Shown piece by piece: positions 1 to 64,000 of a DNA stretch of 64,000 nt. A program made the position numbers and the translations under genes. The notes under the pieces were generated by a model that was given only the letters and a program-made list of their open reading frames with translations, was not told the DNA's origin and made no database searches. Origin of the DNA: Lachnospiraceae bacterium AC2029 (GTDB taxonomy: Bacteria; Bacillota; Clostridia; Lachnospirales; Lachnospiraceae); the NCBI GenBank assembly GCA_000703065.1, contig JNLK01000001.1, forward strand, positions 2,998,001 to 3,062,000, in the 5' to 3' direction. Every line of letters begins with the position of its first letter. The first letter of the stretch is position 1.

Positions 1-1
1 T

Positions 2-103
2 TCAATAATAAATGAGGATTATTTTGAGGGCTTGTATTCAATTGGGAGGTATATGCCGGAGATTGGTTCTGAATTATATGTTCAACTTAAGATTAGTGAA
101 TAA
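2..103 (+). CDS. 3' end of an unidentified gene (partial)
   Basis: One frame is open from the window edge to a TAA at 101-103 and encodes about 33 residues ending in VQLKISE. The fragment is too short to assign. It has the same orientation and AT-rich base use as the polysaccharide genes that follow, and it ends 45 bases before the flippase start. It is therefore probably the last part of another gene of that cluster, for example a glycosyltransferase or modifying enzyme, but nothing in the residues proves this. Confidence 0.4.
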   Translation, partial: SIINEDYFEGLYSIGRYMPEIGSELYVQLKISE

Positions 104-148
104 ATCAACTATATATGGCATTATTTGTAATGCTATTGGAGAGTATCC

Positions 149-1612
149 ATGAAACGCAAACGAATTCTAAGGAACAAATGGAATAACCTTCCTATTACTG
201 TAAAAGTTTCAATCGCATATACGATTTGTGGCATGATTCAAAAACTGATTCAGTTTTTTGCTGTTCCGATTTTTACAAGAATCATGACTACGGAACAATT
301 TGGGAAAATGACGGTATATGTTTCATGGATGGGTATACTTACGGTCTTTCTTACTCTTCAACTTCCATATGGGTCATTTTCAAAAGCAATGATTAAGTTT
401 GAAGAAGATCGGGATGGCTATTTATCAGCTGTTGAGGGGATTTGTTTGGTGTTCTCGACAGTTTTTTTGCTGATATTCTTCGCGTTAGAAGAGGTGCTGA
501 AGTCGCATTTTGGAACACCAATGCTATTAGTCCTTTTAATGGTTTTTGAAATTCTGGCGAACGCTGGGATAGCATTTTGGACTGGAAAGAAACGTTTTGA
601 ATTCCGGTATAAATCGGTAGTACTCGTTACTCTTTTAATTTCTGTATTATGCCCATTATTACAGTTTGTCTTGGTAGTTAATTGCGATGATAAAGGAAAC
701 GCCAGAATTGTTGGCAATGCAACGGTTTTTATTCTGTTTGGCATTACGATTTTTATAATGGGATTGGTTCGTGGAAAAAAAATATTAAATAAGACATATT
801 GGAAATATGCTCTTGGTTTTAATCTTCCGCTGTTACTGTATTATCTTTCGCAGATTGTATTTGATGCAAGTGACCGTATCATGATTGACCGTATGGAAGG
901 GACCGATAAGGCGGGAATATATGGTGTGGCATATAATCTTGCCATAACTCTTAATTTTGTGTTGGTTGCAATTAATAATTCCTATACGCCATGGTTTTTC
1001 CAACTGTATAAAAGTGGTAAACAGGAGAAGAATAAAACAGTCACGAATCTGATAGCCGTATTTCTATCATGCATTTTGTTATTGTTAATCTGGTTGGCTC
1101 CGGAAGTGATATATGTATTTGCGGGTGAGGCATATAGCGAAGCAAAGTGGGTTATTCCTCCGGTTGCGATGAGCGTACTCCTTCTCTTTTACACTCAGAT
1201 ATCGGCAAACTATGAGTTCTACTATGAGAATAAAAAGACGCTAACTATAGCTGCGGTCTTGGCGGCAGTAACTAATATTGTACTTAATTATGTTTTTATC
1301 CCTGTTTTTGGATTCCTGGCAGCGGGTTATACAACGCTGATTAGTTATATGGTTTTAACATATTTTAATTATTTGGCAAGAAGAAAAATACTAAAAGATC
1401 ATAGTGTTGCTGATAACGGTGTTGACTCGAAAATGCTGCTTATTATTCTGGGAGTATTTACCATGATAGGCGGTGGCGGTATGGTATTATATTCATTTCC
1501 AATAGTCAGAATGATAATAACTGCATTAACCATGTTGGTGATTGTTGTGTTAAGAAAAGAAGTATTTAGATTATTTGCGACTGTTCGTACAACTCTTTCA
1601 AAAGTGGAGTGA
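149..1612 (+). CDS. wzx: Wzx-type polysaccharide flippase
   Basis: This is a 487-residue, very hydrophobic protein with about 12-14 predicted membrane segments and a short basic N-terminus. It fits the oligosaccharide flippase (MOP/RfbX) superfamily in length, in an early segment with IFTRIMTTEQFG, and in a middle segment with DRIMIDRMEGTDKAGIYGVAYN, which resembles the loop of Wzx proteins. Such proteins move undecaprenyl-linked repeat units across the membrane. The neighbours, a glycerophosphotransferase, a methyltransferase and nucleotidyltransferases, agree with export of a surface polymer. The substrate cannot be read from sequence. No strong Shine-Dalgarno is visible apart from GGAG at 138-141. 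Base composition is AT-rich compared with the rest of the window. Confidence 0.85.
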   Translation: MKRKRILRNKWNNLPITVKVSIAYTICGMIQKLIQFFAVPIFTRIMTTEQFGKMTVYVSWMGILTVFLTLQLPYGSFSKAMIKFEEDRDGYLSAVEGICLVFSTVFLLIFFALEEVLKSHFGTPMLLVLLMVFEILANAGIAFWTGKKRFEFRYKSVVLVTLLISVLCPLLQFVLVVNCDDKGNARIVGNATVFILFGITIFIMGLVRGKKILNKTYWKYALGFNLPLLLYYLSQIVFDASDRIMIDRMEGTDKAGIYGVAYNLAITLNFVLVAINNSYTPWFFQLYKSGKQEKNKTVTNLIAVFLSCILLLLIWLAPEVIYVFAGEAYSEAKWVIPPVAMSVLLLFYTQISANYEFYYENKKTLTIAAVLAAVTNIVLNYVFIPVFGFLAAGYTTLISYMVLTYFNYLARRKILKDHSVADNGVDSKMLLIILGVFTMIGGGGMVLYSFPIVRMIITALTMLVIVVLRKEVFRLFATVRTTLSKVE

Positions 1613-1681
1613 ATTGAAACGTGCCTTGACGGCAAATAATATGGTTATCTACGTTTGTGCATGATACAAGGAGATGCAGAT

Positions 1682-2992
1682 ATGAAGCGGGTTGAAGAGA
1701 ATAAGCTGGTTAAAACAACAAAAAATGTTTTGGTGTGGGGGATGCTCCATGCAAGCCAGATTAAATCGAGATTAATCATATTGTTTGAAAAAAAACAATG
1801 GGATGAGCATTATAAAAATGTGATAGTTAATATTCAAAAATCGGGGCGCAAAACGCTCAGATTTGCAGCATATGTCATGTACGACTCTGATTATGGGGTT
1901 GATGCATTGTTTGTAAAGATGATGGAAAGGAATAGTGGATGGGATCCGCGGATAGTGGTTGTTCCTGATATTTCTCGAGGGAAGAGTCATGCCAGAAAAC
2001 TATATCAACAAACAAGACAATTCTTTATTTCTAAATATGGAAAAGAATATGTTGTGGATGGCTGGAATCTACATGGTGAGTTTTATGATCATATAGATGA
2101 GTTTGATGTTGTATACTATAACTCACCTTATGATTCTATGGCTCATCCGTATCATAAAATAAGATACTCCACAACCAAAAATGTATTGCCAATTTATATT
2201 ACGTATGGATATGAGATTTCCAAAAGTTATACGCTTGAAAGATATAGAAGTCTGGAAATCAATTGTTTATGGAAGTGTTATACAGATACTATCTATTCAT
2301 ATAATGATTATAGAAAATATCAGACTAGAAAAGGTAAAAATGTAGAATTGGTGGGTTATTCAAAAATGGATAACTTTGTCAATGCTATGAAAGTTCAAGG
2401 AGAGGATAAAAAAACAATTCTTATTGCATCACACCATACAGTGGATGACCCTAGACTACCACTCTCTAACTTTTTAAAATACTATAATCTGTTAGTAAAC
2501 TTGCCGAAGCTCTTTCCTGAAATACATTTTATTTTTCGCCCACATCCGCTTTTGTTCACTACACTAATCAATAAGGGATTATGGAAAAGCGAAAAGGTGC
2601 AAAAGTATTTGGAACGAATGGAAAAAAATGGAATTGAGTATTCTAGTGGTGGGGACTATTTTGATTTGTTCTCCAGAGCTGATGCAATTATTAATGATTG
2701 TGGTTCGTTTACAATTGAGTGGTTGTTCACCGGAAAACCGGGTTGCTTTATGAGAAATAGTAAACTTAGGAATCGACAGTTGACATCTTTGATGAATAAG
2801 GCACTTGCCGGATATGAAATAGCTCGGAATAAAGACGATATCATTTCTTTTGTTTCTAAAATCCAAAGTGATAGTTTTGAAAAAGAAAGTGGAATGAAAT
2901 CGTGGGTAAAAGATGGGATAGCAATAAACTATCCGAATGTGTCGGATGTGATTCTTTTGAACCTGTATAATGCCATACTTGGTTCTGACTGA
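1682..2992 (+). CDS. CDP-glycerol glycerophosphotransferase family protein (TagB/TagF-like)
   Basis: A protein of about 436 residues. The C-terminal half shows the features of the CDP-glycerol:poly(glycerophosphate) glycerophosphotransferase family: a strand-loop with ILIASHHT, then FIFRPHPLL (the RPHP motif), and SRADAIINDCGSFTIEWLF near residue 345, the family's acidic D-C-S-S/T motif region. These enzymes transfer glycerol phosphate from CDP-glycerol to a membrane-linked acceptor. ATG 1682 is chosen over the upstream in-frame ATG 1655 because AAGGAG at 1668-1673 lies eight bases before it. The cytidylyltransferase at 3774 could supply CDP-glycerol or a related donor. The acceptor is unknown. 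Confidence 0.8.
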   Translation: MKRVEENKLVKTTKNVLVWGMLHASQIKSRLIILFEKKQWDEHYKNVIVNIQKSGRKTLRFAAYVMYDSDYGVDALFVKMMERNSGWDPRIVVVPDISRGKSHARKLYQQTRQFFISKYGKEYVVDGWNLHGEFYDHIDEFDVVYYNSPYDSMAHPYHKIRYSTTKNVLPIYITYGYEISKSYTLERYRSLEINCLWKCYTDTIYSYNDYRKYQTRKGKNVELVGYSKMDNFVNAMKVQGEDKKTILIASHHTVDDPRLPLSNFLKYYNLLVNLPKLFPEIHFIFRPHPLLFTTLINKGLWKSEKVQKYLERMEKNGIEYSSGGDYFDLFSRADAIINDCGSFTIEWLFTGKPGCFMRNSKLRNRQLTSLMNKALAGYEIARNKDDIISFVSKIQSDSFEKESGMKSWVKDGIAINYPNVSDVILLNLYNAILGSD

Positions 2993-3005
2993 AGGAGGGC
3001 AGCAT

Positions 3006-3746
3006 ATGAGAATAAAAGGGGAAAAGCAAAGCATAAATTATGAAGATACAGGTCTTTTCTTTAAACATAGAGCAAAGAGGTATAGTGAAGATAACCCGTA
3101 TTCTGTTACCATGTATCAAGATGATCATCCGGAATTAGTGAAACGTAGAAATGAAAAAGAAGTTGAGGTTCTTCTTCCGAAATTAGAATTGAGGCCTGAT
3201 TCTAAAGTGTTAGATATTGCCTGTGGAATAGGCCGGTGGGCTGATGCGATAGAATGTAATATCAAAGAATATTGCGGTGTTGATTTTTGTGAGGACCTTA
3301 TCGATCTTGCCCGAAAAAGAAATATGGACATGGATAATAGATTTTTCCTGGTTGGGAGAAGCACCGAAATTGAAGATGTTTTACGACGAGAAAGAAAAGA
3401 AAACTATAATCGGGTTCTTTTTATTGGTGCATTAATGTACTTAAATGATGAAGACATCATGGAGACTTTAAGCCAAACTGTGCGAGTTTGCGAACAAAGC
3501 ACGATTATTTGTATTCGGGAACCGATCGGGATTGAGGAACGACTAACTCTGAAAAAACAGTTTTCGGATGAATTGGGTGAAGAATATAGCGCAATATATA
3601 GAACACGCGATGAACTTGTTGAAATTTTCGAGACTGCATTGATAAATAAAGGGTTTGTCATCGATGAGGAGAACTATTTGTTTGAGGATGGTTTGAATAA
3701 TCGAAAAGAAACAAGGCAATATTATTTTGTCCTGAAAAGACAGTAG
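3006..3746 (+). CDS. class I SAM-dependent methyltransferase
   Basis: A 246-residue protein with the class I methyltransferase motif I VLDIACGIGRWADAI at about residues 64-78, followed by an acidic strand end YCGVDFCEDLI (motif II). A post-I segment NRVLFIGALMYLNDED fits motif IV. The start at ATG 3006 is set by GGAGG at 2994-2998, seven bases away and overlapping the stop region of the preceding gene, so the two genes are probably translated together. Its place among polysaccharide genes suggests methylation of a sugar or phosphoglycerol unit, or chain-length capping as in some O-antigen clusters. The substrate is inferred from position only. Confidence 0.75.
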   Translation: MRIKGEKQSINYEDTGLFFKHRAKRYSEDNPYSVTMYQDDHPELVKRRNEKEVEVLLPKLELRPDSKVLDIACGIGRWADAIECNIKEYCGVDFCEDLIDLARKRNMDMDNRFFLVGRSTEIEDVLRRERKENYNRVLFIGALMYLNDEDIMETLSQTVRVCEQSTIICIREPIGIEERLTLKKQFSDELGEEYSAIYRTRDELVEIFETALINKGFVIDEENYLFEDGLNNRKETRQYYFVLKRQ

Positions 3747-3773
3747 AGAATATCGTAGAAAAGGAAAAAGACT

Positions 3774-4184
3774 ATGAGTAAAAAGGTTCTTACGTTTGGT
3801 GTGTTTGATTTTTTTCATTTGGGTCATTTGAGACTTTTTAAACAGGCAAAGCAGTATGGGGATTATCTTGTTGTTGCGGTACAGAAAAGCGAATTTGTTA
3901 TGAAGTATAAACCCAATGCTAAGATGTTGTATTCTACTGCGGAAAGAGTAGAAATATTAGAGGCGCTCAGGGTTGTTGATGAAGTTGTGGTATATGAAAC
4001 CGTTGGAGTTGAATCGTTGGAAAGCATAGATTTTGATGTTCTTGCATTGGGTGAAGATCATATTGGTGATCGGTTCACTGAAGCGCAAAAGTGGTGTGAA
4101 GATCATCAGAAAGGGGTTATCAGATTGAAAAGAACACAGGGAATAGGATCTTCAGATATCAAGCGGGAATTACTGAATGACTAA
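3774..4184 (+). CDS. tagD: glycerol-3-phosphate cytidylyltransferase-like nucleotidyltransferase
   Basis: A 136-residue protein whose length matches the TagD family. The N-terminus VLTFGVFDFFHLGHLRLF holds the HxGH nucleotide-binding motif, and the C-terminal GIGSSDIKREL corresponds to the ISTT-type motif of the cytidylyltransferases. TagD makes CDP-glycerol from CTP and glycerol 3-phosphate, and related enzymes act on ribitol or ethanolamine phosphates. The glycerophosphotransferase two genes upstream favours CDP-glycerol. The gene ends with TAA directly abutting an ATG at 4185, so it is tightly coupled to rfbA. The exact alcohol phosphate is not proven. Confidence 0.78.
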   Translation: MSKKVLTFGVFDFFHLGHLRLFKQAKQYGDYLVVAVQKSEFVMKYKPNAKMLYSTAERVEILEALRVVDEVVVYETVGVESLESIDFDVLALGEDHIGDRFTEAQKWCEDHQKGVIRLKRTQGIGSSDIKRELLND

Positions 4185-4196
4185 ATGGGAGAAGAA

Positions 4197-5096
4197 ATGA
4201 AAGGAATCATTTTAGCCGGAGGATCCGGTACACGTCTGTATCCGTTGACGGTTGTTACCAGTAAACAGTTGTTACCGGTTTATGATAAGCCGATGATATA
4301 TTATCCGCTTTCGGCGCTTATGCTTGCGGGAGTGAGGGATATTCTGATCATTACCAGAGAAGAAGACGAGAAGGCATTTAGACACCTGCTTGGAGACGGT
4401 TCACAGTTTGGTGTGCATTTTTCGTATGTAAATCAGCCGAAGCCGGAGGGGATCGCGCAGGCCCTGATGTTGGGAGAGAGTTTTATTGGCGACGATACCT
4501 GCGCGCTGATCCTTGGGGATAATATTTACTACGGCAGTGATTTCACAGATGTTTTGGAAACGGCAAGAATTAATACAGAACAAGGGGTTGCGACTGTGTT
4601 CGGGTATTATGTATCAGATCCTAACCGATTTGGTGTGGTTGAATTTGACAAGGATTTTAGGGTGCTCTCCGTGGAGGAAAAACCAGAGGATCCGAAGAGC
4701 AATTATGCGATCACCGGCCTGTATTTCTACCCCAGAGGAGTGACTGAACTTGTAAAATCAGTGTCACCTTCTGTAAGAGGAGAATATGAGATCACGACGC
4801 TGAATGATATGTATCTGAAACAGGGTAACTTGAAGGTGAGTGTTCTGGGACGTGGCTTCACATGGTTTGATTCCGGAACCATGGACAGTTTGATGGATGC
4901 GGCTGATTTTGTGAGAATGATCGAGCAGCGACAGGGTGTTATGGTGTGTGCTCCGGAGGAGATCGCCTTCTGGCAGGGGTGGATATCGGAAGAGGAACTG
5001 AAGCAATCCGCCGATAGATATGGTAATTCATCCTATGGAAAACATCTGAAGTCGGTGGCGAATGGAAGGTTTGTCAGTACGGCAAGAAAGAAATAA
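4197..5096 (+). CDS. rfbA: glucose-1-phosphate thymidylyltransferase RfbA
   Basis: Makes dTDP-glucose from dTTP and glucose 1-phosphate, the first step towards dTDP-L-rhamnose and other dTDP sugars. The N-terminal KGIILAGGSGTRLYPLT is the nucleotide-binding signature, followed by SKQLLPVYDKPMIYYPLS, LGDNIYYG and EYEITTLND, all hallmarks of the RfbA/RmlA family. ATG 4197 (299 residues) is preferred to ATG 4185. It gives the usual RfbA N-terminus, and GGGAG at 4187-4191 sits five bases upstream. The partner genes rfbB, rfbC and rfbD are not in the window. The last residues differ from standard RfbA ends but remain intact up to the stop, just before the insertion element. Confidence 0.92.
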   Translation: MKGIILAGGSGTRLYPLTVVTSKQLLPVYDKPMIYYPLSALMLAGVRDILIITREEDEKAFRHLLGDGSQFGVHFSYVNQPKPEGIAQALMLGESFIGDDTCALILGDNIYYGSDFTDVLETARINTEQGVATVFGYYVSDPNRFGVVEFDKDFRVLSVEEKPEDPKSNYAITGLYFYPRGVTELVKSVSPSVRGEYEITTLNDMYLKQGNLKVSVLGRGFTWFDSGTMDSLMDAADFVRMIEQRQGVMVCAPEEIAFWQGWISEEELKQSADRYGNSSYGKHLKSVANGRFVSTARKK

Positions 5097-5180
5097 GCAT
5101 TCCGGACTTGTGGCAGAGTCTCCTTCAGAGTGATGATCCTATGAACTGATTTTTGATTTGTCATGATAATGACGTTTGAA

Positions 5181-5208
5181 TTGTGAATTGAATAGCTTCC
5201 TGTATAAT
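5181..5208 (+). promoter_or_regulatory. promoter of the IS110-type transposase
   Basis: TTGTGA at 5181-5186 and TATAAT at 5203-5208 are separated by 16 bases, close to the sigma-A consensus. The predicted transcript would begin near 5215 and would include the hairpin at 5249-5316 before reaching the transposase ATG. Confidence 0.6.
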
Positions 5209-5248
5209 TCAAAGTGTAGACAATAGGTAAGCCAGACTTAACAAAAAG

Positions 5249-5316
5249 AGATACCTCAGCTAAACTGTCATTACTGACCCTGAGAAGTTGGTAATAAACA
5301 GAAAAGAGAGGTATCT
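5249..5316 (+). promoter_or_regulatory. leader hairpin covering the transposase ribosome binding site
   Basis: AGATACCTC (5249-5257) pairs perfectly with GAGGTATCT (5308-5316). Inside, CTGT (5265-5268) pairs with ACAG (5298-5301) and ATTAC (5270-5274) with GTAAT (5291-5295). The only good Shine-Dalgarno, GAGAGG at 5306-5311, is largely inside the right arm, about ten bases before the ATG at 5322. Read-through from rfbA or the local promoter would fold it away, so the hairpin may limit transposase synthesis. It could also be part of a structured element RNA. Confidence 0.55.
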
Positions 5317-5321
5317 ACACA

Positions 5322-6614
5322 ATGAAGTCTACACAAAATAAGAAGATTGAGCAAGTAAAAGAAACAACAATGATTGTCGGCGTTGATGTCGGCAGCGAAA
5401 AGCACTATTTTAGGGCTTTTAACTGGAGGGGGATCGAACTCACCAGAAAGCCTATCCCATTCTCCAATTCTATGGCGGGATTTGATATGTTTCATTCGGC
5501 TGTGATAGAGCTGATGGAAAACAACCATCTAGAGGAGGCTCTCGTGGGTTTTGAGCCTACAGGGCATTACTGGTTTAATCTTGGTCAGTTTTTGAGCGGT
5601 AAGAACATCAAGTTCGTAATGGTAAATCCGCATCACGTGCACAAGACCAAGGAGCTGGATGACAACAGCCCGTCCAAGAATGACCGTAAGGATCCACATA
5701 TCATAGCGAACCTGGTTAAGGACGGAAGATATTTTTACACATATATGCCTACCGGCGTGTATGCAGAATTAAGAAATGCGTCCAATCGCAGGTTTGTACT
5801 TATGGAAGAGCATACGCGGGCAAAGAACCGCCTGCAGAAGTGGATAGCTGTATATTTCCCGGAATACAAGGGAGTTTACACACATATAGATGCCAAGGGT
5901 GGCCTGATGGTATTAAAGAAGGCTGCAACACCGGACGATATAGTAAAGCGCGGTGTAGATGGCATACAACAGATTTGGAAAGATGCGAAACTACGCGGTA
6001 GTGGTTTCAAAAAGGCAATGCAGATAGTGACTGCGGCCACCAATAGCATCGGACTGAAAGAAGGCCTTGAAGAGGCTAAAATGGAGCTTTTGGATCTGAT
6101 TGAGGATTACGAACTCCAAACAAAACGTATTGAACGGGTCAATGACCTGATCAAGAACCTCTGCTCACAGATCAGGTATGTAGATAAGCTACTTGAGATC
6201 AAGGGCATAGGAATAACAACAGTAGCTGGGTTTATTGCTGAGGTGGGCGATATCACGCGCTTTGGTAACGCCAAGGAGCTTCAGAAACTGGCTGGATTGG
6301 AGCTTGTGTCTGCTGATTCCGGCAAGCATAACGGCAGGACAAAAATAAGCAAGCGGGGACGCAAGAGGCTTAGATATTTGCTCGTGCAAGCTGCGGTATC
6401 AGTGATCGGTAAGAATGATGAGTTTAAGGAAATCCATCAGTATTACACCACAAGAGATAACAATCCGTTAAAGAAGATGCAGTCGCTCATAGCAGTCGCA
6501 TGTAAGCTGATAAGAGTATTCCATGTGATCCTTACAAAAGGCGTAGACTATGATGCATCAAAAATGCTCGGAGATATCCGGCATCCGGGAGCAGCTGACC
6601 GAAAGGTGGCATAG
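5322..6614 (+). CDS. IS110-family transposase (DEDD recombinase)
   Basis: A 430-residue recombinase with the IS110 domain order. The N-terminal RuvC-like DEDD domain shows Asp22 in VGVDVGSEKHYF, Glu78 in GFEPTGHYW, and Asp121 and Asp124 in NDRKDPHIIA. A central coiled region follows at about residues 240-290. The C-terminal Transposase_20 domain begins with the helix-hairpin-helix IKGIGITTVAGFIAEVGD and continues to LAGLELVSADSGKHNGRT with KISKRGRKRLRYLLVQAA, where the serine of the DSG segment is the likely nucleophile. All expected catalytic residues are present, so the enzyme is probably active. Established work shows that this family uses a structured RNA from its non-coding ends to choose target and donor sites. 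Confidence 0.93.
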   Translation: MKSTQNKKIEQVKETTMIVGVDVGSEKHYFRAFNWRGIELTRKPIPFSNSMAGFDMFHSAVIELMENNHLEEALVGFEPTGHYWFNLGQFLSGKNIKFVMVNPHHVHKTKELDDNSPSKNDRKDPHIIANLVKDGRYFYTYMPTGVYAELRNASNRRFVLMEEHTRAKNRLQKWIAVYFPEYKGVYTHIDAKGGLMVLKKAATPDDIVKRGVDGIQQIWKDAKLRGSGFKKAMQIVTAATNSIGLKEGLEEAKMELLDLIEDYELQTKRIERVNDLIKNLCSQIRYVDKLLEIKGIGITTVAGFIAEVGDITRFGNAKELQKLAGLELVSADSGKHNGRTKISKRGRKRLRYLLVQAAVSVIGKNDEFKEIHQYYTTRDNNPLKKMQSLIAVACKLIRVFHVILTKGVDYDASKMLGDIRHPGAADRKVA

Positions 6615-6641
6615 GTTCCCATAAGATGAAACAACCATGAC

Positions 6642-6858
6642 CATTACGGGAAGCGTCCGCCGAAAGGTGCTGTAATGCAAGTGTTTGGATCAGTAGTGTA
6701 GTTACAAAGAATGAGCTGGTAGCCGGCAGGAATTTTCTCCGGAGGGCATGACCCTGATGAATAGCTAAGCTGGCACCCTGGTTATGGACAGGCAGAACGA
6801 AGGAAGTGAGGACTCCCCTAGTTGGGATGATCCTGTTGGACATGAGAGGTGAGCTGCC
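6642..6858 (+). ncRNA. candidate bridge/seek RNA region downstream of the IS110-type transposase
   Basis: The 483 bases between the transposase stop and the next gene contain no convincing coding frame. They hold several short helices. CATTAC (6642-6647) pairs with GTAATG (6672-6677). AGGG (6743-6746) pairs with CCCT (6752-6755). GGA-TCCC (6810-6817) pairs with GGGA-TCC (6824-6833). ACAGG (6788-6792) pairs with CCTGT (6832-6836). GGCAG (6791-6795) pairs with CTGCC (6855-6859). In the IS1111 branch the guide RNA comes from downstream of the gene, in the IS110 branch from upstream. The larger structured flank here is downstream. Guide loops were not matched to target DNA. Confidence 0.35.
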
Positions 6859-6866
6859 ATATAGGG

Positions 6867-6929
6867 ATGGGTATTACATCGAGGCCATTTAAAATCGTTT
6901 AGTGATGACGTTTTATTTGGTATACCCAT
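6867..6929 (+). repeat. 63-base hairpin near the right end of the IS110-type element
   Basis: ATGGGTAT (6867-6874) and ATACCCAT (6922-6929) are perfect inverted repeats, enclosing a weaker AT-rich stem. The size and two-tier layout resemble the leader hairpin at 5249-5316 on the other side of the transposase gene. It may be a subterminal recognition structure or a terminator-like barrier. Beyond it, 6930-7040 is AT-rich with no gene and no clear signal that I can support. Confidence 0.4.
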
Positions 6930-7054
6930 TAACACTATATATCTGCCCTGTATGAGGTAAAGATCACTCCATAACCTTAGCATCATTCATTATGAGGACT
7001 CAAAAAGTATTGAATTTACTGAAGAAAACACTTGACTATATGGAGAGGGGAAAC

Positions 7055-7078
7055 ATGAGCTCATCATTAATTGAATGA
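7055..7078 (+). other. possible seven-codon leader ORF
   Basis: An ATG at 7055 follows GGAGAGG (7042-7048) at good spacing and opens a seven-codon frame, MSSSLIE, ending in TGA at 7076-7078, ten bases before the ribosome binding site of the large surface-protein gene. It could be a leader peptide, or the remnant of a gene displaced by the neighbouring insertion element. Evidence is limited to the start signals. Confidence 0.2.
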
Positions 7079-7097
7079 CTGAATCGGAGGTGGCGGA

Positions 7098-10000
7098 ATG
7101 ACGAAACTTCGAAAGAGAATGACAGCGGGTGTGCTTGCAGCGGTCATGACGGCAAGCCTTTTTGGAATGCTTGGAATCAGTATTGGAAATGATCAGGCAG
7201 AGGCTGCGGAGATCCCGGTGCGGGAATCGAATGTGACAGAGACCACGGAGGATACCATTATTGTGGGAGTTGAAGGGGTTGAGTGTACTTCGGCCCAGGC
7301 GGATATTCTGAAAATCATCAATGACGCCAGATGGGAAGCATGTACTGCTGGAAATGTGCCTGATCCGAGAAATAAAAAAAGAATGCTCACGAAAGATGAC
7401 TATGTTGAGATGAAACTGGGTGTGAAGGTCCAGAAAACTGCGGTTCTCCGGGCGGCGGAAGGCGGAGTGTGTCTTGGGCATACACGGCCGGATGGTTCGA
7501 GCTGTTTTACAGCGGGCTATTCCTACGCGGAGAATCTGGCATGGAAGATGGGCCTCTCAACATCCATGGACGGATGGCTCAGCGAAAAGAGTGCATGGGT
7601 AAACCAGGATACCGGTATGGAGACAGGTCACTATACCTCTTTGATCGATCCGGATCATAAATTTGCCGGGATCGCCACCTTTAATCCGGTAAATGACAGT
7701 CTGACCTATGACTGGTCCTGCACCTCGGGAGAGTTTGCGTCAACAGATACGGAGATCACGGATCTTGCCGAAGCTCAGGACCATGTTGTTATTCAGAAGA
7801 TGCCGCTCCTGATCTCCACGGTCCAGACGATGAACATTGATTCGGAAGCGCTGCTTCATATCGGGGATCAGATTCAGACCCGTCTGCTTGTGGACTTTAA
7901 CAGCTACGGGATCGCGTCGACCAGGTCCAATCTGGTACATGATGCGATCGTATATGACGGAGTCGCATGGAGCAGCAGTGATCCTTCGGTACTCACGGTC
8001 GCTTCGGACGGTACGATGAATGCAAAGACCACCGGTTCGGCGGATGTTACGGCTGTCATCGGTTCCGGAACCACCAATGAGAAATCGGTCACTCGTACGA
8101 TCATCGTTGTCCCGGAGGGCGTGACAATCACAGAGGTTGATGATCCGGACATGGTATATACGGAGAGTAAGAAGGCTCCTGTTCTTTCCAAGATGGTAAC
8201 GGCTCATCTCAGCAACGGCGATACCGTGAAGATCAATGCGGTCTGGGATTCGTATAAGAGCAGTGACTTGGATACATTTTTTAAGAGTAATGAGTTTGAC
8301 GTTACCGGAAAGGCTGCCGGTTTTGATGTGGTACAGCGGGTACATGTTAATCCGGCCAATGTAAGGAGAATATACACGGCTGAAAAGAATCCGGATCCAA
8401 GTCCGGACGGGCATGACGATTATCTTGAGACCGAGCTTCTTACAGTAGACAGCGGGAATCTGCCGGGCCTGATCTATGCAATGGTGTCATTTGACAACGG
8501 GTGGACCATGATCTACGGCGCTGCCTGGAATAATTACGGAATCGTAGAATGGGATGAGGATGATCTGAAGCTCTTTAACAAGCGTGAGGGCGGGGACTTT
8601 ACGATCAAAGGTACTTTAAAGGTCAGTACGGATGAAGGTCAGAAACCGTATGAAGTGTTACAGGACATACATATCAATCCTGCAACGGTAACAAATGTGG
8701 AATTCACCGAAACGGAAGTGACCACGGACAGCGGTGTCGTTCCGGAATATCCGACGGCAACGGTATCCTGGTCGAACAAGGACGTTTCCCAGGAGGAGAT
8801 CACATGGGATGACGCAGAGCCCACGGATACTGATCGCAAGTATATGGCACGCGAGGGCGGAGATTATACCCTGACCGGTTCCTATAACGGTGAGAGCACG
8901 ACCATTACGGTTCACGTAAATCCTGCAACTCCGGTTTCCGCATCCATCCCTGCCACCGAGCAGGTGAAGGAGGTTCCCAGCGGAACTCCTGCAACACTGG
9001 CCGAAACGGCAACCGTGACCTGGTCCAACGGCGATGAGACGACAGAGCCCGTCACCTGGGAGGAGCAGAGCCATGAGGATTACGGGAAGATCGACGGCGG
9101 TGAGTATACCGTAGACGGAACGGCTCTCGGCATTGATGTTCCGACGGTAACGGTCACCGTGCATCCGGCGACCATCAAAAGTGTTGAGAAACTGACGGGG
9201 ATCGAAACCGTTCAGAAGAAGGCACCGGTCCTTCCGGAAACCGTCCATGTGGTTTGGTCAAACGGAGACGAGACCGATGAGACCGTTGATTGGGAGACGG
9301 TTCCGGCATCGTCCTATGAAACTCCGGATACGGACTTTGTGGTAAAAGGAAAGATTGTCGACTTCGAAGGAACGGAAACAGCGGTATCCATCGCCGTTCA
9401 TGTAAATGAGCGGGAGTTGGTCAGCCTTACCTGGAAGGGCGAGGGACCGGACAGTGCAACATCCTATTACAGCTATAAGAAGACGGACCTTACCGGAACC
9501 CTGATCGCCACATTTGATAATGAGGATACAGAAGAGATCGCTCTTACTCCGGCGTTGATCACCGGATTTGATGCGGACAGCAAGGAGAGCACGCAGACTG
9601 TTACCATAAGCTATACCGAGTCAGGAGTTACAAAGACTCTGGAAGCGGAGATGAAGCTGATCCAGCGTACGGGCATCGTCATCACGAAGCTGCCGGACAA
9701 GCTTGAGTATATTGAGGGACAGCAGCTGGATATCACGGGGATCGAGATTTCAGAGACGCTGGATGACGGAACCACAAGACCTCTTTCCGACGAGGATATG
9801 GAGCTTGTGGGAACCATAGACGGGATCGCCGCTCCGACGGAATTCGGAGAGCAGACGGCAGAGGTCTTCCTGGGTGAACACAGAGCAAGCTTTACGATCA
9901 ATGTCAGACAGAAGCAGCTGACTGGCGCAAGAGTTGTGGATCTTCCGAAGCAGACGACCTACGTTACGACCCAGCCCTTTGACATGACCGGGCTGGTTGT

Positions 10001-12548
10001 GAATGCGGTTTATGATAACGGAACCGAGAAGCAGATCAAGGTGACGGAGGATATGCTTCGTCAGAATATGGTCATTACCGAAGGAACAGACGGAGTGAAT
10101 CGGATCACCGACTTTGGTGAACCGGTGGACACATTGACTGCGGATGAAAATAAGCAGATCTATGTTTTATACTCTGAGAAGATCGCCACGGCTCAGGGAC
10201 CGGGAACACAGTATGCGATAGCATGGTTCTTCGTTGATGTGGCCCAGAAGGAGGTTCAGTCCATCGAGTTTCAGACGGCACCGTCCCGGACGGAGTATCC
10301 GGAGTCGGACGTGACCTTCGACAACTTCAGTGATGCAGTTCTTCTTGTGCATAACAACAGGAGCTATGACGAAACCGTGCCGATCACGGAGGCTGAGATC
10401 TCCGGCTTTGACATCGATACCATTGATGACTATACGGTTACCGTTACCTACGGCGGCAGGAGCCTGACCTTTGAAGCGACTGTACGCGCCAAGCAGGTGA
10501 GTGAAGTCTATGTGCTTGCTCCCGACCGTCTGGAGTATTTGGTGGGAGAGACCATGGATCTCACCGGCGGCGGGGTAGTGGTTGCATATGATAACGGGAC
10601 TGCGGATCTTTTCCCGTTGGATGAGGCAAATGCAAAGCTGGAAGTCTCCTTTGAGGACGGAACCGGACTGGAGGATGCACTTGCCAAGGGAACGAAGACC
10701 CTGGAGGTTCGCTGGGACGGAACACTTCTGACCACAGAGGACGGAAATGAGATCTCGGTAGAGGTTATGGACAAGATCCTGAAGTCCATCGCCTGGAAGG
10801 GCGGAAAGCCGGCAACGAATACATCCTACTACGCCTATGATGAGAAGGATCTGACCGGAACACTGATCGTGTCCTATGAAAATGCGGAACCGGATGAGGT
10901 TGCATTCACGCCGGACATGATCACCGGATTTGATGCAACCAGCAAGGAGAGCACCCAGACGGTAACCATCACCTATAAGATCGCAAACCAGACAAAGACC
11001 ATGACCACGGAGATGAAGCTGGTGAAGCGAAGCGGGATCGAAGTGACCAAGGCGCCGGCGAAGACCGCTTATATCGAGGGACAGCTTCTGGATCCTGACG
11101 GAATTGAGATCGGTGAGATCCTGGACAATGGTGAGAAACGGCCGCTTTCCGCAGAAGAGGCGGATGCTGCCGAATACTCCGGATATACGACCAGACCGAC
11201 AAAGTACGGAACCCAGAAGGTGACCGTGACTGCCGGCGGCTTCAGCACGACCTTTGCGGTTACGGTAAGAAAGAAAGCACTTGATCATATAATTCTGGAG
11301 AGTGCACCGGATCTGCTGACCTACGTGGAGACACAGCCTCTTGATCCGGAAGGGATCTCGGTTAAGGCAATCTATGACAACCTGGACCAGGAAGAGATCA
11401 CGGTGACCCAGGAGATGCTGCGGGAAGGTGTACGGGTGACCGGCAGCGGTGAGGCTGCAAGGATCGATACGGGTACGCCGGCAAATACGGACACCATCGG
11501 AACACATACGGCTTATGTTCTGTATTCCGAGGAGGATCCGGTATCCGGAGGAACACGCTACTCCTTTGTATCGTTTGACTACGAGGTTATTGAGAAGATC
11601 GTTCAGTCCATTGAGTTCGTGACGGAACCTTCCATCACCGAATATCCCGAGGATGATGCAAACTTCGATACCTTCGGAGGCATCCGGATACTGGCACACT
11701 GCAATAACGATTACGACGAGATCGTGGATATCACCATGGATCTGATCAGCGGGTTTGATCTGGACAAGGTGGGCGAATATGAGCCGGTCATCACCTACGG
11801 CGGAAAGACACTGACCTTTACGGCCACCGTCCGTGAGAAGAAGGCTACCTCCACGGTTGTAACGCCTCCGACGAAGACGAATTACGAGCCGGGCGAAAGC
11901 CTGGATCTGTCCGGTGCCTATATCGTGATCAGCTATGATAACGGACGGACGGAGAAGATCCCGGTGACGGAGAATGATAAAGACATCACCGTTACATTTG
12001 AGGGAGGGACCAAAACCGAAGGCTCGAAGCAGTTGGTGATCACCTACAAGGGACAGACACTGAAGATGGAAGGCGGAAAGTCGGTGACTATCAAGGTGGA
12101 GAAGAAGACAGTTAAGACCAACTACAAAAATGAGTGGCGTAACGGTTACTGGTACGACAGGAACGGTGTGAAGACCTCCTACACCATGAAGTGGAAGCGG
12201 GATAAGAAGGGCTGGTGGATCGTGGACAATACCGGCTGGTATCCGAAGAACAGCTGGCAGAAGATCGACGGCATATGGTATTTCTTTAAGTCCAGCGGCT
12301 ACATGGCATCGGATGAATGGTGCAGGAGTTACTACCTGAACAAGAACGGCTCATGGACCTATAAGCTTACGGCTTCCTGGCACAAGGACGGCAAGGGCTG
12401 GTGGTTCGGGAATAAGAGCTGGTATGCGAAGCGGCAGTGGCAGCTCATCGACGGAAAGTGGTATTACTTCAATCCGAACGGCTATATGGCAGTCAATCAG
12501 CGGATCGGCGGATACTGGGTCGGCGCCGACGGAGCGTGGAGGCCGTAG
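7098..12548 (+). CDS. large secreted CAP/Ig-like/cell-wall-binding surface protein
   Basis: An 1816-residue exported protein. Residues 1-37 form a signal peptide with a likely cut after AEA. Residues about 60-215 resemble a CAP/SCP domain (LGHTRPDGSSCF, AENLAWKM, GHYTSLIDPDHKFAGIATF). A BIG2-like Ig domain follows at about 260-340 (SSDPSVLTV). Several Ig-like domains with WSNGD or WSNKD motifs come next (345-770), then a 454-residue multi-domain segment present twice. The last 175 residues are aromatic-rich wall-binding repeats (GWWIVDNTGWYPKNSW, WYYFNPNGYM). GGAGG at 7086-7090 fixes the start. I infer a non-covalently wall-bound adhesin or surface-layer component; no sortase motif is present. 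Confidence 0.85.
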   Translation: MTKLRKRMTAGVLAAVMTASLFGMLGISIGNDQAEAAEIPVRESNVTETTEDTIIVGVEGVECTSAQADILKIINDARWEACTAGNVPDPRNKKRMLTKDDYVEMKLGVKVQKTAVLRAAEGGVCLGHTRPDGSSCFTAGYSYAENLAWKMGLSTSMDGWLSEKSAWVNQDTGMETGHYTSLIDPDHKFAGIATFNPVNDSLTYDWSCTSGEFASTDTEITDLAEAQDHVVIQKMPLLISTVQTMNIDSEALLHIGDQIQTRLLVDFNSYGIASTRSNLVHDAIVYDGVAWSSSDPSVLTVASDGTMNAKTTGSADVTAVIGSGTTNEKSVTRTIIVVPEGVTITEVDDPDMVYTESKKAPVLSKMVTAHLSNGDTVKINAVWDSYKSSDLDTFFKSNEFDVTGKAAGFDVVQRVHVNPANVRRIYTAEKNPDPSPDGHDDYLETELLTVDSGNLPGLIYAMVSFDNGWTMIYGAAWNNYGIVEWDEDDLKLFNKREGGDFTIKGTLKVSTDEGQKPYEVLQDIHINPATVTNVEFTETEVTTDSGVVPEYPTATVSWSNKDVSQEEITWDDAEPTDTDRKYMAREGGDYTLTGSYNGESTTITVHVNPATPVSASIPATEQVKEVPSGTPATLAETATVTWSNGDETTEPVTWEEQSHEDYGKIDGGEYTVDGTALGIDVPTVTVTVHPATIKSVEKLTGIETVQKKAPVLPETVHVVWSNGDETDETVDWETVPASSYETPDTDFVVKGKIVDFEGTETAVSIAVHVNERELVSLTWKGEGPDSATSYYSYKKTDLTGTLIATFDNEDTEEIALTPALITGFDADSKESTQTVTISYTESGVTKTLEAEMKLIQRTGIVITKLPDKLEYIEGQQLDITGIEISETLDDGTTRPLSDEDMELVGTIDGIAAPTEFGEQTAEVFLGEHRASFTINVRQKQLTGARVVDLPKQTTYVTTQPFDMTGLVVNAVYDNGTEKQIKVTEDMLRQNMVITEGTDGVNRITDFGEPVDTLTADENKQIYVLYSEKIATAQGPGTQYAIAWFFVDVAQKEVQSIEFQTAPSRTEYPESDVTFDNFSDAVLLVHNNRSYDETVPITEAEISGFDIDTIDDYTVTVTYGGRSLTFEATVRAKQVSEVYVLAPDRLEYLVGETMDLTGGGVVVAYDNGTADLFPLDEANAKLEVSFEDGTGLEDALAKGTKTLEVRWDGTLLTTEDGNEISVEVMDKILKSIAWKGGKPATNTSYYAYDEKDLTGTLIVSYENAEPDEVAFTPDMITGFDATSKESTQTVTITYKIANQTKTMTTEMKLVKRSGIEVTKAPAKTAYIEGQLLDPDGIEIGEILDNGEKRPLSAEEADAAEYSGYTTRPTKYGTQKVTVTAGGFSTTFAVTVRKKALDHIILESAPDLLTYVETQPLDPEGISVKAIYDNLDQEEITVTQEMLREGVRVTGSGEAARIDTGTPANTDTIGTHTAYVLYSEEDPVSGGTRYSFVSFDYEVIEKIVQSIEFVTEPSITEYPEDDANFDTFGGIRILAHCNNDYDEIVDITMDLISGFDLDKVGEYEPVITYGGKTLTFTATVREKKATSTVVTPPTKTNYEPGESLDLSGAYIVISYDNGRTEKIPVTENDKDITVTFEGGTKTEGSKQLVITYKGQTLKMEGGKSVTIKVEKKTVKTNYKNEWRNGYWYDRNGVKTSYTMKWKRDKKGWWIVDNTGWYPKNSWQKIDGIWYFFKSSGYMASDEWCRSYYLNKNGSWTYKLTASWHKDGKGWWFGNKSWYAKRQWQLIDGKWYYFNPNGYMAVNQRIGGYWVGADGAWRP
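9420..12090 (+). repeat. tandem duplication of a 454-codon multi-Ig segment
   Basis: Equivalent points (the TGG codon in LTWKGEG at 9432 and in IAWKGGK at 10794) lie 1362 bases, exactly 454 codons, apart. Matching landmarks occur in the same order in both copies: TSYY-Y-DLTGTLI, ITGFDA-SKESTQTVTI, YIEGQ-LD, TEYPE-D--FD-F and YDNGT/YDNGR. The copies have diverged at protein level, so the duplication is old. Limits are approximate. Confidence 0.75.
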
Positions 12549-12551
12549 GGG

Positions 12552-12580
12552 TTGCATTTTCGGTGGGATTATATTACAAT
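12552..12580 (+). promoter_or_regulatory. promoter of the ireB-ruvX-rnj operon
   Basis: TTGCAT (12552-12557) and TACAAT (12575-12580) are separated by exactly 17 bases, and the ireB ATG lies 40 bases downstream. The -35 box begins three bases after the stop codon of the surface-protein gene. No terminator is visible between them. Confidence 0.65.
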
Positions 12581-12620
12581 CGTACCAAGTATGTGTAAGT
12601 GAACCGAAGGAAGTGAGACT

Positions 12621-12884
12621 ATGAGAGAGACAAACCACAACACACAGGATCTTGATATTGTGAAGGAGTCGACGCTGGAAGTGCCGGATATCCTGGAGCA
12701 GGTCTATGGGGCCCTCTCCGAGAAGGGATACAATCCGGTCAATCAGATCGTGGGCTACATTATGAGTGGTGATCCCACATACATTACAAGCCACAGAGGA
12801 GCGCGAAGTCTGATCATGAAGGCGGAGCGGGATGAGATCATAGAGGTCCTGATGGAGAACTACATCGAGACCCGTTTGAAGTAA
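12621..12884 (+). CDS. ireB: IreB family regulatory phosphoprotein (UPF0297)
   Basis: An 87-residue protein matching the conserved UPF0297/IreB family in length and in the segments [20 protein letters not shown]-type core (here [18 protein letters not shown]), [18 protein letters not shown] and the C-terminal [11 protein letters not shown]. In Enterococcus, IreB is a substrate of the IreK Ser/Thr kinase and affects cephalosporin resistance. The N-terminal threonines NTQDLD lie in the region phosphorylated there. The gene sits directly before ruvX, as is usual in Firmicutes. A small hairpin-rich repeat region separates the two. Confidence 0.9.
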
Positions 12885-12895
12885 AGAAATCCTTT

Positions 12896-12943
12896 GGCAA
12901 GGGTGCCTCAGTATGACAGGTGTGTCATCCTGAGGCGCTTGCC
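12896..12943 (+). repeat. REP-like perfect hairpin between ireB and ruvX
   Basis: Three nested arms pair in order: GGCAAG (12896-12901) with CTTGCC (12938-12943), GCCTCAG (12905-12911) with CTGAGGC (12930-12936), and ATGACA (12913-12918) with TGTCAT (12923-12928). There is no following T-run, so it is more like a REP/BIME unit or an mRNA stability element than a terminator. Confidence 0.6.
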
Positions 12944-12972
12944 ACGAAATGAAGTTGTTCGAAACTTACATA

Positions 12973-13060
12973 TCATTCTGAGAAAAGCGAAGAATCCGGG
13001 ATGTCAATCCGGGCAAAGTGATGAACCCCGGGATGTCATTCTGAGCGAAGCGAAGAATCT
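12973..13060 (+). repeat. three degenerate copies of a dispersed REP-like repeat
   Basis: Units begin at 12973, 13004 and 13036, a period of 31-32 bases. They share the pattern TCATTCTGAG..AAGCGAAGAATC followed by CCGGGATG. The last copy matches the TCATTCTGAGCGAAGCGAAG motif that I recall being scattered between genes in many unrelated bacteria. The array lies just before the ruvX ribosome binding site. Confidence 0.55.
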
Positions 13061-13082
13061 TAAAAACAACAGGAGAGCATAT

Positions 13083-13529
13083 ATGCGGATCATGGGACTG
13101 GATTACGGAACAAAAACAGTGGGCGTTGCGGTTTCGGACGCCTTGCTGCTGACGGCGCAGCCCTATGAAACCATTATGAGAGAGCGGCCGGCACAGCTGC
13201 GGAAGACGCTGCAGCGGCTGGAGGCGATCATTAAGGAAGAAGAGATCGGAGAGATCGTGCTGGGTCTCCCGAAGAATATGAATAATACGGAAGGCGAGCG
13301 GGCAGAGGAAACCCGTGCCTTTCAGGAAATGCTGGAACGGAGGACCCTTCTTCCGGTGCACCTGGTGGATGAACGACTGACCACTTTGGAGGCGGATCGG
13401 ATCCTGGAAGAGACGGGGGTGGCCCATTCCGGCAGAAAGGAACATATCGACAAGATGGCTGCGGCAATCATTCTGCAGCAGTATCTTGATTTCCGTCATT
13501 CCGCGCACGGAAACGGGGGATCCCAATGA
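13083..13529 (+). CDS. ruvX: Holliday junction resolvase-like RuvX (YqgF)
   Basis: A 148-residue RNase H-like protein with MGLDYGTKTVGVAVSD at the N-terminus (first catalytic Asp), VLGLPKNMNN (the GLP motif), VHLVDERLTTLEA (conserved D-E-R) and HIDKMAAAIILQQYL (C-terminal Asp). The family is linked to 16S/23S rRNA 5' processing and was earlier described as a resolvase. The reading frame is open further upstream through the repeat array, but AGGAG at 13071-13075 and family length fix the start at ATG 13083. Confidence 0.92.
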   Translation: MRIMGLDYGTKTVGVAVSDALLLTAQPYETIMRERPAQLRKTLQRLEAIIKEEEIGEIVLGLPKNMNNTEGERAEETRAFQEMLERRTLLPVHLVDERLTTLEADRILEETGVAHSGRKEHIDKMAAAIILQQYLDFRHSAHGNGGSQ

Positions 13530-13579
13530 TTGGATCCTTCGGCCGGGTGTTGCAGGATGACGCGTATTAGGAGGAAACA

Positions 13580-15241
13580 GTGATAGACAGACAAATGCCT
13601 GTGAAGATCATTCCGCTGGGCGGTCTTGAACAGATCGGAATGAATATCACGGCGATCGAATACAATGACACCATCATCGTGGTGGACTGCGGATTATCCT
13701 TCCCGGATGATGATATGCTGGGAATCGACCTGGTCATTCCCGACATCAGCTACCTTCTGGAGAATAAGAAGAAGGTAAAGGGGCTGGTGATCACCCACGG
13801 ACATGAGGATCACATCGGATCCATTCCGTATATCGAGAAGCAGTTGCAGATGCCGATCTACGCCACAAGGCTTACCATGGGACTGATCGAGTATAAGCTG
13901 GAGGAGCACGGGATCCTGAATGATGTGGATCGTCATGTGATGAGTTATGGCCAGACGGTGAAATTCGGACCGATCCGTGTGGAGTTCATCCGTACGAATC
14001 ACTCCATTGCCGATTCGGCAGCGCTTGCGATCTTTACACCGGCGGGAACCCTGGTCCATACCGGCGATTTCAAGGTGGATTATACTCCGGTCTTTGGAGG
14101 TGTGATCGACCTGCAGCGCTTTGCGGAGCTGGGAAAGGCCGGCGTGCTTGCGCTGATGGCGGATTCCACAAATGTAACAAGAGAAGGCTTTACACCCTCG
14201 GAACGGACCGTGGGAAAAACTTTTGATCATATCTTTGATGAGAACAGGGATCACCGGATGATCATCGCAACATTTGCATCAAATGTGGACCGTGTTCAGC
14301 AGATCATCAACTCTGCCCGCAAGTATAAGAGAAAGGTGATCGTGCAGGGACGGAGCATGGTAAATGTCATCTCCATCGCTTCCGAACTGGGATACCTGTC
14401 CATACCGGACAATACCATGATCGAAATTGATGAGGCAAAGAATTATCCGGATGAACAGTTGGTTTACATAACGACAGGAAGCCAGGGGGAGAACATGGCG
14501 GTTCTCTCCAGGATCGCGGCTTCCATTCATAACAAGATATCCATCAAGCCGGGAGATGTGGTGATCTTCTCCTCCAGTCCCATTCCGGGAAATGAGAAGG
14601 CGGTATACCGTGTGATCAACGAATTGGAGCAGAAGGGAGCAAAGGTGATCTATCATGATGCACACGTTTCCGGACATGCATGCCAGGAAGAGCTGAAGCT
14701 GATCTATGCGCTGACAAAGCCCAGATATGCAATCCCGGTACACGGGGAGTATCGCCATCTGAAGCGCCATGCGGAGCTGGCTGTGGAAATGGGGATCCCG
14801 AAGAAGAGAGTGAAGCTGATCAAATGCGGCGATGTGCTTTCCGTATCGAATGATACCTTTGATGTGACCGGATCCGTACCGGCACAGGGCGTCCTGGTTG
14901 ACGGCCTGGGTGTCGGTGATGTGGGAAATATCGTTCTTCGTGACCGGCAGCATCTGTCGGAGAACGGACTGATCGTTGTGGCCCTTACATTGGAGCACAG
15001 CACGAATCAGCTGCTGGCAGGTCCGGATATCATTTCCAGAGGCTTTGTCTATGTAAGAGAGTCGGAGAGTCTTCTTGAGGACTGCCGTATGGTTGTTGAG
15101 GAAACTTTGGATGAATGCCTGGCCCGGAATATTTCGGACTGGTCGCGGATCAAGGGCAAGATCCGTGATGAGCTCGGAGAATTCCTTTGGAAAAGGACCA
15201 AGAGGAGTCCGATGATCTTACCGATCATTTCGGAAGTATAA
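13580..15241 (+). CDS. rnj: ribonuclease J
   Basis: A 553-residue metallo-beta-lactamase/beta-CASP ribonuclease. It begins KIIPLGGLEQIGMNITAIEY. The zinc motif is VITHGHEDHIGSIPYI (HxHxDH), with VHTGDFKVD and LMADSTNVTREGFTPSE for the beta-CASP part and IPVHGEYRHL for the later metal/phosphate ligands. RNase J carries 5'-3' exo- and endonuclease activity in mRNA decay and rRNA maturation. Translation appears to start at GTG 13580, with AGGAGG five bases upstream (13569-13574). An ATG at 13595 is an alternative. It follows ruvX after 50 bases, in the same operon. Confidence 0.95.
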   Translation: MIDRQMPVKIIPLGGLEQIGMNITAIEYNDTIIVVDCGLSFPDDDMLGIDLVIPDISYLLENKKKVKGLVITHGHEDHIGSIPYIEKQLQMPIYATRLTMGLIEYKLEEHGILNDVDRHVMSYGQTVKFGPIRVEFIRTNHSIADSAALAIFTPAGTLVHTGDFKVDYTPVFGGVIDLQRFAELGKAGVLALMADSTNVTREGFTPSERTVGKTFDHIFDENRDHRMIIATFASNVDRVQQIINSARKYKRKVIVQGRSMVNVISIASELGYLSIPDNTMIEIDEAKNYPDEQLVYITTGSQGENMAVLSRIAASIHNKISIKPGDVVIFSSSPIPGNEKAVYRVINELEQKGAKVIYHDAHVSGHACQEELKLIYALTKPRYAIPVHGEYRHLKRHAELAVEMGIPKKRVKLIKCGDVLSVSNDTFDVTGSVPAQGVLVDGLGVGDVGNIVLRDRQHLSENGLIVVALTLEHSTNQLLAGPDIISRGFVYVRESESLLEDCRMVVEETLDECLARNISDWSRIKGKIRDELGEFLWKRTKRSPMILPIISEV

Positions 15242-15272
15242 GGACAGACGGGCAGATACAGGGAGGTAAAGG

Positions 15273-15602
15273 ATGGAAGAAATCCTTGCTGTAACCAGAC
15301 ATGTAAATGAACTACTAAGGGAATCCAAGGAATACAAGAGATTTGTGTTCGCAAGGAACGCCCTTCGCGCCAATGCGGATCTGTATCAGCAGCTTCGTGA
15401 ACTGAAGAACCGGTACAAGGATGTACAGGCTTACTGGGAAGGAAATCCCTATGACGAGATCTACAGACTGTGCGAGGAGCACGACAGGCTGCTTCACAAT
15501 TCCGTGGTGAACGAATATCTTCGGGCGGAGAGTGCCATGAGCCGGCTGATCCGCCGTATGATGGATGAGGTGACCGCCGGTATCAATATTGATTTTGAGT
15601 AG
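15273..15602 (+). CDS. YlbF/YmcA family protein
   Basis: A 109-residue, mostly helical protein of the Com_YlbF family. It begins EEILAVTRHVNELLRESKEYKRF and has a long amphipathic helix containing NADLYQQLRELKNRYKDVQ. In Bacillus, YlbF, YmcA and YaaT form the Y-complex that affects RNase Y-dependent mRNA maturation, biofilm formation and competence. Its position directly after RNase J fits a role in RNA decay, though that is inference. Start is set by AGGGAGG ten bases before the ATG. Confidence 0.82.
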   Translation: MEEILAVTRHVNELLRESKEYKRFVFARNALRANADLYQQLRELKNRYKDVQAYWEGNPYDEIYRLCEEHDRLLHNSVVNEYLRAESAMSRLIRRMMDEVTAGINIDFE

Positions 15603-15614
15603 GAGGACGGGTCC

Positions 15615-16172
15615 TTGGCAACGTCAAAAATGAAAAATGCATACAAGACCGAAAGCAGGATCAAGACCGCGCTGTTCTATGCGGTGGAACTGCTGATGGA
15701 TGTACTGATCATATTTGTGATCGTCCGTGGCTTTTCTGTGGCGTATTCCTTCTCCTACGAGGTGTTCAGCGATTCATCGAAGACGCCGGGAGATCTCAGT
15801 TATGTGGTTGTGACCATCCAGCCGGATTTCTCCAGCATGTCGGTTGCCGAGGAACTGTACGACAAGGGCGTGATCAAGAACAAGTATGTAATGCTTGCCA
15901 AGCTGAAGCTGGGTGAGTACGGAAGAGATATCCGCCCCGGAAAGTATGCGATCTCACCGTCCATGACATATGATGAGATACTGAAGGTCCTGACATCGGC
16001 AGCTTCGACCTCCGAAGAGGAGGAAGAGGTACGGGATGCCTCAAAGATCGGAGACACCGGAAAGGTGGCAACGGAATCGCAGACCACCGAAGAAGGCAGT
16101 ACGGAATCAACGGAAGAAAAGGATGGAAATTCTGATGCGGACGGCGGGAATACAGATGGTGGTGAGGAATAA
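15615..16172 (+). CDS. short MltG/YceG-like membrane protein lacking the catalytic domain
   Basis: A 185-residue protein starting at TTG 15615 (AGGAGG at 15601-15606). It has one membrane segment at about residues 20-45 (LFYAVELLMDVLIIFVIVRG). The next segment, SVAEELYDKGVIKN followed by LRPGKY-type RPGKYAISPSMTYDEILKVL, matches the LysM-like N-terminal part of endolytic transglycosylase MltG. The large catalytic YceG domain, including its ExTxx-type glutamate region, is absent. A strongly acidic Ser/Thr/Glu/Gly tail (about 130-185) replaces it. It may act as a wall-binding or regulatory partner. No catalytic activity can be supported. Confidence 0.7.
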   Translation: MATSKMKNAYKTESRIKTALFYAVELLMDVLIIFVIVRGFSVAYSFSYEVFSDSSKTPGDLSYVVVTIQPDFSSMSVAEELYDKGVIKNKYVMLAKLKLGEYGRDIRPGKYAISPSMTYDEILKVLTSAASTSEEEEEVRDASKIGDTGKVATESQTTEEGSTESTEEKDGNSDADGGNTDGGEE

Positions 16173-16260
16173 CACCGCAGTAACGCTGGATGAAGCTGTC
16201 TGCCCCGGAACGGGTTATACGAAGGCGAAGGCAGTTGAAATGACATGAAGGAGGCCTCAT

Positions 16261-17058
16261 TTGCAGGATTTCGAAAGGATCAGGTCGTTTATACAGTCAT
16301 TTGGGAAGGATGAAGAAGGATTAACCGGAGAGATTTACCGGGATGCGGTTTCCCGCGGAGTGCCGGTCATCCGCCCGGATATGAAGGAGCTGCTCAGGCT
16401 CCTTCTTCTTATGCAGAAGCCGGAACGGATCCTGGAGATCGGTACGGCAGTGGGCTACTCCTCCCTCTTTATGGCCACCGTGCTGCCGGAGGCGAGGATA
16501 ACAACCCTGGAAATGGATCCGGAACGGGTGACCGAAGCAAGGGAGAATATACAGAGAGCCGGAGAGGAGCGCCGGATCAGGGCCTGTGAGGGAGATGCGG
16601 CAGAGCTGCTGACGGAAATGAATGCGGAAATAAGTGCGGAGAAGACCGGATGTGGAACGGAAGCACAGGGAAAAGCAGGTAAGACGGAGACTGGGGGCTG
16701 CGAGAAAAACGGGAAGATTTTGCACGGCGCTTCCGGGGCTGCACAAGATGTGGGGGCCAGAGGAGAAAGGGGACTTTATGACTTTGTCTTCATCGATGCC
16801 GCCAAGGCGCAGTACGGTGAGTATCTGTCTCTGGTGATCCCACTGGTGCGTCCCGGGGCGGTGATCGTTTCCGATAACGTGCTGCAGGACGGAAGTATCC
16901 TGGAGTCCCATTTCCTTGTGGAGAAAAGGGACAGGACGATCCATGACAGAATGAGGGAGTATCTGAAACGCCTGACGGACTCGGAAGAGTTTACAACGAC
17001 CATTCTTCCGGTGGGAGACGGTGTGGCGGTAACCGTATACCGGCCGGAACAAGGGTAG
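16261..17058 (+). CDS. O-methyltransferase, class I SAM-dependent, with a hydrophilic insert
   Basis: A 265-residue member of the catechol/caffeoyl-CoA-type O-methyltransferase group: ILEIGTAVGYSSLFMA (motif I), ITTLEMDPERVTEA, YDFVFIDAAKAQYGEYL (metal-binding Asp) and VIVSDNVLQDGS. Bacterial homologues of about 210-215 residues are often encoded directly before a U32 peptidase, as here, and some act on tRNA (TrmR). Roughly 50 residues at about 120-175, rich in Gly, Lys, Glu and Thr, are inserted just before the conserved FVFIDAAK strand. The start is TTG 16261 with AAGGAGG at 16247-16253. Confidence 0.85.
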   Translation: MQDFERIRSFIQSFGKDEEGLTGEIYRDAVSRGVPVIRPDMKELLRLLLLMQKPERILEIGTAVGYSSLFMATVLPEARITTLEMDPERVTEARENIQRAGEERRIRACEGDAAELLTEMNAEISAEKTGCGTEAQGKAGKTETGGCEKNGKILHGASGAAQDVGARGERGLYDFVFIDAAKAQYGEYLSLVIPLVRPGAVIVSDNVLQDGSILESHFLVEKRDRTIHDRMREYLKRLTDSEEFTTTILPVGDGVAVTVYRPEQG

Positions 17059-17119
17059 CCTTATCAGATGCCGGTTGCGGACATGAACCGTCTGCGGACA
17101 CGAACGACAGAGGAAATGG

Positions 17120-17183
17120 GGATACAGGAAGATAAGGATACAGGAAGATAAGGATACAGGATAATAAGGATACAGGAAGATAA
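17120..17183 (+). repeat. minisatellite, four copies of a 16-base unit
   Basis: GGATACAGGAAGATAA occurs at 17120-17135 and 17136-17151, then a variant with one changed base stretch at 17152-17167, then again at 17168-17183, followed by a decayed fifth copy. The array lies in the 155-base gap before the U32 peptidase gene and ends about 15 bases before its ribosome binding site. The unit length is not a multiple of three and the stretch is non-coding. Copy number could vary by slippage. Confidence 0.85.
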
Positions 17184-17213
17184 AGATACAAAGGATCAGG
17201 AAAGGTGTGGAAA

Positions 17214-18452
17214 ATGAAGAAACCGGAATTGCTACTCCCGGCCGGAAACCTGGAGAATCTGAAAACGGCCATCTGTTACGGAGCGGATGCAGTATATCTT
17301 GGCGGGCAGAGGTTCGGACTCCGGGCAAAGGCAGATAATTTCAGCACGGAGGATATGCGGGAAGGCGTAAGCTATGCGCATGAACGGAACGCGAAGGTGT
17401 ATCTGACGGTAAATATCTATGCGCATAACGGTGATATTGAGGGGTTGAGAGAATATTTCCGGGAGATCCGGGGAATCCCATTTGATGCCCTTCTGATCTC
17501 AGATCCGGGAGTTCTGCTTCTGGCGAAGGAGCTTCTTCCTGAGATTCCGGTCCATATCAGCACCCAGGCGAACAACACGAATTATATGACCTGGGAATTC
17601 TGGAAGCAGATGGGGGCGGAGAGAGTGGTTGCGGCACGGGAGCTGTCGCTTCGGGAGATCCGGGAGATCCATGAACACGTTGGAGAGGATATGGAGATCG
17701 AGGCCTTTATTCACGGGGCCATGTGCATTTCCTATTCGGGGAGATGCCTGCTGTCGTCGTATTTTACAGGGAGAGATGCGAACCACGGGGCGTGCACCCA
17801 TCCCTGCCGCTGGAAATATGCCGTTATGGAGGAAAGCCGGCCGGGAGAATATCTTCCGGTGGAGGAGGATGAGAGGGGGACCTACATCTTTAACTCCAAG
17901 GATCTTTGCATGATCGACCATATTCCCGAGCTGTTGGATGCAGGGATCGCTTCCTTTAAGATCGAAGGACGGATGAAGACCGCGCTTTACGTTGCGGTCA
18001 CGGCCAGAACCTACCGGCAGGCCATAGATGACTATTTCAGGGATCCGGAGCTTTATCGTGAAAGACTACCTTATTATAAAGAAGAAATAGCCATGTGCAC
18101 CACAAGGGACTTCACCACGGGCTTTTATTTCAGCCGGCCCACGGAGGAGGATCAGATCTACACGAATAACACCTATCAGCAGAAAGCGGTATTCATGGGG
18201 ATGATCGAGGCCGTGGATCCGGACGGGGCGGTACATCTTCACCAGAAGAACAAGTTCTCCGTGGGAGAGGAATTACATGTCATGGGCTATGACGGAGAGA
18301 ACATTCCGGTTATCGTGGAACGGATCGTAAATGAAGCAGGAGAGGAACAGGAATCCGCACCGCATCCTCAGCAGGCTCTGAAGGTGTATTTCCGGACCGG
18401 GAAAACAGGTGACATAATTTTCGGGATGTTGCTGCGCCGTGTGGCAGATTAA
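17214..18452 (+). CDS. peptidase U32 family protein
   Basis: A 412-residue protein starting KKPELLLPAGNLENLKTAI with YGADAVYLGG, the typical U32 opening. The U32 signature region is present: EAFIHGAMCISYSGRCLLSS, followed by the cysteine cluster GACTHPCRWKY and by FNSKDLCMIDHIPEL. In Bacillus and E. coli such proteins (TrhP-type) support tRNA wobble uridine hydroxylation through an Fe-S cluster, so the peptidase name may not reflect the function. ATG 17214 is preferred over GTG 17205 because AAAGG at 17201-17205 is correctly spaced. Cotranscription with the O-methyltransferase gene is likely. Confidence 0.9.
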   Translation: MKKPELLLPAGNLENLKTAICYGADAVYLGGQRFGLRAKADNFSTEDMREGVSYAHERNAKVYLTVNIYAHNGDIEGLREYFREIRGIPFDALLISDPGVLLLAKELLPEIPVHISTQANNTNYMTWEFWKQMGAERVVAARELSLREIREIHEHVGEDMEIEAFIHGAMCISYSGRCLLSSYFTGRDANHGACTHPCRWKYAVMEESRPGEYLPVEEDERGTYIFNSKDLCMIDHIPELLDAGIASFKIEGRMKTALYVAVTARTYRQAIDDYFRDPELYRERLPYYKEEIAMCTTRDFTTGFYFSRPTEEDQIYTNNTYQQKAVFMGMIEAVDPDGAVHLHQKNKFSVGEELHVMGYDGENIPVIVERIVNEAGEEQESAPHPQQALKVYFRTGKTGDIIFGMLLRRVAD

Positions 18453-18570
18453 CAGGCTTTAATAATTGTGTCGAAATTGTGTATTTTGCACAAAGCAAAA
18501 AGTCTTTTTTTGAGGAAATGCCTTATGACACCCCTGATTTCTCATAAAAATGCCGAAATATCAGTTATTC

Positions 18571-18599
18571 TTCCCATATGAATTTACATATGGTATAAT
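18571..18599 (+). promoter_or_regulatory. pilB promoter with a palindromic operator between the boxes
   Basis: TTCCCA (18571-18576) and TATAAT (18594-18599) are 17 bases apart, with TGG before the -10 giving an extended -10 motif. The spacer carries a perfect 7-bp inverted repeat, CCATATG (18574-18580) and CATATGG (18587-18593), with a six-base centre. A dimeric regulator bound there would block or modulate RNA polymerase. This lies in the 185-base gap before pilB. Confidence 0.6.
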
Positions 18600-18637
18600 A
18601 TCTCTGTGTGTAAATCAACTATGGAGAGGTATACATA

Positions 18638-20359
18638 ATGCGAGTAACAGGAGCAAGAAAGAAAATCCGTATCGGTGACCTTCTGGTTGAGGCGGGAGCC
18701 ATTACTGAAGAACAGCTTCAGGAGGCCCTGGCCAAGCAGAAAGAAGAGGGTGGCCGTATCGGTAATGTTATCATGGATATGGGCTTCATCAGCCGTGAAC
18801 TTCTGATCACCGTGCTGACAACCCAGATGGGAATCGATTTTGTGGAACTCCGGTCTGTAAAGATCGATGAGAACGTTCTGAAACTGATCCCGGAGAAGCT
18901 TGTCACTCAGCATAAGATCATGCCGATCGGACTTGCGGATGACAATCCGAATATCCTTCGCCTGGCCATGGCGGATCCCATGGATCTGGCAGCAGTGGAT
19001 GACGTTGCGATCTCCTCGGGTCTGCAGGTGGAGCCGGTTCTGGCATTCGATGATGATATCTCCGAATGCGTCGGTAAGTACTATGGTAGTGCGCAGGCTA
19101 TGGAGGCAGCGGAGCAGTTCCGTATGGAGCAGGCGTCCGGTGAGCTGACGGATGAAGAAGTCGACATGATGAAGGAGGATATCGATAATTCTCCCATCGT
19201 ACTTCTTGTTAATCAGATACTGGAAGGCGGTGTCCGCCAGCGTGCATCCGATATTCATATCGAGCCTATGGAGACTTATGTCAGGGTGCGTTACCGTATC
19301 GACGGTGCGCTGAAGCAGGTCATGACCTATGACTACAGCCTTGCAGCGGCTATTTCCGCCCGTATCAAGATCGTCGGCGGAATGGATATCGCCGAGAAGC
19401 GTAAACCTCAGGACGGCCGTATCACCATCATGGTAGACCGCAGAGAGTTCGACGTCCGTGTATCCGTTCTTCCTACCGTATACGGAGAGAAGATCGTTAT
19501 GCGACTTACCTCGAAGGAAGGCCTGACCAAGCCGAAATCCGGACTTGGATTCTCTCCGGAAGAGATCGAGGTATTTGACGGAATCCTCAGTAACCCACAC
19601 GGGATCATCCTGGTTACAGGTCCTACAGGTTCCGGTAAGTCCACCACACTGTATACGTCGCTCAGTGAGCTGAATACGGAAGATGTTAATATCATCACGG
19701 TTGAGGACCCTGTCGAGGCGAATATCGACGGTATCAACCAGGTTCAGGTAAATGTCAAGGCAGAGATGACCTTCGCGGCAGCCCTTCGTTCCATCCTTCG
19801 TCAGGACCCGGACATCATCATGATCGGAGAGATCCGAGACGGTGAGACTGCCCAGATCGCCGTCCAGGCCGCTATCACCGGCCACCTTGTAGTATCCACC
19901 CTGCATACGAACTCCGCGGCGTCCACCGTTACCCGTGTTATCGATATGGGTATCGAGCCGTACATTATCGGAGATGCGCTTGTAGGCGTTATCGCACAGC
20001 GTCTGGTGCGCCGCCTCTGCAATTCCTGTAAGGAGCCTCGTCTGGCTGAGGATAACGAGAAGGAGATCCTCGGAGTTACCGATCCCGATGAGGATGTGGT
20101 CATTTATGAGCCGGTGGGATGCCCGCTCTGCAATGAGACCGGATATTCAGGCCGAATCGGTGTGTACGAAATGATGCCGGTATCGCATGATCTGCAGGCA
20201 GTCATTTCCAAGGGGGCAACTGCCGATGTCATTGAGGATCAGGCGCTGAAGGAAGGCATGACCACTCTGAAGATGGGCGCTGCCCGTCACGTTATGAACG
20301 GAGTCACCTCCATTGAGGAGATGAAGAAGATCGTTTATACGGCAGGTGACGAGTACTAA
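18638..20359 (+). CDS. pilB: type IV pilus assembly ATPase PilB
   Basis: A 573-residue GspE/PilB ATPase that powers pilus extension. An N-terminal MshEN-like domain (about 10-150; RIGDLLVEAGAITEEQLQEAL, IGNVIMDMGFIS) may bind cyclic-di-GMP. The ATPase core has SDIHIEP, the Walker A GPTGSGKSTTLYT near residue 327, an Asp box ITVEDPVE, a Walker B-like QDPDIIMIGEIRDGET and a His box HLVVSTLHTNSA. Two CxxC pairs (CNSCKEP, CPLCNETGYSGR) form the zinc motif. GGAGAGG precedes the ATG. It opens the pilus locus, followed by pilT and pilC. Confidence 0.95.
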   Translation: MRVTGARKKIRIGDLLVEAGAITEEQLQEALAKQKEEGGRIGNVIMDMGFISRELLITVLTTQMGIDFVELRSVKIDENVLKLIPEKLVTQHKIMPIGLADDNPNILRLAMADPMDLAAVDDVAISSGLQVEPVLAFDDDISECVGKYYGSAQAMEAAEQFRMEQASGELTDEEVDMMKEDIDNSPIVLLVNQILEGGVRQRASDIHIEPMETYVRVRYRIDGALKQVMTYDYSLAAAISARIKIVGGMDIAEKRKPQDGRITIMVDRREFDVRVSVLPTVYGEKIVMRLTSKEGLTKPKSGLGFSPEEIEVFDGILSNPHGIILVTGPTGSGKSTTLYTSLSELNTEDVNIITVEDPVEANIDGINQVQVNVKAEMTFAAALRSILRQDPDIIMIGEIRDGETAQIAVQAAITGHLVVSTLHTNSAASTVTRVIDMGIEPYIIGDALVGVIAQRLVRRLCNSCKEPRLAEDNEKEILGVTDPDEDVVIYEPVGCPLCNETGYSGRIGVYEMMPVSHDLQAVISKGATADVIEDQALKEGMTTLKMGAARHVMNGVTSIEEMKKIVYTAGDEY

Positions 20360-20438
20360 ACTGCATATTATGAGGCTGAGCGACAGGAAGCCTCTTATAT
20401 GGATACAAGAAATATGAAAGAATGGGGGTAAGAAAGTT

Positions 20439-21494
20439 ATGTTAGACATGGACGAACTGCTCAGTCTTGCGATTGACCAGAATGCATCCGATATCCACAT
20501 AGCCGTGGGCATCCCGCCGAAATTCCGAATCAGCGGTGCGCTTGTGGATGTCAACGTACCGCCTCTTACGGCGCCGGACGCAGCAGAATCCATCGGTTCT
20601 ACCATGAACGAGCGCCAGAAGGCAATCCTGAAGGACCGCGGCGAGTGCGACTACGCATACTCCGTAGGGGACAAGGGTCGTTTCCGTGTGAACGTTTACA
20701 TGGATCGTGGACGAATGGCAGCTGCCTATCGAAAGATCGATACGATCATCCCACGGCCGGAGATGCTGGGCCTTCCGCATGCAGTGGTTGAGCTCTACAA
20801 GAAGAAGAGAGGTCTGGTACTTGTTACAGGACCTACCGGTTCCGGTAAGTCCACAACCCTTGCGTCGATCATCAATAAGGCAAATGAGAACATCGGCGCT
20901 CACATCATTACGCTGGAGGACCCGATCGAGTACCTGCACCAGCATAAGAAATCCATCGTAAACCAGAGAGAGCTCGGTATGGATACCCTTTCTTTCGATA
21001 ATGCGCTTCGTGCTGCACTTCGTGAGGATCCGGATATCATCCTGGTAGGAGAGATGCGTGATCCGGAGACCATCCAGATCGCGATCACCGCGGCCGAGAC
21101 CGGACACCTTGTGTTCTCGACACTGCATACCATCGGTGCAGCGAGTACGATCGACCGTATCATCGACGTATTCCCGCCGCATCAGCAGCAGCAGATCCGC
21201 ATCCAGCTGGCCATGGTTATTGAGGGCGTTATCTCCCAGCAGCTGATCCCCACTATCGGAGGAAACAGCCGCTGTGCAGCTTTCGAGGTCATGCTTGCGA
21301 CACCGGCGATCCGTGCTCAGATCCGTGAGGCAAAGACACATCAGATCGAATCTTCGATCCAGACGTCCAAGGCAATCGGAATGATCACCATGGATGATGC
21401 GCTGATGGATCTTTACCATAATGGTATGATCTCCAAGGACATGTGTCTCATGTATGCTCAGGACCAGCAGGTAATGAAAAAGAACCTGTATTAA
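20439..21494 (+). CDS. pilT: type IV pilus retraction ATPase PilT
   Basis: A 351-residue PilT-family ATPase with the shorter N-terminus typical of PilT (MDELLSLAIDQNASDIHIAVG). It has Walker A GPTGSGKSTTLASI near residue 130, ITLEDPIEYLH, a Walker B-like REDPDIILVGEMRDPET, and HLVFSTLHTIGAASTIDRII followed by AIRAQIREAKTHQIESSIQT. That last part contains the C-terminal AIRNLIRE-like retraction motif. It lies 79 bases after pilB. Its presence implies that the pili can retract and drive twitching, DNA uptake or surface sensing. Confidence 0.94.
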   Translation: MLDMDELLSLAIDQNASDIHIAVGIPPKFRISGALVDVNVPPLTAPDAAESIGSTMNERQKAILKDRGECDYAYSVGDKGRFRVNVYMDRGRMAAAYRKIDTIIPRPEMLGLPHAVVELYKKKRGLVLVTGPTGSGKSTTLASIINKANENIGAHIITLEDPIEYLHQHKKSIVNQRELGMDTLSFDNALRAALREDPDIILVGEMRDPETIQIAITAAETGHLVFSTLHTIGAASTIDRIIDVFPPHQQQQIRIQLAMVIEGVISQQLIPTIGGNSRCAAFEVMLATPAIRAQIREAKTHQIESSIQTSKAIGMITMDDALMDLYHNGMISKDMCLMYAQDQQVMKKNLY

Positions 21495-21549
21495 GCGATT
21501 TAGCCCTTGCATGAAGATGTGAACTGTTTATGAATTGTTAACATATTTG

Positions 21550-21578
21550 TTGCAAATTGTTCAAAACAGAGGTATCAT
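21550..21578 (+). promoter_or_regulatory. internal promoter before pilC
   Basis: TTGCAA (21550-21555) and TATCAT (21573-21578) are separated by 17 bases in the 126-base pilT-pilC gap, 42 bases before the pilC ATG. It would let pilC and the pilin genes be expressed separately from the two ATPase genes. Confidence 0.55.
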
Positions 21579-21620
21579 TTTCATAGGTATATAGAAAAAA
21601 TGTAAGTTGGAGGAAGTGTA

Positions 21621-22823
21621 ATGGCAAAATATTCTTTCAAGGTCGTTGACTCCGCAGGGAAGTCGCAGAAGAAGACCGTCGAGGCAAAGTCGGAAGAAAG
21701 TGCCAGAGCCAAACTGAAATCAGAAGGCTATAGTGTCGCCGGCGTGGGCAAGGAAGTCGGTGGCGGAAAGAAAAAGGGCGGTAAGGTAAAAGACCGCGAT
21801 CTTTCTGTGTTCTGTAAACAGTTTGCTGCGGTGCTCCGGGCCGGCGTGCCGATCATATCCGCACTGGATATGATGGGGGAACAGATGACGAACAAGTCGT
21901 TGCAGGCTGCTCTTCAGGAAGCTGCAACTTATGTTCAGAAGGGTGGAACTCTGGCAGACGCCATGAGGCAGAATCCGAAGGTATTCCCGGATATGCTTTC
22001 CAACATGGTTGCGGCCGGTGAGTCCTCCGGTAAGCTTGAGGTTGCTTTCGAGCGTATGGCAGTCCAGTTCGAAAAGGACGGAGCCATCAAGTCAAAGATC
22101 AAGGGTGCGATGACTTACCCGATCGTTATTCTGATCGTCGTAATCGGCGTCGTTGGTCTTCTGATGGTCATGGTTATCCCGACCTTCTCCGAGATGTTCA
22201 AAGAGATGGGTACAAAGTTGCCGGCAGCTACACAGGCACTTGTAAACCTTTCGGATTTTATCGTTAACAAATGGTGGCTGTTGCTCATAATCGTTGTTGC
22301 TCTGATTTTCGGCATCAGATTCTTTAAGAAGACTCCGGCAGGACAGCAGTTCTTCGGAAATCTTGCTTTGAAGGCGCCGATCTTCGGACAGTTGTCTGTT
22401 AAGACGGCTGCGGCAACCTTCTCCCGTACATTTGCAACGCTGCTTGCATCCGGTATCCCGCTTATCGATGCAGTTGAGCAGACCGGCAAGGTTATGAAGA
22501 ACAAGGTTATCCGCGACAAGGTCATCGCCTGCAAGGCACAGGTGGCAAAGGGTGTTCCTCTTTCCAAGCCCATCAGGGATATGGATATCTTCCCGAGCAT
22601 GCTTCCTCAGATGATGCATATCGGCGAGGAGACAGGTAACATCGAAGACATGATGGAGAAGGTGGCAGACTTCTACGAGGAAGAGGTCGAGATTGCAACC
22701 AGTGCACTTACCTCCATGATGGAGCCGCTGATCATCGTAGTCATGGGTGTAACTGTCGGTGGTATCGTTATTGCGATCTACACCCCAATCCTGTCCATGT
22801 ACGACGCGGTTGACAGTTACTAA
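21621..22823 (+). CDS. pilC: type IV pilus inner-membrane platform protein PilC
   Basis: A 400-residue protein with the GspF/PilC layout: a short N-terminal region (AKYSFKVVDSAGKSQKKTVEA), then two T2SSF domains. The first has FCKQFAAVLRAGVPIISALD and SNMVAAGESSGKLEVAFERMA, and the second has FSRTFATLLASGIPLIDAVEQ and PQMMHIGEETGNIEDMMEKVA. Membrane helices lie at about 170-190, 220-240 and 370-390. PilC sits at the base of the machine and couples the PilB and PilT ATPases to pilin movement. GGAGGAAG lies before the ATG. Confidence 0.95.
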   Translation: MAKYSFKVVDSAGKSQKKTVEAKSEESARAKLKSEGYSVAGVGKEVGGGKKKGGKVKDRDLSVFCKQFAAVLRAGVPIISALDMMGEQMTNKSLQAALQEAATYVQKGGTLADAMRQNPKVFPDMLSNMVAAGESSGKLEVAFERMAVQFEKDGAIKSKIKGAMTYPIVILIVVIGVVGLLMVMVIPTFSEMFKEMGTKLPAATQALVNLSDFIVNKWWLLLIIVVALIFGIRFFKKTPAGQQFFGNLALKAPIFGQLSVKTAAATFSRTFATLLASGIPLIDAVEQTGKVMKNKVIRDKVIACKAQVAKGVPLSKPIRDMDIFPSMLPQMMHIGEETGNIEDMMEKVADFYEEEVEIATSALTSMMEPLIIVVMGVTVGGIVIAIYTPILSMYDAVDSY

Positions 22824-22897
22824 TATTTTTACAGGTGTAAACGTGGAACCTTGGGCGAGCAGGGGAAAGCGATTACATATATCCTTTGGGATATCTA

Positions 22898-22915
22898 CTG
22901 CCGGGCGAGCGGCAG
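22898..22915 (+). promoter_or_regulatory. hairpin in the pilA leader
   Basis: CTGCCG (22898-22903) pairs with CGGCAG (22910-22915). Flanking ATATCC/GGATAT stretches could lengthen the stem. It lies in the 150-base region between pilC and the major pilin gene. It may stabilise the pilin mRNA 5' end or mark a processing site. No clear promoter was found in this gap. Confidence 0.45.
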
Positions 22916-22973
22916 GATATACATATCAAAAAAGGAAAAAACTAAATCACTTAAGAAAAGGAGAGAAAAAACT

Positions 22974-23441
22974 ATGAAGAAGAACAAAGGTTTCTCACTT
23001 GTAGAGCTCATTATCGTTATCGCGATTATGGCTATCCTTGCAGCAGCTATCGCTCCTGCACTGATCCGTTACATCGACAAGTCTCGTAAGGCAGACGACA
23101 TCGCTGCTGCTGAGACTGTAAACACAGCTGTTCAGACATCTCTGTCCAACGAAGACGCTTACGATGAGATCATGGCTCATATGGATGGTTCTATCCTTCT
23201 TAGCGCTGGTCAGGAGACACCGTTCCCGGATGGAACATATCCGAACTTTGCTAAGGAAGTTAACTCCAACATGGGTGGTAAGACACCGAAGCTGAAGTAT
23301 AAGAAGCAGCTTGAGACCGCTTCTTTCATCCCTGGTGGTTGGGCAGTTGCATGCTCCAATGGTAAGCCGATCGTTTACATCACCGATGGTGGTTCCAGTA
23401 AGGTTGAGGTTCAGCCGTCGATCGCTCCGGATTACAAGTAA
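22974..23441 (+). CDS. pilA: major type IV pilin (prepilin)
   Basis: A 155-residue prepilin with a six-residue basic leader MKKNKG and the class III signal G/FSLVELIIVIAIMAILAAAI, cut before Phe, with Glu5 present. The remaining 105 residues are the globular head, with no obvious disulphide pair (single Cys in AVACSNGKP). Its codon use is much stronger (GGT, CGT, GCT, CTT) than that of its neighbours, consistent with very high expression. It lies directly after pilC, with structured RNA on both sides. AAGGAG at 22958-22963 sets the start; a longer upstream frame starting at 22851 is not used. It is the most likely major subunit of the filament. Confidence 0.92.
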   Translation: MKKNKGFSLVELIIVIAIMAILAAAIAPALIRYIDKSRKADDIAAAETVNTAVQTSLSNEDAYDEIMAHMDGSILLSAGQETPFPDGTYPNFAKEVNSNMGGKTPKLKYKKQLETASFIPGGWAVACSNGKPIVYITDGGSSKVEVQPSIAPDYK

Positions 23442-23480
23442 GATTGTAAGAAAAAGGAAAGGACTGTAACAGGTCTTAGT

Positions 23481-23514
23481 ATCCGGTGCCTGTCTCGCTC
23501 GCAGGCATCCGGAT
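23481..23514 (+). terminator. strong hairpin after pilA, partial terminator or processing site
   Basis: ATCCGGTGCCTG (23481-23492) pairs with CAGGCATCCGGAT (23502-23514) with one bulged T. It is followed by A-rich sequence and only later by a T-run (23531-23536), so termination is probably incomplete. This would give abundant pilA mRNA with limited read-through into pilM-N. Confidence 0.6.
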
Positions 23515-23586
23515 AAAAAAGAGCTTCAGTTTTTTCGCGGTCAGCAACTTTTGGTGTGGCTGGCGGCTGCGTAACATTTTATTTGT

Positions 23587-23672
23587 ATCGGATGAAGGTC
23601 CGATTATAACAGAACATAGTTTTTAGTATCGGGGCAAATCCGATCGATGGGTGGCAGCTGATAAGCTGTACC
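23587..23672 (+). promoter_or_regulatory. three-hairpin leader before the pilMN gene
   Basis: ATCGGA/TCCGAT (23587-23604), ATCGG/CCGAT (23628-23644) and GGT-CAGCT/AGCTG-ACC with a GATA loop (23650-23672) follow each other in the 275-base gap between pilA and pilMN. The first two are similar in sequence. No known riboswitch consensus was recognised. Confidence 0.35.
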
Positions 23673-23716
23673 TTTAAAAGAAGTATGAAAAACTGATTAG
23701 CGAGGGAGGCTATAGG

Positions 23717-25393
23717 ATGGCAAAAGCACAAAGAGTCTTATCAATAGACATCACGAACGAAAGTATCACCGTTGTGGAGATTACTGCTTCGGCAAAAAAG
23801 CAGACCTATATCCACAAGGTACTCATCTTCGAGACTCCGGAAGATTCCTATGAAGACGGAACGATCCGGGATCCGGAGAGGATCGCAGCAGCGATCCGCA
23901 GCCAGCTTCAGCAGGCTGGTATCACAAACAAGGTTGCAGTCTTCGTTATGAATTCTACGAAGATCATCAACAGAGAAGTTGTAATCCCGTATGTAAAAGA
24001 GAATAAAATCGGAAGTATCATCAATGCAAATGCATCTGATTATTTCCCGGTAAGCATAGAGGATTACGTTGTATCGAATTCCCTTCTGGAGACGACCACA
24101 GACGAGGCCGGTGTAAAGCAGATGCGTGTTATGGCAGTTGCAGCACCGGAGGCTATGGTTCGTTCCTACTATGATCTGGGTGCAGCTTGCGGCCTGAAGG
24201 TTCAGGATCTGGACTTCATCGGTAACAGTATGCTGCAGCTCATCAAGACACAGACCACAGAGCAGTCGACCACAATGGTAATCCAGCTCGGCAGCGAGTC
24301 CACCGTTCTGAACGTTGTTCAGGGTGATAAACTCCTGCTTCAGAGAAACGTACCTTACGGTACAAACCCGGTAGTGAATGTGGTTATGGAAGAGCGAGGA
24401 GTGGATGCTACCACAGCTATGACACTTCTTCAGAATGACCGTATCATCACCGTTGATTTCGATGATAATGAGGCAACCGGTGCATTCCGGTATCTCATCA
24501 ATAACATCGGTCGTGTCATGGACTATTATGCTTCACAGCATCCGGACAATCCGATCGATGATGTATTCCTGACCGGTGACGGTGCCCTGATCCGCGGCAT
24601 CGACGGACTGTTCAAGATTCAGCTGAACGTTTCCACCCGTATCATGGATACACTTTATAATGTAAAATTTGATCCTTCCATTGATCAGAAGATCTACAGC
24701 CCGGTTTACCTGATCTCTCCGATCGGAGCGGCAATTAATCCGATGGGCTTTGAGCTCGGCGCAAAGGGTGGCGGAGGATCCAAGGAGAAGGCCCAGATCG
24801 GCTACGCTCCGTTCATCATCTTCACCGTACTCTGTGCGATCGCTGCAGCAGCTCTTTCCTTCTATATGCTGAATGAGAAGAGCAAGATGCAGGACAAGAA
24901 GAGTTCCCTTGAAGCTCAGATTGCCGAGAAGGAATATATCGAGAAGATCATCGCAGAGCATGACAAGATGAAAACCATCGCTCAGAATGCTCAGGAGATG
25001 ACAGCATCCACCTATGAGCTGAACGAGCAGGCGCTTGCATTCATCAACGAGTTTGAAGGAAAGATGCCGAAGTCCGTATACCTTGACAACTTCGTTTCTT
25101 CCAGTACAGCAGTCAATATGGCGGTTCTGGCAACCAGCTATGACGATGTTGCTCAGCTGATCGTAAACCTGAAGTCCATTTCAGTTATCACCGACGTATA
25201 TGTAGCTTCTGTTCAGACGCAGAGAGCAGCAGACGGTGATACAGATACAGGAAAGGATGTTTTCCGGTTCTCATTGACCTGTGTATACACTGATCCGCAT
25301 GCCGCTGAGAAAGCAGCAGCAGAAGAGGCGGCGGCAGCAGAGCAGGCAGCAGACCAGGCGGCAACAGAAGAAGCTACTACAGAAGCGGAGTAA
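23717..25393 (+). CDS. pilMN: fused PilM-PilN pilus assembly protein
   Basis: A 558-residue protein. Residues 1 to about 350 are an actin-like PilM domain (VLSIDITNESITVVEI, VFVMNSTKIINREVVIPYV, TMVIQLGSESTVLNVV, DDVFLTGDGALIRGIDGLF). A single membrane helix lies near 365-388 (APFIIFTVLCAIAAAALSFY). Then come a coiled coil (about 390-440) and a PilN-like periplasm-equivalent domain (PKSVYLDNFVSSS). The tail is Ala/Glu-rich. PilM normally binds the cytoplasmic tip of PilN; here they are one chain, as I recall for some clostridial pilus loci. PilO follows after 18 bases. Confidence 0.85.
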   Translation: MAKAQRVLSIDITNESITVVEITASAKKQTYIHKVLIFETPEDSYEDGTIRDPERIAAAIRSQLQQAGITNKVAVFVMNSTKIINREVVIPYVKENKIGSIINANASDYFPVSIEDYVVSNSLLETTTDEAGVKQMRVMAVAAPEAMVRSYYDLGAACGLKVQDLDFIGNSMLQLIKTQTTEQSTTMVIQLGSESTVLNVVQGDKLLLQRNVPYGTNPVVNVVMEERGVDATTAMTLLQNDRIITVDFDDNEATGAFRYLINNIGRVMDYYASQHPDNPIDDVFLTGDGALIRGIDGLFKIQLNVSTRIMDTLYNVKFDPSIDQKIYSPVYLISPIGAAINPMGFELGAKGGGGSKEKAQIGYAPFIIFTVLCAIAAAALSFYMLNEKSKMQDKKSSLEAQIAEKEYIEKIIAEHDKMKTIAQNAQEMTASTYELNEQALAFINEFEGKMPKSVYLDNFVSSSTAVNMAVLATSYDDVAQLIVNLKSISVITDVYVASVQTQRAADGDTDTGKDVFRFSLTCVYTDPHAAEKAAAEEAAAAEQAADQAATEEATTEAE

Positions 25394-25411
25394 TAGGGGG
25401 AGGATAAGAAT

Positions 25412-26536
25412 ATGAATGATACATCAAAAAAGGCATTGATTTGCTTACTCGGTATAGCGATTATCTTCCTGGCCTATATGTATGTTTTTTCTCCGGCCAA
25501 GGAGGATAAGGATAAGTTAGAGAAGGAGTGTAATGAACTCCAGGTACGTTTGGATGACCTGATCGCCAAGGAAGCGATGAAGGATCAGCTCCTTGCAGAA
25601 ACAGAGGAGTATAAGCAACAGTTCCAGGATGTCCTGAAGGATTATCCGGCTGATCTGAACCAGGAAACTGCAGTTATGTTCTTCAAGTCCATCGAGGAGA
25701 ACAATGAGTTTATCAACCAGTCCTTCAGCATGCCGAAGGAAAATGAAATCTATCGACTGAATGGAACAGACAGTGCAGGCGTTTCAGCTGATGCTCTTAC
25801 AGGCGATCAGGTTGAGAAGGATGCTTACATCTGCTACTCAACAACATATTCCATCGCATATCGTGGTGCATATCAGGGTATCAAGGATATGCTGGCGTAT
25901 ATCGCAGATTACAAGTATCGCATGAACGTATCCTCCATCTCCATCTCTTATGATCAGGAGAAGGATCAGTATTCCGGAACAACTCTGATCAATGCATATT
26001 CGATCAGCGGTCCGGATCGTACACCGGATACAGTTGACCCGGGTGTTCCGGCAGGTACATCCAACCTGTTCATCGCAGGCGACGGTTCTTCCTCTGCAGC
26101 TGCAGCTTCCAAGTATGATGCAGATCAGGGCGATGCGATCAAGACAAGCAACAACGTAGCAGTTCTTCTTAATTCTGCAAATAGCGATCTGTCTGCTGGC
26201 ATCATTGCAGCAGCAAATGCAAACCGTGACGACACCTATGTAACATCCAGTGACAATTCCAGAGTTCAGCTTACATTTAACGTTTACGAGGATGGCGGTA
26301 AGAATTACGTTGAGTATTCCATCGGAACACAGAAGTATGCAGCAGAGGTGCTTACATCTGATGTAACCATTTATGTGAAGTCCTCCGCACGTGTTGATTC
26401 CAGTGACGCAAACGGCGTAGACGTTTCCGTACAGAATACTACAGCACTTCCGGTATACTTCAAGGTTGTTGACGATGATGCTACAAATCCAAGATTCAAG
26501 CTTGTAAGCAAGTCCGGTACATGCAGAGTATATTAA
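25412..26536 (+). CDS. pilO: PilO-like pilus alignment protein
   Basis: A 374-residue protein with a short cytoplasmic start, one membrane helix at about 8-28 (ALICLLGIAIIFLAYMYVF), a coiled coil at about 33-70 and an extracytoplasmic domain. The layout and position after PilN match PilO, which forms the alignment subcomplex with PilN. At sequence level the match is weak beyond the N-terminal third. It is about 170 residues longer than standard PilO. The extra C-terminal part (about 210-374) is rich in Ser, Ala and Asp and contains VQLTFNVYEDGGKNYVEY. Gram-positive cells have no outer-membrane secretin to align, so the role may differ. Confidence 0.72.
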   Translation: MNDTSKKALICLLGIAIIFLAYMYVFSPAKEDKDKLEKECNELQVRLDDLIAKEAMKDQLLAETEEYKQQFQDVLKDYPADLNQETAVMFFKSIEENNEFINQSFSMPKENEIYRLNGTDSAGVSADALTGDQVEKDAYICYSTTYSIAYRGAYQGIKDMLAYIADYKYRMNVSSISISYDQEKDQYSGTTLINAYSISGPDRTPDTVDPGVPAGTSNLFIAGDGSSSAAAASKYDADQGDAIKTSNNVAVLLNSANSDLSAGIIAAANANRDDTYVTSSDNSRVQLTFNVYEDGGKNYVEYSIGTQKYAAEVLTSDVTIYVKSSARVDSSDANGVDVSVQNTTALPVYFKVVDDDATNPRFKLVSKSGTCRVY

Positions 26537-26593
26537 GAAGCGTTGTAACATTTAACTGTTAACCATTAATTATTTAGGATTGGAGTGAATGCG

Positions 26594-28477
26594 ATGGTCC
26601 GAAAGAAAAATCAAGGTTTTAGTTTGATAGAGGTGATTGTAGCCGTCGCCATATTGACGATACTTATGGCACCGATCATCAAGCAGGTTATTCAGACTCT
26701 GCAAACCAGCGCTCAGGCAAAAGAGCGTCAGTACGCTGTGGAGAATGCTGAGTACATTTTGAACACACTGCAGGAAACTCCGGTTTCTAAACTGAACACT
26801 TTAGCAGGCAAGCTGGGGGCAACCCCGGCTGCCGATGCTGAAGGAAAAGTTCTTACCGAGAGTATCGACGGCGGTGATCTGAAGTTCACCAGCTGCGTTA
26901 CAAATCCCTCCGTAAACTGCTTTATCTGGCAGTGCGGAGATTATGCTTCACTTGACTCATATCTTAGCAGGACACCTGTTGCACAGACTGATATTTCTTC
27001 AGCATTATCGTTTGGCTATGGTGTTCCTTACTCTGCAACGACCTATACTCTTGAGAAGACCGCCCTTGGAAGAGGAGATAAGTTCTATCAGAGAAAGGTT
27101 ACTGTAGATAACCTTCGTGCGGTTGTAGCAGCAAATGACAGCACGATTGAAACCTACTTCTCAGAAGAAGCGATTGCTGCACTTAAGGATAACGGTTTCA
27201 CCATCACAACAGAGGGTGCAGCCGTAAAGTATGACGCAACTACCGGACTGGTATCGGATATCGTGGTTTCCAAGGTTTCCGGTATCCGCAGCCCGAACGG
27301 AACCGGTACCAGCTACATGCAGGATCTTGACAGCAGTAAGGTTGCCATCATCCAGGGTTCGGCTTCCAACTTTGACGCTCAGGCAGAAAATGATCTTTAC
27401 AATCTGAAGATGAACCGTTTGAAGGCTTCTCGTCCCGATGACTGGGTACAGGCAATGCTTTCTCACAACGGAAGCGTATTGGAGACAAAATACTTCTTTG
27501 ACAATGTAAGTAAAATGACGAGGATCTCCATTGTATCAGGATATGATACAGAGAAGGATCTGAAATATTACGATGTTGACTGTACTGTATTCTATGAGGA
27601 TTACCTGATCAAGGCATCCGATGAGGATCCGGTGAATGCAGGTGAAAATCCGTATGACGATGCAGCGGATGTATTTGATGATATGGACATCGACCAGAAT
27701 AAACCCGAGACCCTGACCTACAATGCGTATACACACAGGTTCTATACGAATCAGGCTCCGGATATCTATCTGGTTTATGAGCCCTATGTTGCAAGTGAAT
27801 CAAATTATGCTACAAGGGACTATATAGTGACCTACGACGGCGTGCTCTATGATGCCAAGGAGAAGCATTCCAAGCTTTATGTGATCAAGCCCAGCAAGGG
27901 ACGTGTCGTAAGATACAAAGCCCTGGCTTCGGAGCCGGCAGACTGGTCAGCAAATTATGAAAGTTATTTTGAAAAGAGTGGTACTGATTACGTACCGGTT
28001 ACGGGTACAGAGGCACCTGCATTCGAGGAGAATAAATACTATCAGCGTGCTCATGACTTTACTACAAACTTAACGACAAAAGCCGACACCTCGGTAGATG
28101 TCTATCTGAACTATCTGAAGAAGAACACAGGTGAGACAAATGTTCTCCCGATCTACACAAATGTTGATCTGGCAAACTTCAAATGTGCACTTCCGGCGGG
28201 TGCAAAGGACGGATGTCAGTATTCTGAGAATCGGAGTCTGTACTACGGAGTTCCGAAATCCGTTGAGGACGGGCCGGTCAATAAGACGAATAAGTATTCT
28301 GCCGATGAAATGACGAGAACTGCATATGATTCGGCAATCGTTAAGGATATCCATGAGGATGTCACCTTGTCGGATCGAGTATATACAGTTACGGTTCAGT
28401 TGGATAAGCTGAATGAGGACGGATCGGTTTATTCCGGTTATTCCGTTAAACTGTCAGGTGCAAAGGGGGCTGAGTAA
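26594..28477 (+). CDS. large PilV/GspI-like minor prepilin
   Basis: A 627-residue prepilin: leader MVRKKNQG, then FSLIEVIVAVAILTILMAPI with Glu5. The SLIEVIVA segment is typical of the GspI/PilV group. Ordinary minor pilins are about 130-180 residues, so the soluble part of about 590 residues is greatly enlarged. It contains several Tyr/Asp-rich segments such as YDDAADVFDDMDIDQN. Start ATG 26594 is chosen because GGAG at 26582-26585 fits it. The upstream GTG 26585 overlaps the ribosome binding site. It begins a run of four minor pilin genes ending in a giant exported protein. The enlarged head might contribute to a tip adhesin complex. Confidence 0.8.
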   Translation: MVRKKNQGFSLIEVIVAVAILTILMAPIIKQVIQTLQTSAQAKERQYAVENAEYILNTLQETPVSKLNTLAGKLGATPAADAEGKVLTESIDGGDLKFTSCVTNPSVNCFIWQCGDYASLDSYLSRTPVAQTDISSALSFGYGVPYSATTYTLEKTALGRGDKFYQRKVTVDNLRAVVAANDSTIETYFSEEAIAALKDNGFTITTEGAAVKYDATTGLVSDIVVSKVSGIRSPNGTGTSYMQDLDSSKVAIIQGSASNFDAQAENDLYNLKMNRLKASRPDDWVQAMLSHNGSVLETKYFFDNVSKMTRISIVSGYDTEKDLKYYDVDCTVFYEDYLIKASDEDPVNAGENPYDDAADVFDDMDIDQNKPETLTYNAYTHRFYTNQAPDIYLVYEPYVASESNYATRDYIVTYDGVLYDAKEKHSKLYVIKPSKGRVVRYKALASEPADWSANYESYFEKSGTDYVPVTGTEAPAFEENKYYQRAHDFTTNLTTKADTSVDVYLNYLKKNTGETNVLPIYTNVDLANFKCALPAGAKDGCQYSENRSLYYGVPKSVEDGPVNKTNKYSADEMTRTAYDSAIVKDIHEDVTLSDRVYTVTVQLDKLNEDGSVYSGYSVKLSGAKGAE

Positions 28478-31400
28478 GTGAAAAAGTTACGCGCGAAACT
28501 GAAAAACATACTGAAGAATCAGGGCTCAGGTCTGGTTCTGGTTGTTGTAGCCGTTGCGTTCATCGGTATTCTTGTCGGCTCCCTGCTTACGGCTGTTGGC
28601 TATGCATATCGACTGAAGCTCTATGACTACAACGCAAAGGATAACTTCTACTATCTGGAGCAGGCCATGGATGAGGTTTATGCCGGTGTCGGTAATGAAA
28701 CCCTGTCCTGCATGCAGACCGCATATACGGATGTGGTTAATGAGATGGTAGAGTATTCTGAGTCTACCCGGAATTACATCACCCGGGATCCGGAAGACCT
28801 GAATGCACAGTTCAAGAAGCAGTTCATGGCAAATGTGGCAAATTCTGAATTCATGAAGACTGCCGGCGGTGCGCTTGACAAGTTCCTTCAGAGCTTCATC
28901 ACCAACTCTGATGTAAAGCTCGTGACGGGAAATGCCAAGATCGTCAAGTATGTCATGGACGAGGGCGGAGTAGAGAAGGTCTATAACGGTGTTGCGAATG
29001 CAAATGTAGAGTATTCCACGATCGTTATCAAGAACGTTATCCTCAGCAGAACGGCTAATTACAATCGTTCTACTGCAAACGGAAATTTCACTCAGACGAT
29101 CTCCACCGATATCGTGGTAAATCAGCCTGATTTCGAGATGAACTTCACCTCGATCATCATGGATTACTCCACTCTGTATGATTATTGCATGCTCGCTGAC
29201 AGCGGTATCGAGATCACACAGAACAAGTCAGAGCTCAGCATCAGCGGTAACGTATATGCTGCAGCTGACTTCTACAACAAGGGATACAACAATTACAAAG
29301 GTACTGCGGCAAGACAGGCAGCAAACGGTGGTTTCTATTATGATTTAAACGGTGTCGGCAGGGGTAGCGCGCACGGAGTGGTTTATGGCAAGTCCGGAAA
29401 CACTGTTACGCCGACTGAGACCAGTTATGTATCTTCTCAGGAGATCCCTTCCACGATCTCTACTGATACTCGTGTTTACAACAACTTTAATAACGGAAAG
29501 GTTTCAAACAACACTTCCCAGAGTCTGAGAAATGACCGTATTTATTACGGCACCAATTTTACGGTAGCGAATTATGATGGTGTTCAGGAGAACAGTATGT
29601 ACTCCGGGCTTTACATCAAGGGTGCGAATGTAAATATGCAGTCTTCCGAACTGATTGTTCCGGGAACCATCGCTGTTATGGATGGTGCAAGACTTACTCT
29701 GTACGGAAAGACCGGTGCCAGTGTTTCAGAGGCCGATGTATGGACAGATAATATCGCACTTGGCGGTATCGGAAACAAGGATTCTGCTCCGTATGCACTT
29801 CTTCGTGCAAACCTGCATGTAAGAGACGACCTGGAACTTAACGCGAACTATTCCTACTTCCAGGTTGCAGGACGTTACTACGGCTTTGGAGACAGCACAA
29901 AGGCAGATGCCCGTGAGTATGTTCCGACCGTAACCGGTGACGCTGCAAATGCTTATTTCTATAAGGAAATGGTGAACGGTGTAGCTACACCGAAGGCCCG
30001 TGGCCACTATAACAGTTCTGCGATCGTGATCAACGGTCAGCAGTCCAAGCTGGAGCTTTCCGAACTGGATGCGCTCTTTGTAGGCGGACGTTCCTACGTA
30101 CAGCTTTCCAAGGATTATGGCAATGTGGTAAGAAAGAGAGCAGTCTCAACCGATACGGAGAAATTCGATCCTGATAATCCGGAATTCATTATTGATGAGG
30201 TTGATGAAAACGGTAAACAGGTTACTGAGAAATCTTACGTATTCGATGGGAATACGGATGACTTTAAGACCGGTGAGAGTATCTCGATCAAGACAAACCA
30301 ACTGGCATACGTGCCGATGAATATCACCGGTGTATCCACTGTAAATATCGTTGAAGAAACACTTACTGACGGAACAAAATACTACAAGGTTCCGCTTCCG
30401 AGTGAAGTACAGAGCTCTGTTCCGTTCCTTCAGATCCTGAGCGGCGGTGCAGGTACCGAGAACAATGTAATGACCTATGTTCCCTGTATCAAGTATGATA
30501 CTACCGACGGAACCGAGTATTACTATGATTTTGAGACCTGCTACAAGCTGTTCTATCAGAGCAAGGGTAAGAACAAAGCTACATTCAATTACCCGTATAA
30601 ATCATCAGCAACTGCCACACCTCAGATGGTAAGCGTTGATGTTGATATCAAGTCGGCAGAAGATCTTGCAAAGCAGTTCATTATCTTCTATTATACAGAG
30701 CTTTCCAATTACGATTCCTCCAGCTGCAAAGCAGTTCTGCCGGATATCGGAGACAAGTATGAAGGCTTCAATTTCGACGAGGGTTATCTGGAGATTCCGA
30801 CACAGGAGAACAATATTTACTCCTCCGGCGCGATCACCGCAAAGGACGGTACGGAATTCACCATTAAGGGTGCCGAAAACCTGCAGGAATCCATCGAGAG
30901 TTCTGCAAGAGAAGAGAAGTCCGAGTATAGTAAGATGCTTACTACTAGTGTAACACAGGCTGCAACTGTTGCCAGTGATATGGAGGAACGTTACGCATAT
31001 CTCAAGTGGACTTTGGAGAATTATAATCCGAATCTTGCACGAAGCGTAGCTGAAAGGGCCTATGTTAGCACAACGGTTGAGAGTTATGGTGAGCAGTATC
31101 TGACTCCGTTGAACCGTTACCTCAATTTCAATCAGATCACTCCGACAACGGATATCCATCCGGCCATGACAGGTTACAGGAGTGGTACCAGTCTGGAACT
31201 TGCTTCCGGATACAAGGTATGGATCAGCAGCAATGATGTAGTTGTAAGCTCTGACAGAGAAGACGGCGTCGTTCAGGGTATTGTAGTCGCAAAGGGTAAT
31301 GTGTTCTTTGATAAAACAGTCACCAAGTTTGAAGGACTGATCGTATCCGGTGATAAGATCTTTGTTGATAATACCACCACATTCCCTACCGGACGCGGAA

Positions 31401-31705
31401 GAACAGCTGCCGGTGACAGTACGATCACATCCATCAGCGCCAGCCCTGAGATTGTACGTGCAATCCTCAATGAGTGCATGACGATGACAGGTGACACATC
31501 TGATAACGGAACCTATGCAAAGAAGGTTCTCGCAGTCTTCAAGTCCTATGAGAAGTATGCATATGCTACTTCCGAGGTTAAGACCATCGATGTAAGCCTG
31601 AAGACCATTGATACGATCCAGTACTCCGACGTAGTACGGTACTCCAACTGGATGAAGAACGTTGTTGCAGAGCCGAAGACAGAGCCTGCGACTGACGAAC
31701 CGTAA
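28478..31705 (+). CDS. giant PilX/GspK-like pseudopilin
   Basis: A 1075-residue protein starting at GTG 28478, directly after the stop of the preceding gene. Its N-terminal NQGSGLVLVVVAVAFIGILV is a prepilin-like helix after a basic leader. It has G-S at the cut site and no Glu at position 5, as in the GspK/PilX_N type (QRGSALLVxLL), whose members sit at the pseudopilus tip. The rest is extracellular, with beta-rich stretches and NNTSQSLRN/YVQLSKDYGN-like low-similarity regions. Standard GspK is about 330 residues, so this one is three times larger. Gene order supports a tip role. Function is inferred. Confidence 0.7.
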   Translation: MKKLRAKLKNILKNQGSGLVLVVVAVAFIGILVGSLLTAVGYAYRLKLYDYNAKDNFYYLEQAMDEVYAGVGNETLSCMQTAYTDVVNEMVEYSESTRNYITRDPEDLNAQFKKQFMANVANSEFMKTAGGALDKFLQSFITNSDVKLVTGNAKIVKYVMDEGGVEKVYNGVANANVEYSTIVIKNVILSRTANYNRSTANGNFTQTISTDIVVNQPDFEMNFTSIIMDYSTLYDYCMLADSGIEITQNKSELSISGNVYAAADFYNKGYNNYKGTAARQAANGGFYYDLNGVGRGSAHGVVYGKSGNTVTPTETSYVSSQEIPSTISTDTRVYNNFNNGKVSNNTSQSLRNDRIYYGTNFTVANYDGVQENSMYSGLYIKGANVNMQSSELIVPGTIAVMDGARLTLYGKTGASVSEADVWTDNIALGGIGNKDSAPYALLRANLHVRDDLELNANYSYFQVAGRYYGFGDSTKADAREYVPTVTGDAANAYFYKEMVNGVATPKARGHYNSSAIVINGQQSKLELSELDALFVGGRSYVQLSKDYGNVVRKRAVSTDTEKFDPDNPEFIIDEVDENGKQVTEKSYVFDGNTDDFKTGESISIKTNQLAYVPMNITGVSTVNIVEETLTDGTKYYKVPLPSEVQSSVPFLQILSGGAGTENNVMTYVPCIKYDTTDGTEYYYDFETCYKLFYQSKGKNKATFNYPYKSSATATPQMVSVDVDIKSAEDLAKQFIIFYYTELSNYDSSSCKAVLPDIGDKYEGFNFDEGYLEIPTQENNIYSSGAITAKDGTEFTIKGAENLQESIESSAREEKSEYSKMLTTSVTQAATVASDMEERYAYLKWTLENYNPNLARSVAERAYVSTTVESYGEQYLTPLNRYLNFNQITPTTDIHPAMTGYRSGTSLELASGYKVWISSNDVVVSSDREDGVVQGIVVAKGNVFFDKTVTKFEGLIVSGDKIFVDNTTTFPTGRGRTAAGDSTITSISASPEIVRAILNECMTMTGDTSDNGTYAKKVLAVFKSYEKYAYATSEVKTIDVSLKTIDTIQYSDVVRYSNWMKNVVAEPKTEPATDEP

Positions 31706-31716
31706 AGGAGGAGCAT

Positions 31717-32334
31717 ATGGCTAAGCATAAGAAGAATCAGGGTTATTCCCTGGTAGAGCTGATCGTGGTTATTGCGATCATTGCGGTCGTAGCCGGTCTG
31801 TCACTGATCTCTGTCACACTGATCCATTCAGCGAAGGCTAAGAACGCTTCAACTACGGTAGATTCTGAGATCTCCACGCTGATCACGAAGTCCAAGAATA
31901 TGAGTTCGGATCGTGCCGGATGGCAGTATGCAGCGCGTATCTATTCAGATGAGAAGGGTGCATACTACTTCCAGAAGGGTTATTATGATCCCTCATCCAA
32001 GACTTATGACTTTAAGGATACGGATACGGAGGGTGAAGGAAAGGGAATCGCTCTTTCATCCTATGTAGTGATCAAATACACCGGAACCTGTCCGAATGTG
32101 GCTTTCAGTAATTCAACAATGACAGGAACTGAGGATATCAATCTTACGGTTAATGATCATGAGTTGAAGAACCTCTGTACTGCAAACGGAAATCCGGGTG
32201 GCGGACTCTTTATCCGTTTTGCAAAGGACGGAACCTGTGAGTCGGGTGTAGGTGATATCCGGTTCTATAAGAGAAACGGTAATATCGTGGCACATGAGTA
32301 TATCCGTGCAAATGGTAGTCATCAGTCCAGGTAA
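31717..32334 (+). CDS. FimU/GspH-like minor prepilin
   Basis: A 205-residue prepilin with leader MAKHKKNQG followed by YSLVELIVVIAIIAVVAGLS, with Glu5 and cleavage before Tyr. The helix continues into LIHSAKAKNASTTVDSEIST, the alpha1 spine of the FimT/GspH class. The globular head has two Cys (CPNVAFS, CTANGNPGGG) and a third in GTCESGVG. AAAGGAGG overlaps the end of the preceding gene, 11 bases before the ATG. In the minor pilin complexes of other systems this class connects the tip to the filament. Confidence 0.82.
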   Translation: MAKHKKNQGYSLVELIVVIAIIAVVAGLSLISVTLIHSAKAKNASTTVDSEISTLITKSKNMSSDRAGWQYAARIYSDEKGAYYFQKGYYDPSSKTYDFKDTDTEGEGKGIALSSYVVIKYTGTCPNVAFSNSTMTGTEDINLTVNDHELKNLCTANGNPGGGLFIRFAKDGTCESGVGDIRFYKRNGNIVAHEYIRANGSHQSR

Positions 32335-32348
32335 AGGGGGGATTTATT

Positions 32349-33206
32349 GTGAATAGAAGACAAGTAAATAACCGAGGCGTAACCCTGGTTGAGCTGATGG
32401 TCGCCCTTGCAGTCCTGGCTATGCTGATGACTGCAGTGATCATGCTGATGAGCAACAACACGGTAATTTATAAGAAGACAAAAGCAGACATTTCCATTCA
32501 GACGTCTGCACAGGAAACCTACGGAGCAATTCAGGACAGTATCATGCAGGCCAAGTCGATAGAGCTTAAGGCTTATACAGATACGGATGCAACAGTTAAG
32601 ACCTACAAGAAGGCCTCTTCCATAGCTCCTGGAGATGCATCATCCGGTTTTGATACACTGATGAGTGTAAATGCCGTAGGAGCAGCAAGTTATACCACGG
32701 TTTATCCGGTACAGCTGACGATCGTATATTCTGTTGAGAACAGTGACGACATCAACAACAAGAACTGTACGGTAAACTATTACTTCCACAGATATTCCGA
32801 TCCGGAGAGCGGACATGCCAAGTGTAATCTTTATGTGACACGTACGTATGAAACCAGCGTTGACAGGATGGATGACGTTTGGCCTGAATCCTATAACAGC
32901 GGCTGGACGCCTGCCAAGCAGACGGAGTCATCGAAAGAGGATCGGGATAAGTTCACTGAGTGGCTGTATACTTCAGCCATGTCGGAAGCAAAGTTCCATG
33001 TGGATTATACAACTCAGTCCTTTGACGTGATCCTGGATTTCTGGGACAGAGGACAGAAGTATAATACTAGCGGCCTTGTAAGCTGCCGTAACTCTTACAT
33101 TATGAAGGATATGAGAAACCGTACAGCGGCTGCTGTATCCATAACGGAGACAGAAGGCGAAGGCGGTGAAGGCGGCGAAGGTGCCGAAGGTGCCGGCGGA
33201 GAGTAA
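32349..33206 (+). CDS. PilW/GspJ-like minor prepilin
   Basis: A 285-residue prepilin starting at GTG 32349 (AAAGGGGG upstream). Leader MNRRQVNNRG, then VTLVELMVALAVLAMLMTAV with Glu5. The TLVELMVA pattern and the following long helix match the GspJ/PilW class. The C-terminus is a Gly/Glu repeat (GEGGEGGEGAEGAGGE). It completes a set of four minor pilins that can be equated with GspI, K, H and J. The next gene, 18 bases on, encodes the giant exported protein. Confidence 0.82.
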   Translation: MNRRQVNNRGVTLVELMVALAVLAMLMTAVIMLMSNNTVIYKKTKADISIQTSAQETYGAIQDSIMQAKSIELKAYTDTDATVKTYKKASSIAPGDASSGFDTLMSVNAVGAASYTTVYPVQLTIVYSVENSDDINNKNCTVNYYFHRYSDPESGHAKCNLYVTRTYETSVDRMDDVWPESYNSGWTPAKQTESSKEDRDKFTEWLYTSAMSEAKFHVDYTTQSFDVILDFWDRGQKYNTSGLVSCRNSYIMKDMRNRTAAAVSITETEGEGGEGGEGAEGAGGE

Positions 33207-33224
33207 CAGGAAAGGAATGTGATT

Positions 33225-36200
33225 ATGAAGACAAGAAACGCAAAAACTTTGGTGATATCGCTTGCGCTTATGCTTGTGATGTGCGTTGCTGCCACATTAC
33301 TTTCATTCTCGCTTGCTGATGACACCCCGGGGGCGGATGATACCGGAAGTGGAAGCAGTTTCAATACCACAAAGACAAATATTGACTATATCATTGAGAA
33401 TTCGGCTTCCTCTGAGAAGGACGAAACCGGTCGTGATCTGAGTCCCTTCTACATAGTGGAAATCGGTTCGGCCGCAAACGATAATAATTCTCCCCTGAAG
33501 GCAATGGTAGTGGAGGATCTTACAAGCGACGCTTCTACAGATGATATCAGCCATTTTGTAAAACAGGTGATCAATGGTTGGTCGACTGAGAACAAAACCA
33601 TGACACCGAATAAGATTTCCTATCAGTATATCCCGGTAGGAACTCTTTCATCAGAAGAAAATCTTAATGCGGCTATATCTGCTGTCAGCAAGGCAGATCT
33701 GATCTATGTCAGCAATGATCCTGACAGTCAGTACTCTGCTTCGAAGGATATCCCCGAGGACCTGAAGATGATCCTTTCGGGTGCAGCTACATCGAATTAC
33801 ACCCCGTTCATTATTGACAGTCCGACCAAGACCAGCGGCGGTGGCGGCGGAGGTGGAAGTTCTTCCACCATCACGACTCTGGCTCAGAAGATCTTCGCCA
33901 AGTCAGGTGTTTACAGAGCGGTTTATTCCTATGATGTTTCGGCATCTACCGATGCTACAAAGTTCCTGAACCGTCTGGATAAGAAGTCCAAGTGGCTGCC
34001 GATCTCCGGTGATAATTATGCCGATAACTGGATTGAAGACGTAGATGGCAAGAAGTCAGCTCGTATCCTTACGATCCAGAGAGATGATTCAGATAACGCA
34101 GTTACTGCAAAGCTTGTAACAACGCTTGGTACTACCACCTACGATATGGCTAAGATCGTAGAGAAGGATCCGACCTTTGATCCGACCGGTAAGGAAGCAT
34201 ATCAGATCACGGGAACCGCTTTTGAAGAGTTCGGCTATCGTTCCACACAGGCAGTTCCGGATAATGTGATCCTTGAAAAGCTGAAGGCTGCAGATCTTAC
34301 AGCAGATCTGGATCTCAGCGTATATGACATGATCATCGTGGAAGCAGGTACATCCTCACAGGTGATCTCAGCTGACGTTATGAACATGATGTCAGGTCTG
34401 GTCTTCGGAATGCAGACCATCGTATATGACAACTCGCTGAAGTCCGGAAGCGGAGAAGGTGAGGAGCAGGGAGATATCATTACTTCACCTGCGTTGAACT
34501 ATCAGTATGTTGTTAATAAGGTTGCGGATGCAAATGAGATCGCTCGTTTTTCCAATGTCCTTGTGACAGGTATGGCTGAGATGAGGATTTACGGCGCTGC
34601 TTCTGCACCCTCCGGTGTAAAGCCCATCGCAGATATCATCAACAATGGTTCTTATCGTAATTCAGGTGGTGGCGGAAGCTCTTCAAATCTGTATACGGTT
34701 CTTGAGGTTCAGCCGTGCTACCCGATCGATCTTGATCTTGCAAAAGCATTACAGTCCAGAGGTATGAGATCTTTGGCGGATAAACCGAGAAGGTCTCAGC
34801 CTGATAATGGAACTGATAACAGAGATATTTTCTATTATGTCAAGACAGATGGTGTTTTGAATGATACAACATCTGACGAGATCAGTTATGACGGCGGTCT
34901 CACATCGCTGTCTGATATGGAATCGACAGATGATGCAACAACAGGTATCAGTTCAAGAGGTGCCGTTCAGCATGCAAATCTGATCACAACGGATACGGTT
35001 GTTGATTATTATGCATGGGAGCTTTCTAAGGCGAAGGTTGCTTATCTGACAGGTTTACCTTACAACAAGGTAAATGTAGTCCATATGTCTTCGGTAGAGT
35101 TTAACACAAGTCGTGAAACCTTGCTGGACAACTATGATGCAATCTATATTGGCGGAAAGAATACAGCAATAAAGGATGTTGAGTACATCCTGAAACAGGG
35201 CAGAGAAGGTAATGCTGCCGTATACAATATGTATTTCCATAACGGCGGTACATATTCCATCGATGGCAAGTATGGTGTTCTGACCGGAAACGATATTACT
35301 TATAACAAGTTTGTTGAACTTCAGAAGTATATTGCTGCCGGTATGCCGGTTATATTTACAAAGGCTGTAACGGAAGCATACTTTGAAGCAAAGATTAATG
35401 GTTATAATACTACAAAGATGGATCCGGAGTCTAACGTGTTCAAACTGATGGATCATGTTATGAATGCGACCACTACAGGTACAGACGACAGAACCGGACA
35501 GTTGAACTATCCGACCAAGTTTACCAATGTTCTTGCAGGATTTGATCCGACAGATCAGGTCAAGGTTCAGAATGATGGTAGTTATGGTTTGACCTATAGC
35601 GGTTATGTGACAATTTTTGGCGGCATTGAGACACAGGTCTACGTTAAGGGTGCGGATGAAGTGAATGTTCCGACGGTGGTAACTCCGTCAACAGCAGCTG
35701 TTAACGCTGAGGAATTTACTTATCTTCTCGCAAATTCCAATGAGCGGCCGAAGTTCTCCCTGCTTCAGGGACCGGCGTTGTACGTCGAAGGAGATGCTTC
35801 TACTGAGATCACAACCAATCAGATTTCATTCAAGTTTGATGTGGCTAGTAAGGCTTCTTATACTGTTAAGGTATACGTAGATAACAATACCAACAGCCGT
35901 TTCGAGGATGATGAGGTCATTTACGGACCGAAGAAGGATCCGAGTGGTAAGATCACAGCAAGTATCGCCAGTTCTTTCGATGGTGCACTTTATTGGAAGT
36001 TTGAGATCACTTCGGGAGATTGTAAGAGCTCGGTAGTCGGACTCTCTAAGGTTAAGGTTAAAGCGCCTAATTATGTCAGCGTTCTTCAGATCACTCCGGA
36101 TATTGCTGCAAAGCCTTCGGATAACAGCAAGACCATGTTATTGTTCTGTACCGAGTGTCAGCAGGCAAAGGGTATCCTGAAGGGTAACCGTTACAACGAT

Positions 36201-38858
36201 ACCGGTAAGTACTCAACTGAAGTACAGACCACAGGACGATTTAATGATCAGAACGGAAGTTCATATAATCCGGGAGGAACCGTACCTGATCCGTCTGCAA
36301 AGGATCCGGGATACACAAATGGATCGAAGAACTGGGCTCTTGGAACCCATACGCATAACTTTGGTATTGTAAAGTATGATGGTACGCACAAGGTTGGTAA
36401 TGTTACAGGTTCTGATGACTGGACAACAAATTGGTGCTATGACCTTTTGAATGATTACACTATGGATATTGATCTCTGGACGACAAGTCAGTTTGATGAC
36501 AATATCAATGATGCCATGACAAAGGTTACAGCAGCAAACTATACTACAGTCATTGAGGATTACAAGACTCTGGCATCCATTTACAAGACATACTATATGA
36601 CCATGAGGTCAATTATTGACGGAACAGTAGACACATCAAATCCGAATTATACATACTTGAAGAATAAGCTGACGAAGACCAACAATACATTTGTTGAGGC
36701 GGATGTCAATACGTTCTTTGGTGAAGATTATTCCGTATATAATTTGGAGAGCGCTAAGGGCGGCTTCGGAATATCTGAGGCTGAGTTTGATTCCTACAGA
36801 GTTGCCCAGAAGAACATCGATGCATATCTTACAGCTATTTCTGAAATGAGAAATAAGCCTAGAATTGGCAATACTTCAGAACAGGATCTGCTGGACGAGA
36901 TCAGATATGAGAAGACCTATCACAGATATAGTGATTTCTATTCACTCTCAAATGCACATTCTGATACTTCTGAAGCTGTAAGCTACGTTAAGGCGACTGC
37001 AACAGGCACAGGGACAACGCAGGCAACTGTAAATGCTAATAGAAATGTTTACACTGAGTTTAATACTCTGTTTGTTCCCTGGAGAAATGCAAAGATCTTT
37101 GAGCAGTATTTCTACAAGATGTATATGAAGTATCTTCTGTATGCATCTGTTAAGGAGTATGATGGTAAGTATGTTCCGGATCTGACAGAGGTGTTCAGTT
37201 GTATCGTAATCGGTGTTGCAGAGAATTTCGGTAACGATGATATCGATTCACAGAATGCAATTGACACACTGAAGGCGTATATCGAAAACGATGGTAACAC
37301 CTTCATATTCCATCAGACTATCAATGACTCAGGTAACACTAAGAATCTGACAAATAATCTGAGAACATTGTTTGGTCAGAATTACAATCATATTTCCACA
37401 AAGACCGTTACGGAGACAGCACTTACCTATGAGGTAAAGACGGCAAACACTTGGGAAAAAGATAGTGCGGCCACTCTTTGCGAGGGTACTTTGGAAGAAG
37501 GCCAGGGCTTAGATATCAATCTCGTAGAAACCGCTAATGGTGAGATTGTTCCGGAAGAGGCAACTGCAACGGCAAATGCCACCGGAAATATCAATATCAG
37601 GTGGACAATAAACGGGAACGGAAATTGGTCAAACAAGAGAGTATGGATCTATATCAACGGATCTGATACTGAAAAATATACCTTCATTTGCGGTGATCAT
37701 TCTGCATCAACAGGTGTTTTAAATAATGTTGCAAGGATCACGGAAAGAGCGGTTACTACTACAAGAGTGGTCAATGAATATCCGACGGATACCAACAGAT
37801 ATCATTACACCGCTATGATGAAGAATGGTAAGTCACTGACCGTGACACCATATCATCGTACAATGACCCAGACTGCTCAGGTTAGAGGAAATCACGGAGC
37901 TGATGGTAGATACATGTACACCCAGACCGGCCTGTTACAGACTGATGTAGAGGTTCCGGAAGAGCACGTAGCCGAGAATTCGGATGATTTCATTACGAAG
38001 ACCTTTACTACGGCTGCTACACAGACCAACGAGGGCGTTGTTACATTGTATCCGTTCCTGATCGGATCCAGACTGAAGATTTCAGGTACTCACCCGAATT
38101 GCTTCTCGACGGATATTGAGAATGATGATGTCGTTGTATATTACGCAATGGCAGGTGGAGAACAGGGTACTCAGTCCAGTGTCTGCGCGGCAGATCCTCA
38201 GGATGGTATCGATAATTACTTCCTGTACTCCTATGGTAATGTTACTTACTGCGGTGCCGGACATTCACTTATTACCGGATTCCATCGTGATAACAACGAT
38301 GAGAGACGTCTCTTCATCAACGTTATTCTGAATTCAGCAAAGAAGTCAGTATTCGGACCTACCATCGATGTATACGATCCGTATCCGGAGAAGAATCCTG
38401 ATGGTACAGTCAAGACAGATGAAGAAGGAAATCCGATCTACACCAACAATGATATTACCAAGGCAGAGGATGGTTCCTATGAGATGGTAGTACCGTCAAC
38501 CGATTCCGTACCGGAGTTCACCTACAAGGTAACGATCCCGGATATCGCGGATGAGGTATCACATGTAATGATCTACTATGATCTGTCATCGAATACTTCC
38601 GACGGTGAGTATGGATTTGTATCCGGTACGGATGTGAAGATCTTCGAGTCTGATGCCAAGACTGATGATTCCATCCTGAAGAACAAGTACAAGCTGATCA
38701 GTGAAGCTATCGATGCATTAAAACTGAAGCCTGAATACTTCAGACCATACGATAACAAGTATACCTACATTGTAATCGCGGTTAAGACGAAGAAGGGTAC
38801 AGTAGCTATGCAGCGTATCATGGTTAAGATCGCACCGAAGCTTTGGGATATGACCTAA
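33225..38858 (+). CDS. giant exported protein at the end of the minor-pilin operon, candidate pilus-tip protein
   Basis: A 1877-residue protein with a signal peptide (residues 1-31, LVISLALMLVMCVAATLLSF, cut near SLA) and no C-terminal anchor or sortase motif. Three segments begin alike: FYIVEIGSA (about 75), LYTVLEVQPCYP (about 488) and YVSVLQITPD (about 951). Each is followed later by a hydrophobic strand with an acidic or glycine turn: ADLIYVSNDPDS, YDAIYIGGKNT and FSCIVIGVAENFG; a fourth is YDMIIVEAGTSS. Glycine linkers occur near 204 and 482. I recall similar proteins labelled DUF5057. Position mirrors PilY1. Start ATG 33225 follows AAAGGA; GTG 33219 is less likely. Confidence 0.75.
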   Translation: MKTRNAKTLVISLALMLVMCVAATLLSFSLADDTPGADDTGSGSSFNTTKTNIDYIIENSASSEKDETGRDLSPFYIVEIGSAANDNNSPLKAMVVEDLTSDASTDDISHFVKQVINGWSTENKTMTPNKISYQYIPVGTLSSEENLNAAISAVSKADLIYVSNDPDSQYSASKDIPEDLKMILSGAATSNYTPFIIDSPTKTSGGGGGGGSSSTITTLAQKIFAKSGVYRAVYSYDVSASTDATKFLNRLDKKSKWLPISGDNYADNWIEDVDGKKSARILTIQRDDSDNAVTAKLVTTLGTTTYDMAKIVEKDPTFDPTGKEAYQITGTAFEEFGYRSTQAVPDNVILEKLKAADLTADLDLSVYDMIIVEAGTSSQVISADVMNMMSGLVFGMQTIVYDNSLKSGSGEGEEQGDIITSPALNYQYVVNKVADANEIARFSNVLVTGMAEMRIYGAASAPSGVKPIADIINNGSYRNSGGGGSSSNLYTVLEVQPCYPIDLDLAKALQSRGMRSLADKPRRSQPDNGTDNRDIFYYVKTDGVLNDTTSDEISYDGGLTSLSDMESTDDATTGISSRGAVQHANLITTDTVVDYYAWELSKAKVAYLTGLPYNKVNVVHMSSVEFNTSRETLLDNYDAIYIGGKNTAIKDVEYILKQGREGNAAVYNMYFHNGGTYSIDGKYGVLTGNDITYNKFVELQKYIAAGMPVIFTKAVTEAYFEAKINGYNTTKMDPESNVFKLMDHVMNATTTGTDDRTGQLNYPTKFTNVLAGFDPTDQVKVQNDGSYGLTYSGYVTIFGGIETQVYVKGADEVNVPTVVTPSTAAVNAEEFTYLLANSNERPKFSLLQGPALYVEGDASTEITTNQISFKFDVASKASYTVKVYVDNNTNSRFEDDEVIYGPKKDPSGKITASIASSFDGALYWKFEITSGDCKSSVVGLSKVKVKAPNYVSVLQITPDIAAKPSDNSKTMLLFCTECQQAKGILKGNRYNDTGKYSTEVQTTGRFNDQNGSSYNPGGTVPDPSAKDPGYTNGSKNWALGTHTHNFGIVKYDGTHKVGNVTGSDDWTTNWCYDLLNDYTMDIDLWTTSQFDDNINDAMTKVTAANYTTVIEDYKTLASIYKTYYMTMRSIIDGTVDTSNPNYTYLKNKLTKTNNTFVEADVNTFFGEDYSVYNLESAKGGFGISEAEFDSYRVAQKNIDAYLTAISEMRNKPRIGNTSEQDLLDEIRYEKTYHRYSDFYSLSNAHSDTSEAVSYVKATATGTGTTQATVNANRNVYTEFNTLFVPWRNAKIFEQYFYKMYMKYLLYASVKEYDGKYVPDLTEVFSCIVIGVAENFGNDDIDSQNAIDTLKAYIENDGNTFIFHQTINDSGNTKNLTNNLRTLFGQNYNHISTKTVTETALTYEVKTANTWEKDSAATLCEGTLEEGQGLDINLVETANGEIVPEEATATANATGNINIRWTINGNGNWSNKRVWIYINGSDTEKYTFICGDHSASTGVLNNVARITERAVTTTRVVNEYPTDTNRYHYTAMMKNGKSLTVTPYHRTMTQTAQVRGNHGADGRYMYTQTGLLQTDVEVPEEHVAENSDDFITKTFTTAATQTNEGVVTLYPFLIGSRLKISGTHPNCFSTDIENDDVVVYYAMAGGEQGTQSSVCAADPQDGIDNYFLYSYGNVTYCGAGHSLITGFHRDNNDERRLFINVILNSAKKSVFGPTIDVYDPYPEKNPDGTVKTDEEGNPIYTNNDITKAEDGSYEMVVPSTDSVPEFTYKVTIPDIADEVSHVMIYYDLSSNTSDGEYGFVSGTDVKIFESDAKTDDSILKNKYKLISEAIDALKLKPEYFRPYDNKYTYIVIAVKTKKGTVAMQRIMVKIAPKLWDMT

Positions 38859-38884
38859 GCTGTTGGTACAAAAGCAACTTAATG

Positions 38885-38915
38885 GGAGCCATGCCGGAAG
38901 GCATGGCTCCTTTCT
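38885..38915 (+). terminator. rho-independent terminator of the pilus operon
   Basis: GGAGCCATGCC (38885-38895) pairs perfectly with GGCATGGCTCC (38900-38910) around a GGAA loop and is followed by TTTCTT. It lies 26 bases after the stop of the giant exported protein. Confidence 0.9.
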
Positions 38916-39060
38916 TATGTTTGTGGAAGTAGAGGCGAAATGTGACAGAGGGGACATATGGTGATAGTGTCAAGTGACCTATGAAAAACCATATTCAAGA
39001 AAAAAGACCCTGCTGGGCCTTGAAAACTTAGGATAATTATACCAAGGGCTCTCCGAGGGC

Positions 39061-39265
39061 TTAGGGCTCCGCCCTAAGAACCTGCAAGGGACGCGTCCCT
39101 TGACCCTGCTTGCGGGCTCTGCCCGCACCCGTCCTCGCCGGAAGCAGGGAAAGGCGCATAGCACCTTTCCCTAAGAAGAGGATGATCCGTGAACCTTATG
39201 TCAAGGGACTTTCGCGGCATATCCTCGCGGCAGAGCCGCTTCGTTATTCCACGGTTCCCTTGACA
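39061..39265. repeat. array of perfect palindromes inside the IS6-like element
   Basis: In order: TTAGGGC/GCCCTAA (39061-39077), the 18-bp palindrome CAAGGGACGCGTCCCTTG (39085-39102), TGCGGGC/GCCCGCA (39111-39127), GGGAAAGG/CCTTTCCC (39147-39171), and TGTCAAGGGA/TCCCTTGACA (39199-39265). It fills most of the 319 bases between the element's left end and the transposase stop, and has no coding frame. Base composition is far more GC-rich than the transposase gene. Confidence 0.8.
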
Positions 39266-39281
39266 ACGGTTCCGCTCCGTT

Positions 39282-40739
39282 TTATACGGTTGTTGCATTC
39301 TGCATATTAAGAATGGTCTGTTGACCCAGGAGAATCATGAGCTGCCATTTGCCAGGCATATTTCCACCGTTTCTGATCATTTCATCTTCGACTGGAGGGC
39401 GGAAACGATGGTGTTGGTGAGGTCGTAGAAAGTTATAATAAGCCACCCAGAGCGCAAGGTCGTAGTTCGCTCCGTCGTAGTTATCAAATCCGTTTGTTGG
39501 ACGATAGGACGCCTTGTATGTACGGTTCAGCCGTTCAATCATCTGTTTGTAAGGCCGAAAAGCCTTTGAGACTGCGTCATCGTTGGTGAGGCCGATTACC
39601 TGAGTGATTTCAAACTTGAAATTATCGCCAAACTGACGGAAAAACTGCTGAGCCGCAAGAGGATATGCACTGTAACCATCAGCGATAAACCGGAACTTTT
39701 CAGGTAACTCTTTCATGTGTTGGAAAGCCATACGCATAGCCATGATACATGGACCGACACCACGGTTGTCGGATACCTGATATCCGATGATTGCGCGGGA
39801 TGCGGCGTTGATGATAAACCAGATATACCCTTTGATACCACGAACCTTGATATATGTTTCGTCAGCTGCAAATACAGAGTTCTTCTCGTAAGGGTAGGTA
39901 TCAACGAAGGGTTTAATGCAGATGGCCGCGGTTTTACAATAGTTTGCCACCATCTGATGTGATATGGAGATATCGTACAAATCCTTAAGAGCCTGCGAAG
40001 TCTTACGGAGGGAAAGTCCAAGATTCACATGCATAGTAAGGCAGAGAGACATGATGTAGGCGTTGTGTTTGCTGAACTTTAGGGAGGACGCATTCTTCGG
40101 AAGAGATGTGATGTCCATTTTAAAGAAATCTATCGTGAACTCACGGTAGATATAGTGGAGTTTGTATTTAGCTTTTCCGTGTTCTTTCTCCAGGTCCTCT
40201 TTATCAACTTTTTTGAGATTGTGGAGATAGTAAGGGCATTGGGGGTTGATACACTTGTGGATGACGAAGTGTTTCCGATCCTTCTTATGTTCCAAGGTAT
40301 GAGAGCAGTGTGGACATTTCAGAGTCAGAACTTTTGAAAAGCGATTCTCATCCGGATGAAACAGAGTGCTGCAGACCTTACATAGCAACTGACCGCGCCT
40401 GCCGTTGTTACGGTAAAGAAAAGGATGAGGAGCCTTGCAACATGGGCAGGTGCAATCTTCAGGAATGTCACACTCGGATCGATGGCGTACAGGTTTAATG
40501 GGCTTCCCATATTTCCAGGTATAGTAACGGTTTAGATCCTGCCAATTCCAATCCTGGCTGTGGTACACAATCTTTGGGAGCTGATCAACTTTGTACTTTT
40601 GATATTTGGGTGAATGCGAGTCATCGAAAGACCATTGTTTCAATGGGATGTAATGGCAGATGAAATTAATCAGCCAACAATTTTGTTGATATAAAAACTG
40701 TATAATTTCGCAAAGATACTGTATAATAACCATGAGCAT
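39282..40739 (-). CDS. DDE transposase, IS6/IS240-like with N-terminal zinc ribbons
   Basis: About 485 residues. The N-terminal half carries two cysteine clusters (CTCPCCKA...CKVC and CPHC...CINPQCPYY), likely zinc ribbons for DNA binding. The catalytic part has VFAADETYIKVRG (first Asp), FIADGYSAY (second Asp) and QMIERLNRTYK (Glu), with GYIWFIINAASRAIIGY between them, as in the DDE_Tnp_IS240 group. All three acidic residues are present, so it may be active. Classical IS6 transposases are about 230 residues; this one is double. AAGGAG at 40748-40743 precedes ATG 40739 by three bases and ATG 40733 by nine, so either start is possible. A -10 (TATAAT) lies at 40781-40776. Confidence 0.87.
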   Translation of the reverse strand: MLMVIIQYLCEIIQFLYQQNCWLINFICHYIPLKQWSFDDSHSPKYQKYKVDQLPKIVYHSQDWNWQDLNRYYTWKYGKPIKPVRHRSECDIPEDCTCPCCKAPHPFLYRNNGRRGQLLCKVCSTLFHPDENRFSKVLTLKCPHCSHTLEHKKDRKHFVIHKCINPQCPYYLHNLKKVDKEDLEKEHGKAKYKLHYIYREFTIDFFKMDITSLPKNASSLKFSKHNAYIMSLCLTMHVNLGLSLRKTSQALKDLYDISISHQMVANYCKTAAICIKPFVDTYPYEKNSVFAADETYIKVRGIKGYIWFIINAASRAIIGYQVSDNRGVGPCIMAMRMAFQHMKELPEKFRFIADGYSAYPLAAQQFFRQFGDNFKFEITQVIGLTNDDAVSKAFRPYKQMIERLNRTYKASYRPTNGFDNYDGANYDLALWVAYYNFLRPHQHHRFRPPVEDEMIRNGGNMPGKWQLMILLGQQTILNMQNATTV

Positions 40740-40965
40740 TGTCTCCTTCTGTATGGTTGATGTTTGGTCGCGGATATTATACACGAAAAAGGGGGTCAAT
40801 GCTCATTTTTTATTTGAACCCCGTAAAATAAAGGAATTGTAACAAATTTGAAGTGTCAAATTTGACACTACCCATATGGTAAGAGAGGGGATTATATGAT
40901 ATGATGAAAATGTCCCGAATAAAAGGTATGATTCCGAGGGATCGTCCTTTTACCCATCAAACGCC

Positions 40966-41011
40966 AAAAATCCAGGAGGAGGGGAATATGTTCCCCTCCT
41001 CCTGGATTTTT
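40966..41011. terminator. bidirectional terminator between the IS element and efp
   Basis: A 16-bp perfect stem, TCCAGGAGGAGGGGAA (40971-40986) with its complement at 40991-41006, has a TATG loop, five A before and five T after. It works in both directions and most likely ends efp transcription from the minus strand. The remaining bases of the 40740-41054 gap hold the IS end, the transposase promoter and no other gene. Confidence 0.95.
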
Positions 41012-41054
41012 GAATATTAAGTATTAGAAATTCAACTGATGAAGCTTCAATGCT

Positions 41055-41612
41055 TTATGCACGACCTGTGTACTCACCGGTTCTTGTGTCAATGGTGATC
41101 ATATCACCTGTGTTAACGAAGAGCGGGATGTTCAGGGTCGCACCTGTCTCAACTGTACAGGGCTTTGTAGCATTTGTAGCGGTATTTCCCTTAACGCCCG
41201 GCTCGCAGTCTGTAACCTCAAGTGTAACCTGGATCGGCGGCTCGCAGCTGAATACGGAGCCTTTATAGAAGCTCAGCTTGCAGTTCTCGTTCTCTTTTAC
41301 GAACTTCATGGAGTCCTCGATCAGAGATGCATTTACCGGAGTCATTTCGAAGGTCTCGGAGTCCATGAAGTAGTAGAGGTCGCCGTCTCTGTAGGAATAC
41401 TGCATATCCTTCTTGTCGATGTGAGCGGTCTCAAACTTCTCTGTAGGACGGAATGTACGCTCAACTACACCGCCGTTGATGACATTCTTCAGCTTCGCAC
41501 GTACGAAAGCTGCACCCTTACCGGGCTTTACATGCATGAACTCGATGATCTGGCATACATTTCCTTCGATCTCAACGGTAATACCGTTTCTGAACTCGCC
41601 TGCTGATATCAT
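41055..41612 (-). CDS. efp: translation elongation factor P
   Basis: A 185-residue EF-P, the usual length. It contains [20 protein letters not shown], the loop [16 protein letters not shown] with the lysine that is the modification site in many bacteria, and the C-terminal signature [11 protein letters not shown] with [12 protein letters not shown] relieves ribosome stalling at polyproline. No modification genes are near. The upstream sequence holds GGGAGGA before the ATG, a hairpin and a good promoter. It is a single-gene unit ended by the terminator at 40966-41011. Confidence 0.97.
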
Positions 41613-41633
41613 AATTAAATCCTCCCTTTATGG

Positions 41634-41653
41634 GCTTCTACGGGAGTAGAAGC
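41634..41653 (-). promoter_or_regulatory. efp leader hairpin with a loop complementary to the ribosome binding site
   Basis: On the transcript the stem GCTTCTAC/GTAGAAGC is perfect and its loop reads TCCC. The Shine-Dalgarno GGGAGG lies a few bases downstream, so loop and ribosome site can pair. A second hairpin, GCGGT/ACCGC, lies further upstream near 41677-41692. This may adjust efp translation. Confidence 0.4.
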
Positions 41654-41708
41654 ATTCATTTGTTAACTAGATTGATGGGGCGGTGTATAACCGCACAAAG
41701 ATAAATAT

Positions 41709-41737
41709 ATTTTAATATAATCGAATTATTTTTTCAA
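41709..41737 (-). promoter_or_regulatory. efp promoter
   Basis: On the minus strand TTGAAA (41737-41732) and TAAAAT (41714-41709) are 17 bases apart, in AT-rich sequence about 100 bases before the efp start. Confidence 0.6.
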
Positions 41738-41756
41738 CCATTATTTTTGGTTCCCG

Positions 41757-44700
41757 TCAGTCCTGCACTTCCTCGTCTTTCCTGCGTCTGATCACAACTT
41801 TCCTGATCGTATAGTATCCGATGAGAAGCAGGAGAGTGCCGCCGGAGGCTGCGATTCCGAGCCATGCGCCGCGGGGAACATATCGGATCTCGATGGTATG
41901 ATCGCCTGCAGTTACAGGGACTCCGATACCTCCGAGGAAGGAGGTTGCTTCCGTCTTTGTACCGTCAACATAGATGTTCCATCCGGACATATAGGGAAGG
42001 GAGAGATAAACCGTTCCGGTATCCGGAGCGGAGATCTTTCCGCTGATGGAATTGAAGCTGATACTGATGTCCTGAAGTGTAGAGGCGTTCAGCTTCTCCC
42101 AAAGCCTGTTCATTTCCTCCTGGTTGAAGGTTGCTATCCGCATATAGTAGTCTGTGACGCCAAAAGGTAGGTACATGGTCATGTCAAGGGTATCTGCTTC
42201 TCCTGCAGTGGTTGTCCCGGCGTAGGAGATAGAATTGAAGTAGGAGAAGTATACATCACCCTCAACATCCTTGGCAAGGTGGATCTGAGTAGGGATCTCG
42301 GACTGCTTGCCCTCGATATATTCGGAGGGGTCGGCAGTGATATAGGTGATATCGGACTCATTTTCGTCTGTGATCTTTGATTCGTCCGTCTCCGGCTCGA
42401 TAATGTCATAAAGATCACCGCAGCCAAGGGCATGGGAGAAGGCGTTCTGGAACTCAAAGGCGTTTCCGCCGCCTTCGTCAACGTAGTCGGAGTATTCTGT
42501 CTTGTCCCAGGCCTCCAGCTTGGAGGAATCTTTAAAGTAGATTCCAAGCGGGAGGAAGGTGCCATTCTCATGAAGAACCATACTTCCGTACTGGTCGGTC
42601 ACCGGATAGTGGGACCAGGAGGTGTTGTCGGCATTGTTTGAAATGTTATAGCGGATATGCAACATCATGTCGGCAAGGGGATTTCCTGTATGATATCCGA
42701 CGGAGTTACTTGAGGTCAAAAGGTTCCACTTTGTAAAGAGCTTCATATGTCCGTTGGTTGTATAGGATGAGAAGAAGCTGTCAGAAGTGATATCCGTTAT
42801 TTCGGAAATGTTGTAGTAATCAGAGATATACTCCGTTGCCACGAAGGGCTCCTGCATTTTTGGATGGCGGGCTGAGAGGACGTTGATATTTTCGTAGTCC
42901 GTGGCATCGGGAACCGTGGAACCAATGGCTCGGGGGAAGGTGAAGAAGGCATTTAGCAGCAGTTCGACCACGCAGATGGCGAGCATCGTATTTCGGACTG
43001 CGGTCTTATGTTTCTTCCAAAGCTGCAGGATGGCCAGGATCAGATAGATTCCGAGGATGATCAGCCCAAGCACCAGAGGCGTTGTTTCGACCGGATCCTG
43101 CAGATCCGTCATGGCGGCAACGCACCATAGGCCCCCGAGGATCACGGCGGGGATACTGATCCCGAGACAGAAGGTCTTTCGTTTATAGTCCTGCCAGGAG
43201 AGGAGTACCTCGGCGAACATCACAATCAGCAGGACCATGAAGAAGGCGCTGAAACGGTTCGGAACCTGTGACTGATAATGGAAGCCGTGGAATACATAGT
43301 TTAGGATTCTGCTTCCGAAGGCTACGAAATAGAGCGCCAGAAGGATGGATCTCCGGATCCGAACGGAAAGCTTCACATTTTTATTCAGAAGATACAGGGG
43401 GATCACGATCAGTGCAAGGATACCGATATAATAATTTACACGGAAATCATTAGTCGTGGTGACCACCGCGTCTCGGTTACCCATATAGTCGGAAATGACT
43501 CCCAGATAGTTTCCGCCGGCCTTTGTGAGCGGAGATACGGTATCATTTGCCTTATAGGGTGAATCCAGCGTCCTGAGATAGTAGGGGATCAGCCAGAAGC
43601 AGGCCAGACCGGCTGCAACGATGGCGGCTGCAGCGAAACGAAGCCCCTTTCGGATGAAATCCTTCATACTGTCGAATTCTAGGGTGAAGAAATACAGAGC
43701 CAGGAATTCACAAAGCATGAACGCATAGTAAGCATCTCCCATTCTCAGGAAGAGGAGAAGGATGAAGAGTCCGGGTTTCTTATTGTATACCAGTCGCTCC
43801 ATGGCAAGAAGTAACAGAGGGGCATAGGACAGAAAACCGAAATTACCATATACATAATAACTGATATTGTAGGTGGAAAGACCGTATGCAAGACCGATCA
43901 GGATCAAACGCGGGTTATGCTTATCCATCCGACGGCCTCTACGGCGATGAGTAAGATACAGGATGATCGAAAAAACTGGAATGATGAATGATAGGAAATG
44001 CCGATAGCAAAGCTCGAACAGGGCCAGTGATTCAGGCAACAACTTTAATTTCAATAGATCCCATGGATTTAGAAGATAACTGAGGAAACTGTTGTACTGA
44101 TCGATAGCGACGCCAGAGTTCCAGTCCAGGGGACCAAAGGTTCCGTTTTTCACGGATTTAATAAGACCGGTATAGTTATAGTAGCCCTGAAGATAACCAT
44201 CTCCAACGAGAGTGGAACGGTCGCCGAAGGGGATACTGCTGGTATGCATCAGCATGATGATAAAGATCAGGGTGACAACTGCCAGAGACACGATATAGAC
44301 GTAATTGTCCCTGATCCATTCAGATACAGAATGGATGCCTGCAGCAGATGCCCGGATCTTGATGCGGTCCTTCACAGCAAGCAAGATCAGGATCGCAAGG
44401 GCTGCAATACTGATCAGAATGCCCTGATAGAAGGACATGGGAGTGTAGTTCAGTTCAATAGTATTCATTCCTTCGGATACGGGAACCATGATCACACGGT
44501 CCAGGAAAGAATCCATGGTTCCTGTGGCGTTTGTAGAGCTGTCGATGGTCCAGCCGGACAGATTACTGTAGGGAAGGATCAGATAACCATCTTCCGGAGC
44601 GTTTACGCTATATCGAATCTGGGATTCGGAGATGGTATCAGATGCAGGAACCGTCAGTGCGTCGCAGAAGGCATCGAAGCCCTCACGATGGAAGAAGACA

Positions 44701-46976
44701 TATTCGGATACAGGCTGGGTCGGAGTCGCGTCCCAACTGGAGAAGGTGTGGGATAAACTGATGAAGGAGCCGGAGGTCACATCTCCATGGAAACGGATCC
44801 CGTAGAGGGAACTGTAAAGAGGTCCGTCACCCTTCGGGATAAAGTTGAATAAGTAATCCAGGTGGCGCACATCCTCCACGCCGTTTTCATCATAGATGGG
44901 AAGGTAGCCGTTGCTGGGTTCGCCTAAAGCAGTGTAGAAGACCGGATTGGAACCGAGCACATCCAGGATCAGATCGTTAGTTGTGGTGAAGGGTGCTTCC
45001 TCACGGTATCTCCAGTTCTCTATGGACTTGGGGATAAAGACACCGTTTGCGGAGTACGTATTCTCGTAAATGGAAACATCCTTGTAGTCTGTAAGATGCT
45101 TCAGCGTAGGATCCACATGCTCCACGTCCTTCCTTGCAAGGACGAAGTGATAATTCAGGAGCGTTGTGGTGACAGGCGTATCGTCATTATCCTCCGGGTC
45201 ATAGATCTTGATATGGGCATTCGGCATCGCCTGATGAACGATCCGGGATGCTTCATAGTACTGACTGTCGAGAGTGGACTCATAGGTGTCCGCTTTGGAG
45301 CCTGCCAGACGGAGGTTGTCCACATAGGTGATTCCGATCTCCAGGATCAGAAGGAGCGGAACCAGGATGGCAAGAAGCCATTTCTTCAGACTGTCATTCC
45401 GGAAGAGCAGGAACAGGAAATAGTAGCCTGCCAGGAATTCCATGGCATAAAGGAACGGACTGAAGGAGTCGTAGTTGTCACAGAAGAAGAAGCTGCAGGG
45501 GATCAGAGCCAGAAGCAGAAGCAGAGAAATGTGGAGCTGCCACTCCGGCGTGTGTTCCAGATTGACGAAGGCTTCATAGGCCATGGACAGAAGCTGAGCA
45601 ACGAACAGGAATCCGAAGAGACAGAAGGTCATTTCCGGATGGGAGAAGCCGTTGAAAAGATAGTTCGGAGTTACCAGCATCAGGCCGGAGCCCAGTGCAA
45701 GCAGGATCCCGGACTGACGGAGCTTTCTTCCGAGGGAAATGTTCGGATTCAGATTATAAAGCACGAAAAGGAAGACTGCCAGAATGCCGCAGAATACATC
45801 AATGCCATAGCTGTAACCGCTGGTGGCAGAGGTCTGTGCGGTGGGCAGAAGGTTCTTAATGATATCAAAGAAGGTGGTTACAACGCCTCCGAAGGGGAAT
45901 TTGAAGGATACCTGAGATTCAAAGGTCGCACTTCCGAGGCAGTTCAGGACGATCACGGCTCCTGCACCGACCGCCAGAAGATCGGACACAAGCTTCAGGA
46001 GCAGGTTCCGGATCGCATGATGAAGATCTTTGTGGTCGAAAAGGACGGCATAGATGATCGTGAAGATAAATACAATGATCGCCATCTGGAAGCTGCAGAA
46101 AATGCAGGCAGTCATCAGGGCTGCATAGAGTCTCCATTTACCGTTCTCCATCAACTCATCAAGGGCCATAAGAAGAAGAGGGAAGATGGCTGCTACGGAC
46201 AGGGTACCTACATTCAGACCCTGGCCAAGCATGTAGGATGAAAGTGCGTAGGCAATGGAGAAGCCCAGAACAGGGAAGTCAAAGCGGGCCAGAATACCGC
46301 CGAGACCGCTGGTCGGAGTATCGCTTCCTCCGAGGACAAGGTCTTTCTTAGCCTTTCTTCCGGCGGCCTTCGCCTTTTCAAGAGCCTTCGCCTTCCTGGC
46401 TGCGCGTCGGTCGGAGAGTTCGCGGATCGCATCCGCGCGGGCTTCCTCCATGGCAAGCTTGTTCTTTGCAAGTCTCTGCTTTCTGTGGCGCAGGAAAAGA
46501 GCAAAGAAGAAGCCGGCCAGACCGATCTTCAGTGCGTAGAGGAGATTGATCACGGCAAGGATCGCGGTCCGTGGGAAGATCAGGATGATCAGGTTCAGCG
46601 GATCGGACAGATAGTAGGTGAATACCGTGGTAAAATCATAGCCGGAGCCGTTCGTAAGGCTGTAAACCAGCCCATTTCCCTCATGGACACGGTCATATAA
46701 TTCATAATAATATGTCAGATGCTCCGAATGCCCGCCGGCGGTCATTACGTCCTTTCCACCGAAGGGTGCAAAGGAACCTGCCAGCATTCCGATGAGAACC
46801 GCAAGGAACGGGATCGCAAATGCAAGAATACAGAGGGTACGGAATCGTTTCCTGTCATCTGTTGTACCGGGAGCTGCAAGGACCGTTCCGGGATCCTTTC
46901 CCTTCTTTTCCGTTTTCTCCGTCTTCTCTCTTTTATCACTCTTTGCGGGTGTCGGTTTCTTAACCTGCTTTGCCAT
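41757..46976 (-). CDS. double-length YfhO-family membrane protein
   Basis: A 1739-residue membrane protein containing two consecutive YfhO-like units. Unit one begins near residue 50 (IPFLAVLIGMLAGSFAPFGG, then LTYYYELYDRVHEGNGLVYS, SGYDFTTVFTYYLSDPLNLI). Unit two begins near residue 890 (GDRSTLVGDGYLQGYYN, WNSGVAIDQYNSFLSYLLNPW). Each ends with a YDGTRVP-like extracellular part and a final helix. YfhO proteins are GT-C-like and support lipoteichoic acid or polymer glycosylation. A basic helical insert (about 165-215, ARKAKALEKAKAAGRKAKK) follows the first helices. ATG 46976 is used because GGAGG lies just before it. Confidence 0.85.
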   Translation of the reverse strand: MAKQVKKPTPAKSDKREKTEKTEKKGKDPGTVLAAPGTTDDRKRFRTLCILAFAIPFLAVLIGMLAGSFAPFGGKDVMTAGGHSEHLTYYYELYDRVHEGNGLVYSLTNGSGYDFTTVFTYYLSDPLNLIILIFPRTAILAVINLLYALKIGLAGFFFALFLRHRKQRLAKNKLAMEEARADAIRELSDRRAARKAKALEKAKAAGRKAKKDLVLGGSDTPTSGLGGILARFDFPVLGFSIAYALSSYMLGQGLNVGTLSVAAIFPLLLMALDELMENGKWRLYAALMTACIFCSFQMAIIVFIFTIIYAVLFDHKDLHHAIRNLLLKLVSDLLAVGAGAVIVLNCLGSATFESQVSFKFPFGGVVTTFFDIIKNLLPTAQTSATSGYSYGIDVFCGILAVFLFVLYNLNPNISLGRKLRQSGILLALGSGLMLVTPNYLFNGFSHPEMTFCLFGFLFVAQLLSMAYEAFVNLEHTPEWQLHISLLLLLALIPCSFFFCDNYDSFSPFLYAMEFLAGYYFLFLLFRNDSLKKWLLAILVPLLLILEIGITYVDNLRLAGSKADTYESTLDSQYYEASRIVHQAMPNAHIKIYDPEDNDDTPVTTTLLNYHFVLARKDVEHVDPTLKHLTDYKDVSIYENTYSANGVFIPKSIENWRYREEAPFTTTNDLILDVLGSNPVFYTALGEPSNGYLPIYDENGVEDVRHLDYLFNFIPKGDGPLYSSLYGIRFHGDVTSGSFISLSHTFSSWDATPTQPVSEYVFFHREGFDAFCDALTVPASDTISESQIRYSVNAPEDGYLILPYSNLSGWTIDSSTNATGTMDSFLDRVIMVPVSEGMNTIELNYTPMSFYQGILISIAALAILILLAVKDRIKIRASAAGIHSVSEWIRDNYVYIVSLAVVTLIFIIMLMHTSSIPFGDRSTLVGDGYLQGYYNYTGLIKSVKNGTFGPLDWNSGVAIDQYNSFLSYLLNPWDLLKLKLLPESLALFELCYRHFLSFIIPVFSIILYLTHRRRGRRMDKHNPRLILIGLAYGLSTYNISYYVYGNFGFLSYAPLLLLAMERLVYNKKPGLFILLLFLRMGDAYYAFMLCEFLALYFFTLEFDSMKDFIRKGLRFAAAAIVAAGLACFWLIPYYLRTLDSPYKANDTVSPLTKAGGNYLGVISDYMGNRDAVVTTTNDFRVNYYIGILALIVIPLYLLNKNVKLSVRIRRSILLALYFVAFGSRILNYVFHGFHYQSQVPNRFSAFFMVLLIVMFAEVLLSWQDYKRKTFCLGISIPAVILGGLWCVAAMTDLQDPVETTPLVLGLIILGIYLILAILQLWKKHKTAVRNTMLAICVVELLLNAFFTFPRAIGSTVPDATDYENINVLSARHPKMQEPFVATEYISDYYNISEITDITSDSFFSSYTTNGHMKLFTKWNLLTSSNSVGYHTGNPLADMMLHIRYNISNNADNTSWSHYPVTDQYGSMVLHENGTFLPLGIYFKDSSKLEAWDKTEYSDYVDEGGGNAFEFQNAFSHALGCGDLYDIIEPETDESKITDENESDITYITADPSEYIEGKQSEIPTQIHLAKDVEGDVYFSYFNSISYAGTTTAGEADTLDMTMYLPFGVTDYYMRIATFNQEEMNRLWEKLNASTLQDISISFNSISGKISAPDTGTVYLSLPYMSGWNIYVDGTKTEATSFLGGIGVPVTAGDHTIEIRYVPRGAWLGIAASGGTLLLLIGYYTIRKVVIRRRKDEEVQD

Positions 46977-47010
46977 GATCGCCTCCATAGAAACAAAAAA
47001 ATAACAACTA

Positions 47011-47091
47011 ATTATATCATATTATTATGGGGGTTTCCATAGTTTCATCCATGTGGAAGTGCTTTCATTTCCGAAAAGAGTATGATATAAT
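47011..47091. promoter_or_regulatory. divergent promoters between the YfhO gene and the TM2 gene
   Basis: Both strands carry an extended -10, TGATATAAT: minus strand at 47019-47011 for the YfhO gene, plus strand at 47083-47091 for the TM2-asp23 side. The two boxes face away from each other about 65 bases apart. -35 regions are weak (TTTCAT at 47063-47068 on the plus strand). Confidence 0.55.
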
Positions 47092-47136
47092 TTTACTAAC
47101 TGTGGACAGATGGATTTTGAATTGAAAGGTACAGTC

Positions 47137-47427
47137 ATGGGACAGAAGAAGACTGAAAAGAATAGGTCTGTTAATAAAACGGAAAAACAGGCGGTGAAGG
47201 AGCGTTCACGCACCGTCTCCGGGATCCTGGCTATTCTGCTGGGAGCGCTTGGAATACAGAAATTCTACCGGGGACAGTGGAAGCAGGGGATCCTGTGCCT
47301 GCTGTTCTTCTGGACGGGGATTCCCGCAGTGGTCGGCCTTCTGGAAGGCGCCGCATTCCTGGGAAGTGATGCCGGTGAGTCGGAGACCGTAAGCGAACCG
47401 GCAAAGCAGAAACCGACTGTGGAGTGA
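47137..47427 (+). CDS. TM2 domain protein
   Basis: A 96-residue protein with a basic start and two hydrophobic segments joined by a short loop. The motif VSGILAILLGALGIQKFYRG followed by QWKQGILCLLFFWTGIPAVVGLLEG is the TM2 domain: the G-x-x-x-x-FY-G turn and the G-I-P-x-x-x-G-x-x-E end. The hydrophilic tail after it is rich in Glu, Ser and Pro. Function of TM2 proteins in bacteria is unclear. ATG 47137 with AAAGG at 47125-47129 is preferred over ATG 47110. It is transcribed away from the YfhO gene and leads into asp23. Confidence 0.82.
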   Translation: MGQKKTEKNRSVNKTEKQAVKERSRTVSGILAILLGALGIQKFYRGQWKQGILCLLFFWTGIPAVVGLLEGAAFLGSDAGESETVSEPAKQKPTVE

Positions 47428-47470
47428 AGAGAGCACGGGGCAGAACGTTAACATGCGACAGGAGGAAGAG

Positions 47471-47854
47471 ATGGAAGAGGAAAAGAAGGCAACACTTACG
47501 ATCCGGGGAGATGAAGGAACCGGGTTTATCCAAATCGCCGGGGATGTGGTTTCCAATATCGCAGGACTTGCGGCTACGGAAGTGGACGGCGTATCCCGTC
47601 TCAGTGGAAATGTGCCGAATGAACTGATCGCAAAGCTCGGCAGGAACAATCTGGCCAAGGGCATCCGTGTGACCTATGCGGACAGGACCTTCACCATAGA
47701 TGTCTCCGTGGTCGTGAAATTCGGATTCAACATTGTGGATGTTTCCACAGCGGTTCAGGAGAGGGTATCCCAGGCGCTGTATACTATGACGGGCCTTACC
47801 GTATCCAAGGTAAATGTGCGTGTATCGGGAATTGATTTCTCCGAGAGCAGATAA
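47471..47854 (+). CDS. Asp23/Gls24 family envelope stress protein
   Basis: A 127-residue protein with the Asp23/Gls24 core: GFIQIAGDVVSNIAGLAATEVDGV, then KGIRVTYADRTFTIDVSVVVKFG and VQERVSQALYTMTGLTVSKVNVRVSGID. In Staphylococcus, Asp23 is a membrane-associated envelope stress protein. In Clostridia the gene usually precedes nusB, as here. AGGAGG at 47460-47465 and six-base spacing choose ATG 47471 over ATG 47453. A perfect 140-bp tandem repeat begins right after the stop codon and separates it from nusB. Confidence 0.9.
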   Translation: MEEEKKATLTIRGDEGTGFIQIAGDVVSNIAGLAATEVDGVSRLSGNVPNELIAKLGRNNLAKGIRVTYADRTFTIDVSVVVKFGFNIVDVSTAVQERVSQALYTMTGLTVSKVNVRVSGIDFSESR

Positions 47855-47855
47855 A

Positions 47856-48135
47856 AGCCAGGGGATTGCCCGAACGAAGAGAGGGAGGGGCCCCCTGGTC
47901 CCGAGCAAAGCGAGGGATACAGGATGCGAGCAAAGCGAGCAGCGTACATCTGCGAAGCAGATGCATGGCTTTGCGAAGCGAAGACATGGTACAATAGCCA
48001 GGGGATTGCCCGAACGAAGAGAGGGAGGGGCCCCCTGGTCCCGAGCAAAGCGAGGGATACAGGATGCGAGCAAAGCGAGCAGCGTACATCTGCGAAGCAG
48101 ATGCATGGCTTTGCGAAGCGAAGACATGGTACAAT
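47856..48135 (+). repeat. perfect 140-bp tandem duplication before nusB
   Basis: Bases 47856-47995 and 47996-48135 are identical at every position I compared. Each unit contains GAGCAAAGCGAG blocks, the hairpin CATCTGC-GAA-GCAGATG and, at its end, TGGTACAAT, an extended -10 box. The second copy ends 11 bases before the nusB ATG. The block has no gene of its own; an open frame running through it is not used. Perfect identity means the duplication is recent. Confidence 0.95.
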
Positions 48136-48146
48136 GGAGACTGATT

Positions 48147-48623
48147 ATGACAAGAAGTGAAGCAAGAGACAGTATCTTCCGGATCGTGTTCCGGGAGGCT
48201 TTCTTCCCCGCTGAGGGAATGGAGGAGCAGACAGAGGGATATCTGGCTGCACTGGGAGAGGAGCCGGAGGTCTTCCTTCCGGGAATGAAGAAGGAGATTG
48301 AGGAGCAGGATCTGGAGTATATCCGGACCAAGGTGGATGCGATCCTGGAGCGGACAGAGGAGCTTGATGTCATGCTGGAAGGTGCCAGCAAGGATTGGAA
48401 AATGAACCGCGTGGGCAAGGCGGAGCTTGCCATCCTTCGTGTGGCAGCGTATGAGATCCGTTTTGACGAGGATATCCCCGGCAAGGTTGCGATCAATGAG
48501 GCTTTGGAGCTGACAAAGAAGTACTGTGATGTCAAGGCGGTTCCCTTCGTCAACGGAGTGCTGAATCAGCTGCTTCTGCAGACGGATCCTGCAGCTGACG
48601 GAGCAGATGGGGCTGCTGAGTGA
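48147..48623 (+). CDS. nusB: transcription antitermination factor NusB
   Basis: A 158-residue all-helical protein of the NusB family: TRSEARDSIFRIVFREAF at the start, then DVMLEGASKDWKMNRVGKAELAILRVAAYEI and the C-terminal signature INEALELTKKYCDVKAVPFVNGVLN. NusB with NusE binds boxA RNA and supports rRNA transcription. GGAG at 48136-48139 and family length select ATG 48147. The open frame continues upstream into the duplicated repeat but that part is not NusB-like. It heads the nusB-xseA-xseB-ispA-dxs run. Confidence 0.93.
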   Translation: MTRSEARDSIFRIVFREAFFPAEGMEEQTEGYLAALGEEPEVFLPGMKKEIEEQDLEYIRTKVDAILERTEELDVMLEGASKDWKMNRVGKAELAILRVAAYEIRFDEDIPGKVAINEALELTKKYCDVKAVPFVNGVLNQLLLQTDPAADGADGAAE

Positions 48624-48773
48624 CCGATCGTGGTCCGAAACAAGGGTGCAGAAGGAGTCGGACACCGATTGGGAATGAGGCTTCGGACAGACCTTGGAAT
48701 GTGGATCCAAGGTCAGATACGATTTCATTTGAACGGCTCTGCGTATGAAATCTCCCGGGGGATATGAGATCAT

Positions 48774-50027
48774 ATGAAAGTATACACCGTCGGACAGGTA
48801 AACCGGTATCTTGCAAATCTGCTGGATCAGGACTACCTGTTGCAACGCATTTTCATAAAGGGTGAGATATCCAATTGTAAATATCACAGCATGGGACACA
48901 TCTATTTTTCGTTGAAGGATGAAACCGGTTCCATGCCGTGTGTTATGTTTAAGGGGAATCAGGCGGCGGGCCTGGGCTTCCGTCTGGAGGACGGACAGGC
49001 GGTGGTGATCGAAGGGCAGATCCGCATCTATGAGAAGGATGCGCGGGTCAATCTCTATGCGAAGAAGATCCGTCTGGATGGAGACGGCGCGGGTAAGCTG
49101 CACGTTCTGTACGAGCAGCTGAAGCAGAAGCTTTTTGAAGAGGGACTCTTTGATTTCGAACGGAAGAAGGAGATCCCGAAATTTCCGAAGAAGGTGGGGA
49201 TCGTCACGGCATCCACGGGTGCGGCGATCCAGGATATCTGCAATATCGCAAAGCGCAGGAACCCGTATGTGGAGCTGATCCTGTATCCGGCCAAGGTGCA
49301 GGGAGAAGGAGCGGCCGCAACCATAGCAAGAGGGATCCGGGTACTTGACGGGATGGGGCTGGATACCATCATCATCGGACGTGGCGGAGGTTCCATCGAG
49401 GATCTCTGGGCCTTTAACGAGGAGATCGTGGCCCGGGCCATTGCGGATGCGAAAACCCCCATCATTTCCGGAACAGGACATGAGACTGACAATACCATAG
49501 CGGACTATGCGGCGGACCTGAGGGCGCCTACACCCTCCGCGGCAGCGGAGCTGGCCATCCCGGACGTGATGACCACATTAAGAAAACTGCAGGATCTCCG
49601 GGATTCCCTGGACCGTCATATGACCGGACGGATCAATGTGCTCCGTTCCGGACTGGAAAGCTACAGGGTACGGCTGGAGCATAAAGGACCTGCAGGAAAA
49701 CTGGAGCAGCAGCGGCTGCGGCTGGCGCAGATGTCGGAGCTTCTGCATGGCAGGATGCGGCAGCGCACGGAGCAGACGGAAAGACAGTATGCAGAGCTGG
49801 ACGGAGCCATCCGCCTGGCCATGCAGAGAAAGTATGAGCAGACGAAACAGAGGGCGGCGATCCTGGCGGAACGCCTGCACGGGCTGTCCCCGACGGCGAA
49901 GCTGGTGGGCGGCTTCGGATATATCACGAAGGACGAGCAGCCGGTACGGTCGGTGAAGGAGCTGAAGGCAGAGGACGAGATCTGCATCCGGCTTCACGAC
50001 GGAACCGCGAAGGCCCGGGTGGTATGA
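48774..50027 (+). CDS. xseA: exodeoxyribonuclease VII large subunit
   Basis: A 417-residue XseA. The N-terminal OB fold has VYTVGQVNRYLANLLDQD, IFIKGEISNCKYHSMGHIYF and LKDETGSMPCVMFKG. The catalytic part has VGIVTASTGAAIQDICNI, then IIGRGGGSIEDLWAFN and ISGTGHETDNTIADYAADLRAPTPSAAAEL. A long coiled coil follows. The enzyme degrades single-stranded DNA to oligonucleotides together with XseB. The 150-base gap after nusB has no clear promoter or gene. Confidence 0.96.
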   Translation: MKVYTVGQVNRYLANLLDQDYLLQRIFIKGEISNCKYHSMGHIYFSLKDETGSMPCVMFKGNQAAGLGFRLEDGQAVVIEGQIRIYEKDARVNLYAKKIRLDGDGAGKLHVLYEQLKQKLFEEGLFDFERKKEIPKFPKKVGIVTASTGAAIQDICNIAKRRNPYVELILYPAKVQGEGAAATIARGIRVLDGMGLDTIIIGRGGGSIEDLWAFNEEIVARAIADAKTPIISGTGHETDNTIADYAADLRAPTPSAAAELAIPDVMTTLRKLQDLRDSLDRHMTGRINVLRSGLESYRVRLEHKGPAGKLEQQRLRLAQMSELLHGRMRQRTEQTERQYAELDGAIRLAMQRKYEQTKQRAAILAERLHGLSPTAKLVGGFGYITKDEQPVRSVKELKAEDEICIRLHDGTAKARVV

Positions 50028-50164
50028 ACCCGGGCATGGAATGAAATGACAGGTGTGGGATGAAGCGATTGGCGAGGATGACACGGGATACATGGAGGTT
50101 ATTCTGAACCGGACGATCATTCTTTTGTACCCGGGAGTTGATACGATTGAAAAAAGGAGACAAT

Positions 50165-50380
50165 ATGCCTGCTAAGAAGAAGGACGAAGAACAGAAGCTT
50201 ACGGTCGAGGAATCCCTTGCCCGTCTGGAGGAGATCCTGCAGAAGCTGGAATCTCCCGAGACCGGTCTGCAGGATGCCATGACCTTATACACGGAGGGAG
50301 TGGGACTGCTGGACGACTGCCAGAAGACACTGGAGGGCGTGGAGCAGCAGTTGAAGGTCCTTGCACCGGAGGAGAATTAG
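50165..50380 (+). CDS. xseB: exodeoxyribonuclease VII small subunit
   Basis: A 71-residue XseB with the conserved helix pair: TVEESLARLEEILQKLESPE, then GLQDAMTLYTEGVGLLDDCQKTLEGVEQQL. It coats the coiled coil of XseA. AAAGGAG 50153-50159 sets ATG 50165. Its stop codon at 50378-50380 is separated by one base from the ispA ATG, so the genes are translationally coupled. Confidence 0.95.
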   Translation: MPAKKKDEEQKLTVEESLARLEEILQKLESPETGLQDAMTLYTEGVGLLDDCQKTLEGVEQQLKVLAPEEN

Positions 50381-50381
50381 T

Positions 50382-51323
50382 ATGACAGAAGAACAGAGAA
50401 AAGAGGAGATAGAGAAGGCGCTGGTCCGTTATATGCCCAAGGATGCCGGTCCGGCAAACCGGGTACGTGAGGCCATGGAATATGCACTGATGGCCGGTGG
50501 CAAGCGTATCCGCCCGCAGCTGATGACGCTGACCTATGACGCCTTTATGCAGAGAGTGGATGAGACACAGGATTCCCTGATTCCGCCGGTTCCGCGGGAG
50601 ATCACGCTGATCTTCGCGTGTGCCCTGGAAATGATCCACACCTATTCCCTGATCCATGACGATCTTCCGGCCATGGATGATGATTCGCTCCGCAGAGGAC
50701 GTCCTACCGTCCATGTGGCCTTTGGTGAGGACATTGCGATCCTGGCAGGTGACGGACTGCTGAACCTGGCATTTGAGGTGGCAGGAGATGCCATGGAGAT
50801 CTATCCGGGTGAACGGAGGGTCGAGCAGGCTGTCCGTCTCCTGGCGAGAAAACCGGGTCTTTTCGGCATGCTGGGCGGTCAGACGGCGGATGTGACACTT
50901 GCAGGAACAAAGCTGGATGATGAACAGCTGGAATACATTTATGCCAAGAAGACAGCGGCACTTCTGGAATGCGCCATGCAGATCGGTGCGGTCCTGGGCG
51001 GAGCAACGCCGGAGGAGGTTGAGGTGATCCGCAGGGCGGCCTATGATGTGGGGATCGCATTCCAGGTGCAGGATGATATCCTGGACGAGATCGGAGATGC
51101 GGCAACACTTGGCAAGGAAGTGGGACAGGATGCGAGAAATGAAAAGACCACCTATGTAACACTTCACGGAATGGAAGCGGCTAAGGAATATGTCCGTACG
51201 AAGACGGATGAGGCAAACCGGATGCTGCGTCAGCTCTTCCCGGATGAGGAAGGGAAGTCCATCGGAACTGCGTCGGAGGAGCTGATCGCTCTGCTGCAGA
51301 GTCTGGTAGGACGGAATAGTTAA
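50382..51323 (+). CDS. ispA: farnesyl/geranyl diphosphate synthase
   Basis: A 313-residue polyprenyl synthase. The first aspartate-rich motif is SLIHDDLPAMDDDSLRRGRPT, the second QVQDDILDEIGD; both bind Mg-diphosphate. GGKRIRPQLM near the N-terminus is the isopentenyl-diphosphate site. It condenses IPP with DMAPP and GPP to make farnesyl diphosphate. Position before dxs links it to the MEP isoprenoid pathway. The product chain length is presumed C15. ATG 50382 follows GGAGGAG in the end of xseB. Confidence 0.94.
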   Translation: MTEEQRKEEIEKALVRYMPKDAGPANRVREAMEYALMAGGKRIRPQLMTLTYDAFMQRVDETQDSLIPPVPREITLIFACALEMIHTYSLIHDDLPAMDDDSLRRGRPTVHVAFGEDIAILAGDGLLNLAFEVAGDAMEIYPGERRVEQAVRLLARKPGLFGMLGGQTADVTLAGTKLDDEQLEYIYAKKTAALLECAMQIGAVLGGATPEEVEVIRRAAYDVGIAFQVQDDILDEIGDAATLGKEVGQDARNEKTTYVTLHGMEAAKEYVRTKTDEANRMLRQLFPDEEGKSIGTASEELIALLQSLVGRNS

Positions 51324-51345
51324 GTATACAAGGAGAAAGCTGACG

Positions 51346-53244
51346 ATGCGTCTTCTGGATCGGATAAATAAAGAAAATGATATCAGACAGATCTCACCGG
51401 AGGATTATCCGCAGCTGGCGGAGGAGATCCGGGAGTTTCTGCTGGACAAGGTGAGCCTGACCGGCGGTCATGTGGGAGCCAATCTGGGTGCTGTGGAGCT
51501 TACCATGGCACTGCACCTTTGTATGGATTTCCCGGAGGATCAGCTGGTATTTGACGTGGGTCATCAGAGCTATACACATAAGCTTCTGACCGGCCGGAAG
51601 GAGGGCTTTGACACACTGAGACAGCTGGATGGTATGAGCGGATTCCCGAAGGGAAGCGAAAGCCCCTGCGACGCATTTGACACAGGACACAGCTCCACAT
51701 CCATCTCCGCGGCTCTCGGGATCGTGGAAGCCTGCCGGCTGAAATGTGCTGCAGACCCGAATCTTATCATGCCCCGTGTGGCGGCGGTGATCGGAGACGG
51801 CTCCATGACAGGGGGAATGGCTTACGAGGCTTTGGATGCGGCGGCCCAGCTGAAGGCTCCGCTGGTGATCGTGCTGAATGACAATGAGATGTCCATTGGC
51901 AAGAACGTGGGAGGATTATCCAAGGTGACGAACCGGATCCGTGTGGGCCGGTCCTATAACGAATTAAAGTCCGATGTGGAGAATGCCCTGATGAACATTC
52001 CCGGCGTCGGCGAGAAGATGGCAAAGGGAATCAAGCGTTCCAAGGATTCCGTCAAGAACCTTTTCGTTCCCGGCATGTTCTTCGAGGAGATGGGGATCAC
52101 CTACATCGGTCCCGTAGACGGACACAATGTGGAGCAGATGGTCTCCACCTTTGAACGGGCGTTCCGGCTGAAAAAGCCTATCCTCGTTCATGTGAAAACA
52201 AAAAAAGGGAAGGGGTATCTTCCTGCAGAGAGGCATCCCGAGAGGTTCCACGGCATCGGTCCTTTTGACCGGATCACAGGAGAACCCACGGAGGCCAGAT
52301 ATAAGAAATTTACCGATGTCTTTGCAAAGACCATGCTGGGACTGGGAGAGAAGCATCCCGAGCTGGTGGCGATCTCCGCTGCCATGGTGAGGGGAACCGG
52401 ACTTCGTGCCTTCCGCAGGGCATATCCGAACCGTACCTACGATGTGGGGATCGCGGAGCAGCATGCCGTAACATTTGCGGCGGGGCTTGCAAAGCAGGGG
52501 ATCCTGCCGGTGGTGGCAATTTACTCCTCCTTCCTGCAGCGGGCCTACGACCAGATCCTGCATGACGTGTGTCTGCAGCATTTGCATGTGATCTTTGCCA
52601 TCGACCGTTCCGGTCTGGTAGGTGGGGACGGGGAGACCCATCAGGGAATCTATGATACGGCGTATCTGGATGAAATGCCCGGACTTACGGTGCTTTCCCC
52701 GAGGTGCGGTGCGGAACTGGCCGCCATGCTGGAATTCGCAGTGAAGCTGGACGGGCCGGTTGCCATCAAGTATCCGAAGGGCAGCGCAAATGATGTTCCG
52801 GGCCAGGTGATCGCTCCCATCGAGATGGGGAAGGCGGAAATGCTCGCTCAAAGCGAAAAGGGAAAAGGGCGTCATGTCACCATTGTTTCCGTGGGCGTAA
52901 TGGTTGCGGAGGCCGAGGTGGCGGCAAGGATCCTGGAGCGGGAGGATGATGTTAGTGTATCTCTGATCAATGCGCGTTTCATCAAACCGTTGGATGAGGA
53001 CATGCTCTGCCGGGCCACGAAGGATAGTGATCTGGTAGTCGTTCTGGAAGAGGCGGTTCAGCATGGAAGCTACGGAGAGGCGGCAGCATACCAGCTACAG
53101 CTCCACCGGGTATCCACACCCTTCCTGCATATCTGCATTGACGAGGAGATCGTACCCCACGGAACGGTTTCATCCCTTCGGAAAAGGCTGGGACTGGATG
53201 TGGATTCCGTAGTGGAACGGATCCGAAAGGAACTGAAGAAGTGA
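51346..53244 (+). CDS. dxs: 1-deoxy-D-xylulose-5-phosphate synthase
   Basis: A 632-residue thiamine diphosphate enzyme that joins pyruvate and glyceraldehyde 3-phosphate, the first step of the MEP pathway. Visible are GHVGANLGAVELTMALH, DVGHQSYTHKLLTGR, the ThDP motif GDGSMTGGMAYEALD to LNDNEMSIG, VDGHNVEQM, the Glu site DVGIAEQHAVTFAAGLA, and IDRSGLVGGDGETHQG. AAGGAG precedes the ATG. The stop TGA overlaps the GTG start of tlyA by two bases. Confidence 0.97.
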   Translation: MRLLDRINKENDIRQISPEDYPQLAEEIREFLLDKVSLTGGHVGANLGAVELTMALHLCMDFPEDQLVFDVGHQSYTHKLLTGRKEGFDTLRQLDGMSGFPKGSESPCDAFDTGHSSTSISAALGIVEACRLKCAADPNLIMPRVAAVIGDGSMTGGMAYEALDAAAQLKAPLVIVLNDNEMSIGKNVGGLSKVTNRIRVGRSYNELKSDVENALMNIPGVGEKMAKGIKRSKDSVKNLFVPGMFFEEMGITYIGPVDGHNVEQMVSTFERAFRLKKPILVHVKTKKGKGYLPAERHPERFHGIGPFDRITGEPTEARYKKFTDVFAKTMLGLGEKHPELVAISAAMVRGTGLRAFRRAYPNRTYDVGIAEQHAVTFAAGLAKQGILPVVAIYSSFLQRAYDQILHDVCLQHLHVIFAIDRSGLVGGDGETHQGIYDTAYLDEMPGLTVLSPRCGAELAAMLEFAVKLDGPVAIKYPKGSANDVPGQVIAPIEMGKAEMLAQSEKGKGRHVTIVSVGVMVAEAEVAARILEREDDVSVSLINARFIKPLDEDMLCRATKDSDLVVVLEEAVQHGSYGEAAAYQLQLHRVSTPFLHICIDEEIVPHGTVSSLRKRLGLDVDSVVERIRKELKK

Positions 53245-54041
53245 AGAAAAGACTGGATATCCTGCTGGTAGAGCAGGGACTTGCGGATTCCCGGGAGAAG
53301 GCGAAGGCCATTATCATGTCAGGGATCGTATATGTGGATAATGAGAAAGAGGATAAGGCAGGCAGTACCTTTGAGGAAACCTGCAGGATCGAGGTGCGGG
53401 GAAAGACGCTTCCCTATGTCAGTCGCGGAGGACTGAAGCTGGAGAAGGCCATGAAGAGCTTTTCCATCTCTCTGCAGGACAGCATCTGTATGGATGTGGG
53501 GGCTTCCACCGGAGGCTTTACGGACTGCATGCTGCAAAACGGTGCGAAGCAGGTCTTTGCAGTAGATGTGGGACACGGACAGCTGGACTGGAAGCTGCGG
53601 AATGATCCGCGGGTCGTCTGTATGGAGAAGACCAATATCCGTTATGTGACGAAGGATCAGATCGGAGGAGTCGAACTGGATTTTGCATCCATTGATGTAT
53701 CCTTTATCTCTCTCACCAAGGTGCTTCCACCTGTATATGAAATGCTGAGGGAGAAGGGAGAAGTGGTTGCCCTGATCAAGCCTCAGTTTGAAGCCGGTCG
53801 TGAAAAGGTCGGAAAGAAGGGCGTGGTCCGCGACAGGAGCGTCCATAAGGAGGTCATTGAGAAGATTTTGGATTATGCCCCCACAGCCGGCTTTGCGGTA
53901 CTGGGGCTGACCTACTCTCCGGTGAAGGGACCGGAGGGAAATATAGAGTATCTGGTCCGTCTCTGCAAGGGCGGATCCTCCGTGGAGGGGATCTCGGCGG
54001 AGCGTGTGGTGGAGGAAAGCCACGCGGAGTTGGATAAGTAA
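53241..54041 (+). CDS. tlyA: TlyA family rRNA 2'-O-methyltransferase / hemolysin-like protein
   Basis: A 266-residue protein with an N-terminal S4 RNA-binding domain (KRLDILLVEQGLADSREKA, IMSGIVYVDN) and an FtsJ-like methyltransferase domain. The latter has MDVGASTGGFTDCML for SAM binding, AVDVGHGQLDWKLR, FASIDVSFISL and LIKPQFEAGREKVGKKGVV. In mycobacteria TlyA methylates 16S and 23S rRNA and gives capreomycin sensitivity; the hemolysin label is historical. GTG 53241 overlaps the dxs stop. This dxs-tlyA-nadK order is common in Clostridia. Confidence 0.92.
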   Translation: MKKRLDILLVEQGLADSREKAKAIIMSGIVYVDNEKEDKAGSTFEETCRIEVRGKTLPYVSRGGLKLEKAMKSFSISLQDSICMDVGASTGGFTDCMLQNGAKQVFAVDVGHGQLDWKLRNDPRVVCMEKTNIRYVTKDQIGGVELDFASIDVSFISLTKVLPPVYEMLREKGEVVALIKPQFEAGREKVGKKGVVRDRSVHKEVIEKILDYAPTAGFAVLGLTYSPVKGPEGNIEYLVRLCKGGSSVEGISAERVVEESHAELDK

Positions 54042-54062
54042 CCGGAAAGAAGGAGAGGAGCC

Positions 54063-54989
54063 ATGCATTTTCTGCTTTTCTCAAATGTGAATAAGGATCC
54101 TGACCAGAGCATCACGGACCGGCTGGACCAGATGATCCGGGCCAGAGGACATGAAACCACCAGGGTGATGGAGGGCGACGAGGTACCGGAGGAAGGGATC
54201 TCACAGGAGATCCTGAGATCACTGGACTGCGCCATCGTTCTGGGCGGTGACGGAACCATGCTTCGTGCCAGCCACGCCATTATGGACAGCTCTGTCCCCA
54301 TGATCGGTCTTAATCTGGGAACCATGGGATTCCTGACGGAGGTGGAATGCTCCGCCATGGAACAGATGGTGGACCGGCTGATCAGAGGAGATTACTTCGT
54401 GGAAGAGCGTATGCAGCTAACCGGAAGGATCCGAAGAGGTGCCTGCTGCAAGGCGGCCGGTCGTACTACGGAGGATCCGGGGGCGGAGACTCCGGCAGCC
54501 ACGGACACGAAACCGGAAGCAGCGCATGATGAGGTATTCTCCGCATTAAATGATGTGGTGATCATCAGGGAGGGTGTGCTTCGGCTGATCGCCCTGAAGA
54601 TCTATGTGAATGATGTTTTCTTTGATACCTATGAAGCGGACGGGGTGATCCTGTCCACGCCTACCGGTTCCACAGGTTATAATCTGTCTGCCGGAGGCCC
54701 TATCGTATCACCAAAGACCAGACTGCTGGTGCTGACACCCATTTCCCCCCATTCTCTTTCCAAAAAGAGCGTGGTATTCGGGGCAGGTGACAGGATCCGC
54801 ATCACGCTGGAGGAGAAAAGGAAGACACAGATCAATGAGGGGATCGTATCCTTCGACGGTTATAAGAATTACGGGATCTCCGTAGGAGACGAGATAGAGG
54901 TCTATGCTGCAGAGGCGCCTCTCCGCCTGATCCGTTTTGAGGACCGGAGCTTCTACGAGGTGCTTTCCAGAAAACTGAGTCAGTATTAG
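54063..54989 (+). CDS. nadK: NAD kinase with a variable insert
   Basis: A 308-residue NAD kinase that makes NADP. It has IVLGGDGTMLRASH (GGDGT motif), GLNLGTMGFLTEVE, LNDVVIIREGVLRL (NDVV), and EADGVILSTPTGSTGYNLSAGGPIV. About 30 hydrophilic residues (about 125-160, Ala/Thr/Glu/Pro/Asp-rich) are inserted between the small beta region RMQLTGRIRRG and the NDVV motif, where most bacterial enzymes have a short loop. The start has AGGAGAGGAG directly before the ATG. It lies 21 bases after tlyA. Confidence 0.94.
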   Translation: MHFLLFSNVNKDPDQSITDRLDQMIRARGHETTRVMEGDEVPEEGISQEILRSLDCAIVLGGDGTMLRASHAIMDSSVPMIGLNLGTMGFLTEVECSAMEQMVDRLIRGDYFVEERMQLTGRIRRGACCKAAGRTTEDPGAETPAATDTKPEAAHDEVFSALNDVVIIREGVLRLIALKIYVNDVFFDTYEADGVILSTPTGSTGYNLSAGGPIVSPKTRLLVLTPISPHSLSKKSVVFGAGDRIRITLEEKRKTQINEGIVSFDGYKNYGISVGDEIEVYAAEAPLRLIRFEDRSFYEVLSRKLSQY

Positions 54990-55014
54990 ACGGGGTTTTG
55001 AAAGGCAGGACTTC

Positions 55015-55458
55015 ATGAAGAAAGAGAAGAGACAAAAGAAGATCCTGGAACTGATCGGCGAACGTGCCATCGGAACACAGGAGGAGCTGACCGGTGCACT
55101 GCGTGAGGCCGGATATCCCGCAACGCAGGCCACCGTATCCCGGGACATCCGGGAGCTGGGACTCCGCAAGGTCTCCGGGAACGGACGCGGCAGCAGATAT
55201 GTGGCGGGAAATTCAGGCAGTAATGCCACCTACCGGCAGATCCTTTCAAATGGGATCCTTTCTATGGAGCCTGCGGGCAATCTGATCGTACTCCGTACCG
55301 TATCAGGTGCGGCCATGGCGGTGGGAGCTGCGTTGGATAATCTGCATCCTGAGGGAATGGCAGGATGCATCGCCGGGGATGACACCATTTTCCTGGCAGT
55401 CCGGTCTCCGGACCGGGTGGAATCCATGATGAAGGAGCTTCGGGCACTTTCTTCATGA
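55015..55458 (+). CDS. argR: arginine repressor ArgR
   Basis: A 147-residue ArgR. The N-terminal winged helix has KKILELIGERAIGTQEELTGALREAG and ATQATVSRDIRELGLRKV. The C-terminal hexamerisation and arginine-binding domain has NLIVLRTVSGAAMAVGAALD and MAGCIAGDDTIFLAVRS, with the paired Asp typical of arginine binding. It controls arginine biosynthesis and breakdown genes, none of which are in the window. In Clostridia it is regularly found between nadK and recN, as here. Confidence 0.95.
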   Translation: MKKEKRQKKILELIGERAIGTQEELTGALREAGYPATQATVSRDIRELGLRKVSGNGRGSRYVAGNSGSNATYRQILSNGILSMEPAGNLIVLRTVSGAAMAVGAALDNLHPEGMAGCIAGDDTIFLAVRSPDRVESMMKELRALSS

Positions 55459-55554
55459 ACCATGGCGCAGGCCTGAGGACCTGCATGAAAATGAGTCTTA
55501 TGCTATGATCCTCACCGTTCCTGCAGAGCAGGACGACGAAATGAGGAGGAACAA

Positions 55555-57216
55555 ATGTTAGTCAGTTTACGAATTGAAAATATTGCTTTGATCGACCGAC
55601 TGGAGGTGTCCTTTGAAGAGGGACTGAATGTGCTCACCGGTGAGACCGGTGCCGGAAAGTCCGTAGTGATCGGGGCCATCGGTATCGCACTTGGCGGACG
55701 CTTTGACAGGACCCTGCTCCGGGACGAAACGAAGGACGGGCTTATTGAGGTGCTCTTTACCCTGGAACCGGGGATCAGAAAACGCCTTCTGGAGGGGGAG
55801 ATCCTTCCGGAGGATCTGCTGTCGGAAGAGGAACTGGTGATCACCCGGAAGCTTACGAAGAACCGGGTGGTGAACCGGATCAACGGGGAGACCGTTCCCC
55901 TGGCACAGCTGAAGGAAACGGCGGAGGTTCTGATCAATCTTCATGCCCAGCATGAACAGACCACGCTGTTAAAGCCTGCGAAGCATCTGGAACTCCTGGA
56001 TGCGGGCAGCGAGAAGGTGCTGGCGAAGAAGCAGGAGGTAAGGGAACTCTATCGGCAGAGTAAGGAACTGGAGAACCGGCTGTCCGGATTGAATCTGGAT
56101 CCTGCGGAACGTGCAAAGCAGATGGATTTTCTGCAGTTTCAGCTGCAGGAGATCAGGGATGCGAAGGTCATCCCCGGAGAGGATGCGGAGCTGGAACAGG
56201 AATTCAGGAAGATGTCTCATGCAGAAGAGCTCCTGTCCATCTGTCAGGAGGTTCTGCAGCTGACGGGAGATGAGACTTCCACCGGATGTGGCAGCCTGAT
56301 CAGCCGTGCGGCGAAAAGGATCCGGGATATGGGACGTTATGAGGAGGAATCCCAGCTGCCGGACCAGCTGTCTGAGGTGGAGAGCCTGCTGACGGACTTT
56401 AATCAGAGTCTCTCGGATTATATGCAGGAGATATCCTATGAGCCGGAGGAACTGGACCGGATATCCAAAAGACTGGATCTTCTGAACGGTCTTAAGGCGA
56501 AATACGGACGGACACTGGAGGCTGTGCTGGAGACCGGAAATGCCCTGGAGGAGGAGCTTCACACTCTGGAGCAGGCAGAGGAAGAACAGAACCGGATCCG
56601 TGAGGAACTGGAACAGGTGAGAGCGGAACTGGCAGGAGCCGCAGAGGAGCTGACGAAGCTTCGGAAGGAGGCTGCGGAGCCCTTGGTAAAGCAGGTGTCC
56701 GACACACTGGAGGGGATGAATTTCTCCCATGTGGAATTCCGTGCGGAGTTCGGAACAAGAGAAGAGATCCTTTCCGACGGGCAGGATGACGTGGTATTCC
56801 TGCTATCCACGAACCTGGGAGAGGAAGCGAAGCCGCTTCACAAGGTGGCATCCGGCGGTGAGCTGTCCCGTGTCATGCTTGCACTGAAGGCAACCCTGTC
56901 CGATGCTTCGGATACACCTACCCTGGTGTTCGATGAGATCGATGTGGGGATCAGCGGGATCACGGCCCAGAAGATCGGTGATCTGCTGAAGAAACTGGCC
57001 AGGACCCGGCAGCTTCTGGTGATCACCCACCTGCCGCAGATCGCGGCCATGGGAGACGCGGCCTACCGGATCGACAAGTCGGTCAGTGGTGAGAAGACCT
57101 ACACCACTATCACCGAACTGGATGAGGAAGGTCGGGTGCAGGAGCTGGCAAGACTGCTGGGCGGAGACAAGATCACGGATGCGATCCTGCAGAGCGCAAG
57201 AGAACTGCTGGCGTGA
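55555..57216 (+). CDS. recN: DNA repair protein RecN
   Basis: A 553-residue SMC-like ATPase. It starts MLVSLRIENIALIDRLEV with Walker A GLNVLTGETGAGKSVVIGAI. Two coiled-coil arms flank a short hinge at about 150-380. The C-terminal signature is KVASGGELSRVMLALK, with Walker B TLVFDEIDVGISG and QLLVITHLPQIAAMGD. RecN acts early in double-strand break repair. The usual clostridial neighbours spoIVB and spo0A do not follow; two M14-like genes do. Confidence 0.96.
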   Translation: MLVSLRIENIALIDRLEVSFEEGLNVLTGETGAGKSVVIGAIGIALGGRFDRTLLRDETKDGLIEVLFTLEPGIRKRLLEGEILPEDLLSEEELVITRKLTKNRVVNRINGETVPLAQLKETAEVLINLHAQHEQTTLLKPAKHLELLDAGSEKVLAKKQEVRELYRQSKELENRLSGLNLDPAERAKQMDFLQFQLQEIRDAKVIPGEDAELEQEFRKMSHAEELLSICQEVLQLTGDETSTGCGSLISRAAKRIRDMGRYEEESQLPDQLSEVESLLTDFNQSLSDYMQEISYEPEELDRISKRLDLLNGLKAKYGRTLEAVLETGNALEEELHTLEQAEEEQNRIREELEQVRAELAGAAEELTKLRKEAAEPLVKQVSDTLEGMNFSHVEFRAEFGTREEILSDGQDDVVFLLSTNLGEEAKPLHKVASGGELSRVMLALKATLSDASDTPTLVFDEIDVGISGITAQKIGDLLKKLARTRQLLVITHLPQIAAMGDAAYRIDKSVSGEKTYTTITELDEEGRVQELARLLGGDKITDAILQSARELLA

Positions 57217-57298
57217 AGTCATCCCGGGCGGAAAAACTGTAAAGAACAGAAGGATATTTTAATCATACAAAAAGAGACATATAGTAAAGAGGCAACCT

Positions 57299-58237
57299 AT
57301 GATAGAAACAGTCGCTGCCGTCAATCTGATGGTGGAAGAAGTAATGAAGATAAAGAAGAACCGGCTCACTCCGGATCAGCTGACCGGACAGGAGAAGCGG
57401 ATCTGTATCGTGACCGGTATCTTCGGCGATGAGCTGCAGGGACAGTACGTCTGCTACGAGCTGATCCGCCGGATCAAGGAGGATTACGGAAGTCTGACCG
57501 GCATTGTGGATGTATATCCGGCGCTGAACCCTCTGGGAATGGAGGCGAAGACCCGGAATATCCCCGGACCTGAGCTGGAGATGAACGGACTCTTTCCGGG
57601 TTCGCCCAGCGGGGTTATGGGAGAGTATGCGGCCTACTGCGTATTTGAGGACATGCGGAACGCGGATTTCTGTCTGGACGTGCATGGAAGTAATATGTTC
57701 CTGCACGAGATCCTGCAGATCCGAATGAACGATGATAAGGTGGACGAGCTGCTTCCTTATGCGAGGGCACTGAACACGGACATGATCTGGATCCATCCCT
57801 CCAATCAGGTAAAAAGCGGAAGTCTGGCATATGAACTGAACCGGATCGGCGTCAAGTGCTTTGTTACGGAATCCAGCTATGCATACAAGATCGACAAGAA
57901 CTACGGCAATCAGCTGGTGGACGGCATATTCGCACTGATGAAGGAAATGGGGATCTGGTCCGGTGAGACCATCATTCCGAGAGAACCCCTGGTCACAAAC
58001 GATGCGGAAATGTCCTTTATCAACTCGGAGTCCAGCGGGATCTTCATTCCGGAGGTGACCGTGAGCACATTTGTAAGAAAGGGCACCCGGATCGGAAGCG
58101 TGGTAGACGTGATCACAGGCTCCGTGGAGGAGGTGGTGACGGCTCCGAAGGACGGAGTGATCTCCGCCATGAGGGAGTATCCGGCCATCGAAGAGGGTTC
58201 CCTGCTTGCAAGAATCGTGGGGGCATCCGTCGGGTGA
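57299..58237 (+). CDS. aspartoacylase/succinylglutamate desuccinylase-like protein A
   Basis: A 312-residue protein resembling the AstE/AspA branch of zinc carboxypeptidases. Family landmarks: CIVTGIFGDELQGQYVCYEL (normally GxHGxE), IVDVYPALNPLG, GLFPGSPSGVMGEYAA (normally NRxFPG) and FCLDVHGSN with His129. At the first zinc site the expected His is Phe42 while Glu45 is kept. The C-terminal part (about 220-312) has a biotinyl-like hammerhead fold typical of these proteins (FVRKGTRIGSVVDVITG). Zinc-dependent hydrolysis may be impaired. The paralogue follows after 44 bases. Confidence 0.75.
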   Translation: MIETVAAVNLMVEEVMKIKKNRLTPDQLTGQEKRICIVTGIFGDELQGQYVCYELIRRIKEDYGSLTGIVDVYPALNPLGMEAKTRNIPGPELEMNGLFPGSPSGVMGEYAAYCVFEDMRNADFCLDVHGSNMFLHEILQIRMNDDKVDELLPYARALNTDMIWIHPSNQVKSGSLAYELNRIGVKCFVTESSYAYKIDKNYGNQLVDGIFALMKEMGIWSGETIIPREPLVTNDAEMSFINSESSGIFIPEVTVSTFVRKGTRIGSVVDVITGSVEEVVTAPKDGVISAMREYPAIEEGSLLARIVGASVG

Positions 58238-58281
58238 ACCGTTCATTCCGGTAAAGCGAGGAGGAAAATCAGGACAGACAT

Positions 58282-59217
58282 ATGACAAAAGAAACCTTAT
58301 TCACCATGAACACCGCATTTCGCGGAACCTATAATATCTACGGATATCATTACGGGATGGGAGACCATGAGGCCTGCATTGTAGGCGCCATGCGGGGAAA
58401 TGAGTATCAGCAGCTTTATATCTGCTCCCTGCTCAGCCAGAAGCTGGCAAATCTCGAGGCTCACGGACATATCCTTCCGGGGAAGTCCATCATGATCATT
58501 CCGTCCCTGAATTACAGTGCCATGAATGCCAGCCATAAGTTCTGGCTTTCGGATGACACGGATATCAACCGGGAATTTCCGGGGAATCCCACGGGCACGG
58601 CTACCAGCCGGATCGCCCATGCGATCCTGGAGATCGTCCGGGAGTACCGCTACGGGATCCAGTTCCCCAGCTTCTATCTGCAGGGACGCTATATTCCCCA
58701 TGTGAGAATGATGCAGACGGGACATGAGAGTACAAATCTGGCAAACCTGTTCGGTCTGCCCTATGTTATCACAAGCGACATCCGTTCCTTCGATACAACG
58801 ACACTGAATTACAACTGGCAGATGGCAGGTACGGAGGCCTTCTCGATCTACTCCGGCGGAACGGAGCGTATCAATCAGCATGATGCTGAGATCGCGGTTT
58901 CCAGTGTCCTTCGGTTCCTGTCCAGAATGGGGATCATCCACTATAACTGCCAGGGCGGCTATATGCCCATGGTCATGCAGGAGGAGGAAATGCTCAGCAT
59001 CAAGGCGGATGACGCCGGATTCTTCCATCAGATCGTGGGAACAAATGAGGAAGTGCACAGAGGCCAGAAGCTTGCGGACATCATCGATCCCATGGACGGA
59101 AGGATCGTGTCGGAGGTGATCGCGCCGACGGACGGAATCATTTTCTTCGTGCAGGAGCAGCCGATGATCTACCAGAACGTGGTAATCTACAAAATGATCA
59201 AGAAGTTGCACCTATAG
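58282..59217 (+). CDS. aspartoacylase/succinylglutamate desuccinylase-like protein B
   Basis: A 311-residue paralogue of the preceding protein with the same order of blocks: ACIVGAMRGNEYQQLYICSL (first zinc site, Arg38 for His, Glu41 kept), IMIIPSLNYSAMN, DINREFPGNPTGTATSRIA (well kept NRxFPG motif) and YGIQFPSFYLQG, where the third-ligand D-x-H motif is lost. The C-terminal hammerhead-like part is EVHRGQKLADIIDPMDG with VIAPTDGIIFF. Only one of three zinc ligands remains, so this copy looks non-catalytic or changed in function. The two proteins may form a complex. Confidence 0.72.
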   Translation: MTKETLFTMNTAFRGTYNIYGYHYGMGDHEACIVGAMRGNEYQQLYICSLLSQKLANLEAHGHILPGKSIMIIPSLNYSAMNASHKFWLSDDTDINREFPGNPTGTATSRIAHAILEIVREYRYGIQFPSFYLQGRYIPHVRMMQTGHESTNLANLFGLPYVITSDIRSFDTTTLNYNWQMAGTEAFSIYSGGTERINQHDAEIAVSSVLRFLSRMGIIHYNCQGGYMPMVMQEEEMLSIKADDAGFFHQIVGTNEEVHRGQKLADIIDPMDGRIVSEVIAPTDGIIFFVQEQPMIYQNVVIYKMIKKLHL

Positions 59218-59223
59218 ACACGG

Positions 59224-59404
59224 TTACTATTCACAGTACGAATATAAATATACAACCGCGTGCTTGCACGCATGGTTGTGGATTTATATTCGTAACCTGC
59301 GAAGCAGGAATGGCTACATGCGCCGAGCCTGCAAGCTGCGGAGCAGCGACGGATGCAGCGAAGCTGCAGACGAGGCGCGGTCGCATGTGGCCGGTGAATA
59401 GTAA
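59224..59404. repeat. 181-bp MITE-like element or structured RNA locus
   Basis: It is bounded by perfect 11-bp inverted repeats, TTACTATTCAC (59224-59234) and GTGAATAGTAA (59394-59404). Inside is a long hairpin (59237-59294: TACGAATATAAAT with ATTTATATTCGTA, ACAACC with GGTTGT, GCGTGC with GCACGC). A short one, CCTGC-GAA-GCAGG, follows at 59296-59308. A stem at 59312-59322/59382-59392 then encloses GCTGC-GGA-GCAGC (59335-59347) and TGCAGC-GAA-GCTGCA (59354-59368). No coding frame is seen. If the ends are TA dinucleotides, it fits a mariner-type MITE. It fills the gap between the M14-like pair and purL. Confidence 0.8.
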
Positions 59405-59460
59405 TACAGAAAGAACCAACACATCAATAACCTATCAATTTATTCATAAAGGAGCACAAC

Positions 59461-62400
59461 ATGAGCAAGGTAAGAAGAATCTACGTGGAGAAGCGGCCGG
59501 CCTACGCCGTACGCGCAAATGAGCTGGAGAAGGAATTCAAGGACTATCTGGGCCTGAAGGGCATTAAGGTCCGCGAGCTTGTCCGGTATGACATTGAGAA
59601 TCTCTCGGATGAGGTATACAGAGGAGCTCTTGTAACGGTCTTCTCGGAGCCTCCGGTAGACCTGGTTTATGAGGAGGAATTCCCGAAGGAGGAGGGCGAC
59701 TTTGTATTCTCCATGGAGTATCTTCCCGGACAGTTCGATCAGCGTGCCGATTCCGCGGAGCAGTGTGTAAAGCTTCTGTCCGATGAGTCAGAGCCCATCA
59801 TTCGTTCCGGTGTAACCTACGTAGTGTCCGGCGAACTCTCCGATACCGCAAAGGAGGAGATCGAGAAGTACGTGGTCAATCCGGTGGATTCCCGGATCAC
59901 GGACGAGACCAAGCCCGAGACGCTGGTGATGGAATTCCCGGAGCCGGAGGATGTAAAGATCTTCGACGGCTTTACCAAGCTGGGAGAGGCAGAGCTGAAG
60001 GCACTGTACGATTCCCTTGGCCTTGCCATGACCTTTAAGGATTTCCTGCATATTCAGAATTACTTCGGCGGAGAGGAGCACAGAGATCCTACAATGACGG
60101 AGATCCGCGTGCTGGATACCTACTGGTCCGATCACTGCCGCCATACCACATTCGCAACAGAACTGACCGACGTTACATTTGAAGAGGGAGCCTATACCGC
60201 CCCCATCAGGGAAACCTTTGAAATGTACAAGGCAGATGCCGCAAAGATCAACGCAGGACGTACGGACAAGTTCACCTGCCTGATGGATATCGCCCTGATG
60301 GGAATGAAGCGCCTTCGTGCAGAGGGCAAGCTTCAGGATCTGGATGTATCCGACGAGATCAACGCCTGCACCATCGTGGTTCCGGTGGAGATCGACGGAG
60401 AGAAGCAGGACTGGCTCATCAGCTTTAAGAATGAGACCCACAACCATCCGACGGAGATCGAGCCCTTCGGTGGGGCTGCAACCTGCCTGGGCGGTGCGAT
60501 CCGTGACCCGCTGTCAGGACGTACCTATGTATATCAGGCCATGCGTGTGACCGGTGCCGCCGATCCCACCAAGTCTCTGAAGGAGACCATGGCAAATAAG
60601 CTTCCCCAGCGCAAGATCGTTACCACGGCAGCTGAGGGATACTCTTCCTACGGTAACCAGATCGGTCTTGCAACCGGTATGGTAAATGAGATTTATCATC
60701 CGAATTATGTGGCAAAGCGTATGGAGATCGGTGCCGTTATCGGTGCCGCTCCGAAGGAAAATGTAATGCGTCTTACCTCCGACCCCGGCGATGTGATCAT
60801 CCTGATGGGCGGACGTACAGGACGTGACGGCTGCGGCGGAGCTACCGGTTCCTCCAAGGCACACACCTCAGAGAGTCTGGAAACCTGCGGCGCAGAGGTG
60901 CAGAAGGGTAATCCGCCCACAGAGCGTAAGCTGCAGCGTCTGTTCCGTCGCCCCGAGGTAGCAAAACTCATCAAGAAATGTAACGATTTCGGTGCAGGTG
61001 GTGTATCCGTAGCCATCGGCGAGCTGGCTGACGGCTTGGATATCAACCTGGACCTGGTACCGAAGAAATATGCAGGTCTGGACGGTACGGAGCTTGCCAT
61101 CTCCGAGTCCCAGGAGCGTATGGCCTTGGTGGTGGATCCCAAGGATGTAGATACCATGATCGGCTATGCCCGGGAAGAAAACCTGGAGGCCGTTGCGGTA
61201 GCAACCGTTACCGAAGAGCCCCGTATGGTGCTGAAGTGGAGAGGCAAGGAGGTCGTGAACCTCAGCCGTGCATTTATCAATACCAACGGCGCACATCAGG
61301 AGACCACCGCACGGGTGACACAGCCGGAGGCAAAGAGCTACTTCTCGGCAGAAGCACCTGCTGACCTGGCAAAGACCTGGATCGATACCATGGCAGACCT
61401 GAATGTCTGCTCACAGCGCGGTCTGGTGGAAATGTTCGACTCCACCATCGGTGCGGCAACCGTTACCATGCCCTACGGCGGTAAGTACCAGCTGACACCT
61501 ATCCAGACCATGACGGCAAAGTTGCCGCTTATGACTGAAAAATGTGATACCGTAACCATGATGAGCTATGGTTATGATCCGTATCTTTCTTCCTGGAGCC
61601 CCTACCATGGCTCAAGCTATGCGGTTCTGGATTCCGTTGCGAAGATCGCAGCGGCCGGCGGAGATGTAACCAAGATCCGTCTGACCTTCCAGGAGTACTT
61701 TGAGCGTATGACCGAGGATCCCACCCGTTGGGGTAAGCCGCTGGCAGCATTGCTTGGTTCCTATGCGGCACAGATTGGCCTGGGACTTCCGTCCATCGGA
61801 GGAAAGGACTCCATGTCCGGTTCCTTCAATGAGATCGACGTACCGCCTACACTGGTATCCTTTGCAGTGGATGTGAATGACATTTCCGATATCGTAACAC
61901 CGGAACTGAAGAAGGCCGGAAATGTACTGATCCTTCTTAAGGTGGATCGGGATTCCTATGATCTTCCGGTATATGCGGATGCACTGGAGAAGTACGCAGC
62001 CGTACGAAAGGCAGTAGAGAAGGGACAGATCGAAAGCGCTTATGCCATCGGTTACGGCGGTGTGATCGAAGCAGTCAGCAAAATGGCCTTCGGAAACAAG
62101 CTGGGCGTGGCTCTGGACGAGAAGTGCATTTCCGCAAAGGAACTGGTGGAAAAGGCTTACGGTGCGATCCTCTTCGAGGTTCGTCCGGAGGTGCTTCCGG
62201 AGCTGGAGCTTCCTGCAATGGTGATCGGTTCCGTGACGGAGGAGAAGACATTTACCTACGGAAAGACCACCGTACAGCTGGAGGATGCTCTCGCTGCATG
62301 GAACGGAACCCTGAAGAAGGTATTCCCGGTTGCATCCGGCGTGGAGCAGAAGGAGATCAATACAGGACTTTACGAAGAGAAGAATATCTATATTTGCAAG

Positions 62401-63210
62401 CATAAGGTGGCACGTCCGAGAGTCTTCATTCCGGCATTCCCGGGAACCAACTGCGAGGACGATACCGCAAGAGCCTTCCTTCGTGCGGGAGCGGATGTAC
62501 ATACCGTTGTCCTGAACAACATGGATGCCGAGGGAATCCGGGCGTCCGTAGACGCATTTGCAAAAGAGATCAAAGAAGCACAGATCGTCATGATCCCCGG
62601 CGGTTTCTCCGGCGGTGATGAGCCGGACGGTTCCGCAAAGTTTATCGCAACCACCTTCCGGAACGAGAAGATCAAGGAAGAACTGCAGAAGCTGCTCTAT
62701 GAGAGAGACGGACTGGCACTTGGTATCTGCAACGGATTCCAGGCGCTGATCAAGCTGGGACTTCTTCCCTACGGAGAGATCCGTCCCCAGAGTGAGAATT
62801 CACCGACCCTGGCACGGAACTCCATCGGACGTCATCAGTCCCGTATCGCATACACGAAGGTCGTTTCCAACAAGTCCCCGTGGCTGCAGAAGGCAACCCT
62901 GGGCGGCGTATATGCGATCCCCATGTCACATGGTGAGGGCCGTTTCGTAGCCAACGACAAGTGGCTGGAGAAGCTCTTCGCAGAGGGACAGGTAGCAACA
63001 CAGTACGTGGATCTTGACGGCAATCCGACCATGGACGAAGACTACAACATCAACGGATCCTACATGGCCATCGAGGGTATCACCAGTCCGGACGGACGTG
63101 TCCTCGGAAAGATGGGTCACTCCGAGCGCCGCGCCGACGGAGACTACATCAACATCTACGGTGATAAGAACCAGCTGATCATGGAGTCCGGAGTGGAGTA
63201 CTTCCTGTAA
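59461..63210 (+). CDS. purL: phosphoribosylformylglycinamidine synthase, single-chain
   Basis: A 1249-residue PurL that makes FGAM from FGAR, glutamine and ATP in purine synthesis. It has the long form in which the glutaminase is fused. The synthase part shows DTYWSDHCRHTTFATEL, FKNETHNHPTEIEPFGGAATC, GGRTGRDGCGGATGSSKA and IGGKDSMSGSF. The C-terminal glutaminase has FIPAFPGTNCEDDTARAF, PGGFSGGDEPDGSAKF and the nucleophile Cys in LALGICNGFQALIKLGLLPYG, with SHGEGRF for the His-Glu pair. All expected residues are present. AAAGGAG precedes the ATG. No other pur gene is in the window. Confidence 0.97.
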   Translation: MSKVRRIYVEKRPAYAVRANELEKEFKDYLGLKGIKVRELVRYDIENLSDEVYRGALVTVFSEPPVDLVYEEEFPKEEGDFVFSMEYLPGQFDQRADSAEQCVKLLSDESEPIIRSGVTYVVSGELSDTAKEEIEKYVVNPVDSRITDETKPETLVMEFPEPEDVKIFDGFTKLGEAELKALYDSLGLAMTFKDFLHIQNYFGGEEHRDPTMTEIRVLDTYWSDHCRHTTFATELTDVTFEEGAYTAPIRETFEMYKADAAKINAGRTDKFTCLMDIALMGMKRLRAEGKLQDLDVSDEINACTIVVPVEIDGEKQDWLISFKNETHNHPTEIEPFGGAATCLGGAIRDPLSGRTYVYQAMRVTGAADPTKSLKETMANKLPQRKIVTTAAEGYSSYGNQIGLATGMVNEIYHPNYVAKRMEIGAVIGAAPKENVMRLTSDPGDVIILMGGRTGRDGCGGATGSSKAHTSESLETCGAEVQKGNPPTERKLQRLFRRPEVAKLIKKCNDFGAGGVSVAIGELADGLDINLDLVPKKYAGLDGTELAISESQERMALVVDPKDVDTMIGYAREENLEAVAVATVTEEPRMVLKWRGKEVVNLSRAFINTNGAHQETTARVTQPEAKSYFSAEAPADLAKTWIDTMADLNVCSQRGLVEMFDSTIGAATVTMPYGGKYQLTPIQTMTAKLPLMTEKCDTVTMMSYGYDPYLSSWSPYHGSSYAVLDSVAKIAAAGGDVTKIRLTFQEYFERMTEDPTRWGKPLAALLGSYAAQIGLGLPSIGGKDSMSGSFNEIDVPPTLVSFAVDVNDISDIVTPELKKAGNVLILLKVDRDSYDLPVYADALEKYAAVRKAVEKGQIESAYAIGYGGVIEAVSKMAFGNKLGVALDEKCISAKELVEKAYGAILFEVRPEVLPELELPAMVIGSVTEEKTFTYGKTTVQLEDALAAWNGTLKKVFPVASGVEQKEINTGLYEEKNIYICKHKVARPRVFIPAFPGTNCEDDTARAFLRAGADVHTVVLNNMDAEGIRASVDAFAKEIKEAQIVMIPGGFSGGDEPDGSAKFIATTFRNEKIKEELQKLLYERDGLALGICNGFQALIKLGLLPYGEIRPQSENSPTLARNSIGRHQSRIAYTKVVSNKSPWLQKATLGGVYAIPMSHGEGRFVANDKWLEKLFAEGQVATQYVDLDGNPTMDEDYNINGSYMAIEGITSPDGRVLGKMGHSERRADGDYINIYGDKNQLIMESGVEYFL

Positions 63211-63247
63211 ATGATTCGAGTGACGGATGGTAAGAATTGAGGTTTCC

Positions 63248-64000
63248 ATGCGATTAGACGAAGTTAGAAAGCTTTACACGAACGTCCTGGGCAATGTCCG
63301 GAAGGTGATCGTCGGTCAGGAGGAGGTGTTCACCCTTCTTTTTACGGCGGTCCTCTCCCGGGGGCATGTGCTTCTGGAGGACACTCCCGGAACCGGCAAG
63401 ACCTCCCTTGCGAAGGCTTTTGCCAGGAGTGTCAGCGGCAGCTTCCACCGGGTGCAGTTTACCCCGGACCTGCTTCCGCAGGACATCACGGGCCTGTCCG
63501 TCTACAACCAGAAGTCCCAGGAGTTCACTCTGATGCGGGGGCCGGTCTTTACGAATCTGCTTCTTGCGGATGAGATCAACCGCGCCACTCCGAGAACCCA
63601 GTCCGCACTTTTGGAGGCCATGGAGGAGCGGCATGTGACCATCGACGGAGAGACACTTCCGCTGGAGAAGCCGTTCCTGGTCATTGCAACCGAGAATCCG
63701 ATCGAGACCACGGGAACCTACCCGCTGCCGGAGGCGCAGCTGGACCGCTTCCTGATGAAACTTTCCATGAAGCCTCTTTCGAAGGAGCAGGAGGGAGATA
63801 TGCTGCAGCGCTTTATGCAGAGCAACCCCATGGAACAGTTGGCGGAGGTTGCAGCGGTGGAGATGCTGGAGGAGGCTGCGGATGCCATCACCGGTGTTAC
63901 CGTGAAGGAGGATGTGCGTGATTATATCCTGGCGATCGCGGACGCCACAAGGCATACAGGAAAGCTTCTTCTGGGTGTCAGCCCGAGAGCGAGTCTGGCA
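63248..64000 (+). CDS. MoxR family AAA ATPase (partial, runs off the window)
   Basis: An open frame of 251 codons reaches the window end. It has VRKVIVGQEEVFTLLFTAVL, Walker A LLEDTPGTGKTSLAKAFA, QFTPDLLPQDITG, Walker B LLLADEINRATPRTQSALLEAMEE, ATENPIETTGTYPLPEAQLDRFLMKL (sensor and Arg finger region) and GVSPRASLA. These are the classic MoxR motifs. Such ATPases work with vWA and DUF58 partners encoded just downstream in maturing surface or metal-containing proteins. The start is ATG 63248 after GAGG at 63239-63242. It begins 38 bases after purL. Confidence 0.93.
   Translation, partial: MRLDEVRKLYTNVLGNVRKVIVGQEEVFTLLFTAVLSRGHVLLEDTPGTGKTSLAKAFARSVSGSFHRVQFTPDLLPQDITGLSVYNQKSQEFTLMRGPVFTNLLLADEINRATPRTQSALLEAMEERHVTIDGETLPLEKPFLVIATENPIETTGTYPLPEAQLDRFLMKLSMKPLSKEQEGDMLQRFMQSNPMEQLAEVAAVEMLEEAADAITGVTVKEDVRDYILAIADATRHTGKLLLGVSPRASLA

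Follow-up and report, generated by a model that had tools for sequence, protein, structure and literature searches.

In Pseudomonas, Neisseria and Myxococcus, the large exported non-pilin protein PilY1/PilC is encoded with the core minor pilins FimU-PilVWX, as is the giant protein described here. Monoderms have no outer membrane and no secretin. In review excerpts, monoderm type IV pili (T4P) are described as lacking the components of the outer-membrane stage, PilC/PilY1 is presented as a diderm tip effector, and modular pilins are looked to for adhesion by monoderm T4P (PMC6916266, PMC10191384). An excerpt of a 2026 paper ascribes to PilY1 a role in priming, and reports that strand complementation between PilX and PilY1 was predicted in all four complexes modelled, one of them from Neisseria (PMC13190605). 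In M. xanthus, modelling has the last eight residues of PilY1.3 (LQNVYELP) join the PilX3 sheet as an extra strand, and the tail of PilY1.1 is given as SKVLIYAP (PMC11046646). An Aeromonas PilY1 ends in KKIYLYEGEAQ.

Two further systems bear on the locus. Streptococcus sanguinis PilABC also belong to Gram-positive T4P, and excerpts describe their adhesive modules as modelled at the tip (PMC10628169, PMC8179133); in that system a pilin itself carries the adhesive module, whereas here it would be a separate non-pilin protein. In competence pili, ComGG, ComGE, ComGF and ComGD are equated with PilX, PilV, PilW and FimT, and the cap is defined by its missing Glu5 (PMC12040237, excerpt). With GspHIJK and ComGDEFG the present locus has in common the I- and H-type subunits, weaker J-type matches and a member without Glu5. 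Unlike the situation here, GspHIJK of the type II secretion system (T2SS) is described, in a review excerpt, without a PilC/PilY1 partner (PMC10191384), and minor pilin 2 here has 1075 residues.

We analyzed a 64,000-nucleotide stretch (the window) of Lachnospiraceae bacterium AC2029, a Gram-positive that apparently lives in gut or rumen and whose 3.86 Mb genome is a single contig. An ORF check of the window found five ORFs at 26594-38858, all on the + strand. Upstream and on the same strand lie pilB, pilT, pilC, pilA and pilMN, found by a Pfam scan, and a gene at the place expected for pilO (18638-26536), which makes 26594-38858 the last part of a T4P gene cluster. The pilB-type extension ATPase (18638-20359) matched T2SSE (E 9e-136) and MshEN (E 9e-19), the pilT-type retraction ATPase (20439-21494) matched T2SSE (E 2e-49), and the platform protein pilC (21621-22823) matched T2SSF (E 7e-65). 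A PilT-type protein from the set also matched a gene annotated as PilT in L134. In the longest ORF of the major-pilin candidate pilA (22851-23441; N_methyl, E 1e-9), the prepilin motif occupies residues 42-67, hence the true start lies further in. A pilM-pilN fusion (23717-25393) matched PilM_2 (E 7e-27) and PilN (E 2e-9), and the gene at 25412-26536 is labelled pilO from its place alone, the PilO profile being unmatched. PilB, PilT, PilC, PilM/N and PilA thus occur together, as in a type IVa pilus cluster of a monoderm. Prepilin peptidase is encoded outside the cluster (two peptidase A24 matches elsewhere in the genome), and a second, small pilB locus has no giant within the 20 kb examined there.

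The unit of ∼20 kb looks like one predicted operon with the giant as its last gene, 26594-38858 being the 3′ end of the predicted order pilB-pilT-pilC-pilA-pilMN-pilO-four minor pilins-giant. A promoter-like site upstream of pilB (TTCCCA-17-TATAAT with TG before the second hexamer; 18571-18599, + strand) is a consensus match only, and the region holds 40 such matches vs. 29.8 expected from shuffles. Between pilA and pilMN there is a weak stem resembling a terminator (23554-23572). An intrinsic terminator with a 12-bp stem and 8 GC pairs (38884-38911, + strand) follows 25 bases past the stop codon of the giant gene. Just past this terminator, a DDE/rve-type transposase gene lies on the opposite strand (39282-40799).

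The original prediction had placed four adjacent prepilin-like genes here, spaced by 0-18 bases and followed by an exported protein of 1877 residues, and this description is borne out. Minor pilin 1 has the frame 26585/26594-28477 (630 aa counted from GTG) and the giant has the frame 33219/33225-38858 (1879/1877 aa). The ATGs at 26594 and 33225 were preferred over the longest frames on ribosome-binding spacing, by inspection, and with these starts the intergenic gaps among the five genes are 0, 11, 14 and 18 bases. Genes 1, 3 and 4 matched the prepilin motif of Pfam (N_methyl, E 6e-9 to 9e-8) and carry Glu5 by inspection, as three subunits of a core minor-pilin set do. Minor pilin 2 (28478-31705) gave no Pfam match. 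Its start, NQ followed by GSGLVLVVVAVAFIG, is a prepilin-like N-terminus without Glu5; this N-terminus (GSGLVLVVVAVAF) makes it the one subunit of the set without Glu5, as in a cap. A Glu5-type motif was found in none of 56 homologues of minor pilin 2.

The same prediction had equated the four genes with GspI/PilV, GspK/PilX, GspH/FimU and GspJ/PilW, which agrees with Gram-positive as well as T2SS/T4P subunit profiles, the matches of the window proteins themselves being consistent but below the curated cut-offs. Each minor pilin was aligned with 25 relatives, one per locus, and all members were scanned against NCBIfam; L035 was left out, as an extra gene shifts its order. Minor pilin 1 (26594-28477), of PilV/GspI/ComGE type, matched ComGE in 26/26, PilV in 23/26 and GspI in 15/26 members. 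Minor pilin 3 (31717-32334; 205 aa), of FimU/GspH/ComGD type, matched GspH in 23/26, ComGE in 17/26 and ComGD in 13/26. Minor pilin 4 (32349-33206; 285 aa) is assigned to the PilW/GspJ/ComGF type less firmly because its matches are mixed (ComGE in 20/26, ComGF in 19/26, GspI in 12/26 and GspJ in 4/26). For minor pilin 2 there were almost no matches apart from GspK in one of 26 members (E 0.05), and comparison with solved structures gave weak N-terminal pilin matches only (best E 0.11). N-terminus and place mark it as a putative PilX/GspK/ComGG-type cap lacking Glu5. One of its 26 aligned members (alignment A5) matched the cellulose-binding tapirin model of NCBIfam (E 1.4e-4); a literature search linking tapirin and T4P found nothing. 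In L042 (6420-9113, − strand), minor pilin 4 has a C-terminal F5/8 type C domain.

The last gene (33225-38858, + strand) encodes the giant exported protein that we propose as a non-pilin tip protein. It begins with a hydrophobic export segment (33225-33317, by inspection), and its main domain match is to Pfam DUF5057 (PF16480; 35289-36119, residues 691-967 of the 1879-aa ORF, profile positions 1-265; E 6.2e-12, 46.1 bits vs. a curated cut-off of 27.9). The match recurs in 25 of 26 aligned giants, the one of the window included (alignment A1). No domain other than DUF5057 was found in the giant of the window. A literature search found no paper naming DUF5057, and searches for PilY1 with Clostridia, Firmicutes, monoderms or Lachnospiraceae showed no such protein in the titles and abstract openings of the matches listed.

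As the original prediction had noted, there is no clear PilY1 propeller or vWA sequence. The propeller profile PF05567 gave no match up to E 1 in the giant of the window and none at E 0.01 among the 26 aligned giants, and a vWA domain, which part of the PilY1 family has at its N-terminus, was found in none of these proteins. PF05567 was likewise found in none of 398 genomes of the phylum, a count to be read with the silence of the built-in controls and with a positive control in which the model matched one of the five records tried, an Aeromonas. The identification of the giant as PilY1 itself was rejected, the PF05567 domain being missing. The layout therefore matches fimU-pilVWX-pilY1, a set of four core minor pilins encoded with a large protein as in the Gram-negative loci, but the last protein is not PilY1. 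The cautious part of that prediction, that an unrelated protein may stand in PilY1's place, gains support and survives the genomic linkage analysis below.

Attempts to assign a fold gave leads at most. AlphaFold2 models of both halves, from a four-sequence input, had mean pLDDT values of 36.5 and 47.4 and were unusable; Foldseek with these low-confidence halves returned nothing at E ≤ 1e-3, its best matches being a copper-binding protein (E 0.0086) and SoxYZ (E 0.022), with mostly beta-sandwich proteins among those listed. Sequence searches against solved structures gave the giant no credible match, the best being an implausible one to a T-cell receptor (E 0.024). One of five giants matched ThuA (E 0.042). 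A profile comparison of DUF5057 with ThuA/GATase-like proteins, for which six ThuA ORFs were recoverable from twelve chosen loci, gave a probability of 2% and E 0.026 vs. 0.4-0.9 for unrelated alignments. When ten segments of the giant were compared with each other by profile, three pairs exceeded 20%, one of them a trivial overlap; residues 590-740 scored 69% against 50-235 and 90% against 1300-1420, which is a lead towards possible repeated segments. Two giants of other loci have additions: L079 carries Flg_new repeats, and L082 has a ricin-lectin match (E 2e-4) below its cut-off.

A DUF5057 search was positive in 63 of 299 genomes from the host's family and negative in all 14 control genomes. 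Two giants are carried by at least four of these 63 genomes; in L076 (7771-17898), two giants of 1633 and 1661 residues lie in tandem with the near-identical tails MFNLR and MFGLR. A pattern scan for the giant named three loci, two from uncultured Lachnospiraceae and one from a goat-omasum Eubacterium bin, 58-64% identical. Scans of viral contigs and of a plasmid collection gave no relatives of the giant there. The surroundings of the listed DUF5057 places comprised 68 stretches with 69 large ORFs. L100-L102 were dropped as other proteins with partial profile matches (331-378 or 334-378), and L041, L052, L058, L060 and L074 as not assessable, their contigs beginning less than 2 kb upstream. 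Of the 61 assessable giants, 60 adjoin T4P genes: 59 lie behind prepilin genes, with at least two upstream and in 57 cases one directly before, and one is a remnant behind pilC. This remnant (L059, 11854-17813 after reverse-complementing) is a 652-residue C-terminal piece that follows directly on pilB-pilT-pilC; the stretch from pilA to minor pilin 4 is missing, through either decay of the locus or an assembly fault.

The remaining giant (L054, 12811-16758) lies away from pilus genes, and pilA, pilMN and pilO are on another contig of that genome. It sits between what we take to be a comM-like gene and a dprA/topA-like pair; what is presumably a topA-like gene is also close downstream of the L052 and L103 giants. 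In loci with both a pilO-position gene and a giant, four prepilin-type genes lie between them in 50/56 cases and three in 6/56. This conservation of gene order in relatives excludes a chance arrangement. In a scan of 398 genomes of the phylum, DUF5057 occurred in seven, three of which belong to the host's own family. All four giants outside the family stand beside T4P genes; one comes after pilB, pilC, pilA, pilM, pilO and a set of three minor-pilin genes, and the other three are oriented divergently to a pilB-pilT-pilC-pilA cluster. With 59 of 61 behind prepilin genes and four of four beside T4P genes outside the family, the giant is usually T4P-linked. The original prediction had proposed to look for such linkage; it holds in nearly all cases assessed, and homologues are not usually met without T4P genes.

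At the very C-terminus of the giants stands L-F-D-L-D, or a close variant of it, preceded by a strand-like segment; the giant of the window ends in L-W-D-M-T (38841-38855) against the family consensus L-F-D-L-D/N/T. Of 80 listed proteins, three of them cut, 69 have L and four have M at position −2. A pattern for the last five residues fits 69 of 76 intact proteins; of the 963 other products with 150 or more residues encoded in the same loci, it fits one. The pattern was drawn up after the sequences had been seen and the proteins are related, but the contrast is large regardless. The 76 comprise 63 from the family draw, the giant of the window, three from L002-L004, five short forms and four from outside the family, and giants cut at the C-terminus (L078, L089 and L092) are left out. 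The seven misses are L090, with extra residues after LFDLT, L048 (LMMLD), L103 (IKDLD), L129 (LPSLD) and L130-L132, three copies from another family with RY as their last residues.

In L129, minor pilin 4 and the giant are separated by a gene (6665-10366, − strand) for an exported protein that lacks DUF5057 and has an NPCBM carbohydrate-binding domain and SdrD_B/SpaA-like repeats. This protein and the giant next to it both end in VKLxSLD, as if they had a docking tail in common. Neither a sorting motif nor a C-terminal membrane segment was seen by inspection in the giant of the window, and the 69 large ORFs (66 giants, three cut) show no LPXTG-type motif and no near-C-terminal hydropathy window above 1.5. 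With no recognisable wall anchor, the giants need another anchor.

For comparison, 18 T4P clusters negative for DUF5057 were hand-picked among the matches listed, with PilM-type ORFs of 495-660 aa; judging from ORF sizes, PilM_2 also matches other actin-fold proteins there. In five of the 18, the place of the giant is taken by a protein of 802-1024 residues that looks exported and whose C-terminal end resembles that of the giants. Homology to the N-terminal part of giants was detected for three of these five (E 2e-31 to 2e-20) and not for the other two; in the L116 short protein, the C-terminal part of the DUF5057 profile matches weakly (E 0.005). All except the one in L103 fit the tail pattern. 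The tail could merely be part of a conserved last domain, and the short proteins that keep it without DUF5057 speak against this, the one in L116 less clearly in view of its weak match. Nine of the 18 clusters have no giant at all, so the giant is not needed for T4P as such; among the remaining clusters, one has a different protein of 1699 residues nearby and two are cut off. The last of the 18, L105 (3337-10764 after reverse-complementing), contains a 2475-residue ORF with a prepilin motif at its start, possibly a giant modular pilin.

Minor pilin 4 is long (at least 439 residues) in six of the eight giant-less clusters with an identifiable one, and has 615-1145 residues in 16 of 60 giant-bearing loci. 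This difference is a hint that either protein, minor pilin 4 or the giant, can take on the display function. Some relatives have an extended minor pilin 4 in place of the giant or alongside it, an arrangement nearer to that of S. sanguinis PilABC.

These data show that (i) the giant is last in the cluster, behind the core minor pilins; (ii) it has an export segment and no recognisable anchor; and (iii) its tail is conserved. From this we infer its export route, docking, tip position and part in adhesion. Encoded last among T4P genes in many relatives, the giant probably rides on the pilus tip. It would be exported via Sec and captured by the minor-pilin cap complex, and its C-terminal beta strand (L-F-D-L-D-COOH) would add to the cap pilin without Glu5 or to a neighbour of that pilin. 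The cap would then prime pilus assembly and bear the giant outward, where its lineage-variable body might meet a surface or ligand in adhesion, possibly by binding sugars. Docking by the tail is proposed because a cap pilin without Glu5 is here paired with a partner that has a conserved free C-terminal strand, in parallel to what is modelled for PilX-PilY1.

Like PilY1/PilC, as described in excerpts (PMC11046646, PMC13190605), the giant combines a variable body with a strand-like C-terminal end. Unlike PilY1/PilC, it has neither the PF05567 propeller nor a vWA domain, its body carries DUF5057, and its free C-terminus is conserved as L-F-D-L-D. The tails of M. xanthus PilY1.1 and Aeromonas PilY1 have only strand-like character in common with that of the giant, so that the parallel is one of principle.

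The place of the gene is also compatible with a giant that never enters the filament. It could be an adhesin, secreted or on the cell surface, whose gene shares a transcript with those of the pilus simply because both have to do with attachment. One operon can encode proteins that make no contact, the added domains in L079 and L082 are of the sort found on free surface proteins, and the L054 giant is away from pilus genes; we nevertheless regard this reading as unlikely, since neither a sorting motif nor a C-terminal membrane segment was detected, distant lineages keep the gene at the same spot after the minor pilins, and the tail is conserved in proteins without the central domain. The short forms bear on a role at the pilus base as well. 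Three of the five retain the N-terminal region of the giants, and PilY1 itself primes according to the excerpt cited above (PMC13190605), as might be expected if the giant were a priming scaffold or a wall-crossing helper that is not carried to the tip. Giant-less clusters keep their assembly genes, however, and a spread in length from 802 to 2392 aa among uncut forms is more in keeping with display than with a part of the machinery, which makes an assembly or envelope-passage factor quite improbable in our judgement.

The giant might also be the cargo of a T2SS-like secretion in which the minor-pilin cap pushes it through the wall and releases it; HIJK complexes contact secreted effectors in T2SS, in the words of a review excerpt (PMC10191384). 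The pilT-type and major-pilin genes in the cluster suggest retractile pili instead, and a fixed place in the cluster with mostly one giant per genome would be unusual for cargo, so we give this explanation very little credence. We consider it reasonably probable that the giant belongs to a Gram-positive T4P as a non-pilin subunit, tail-anchored to the minor-pilin cap and a functional analogue, but not a homologue, of PilY1.

A wider extension of the tip-subunit reading is more tentative, and we would sooner doubt than assert it. The free strand L-F-D-L-D may be a portable tip address for exported non-pilins in a Gram-positive T4P tip-display system, loading DUF5057 giants, short forms without DUF5057 and, with a variant tail, the NPCBM protein of L129 onto the pilin without Glu5. 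Such a system would be independent of PilY1 and would use the same principle of strand addition. A widespread non-pilin cap partner in what seem to be Lachnospiraceae would change the picture of monoderm T4P drawn in reviews, and DUF5057 would gain a function. It would also offer a five-residue handle on whether strand addition to the cap pilin generally loads tip proteins.
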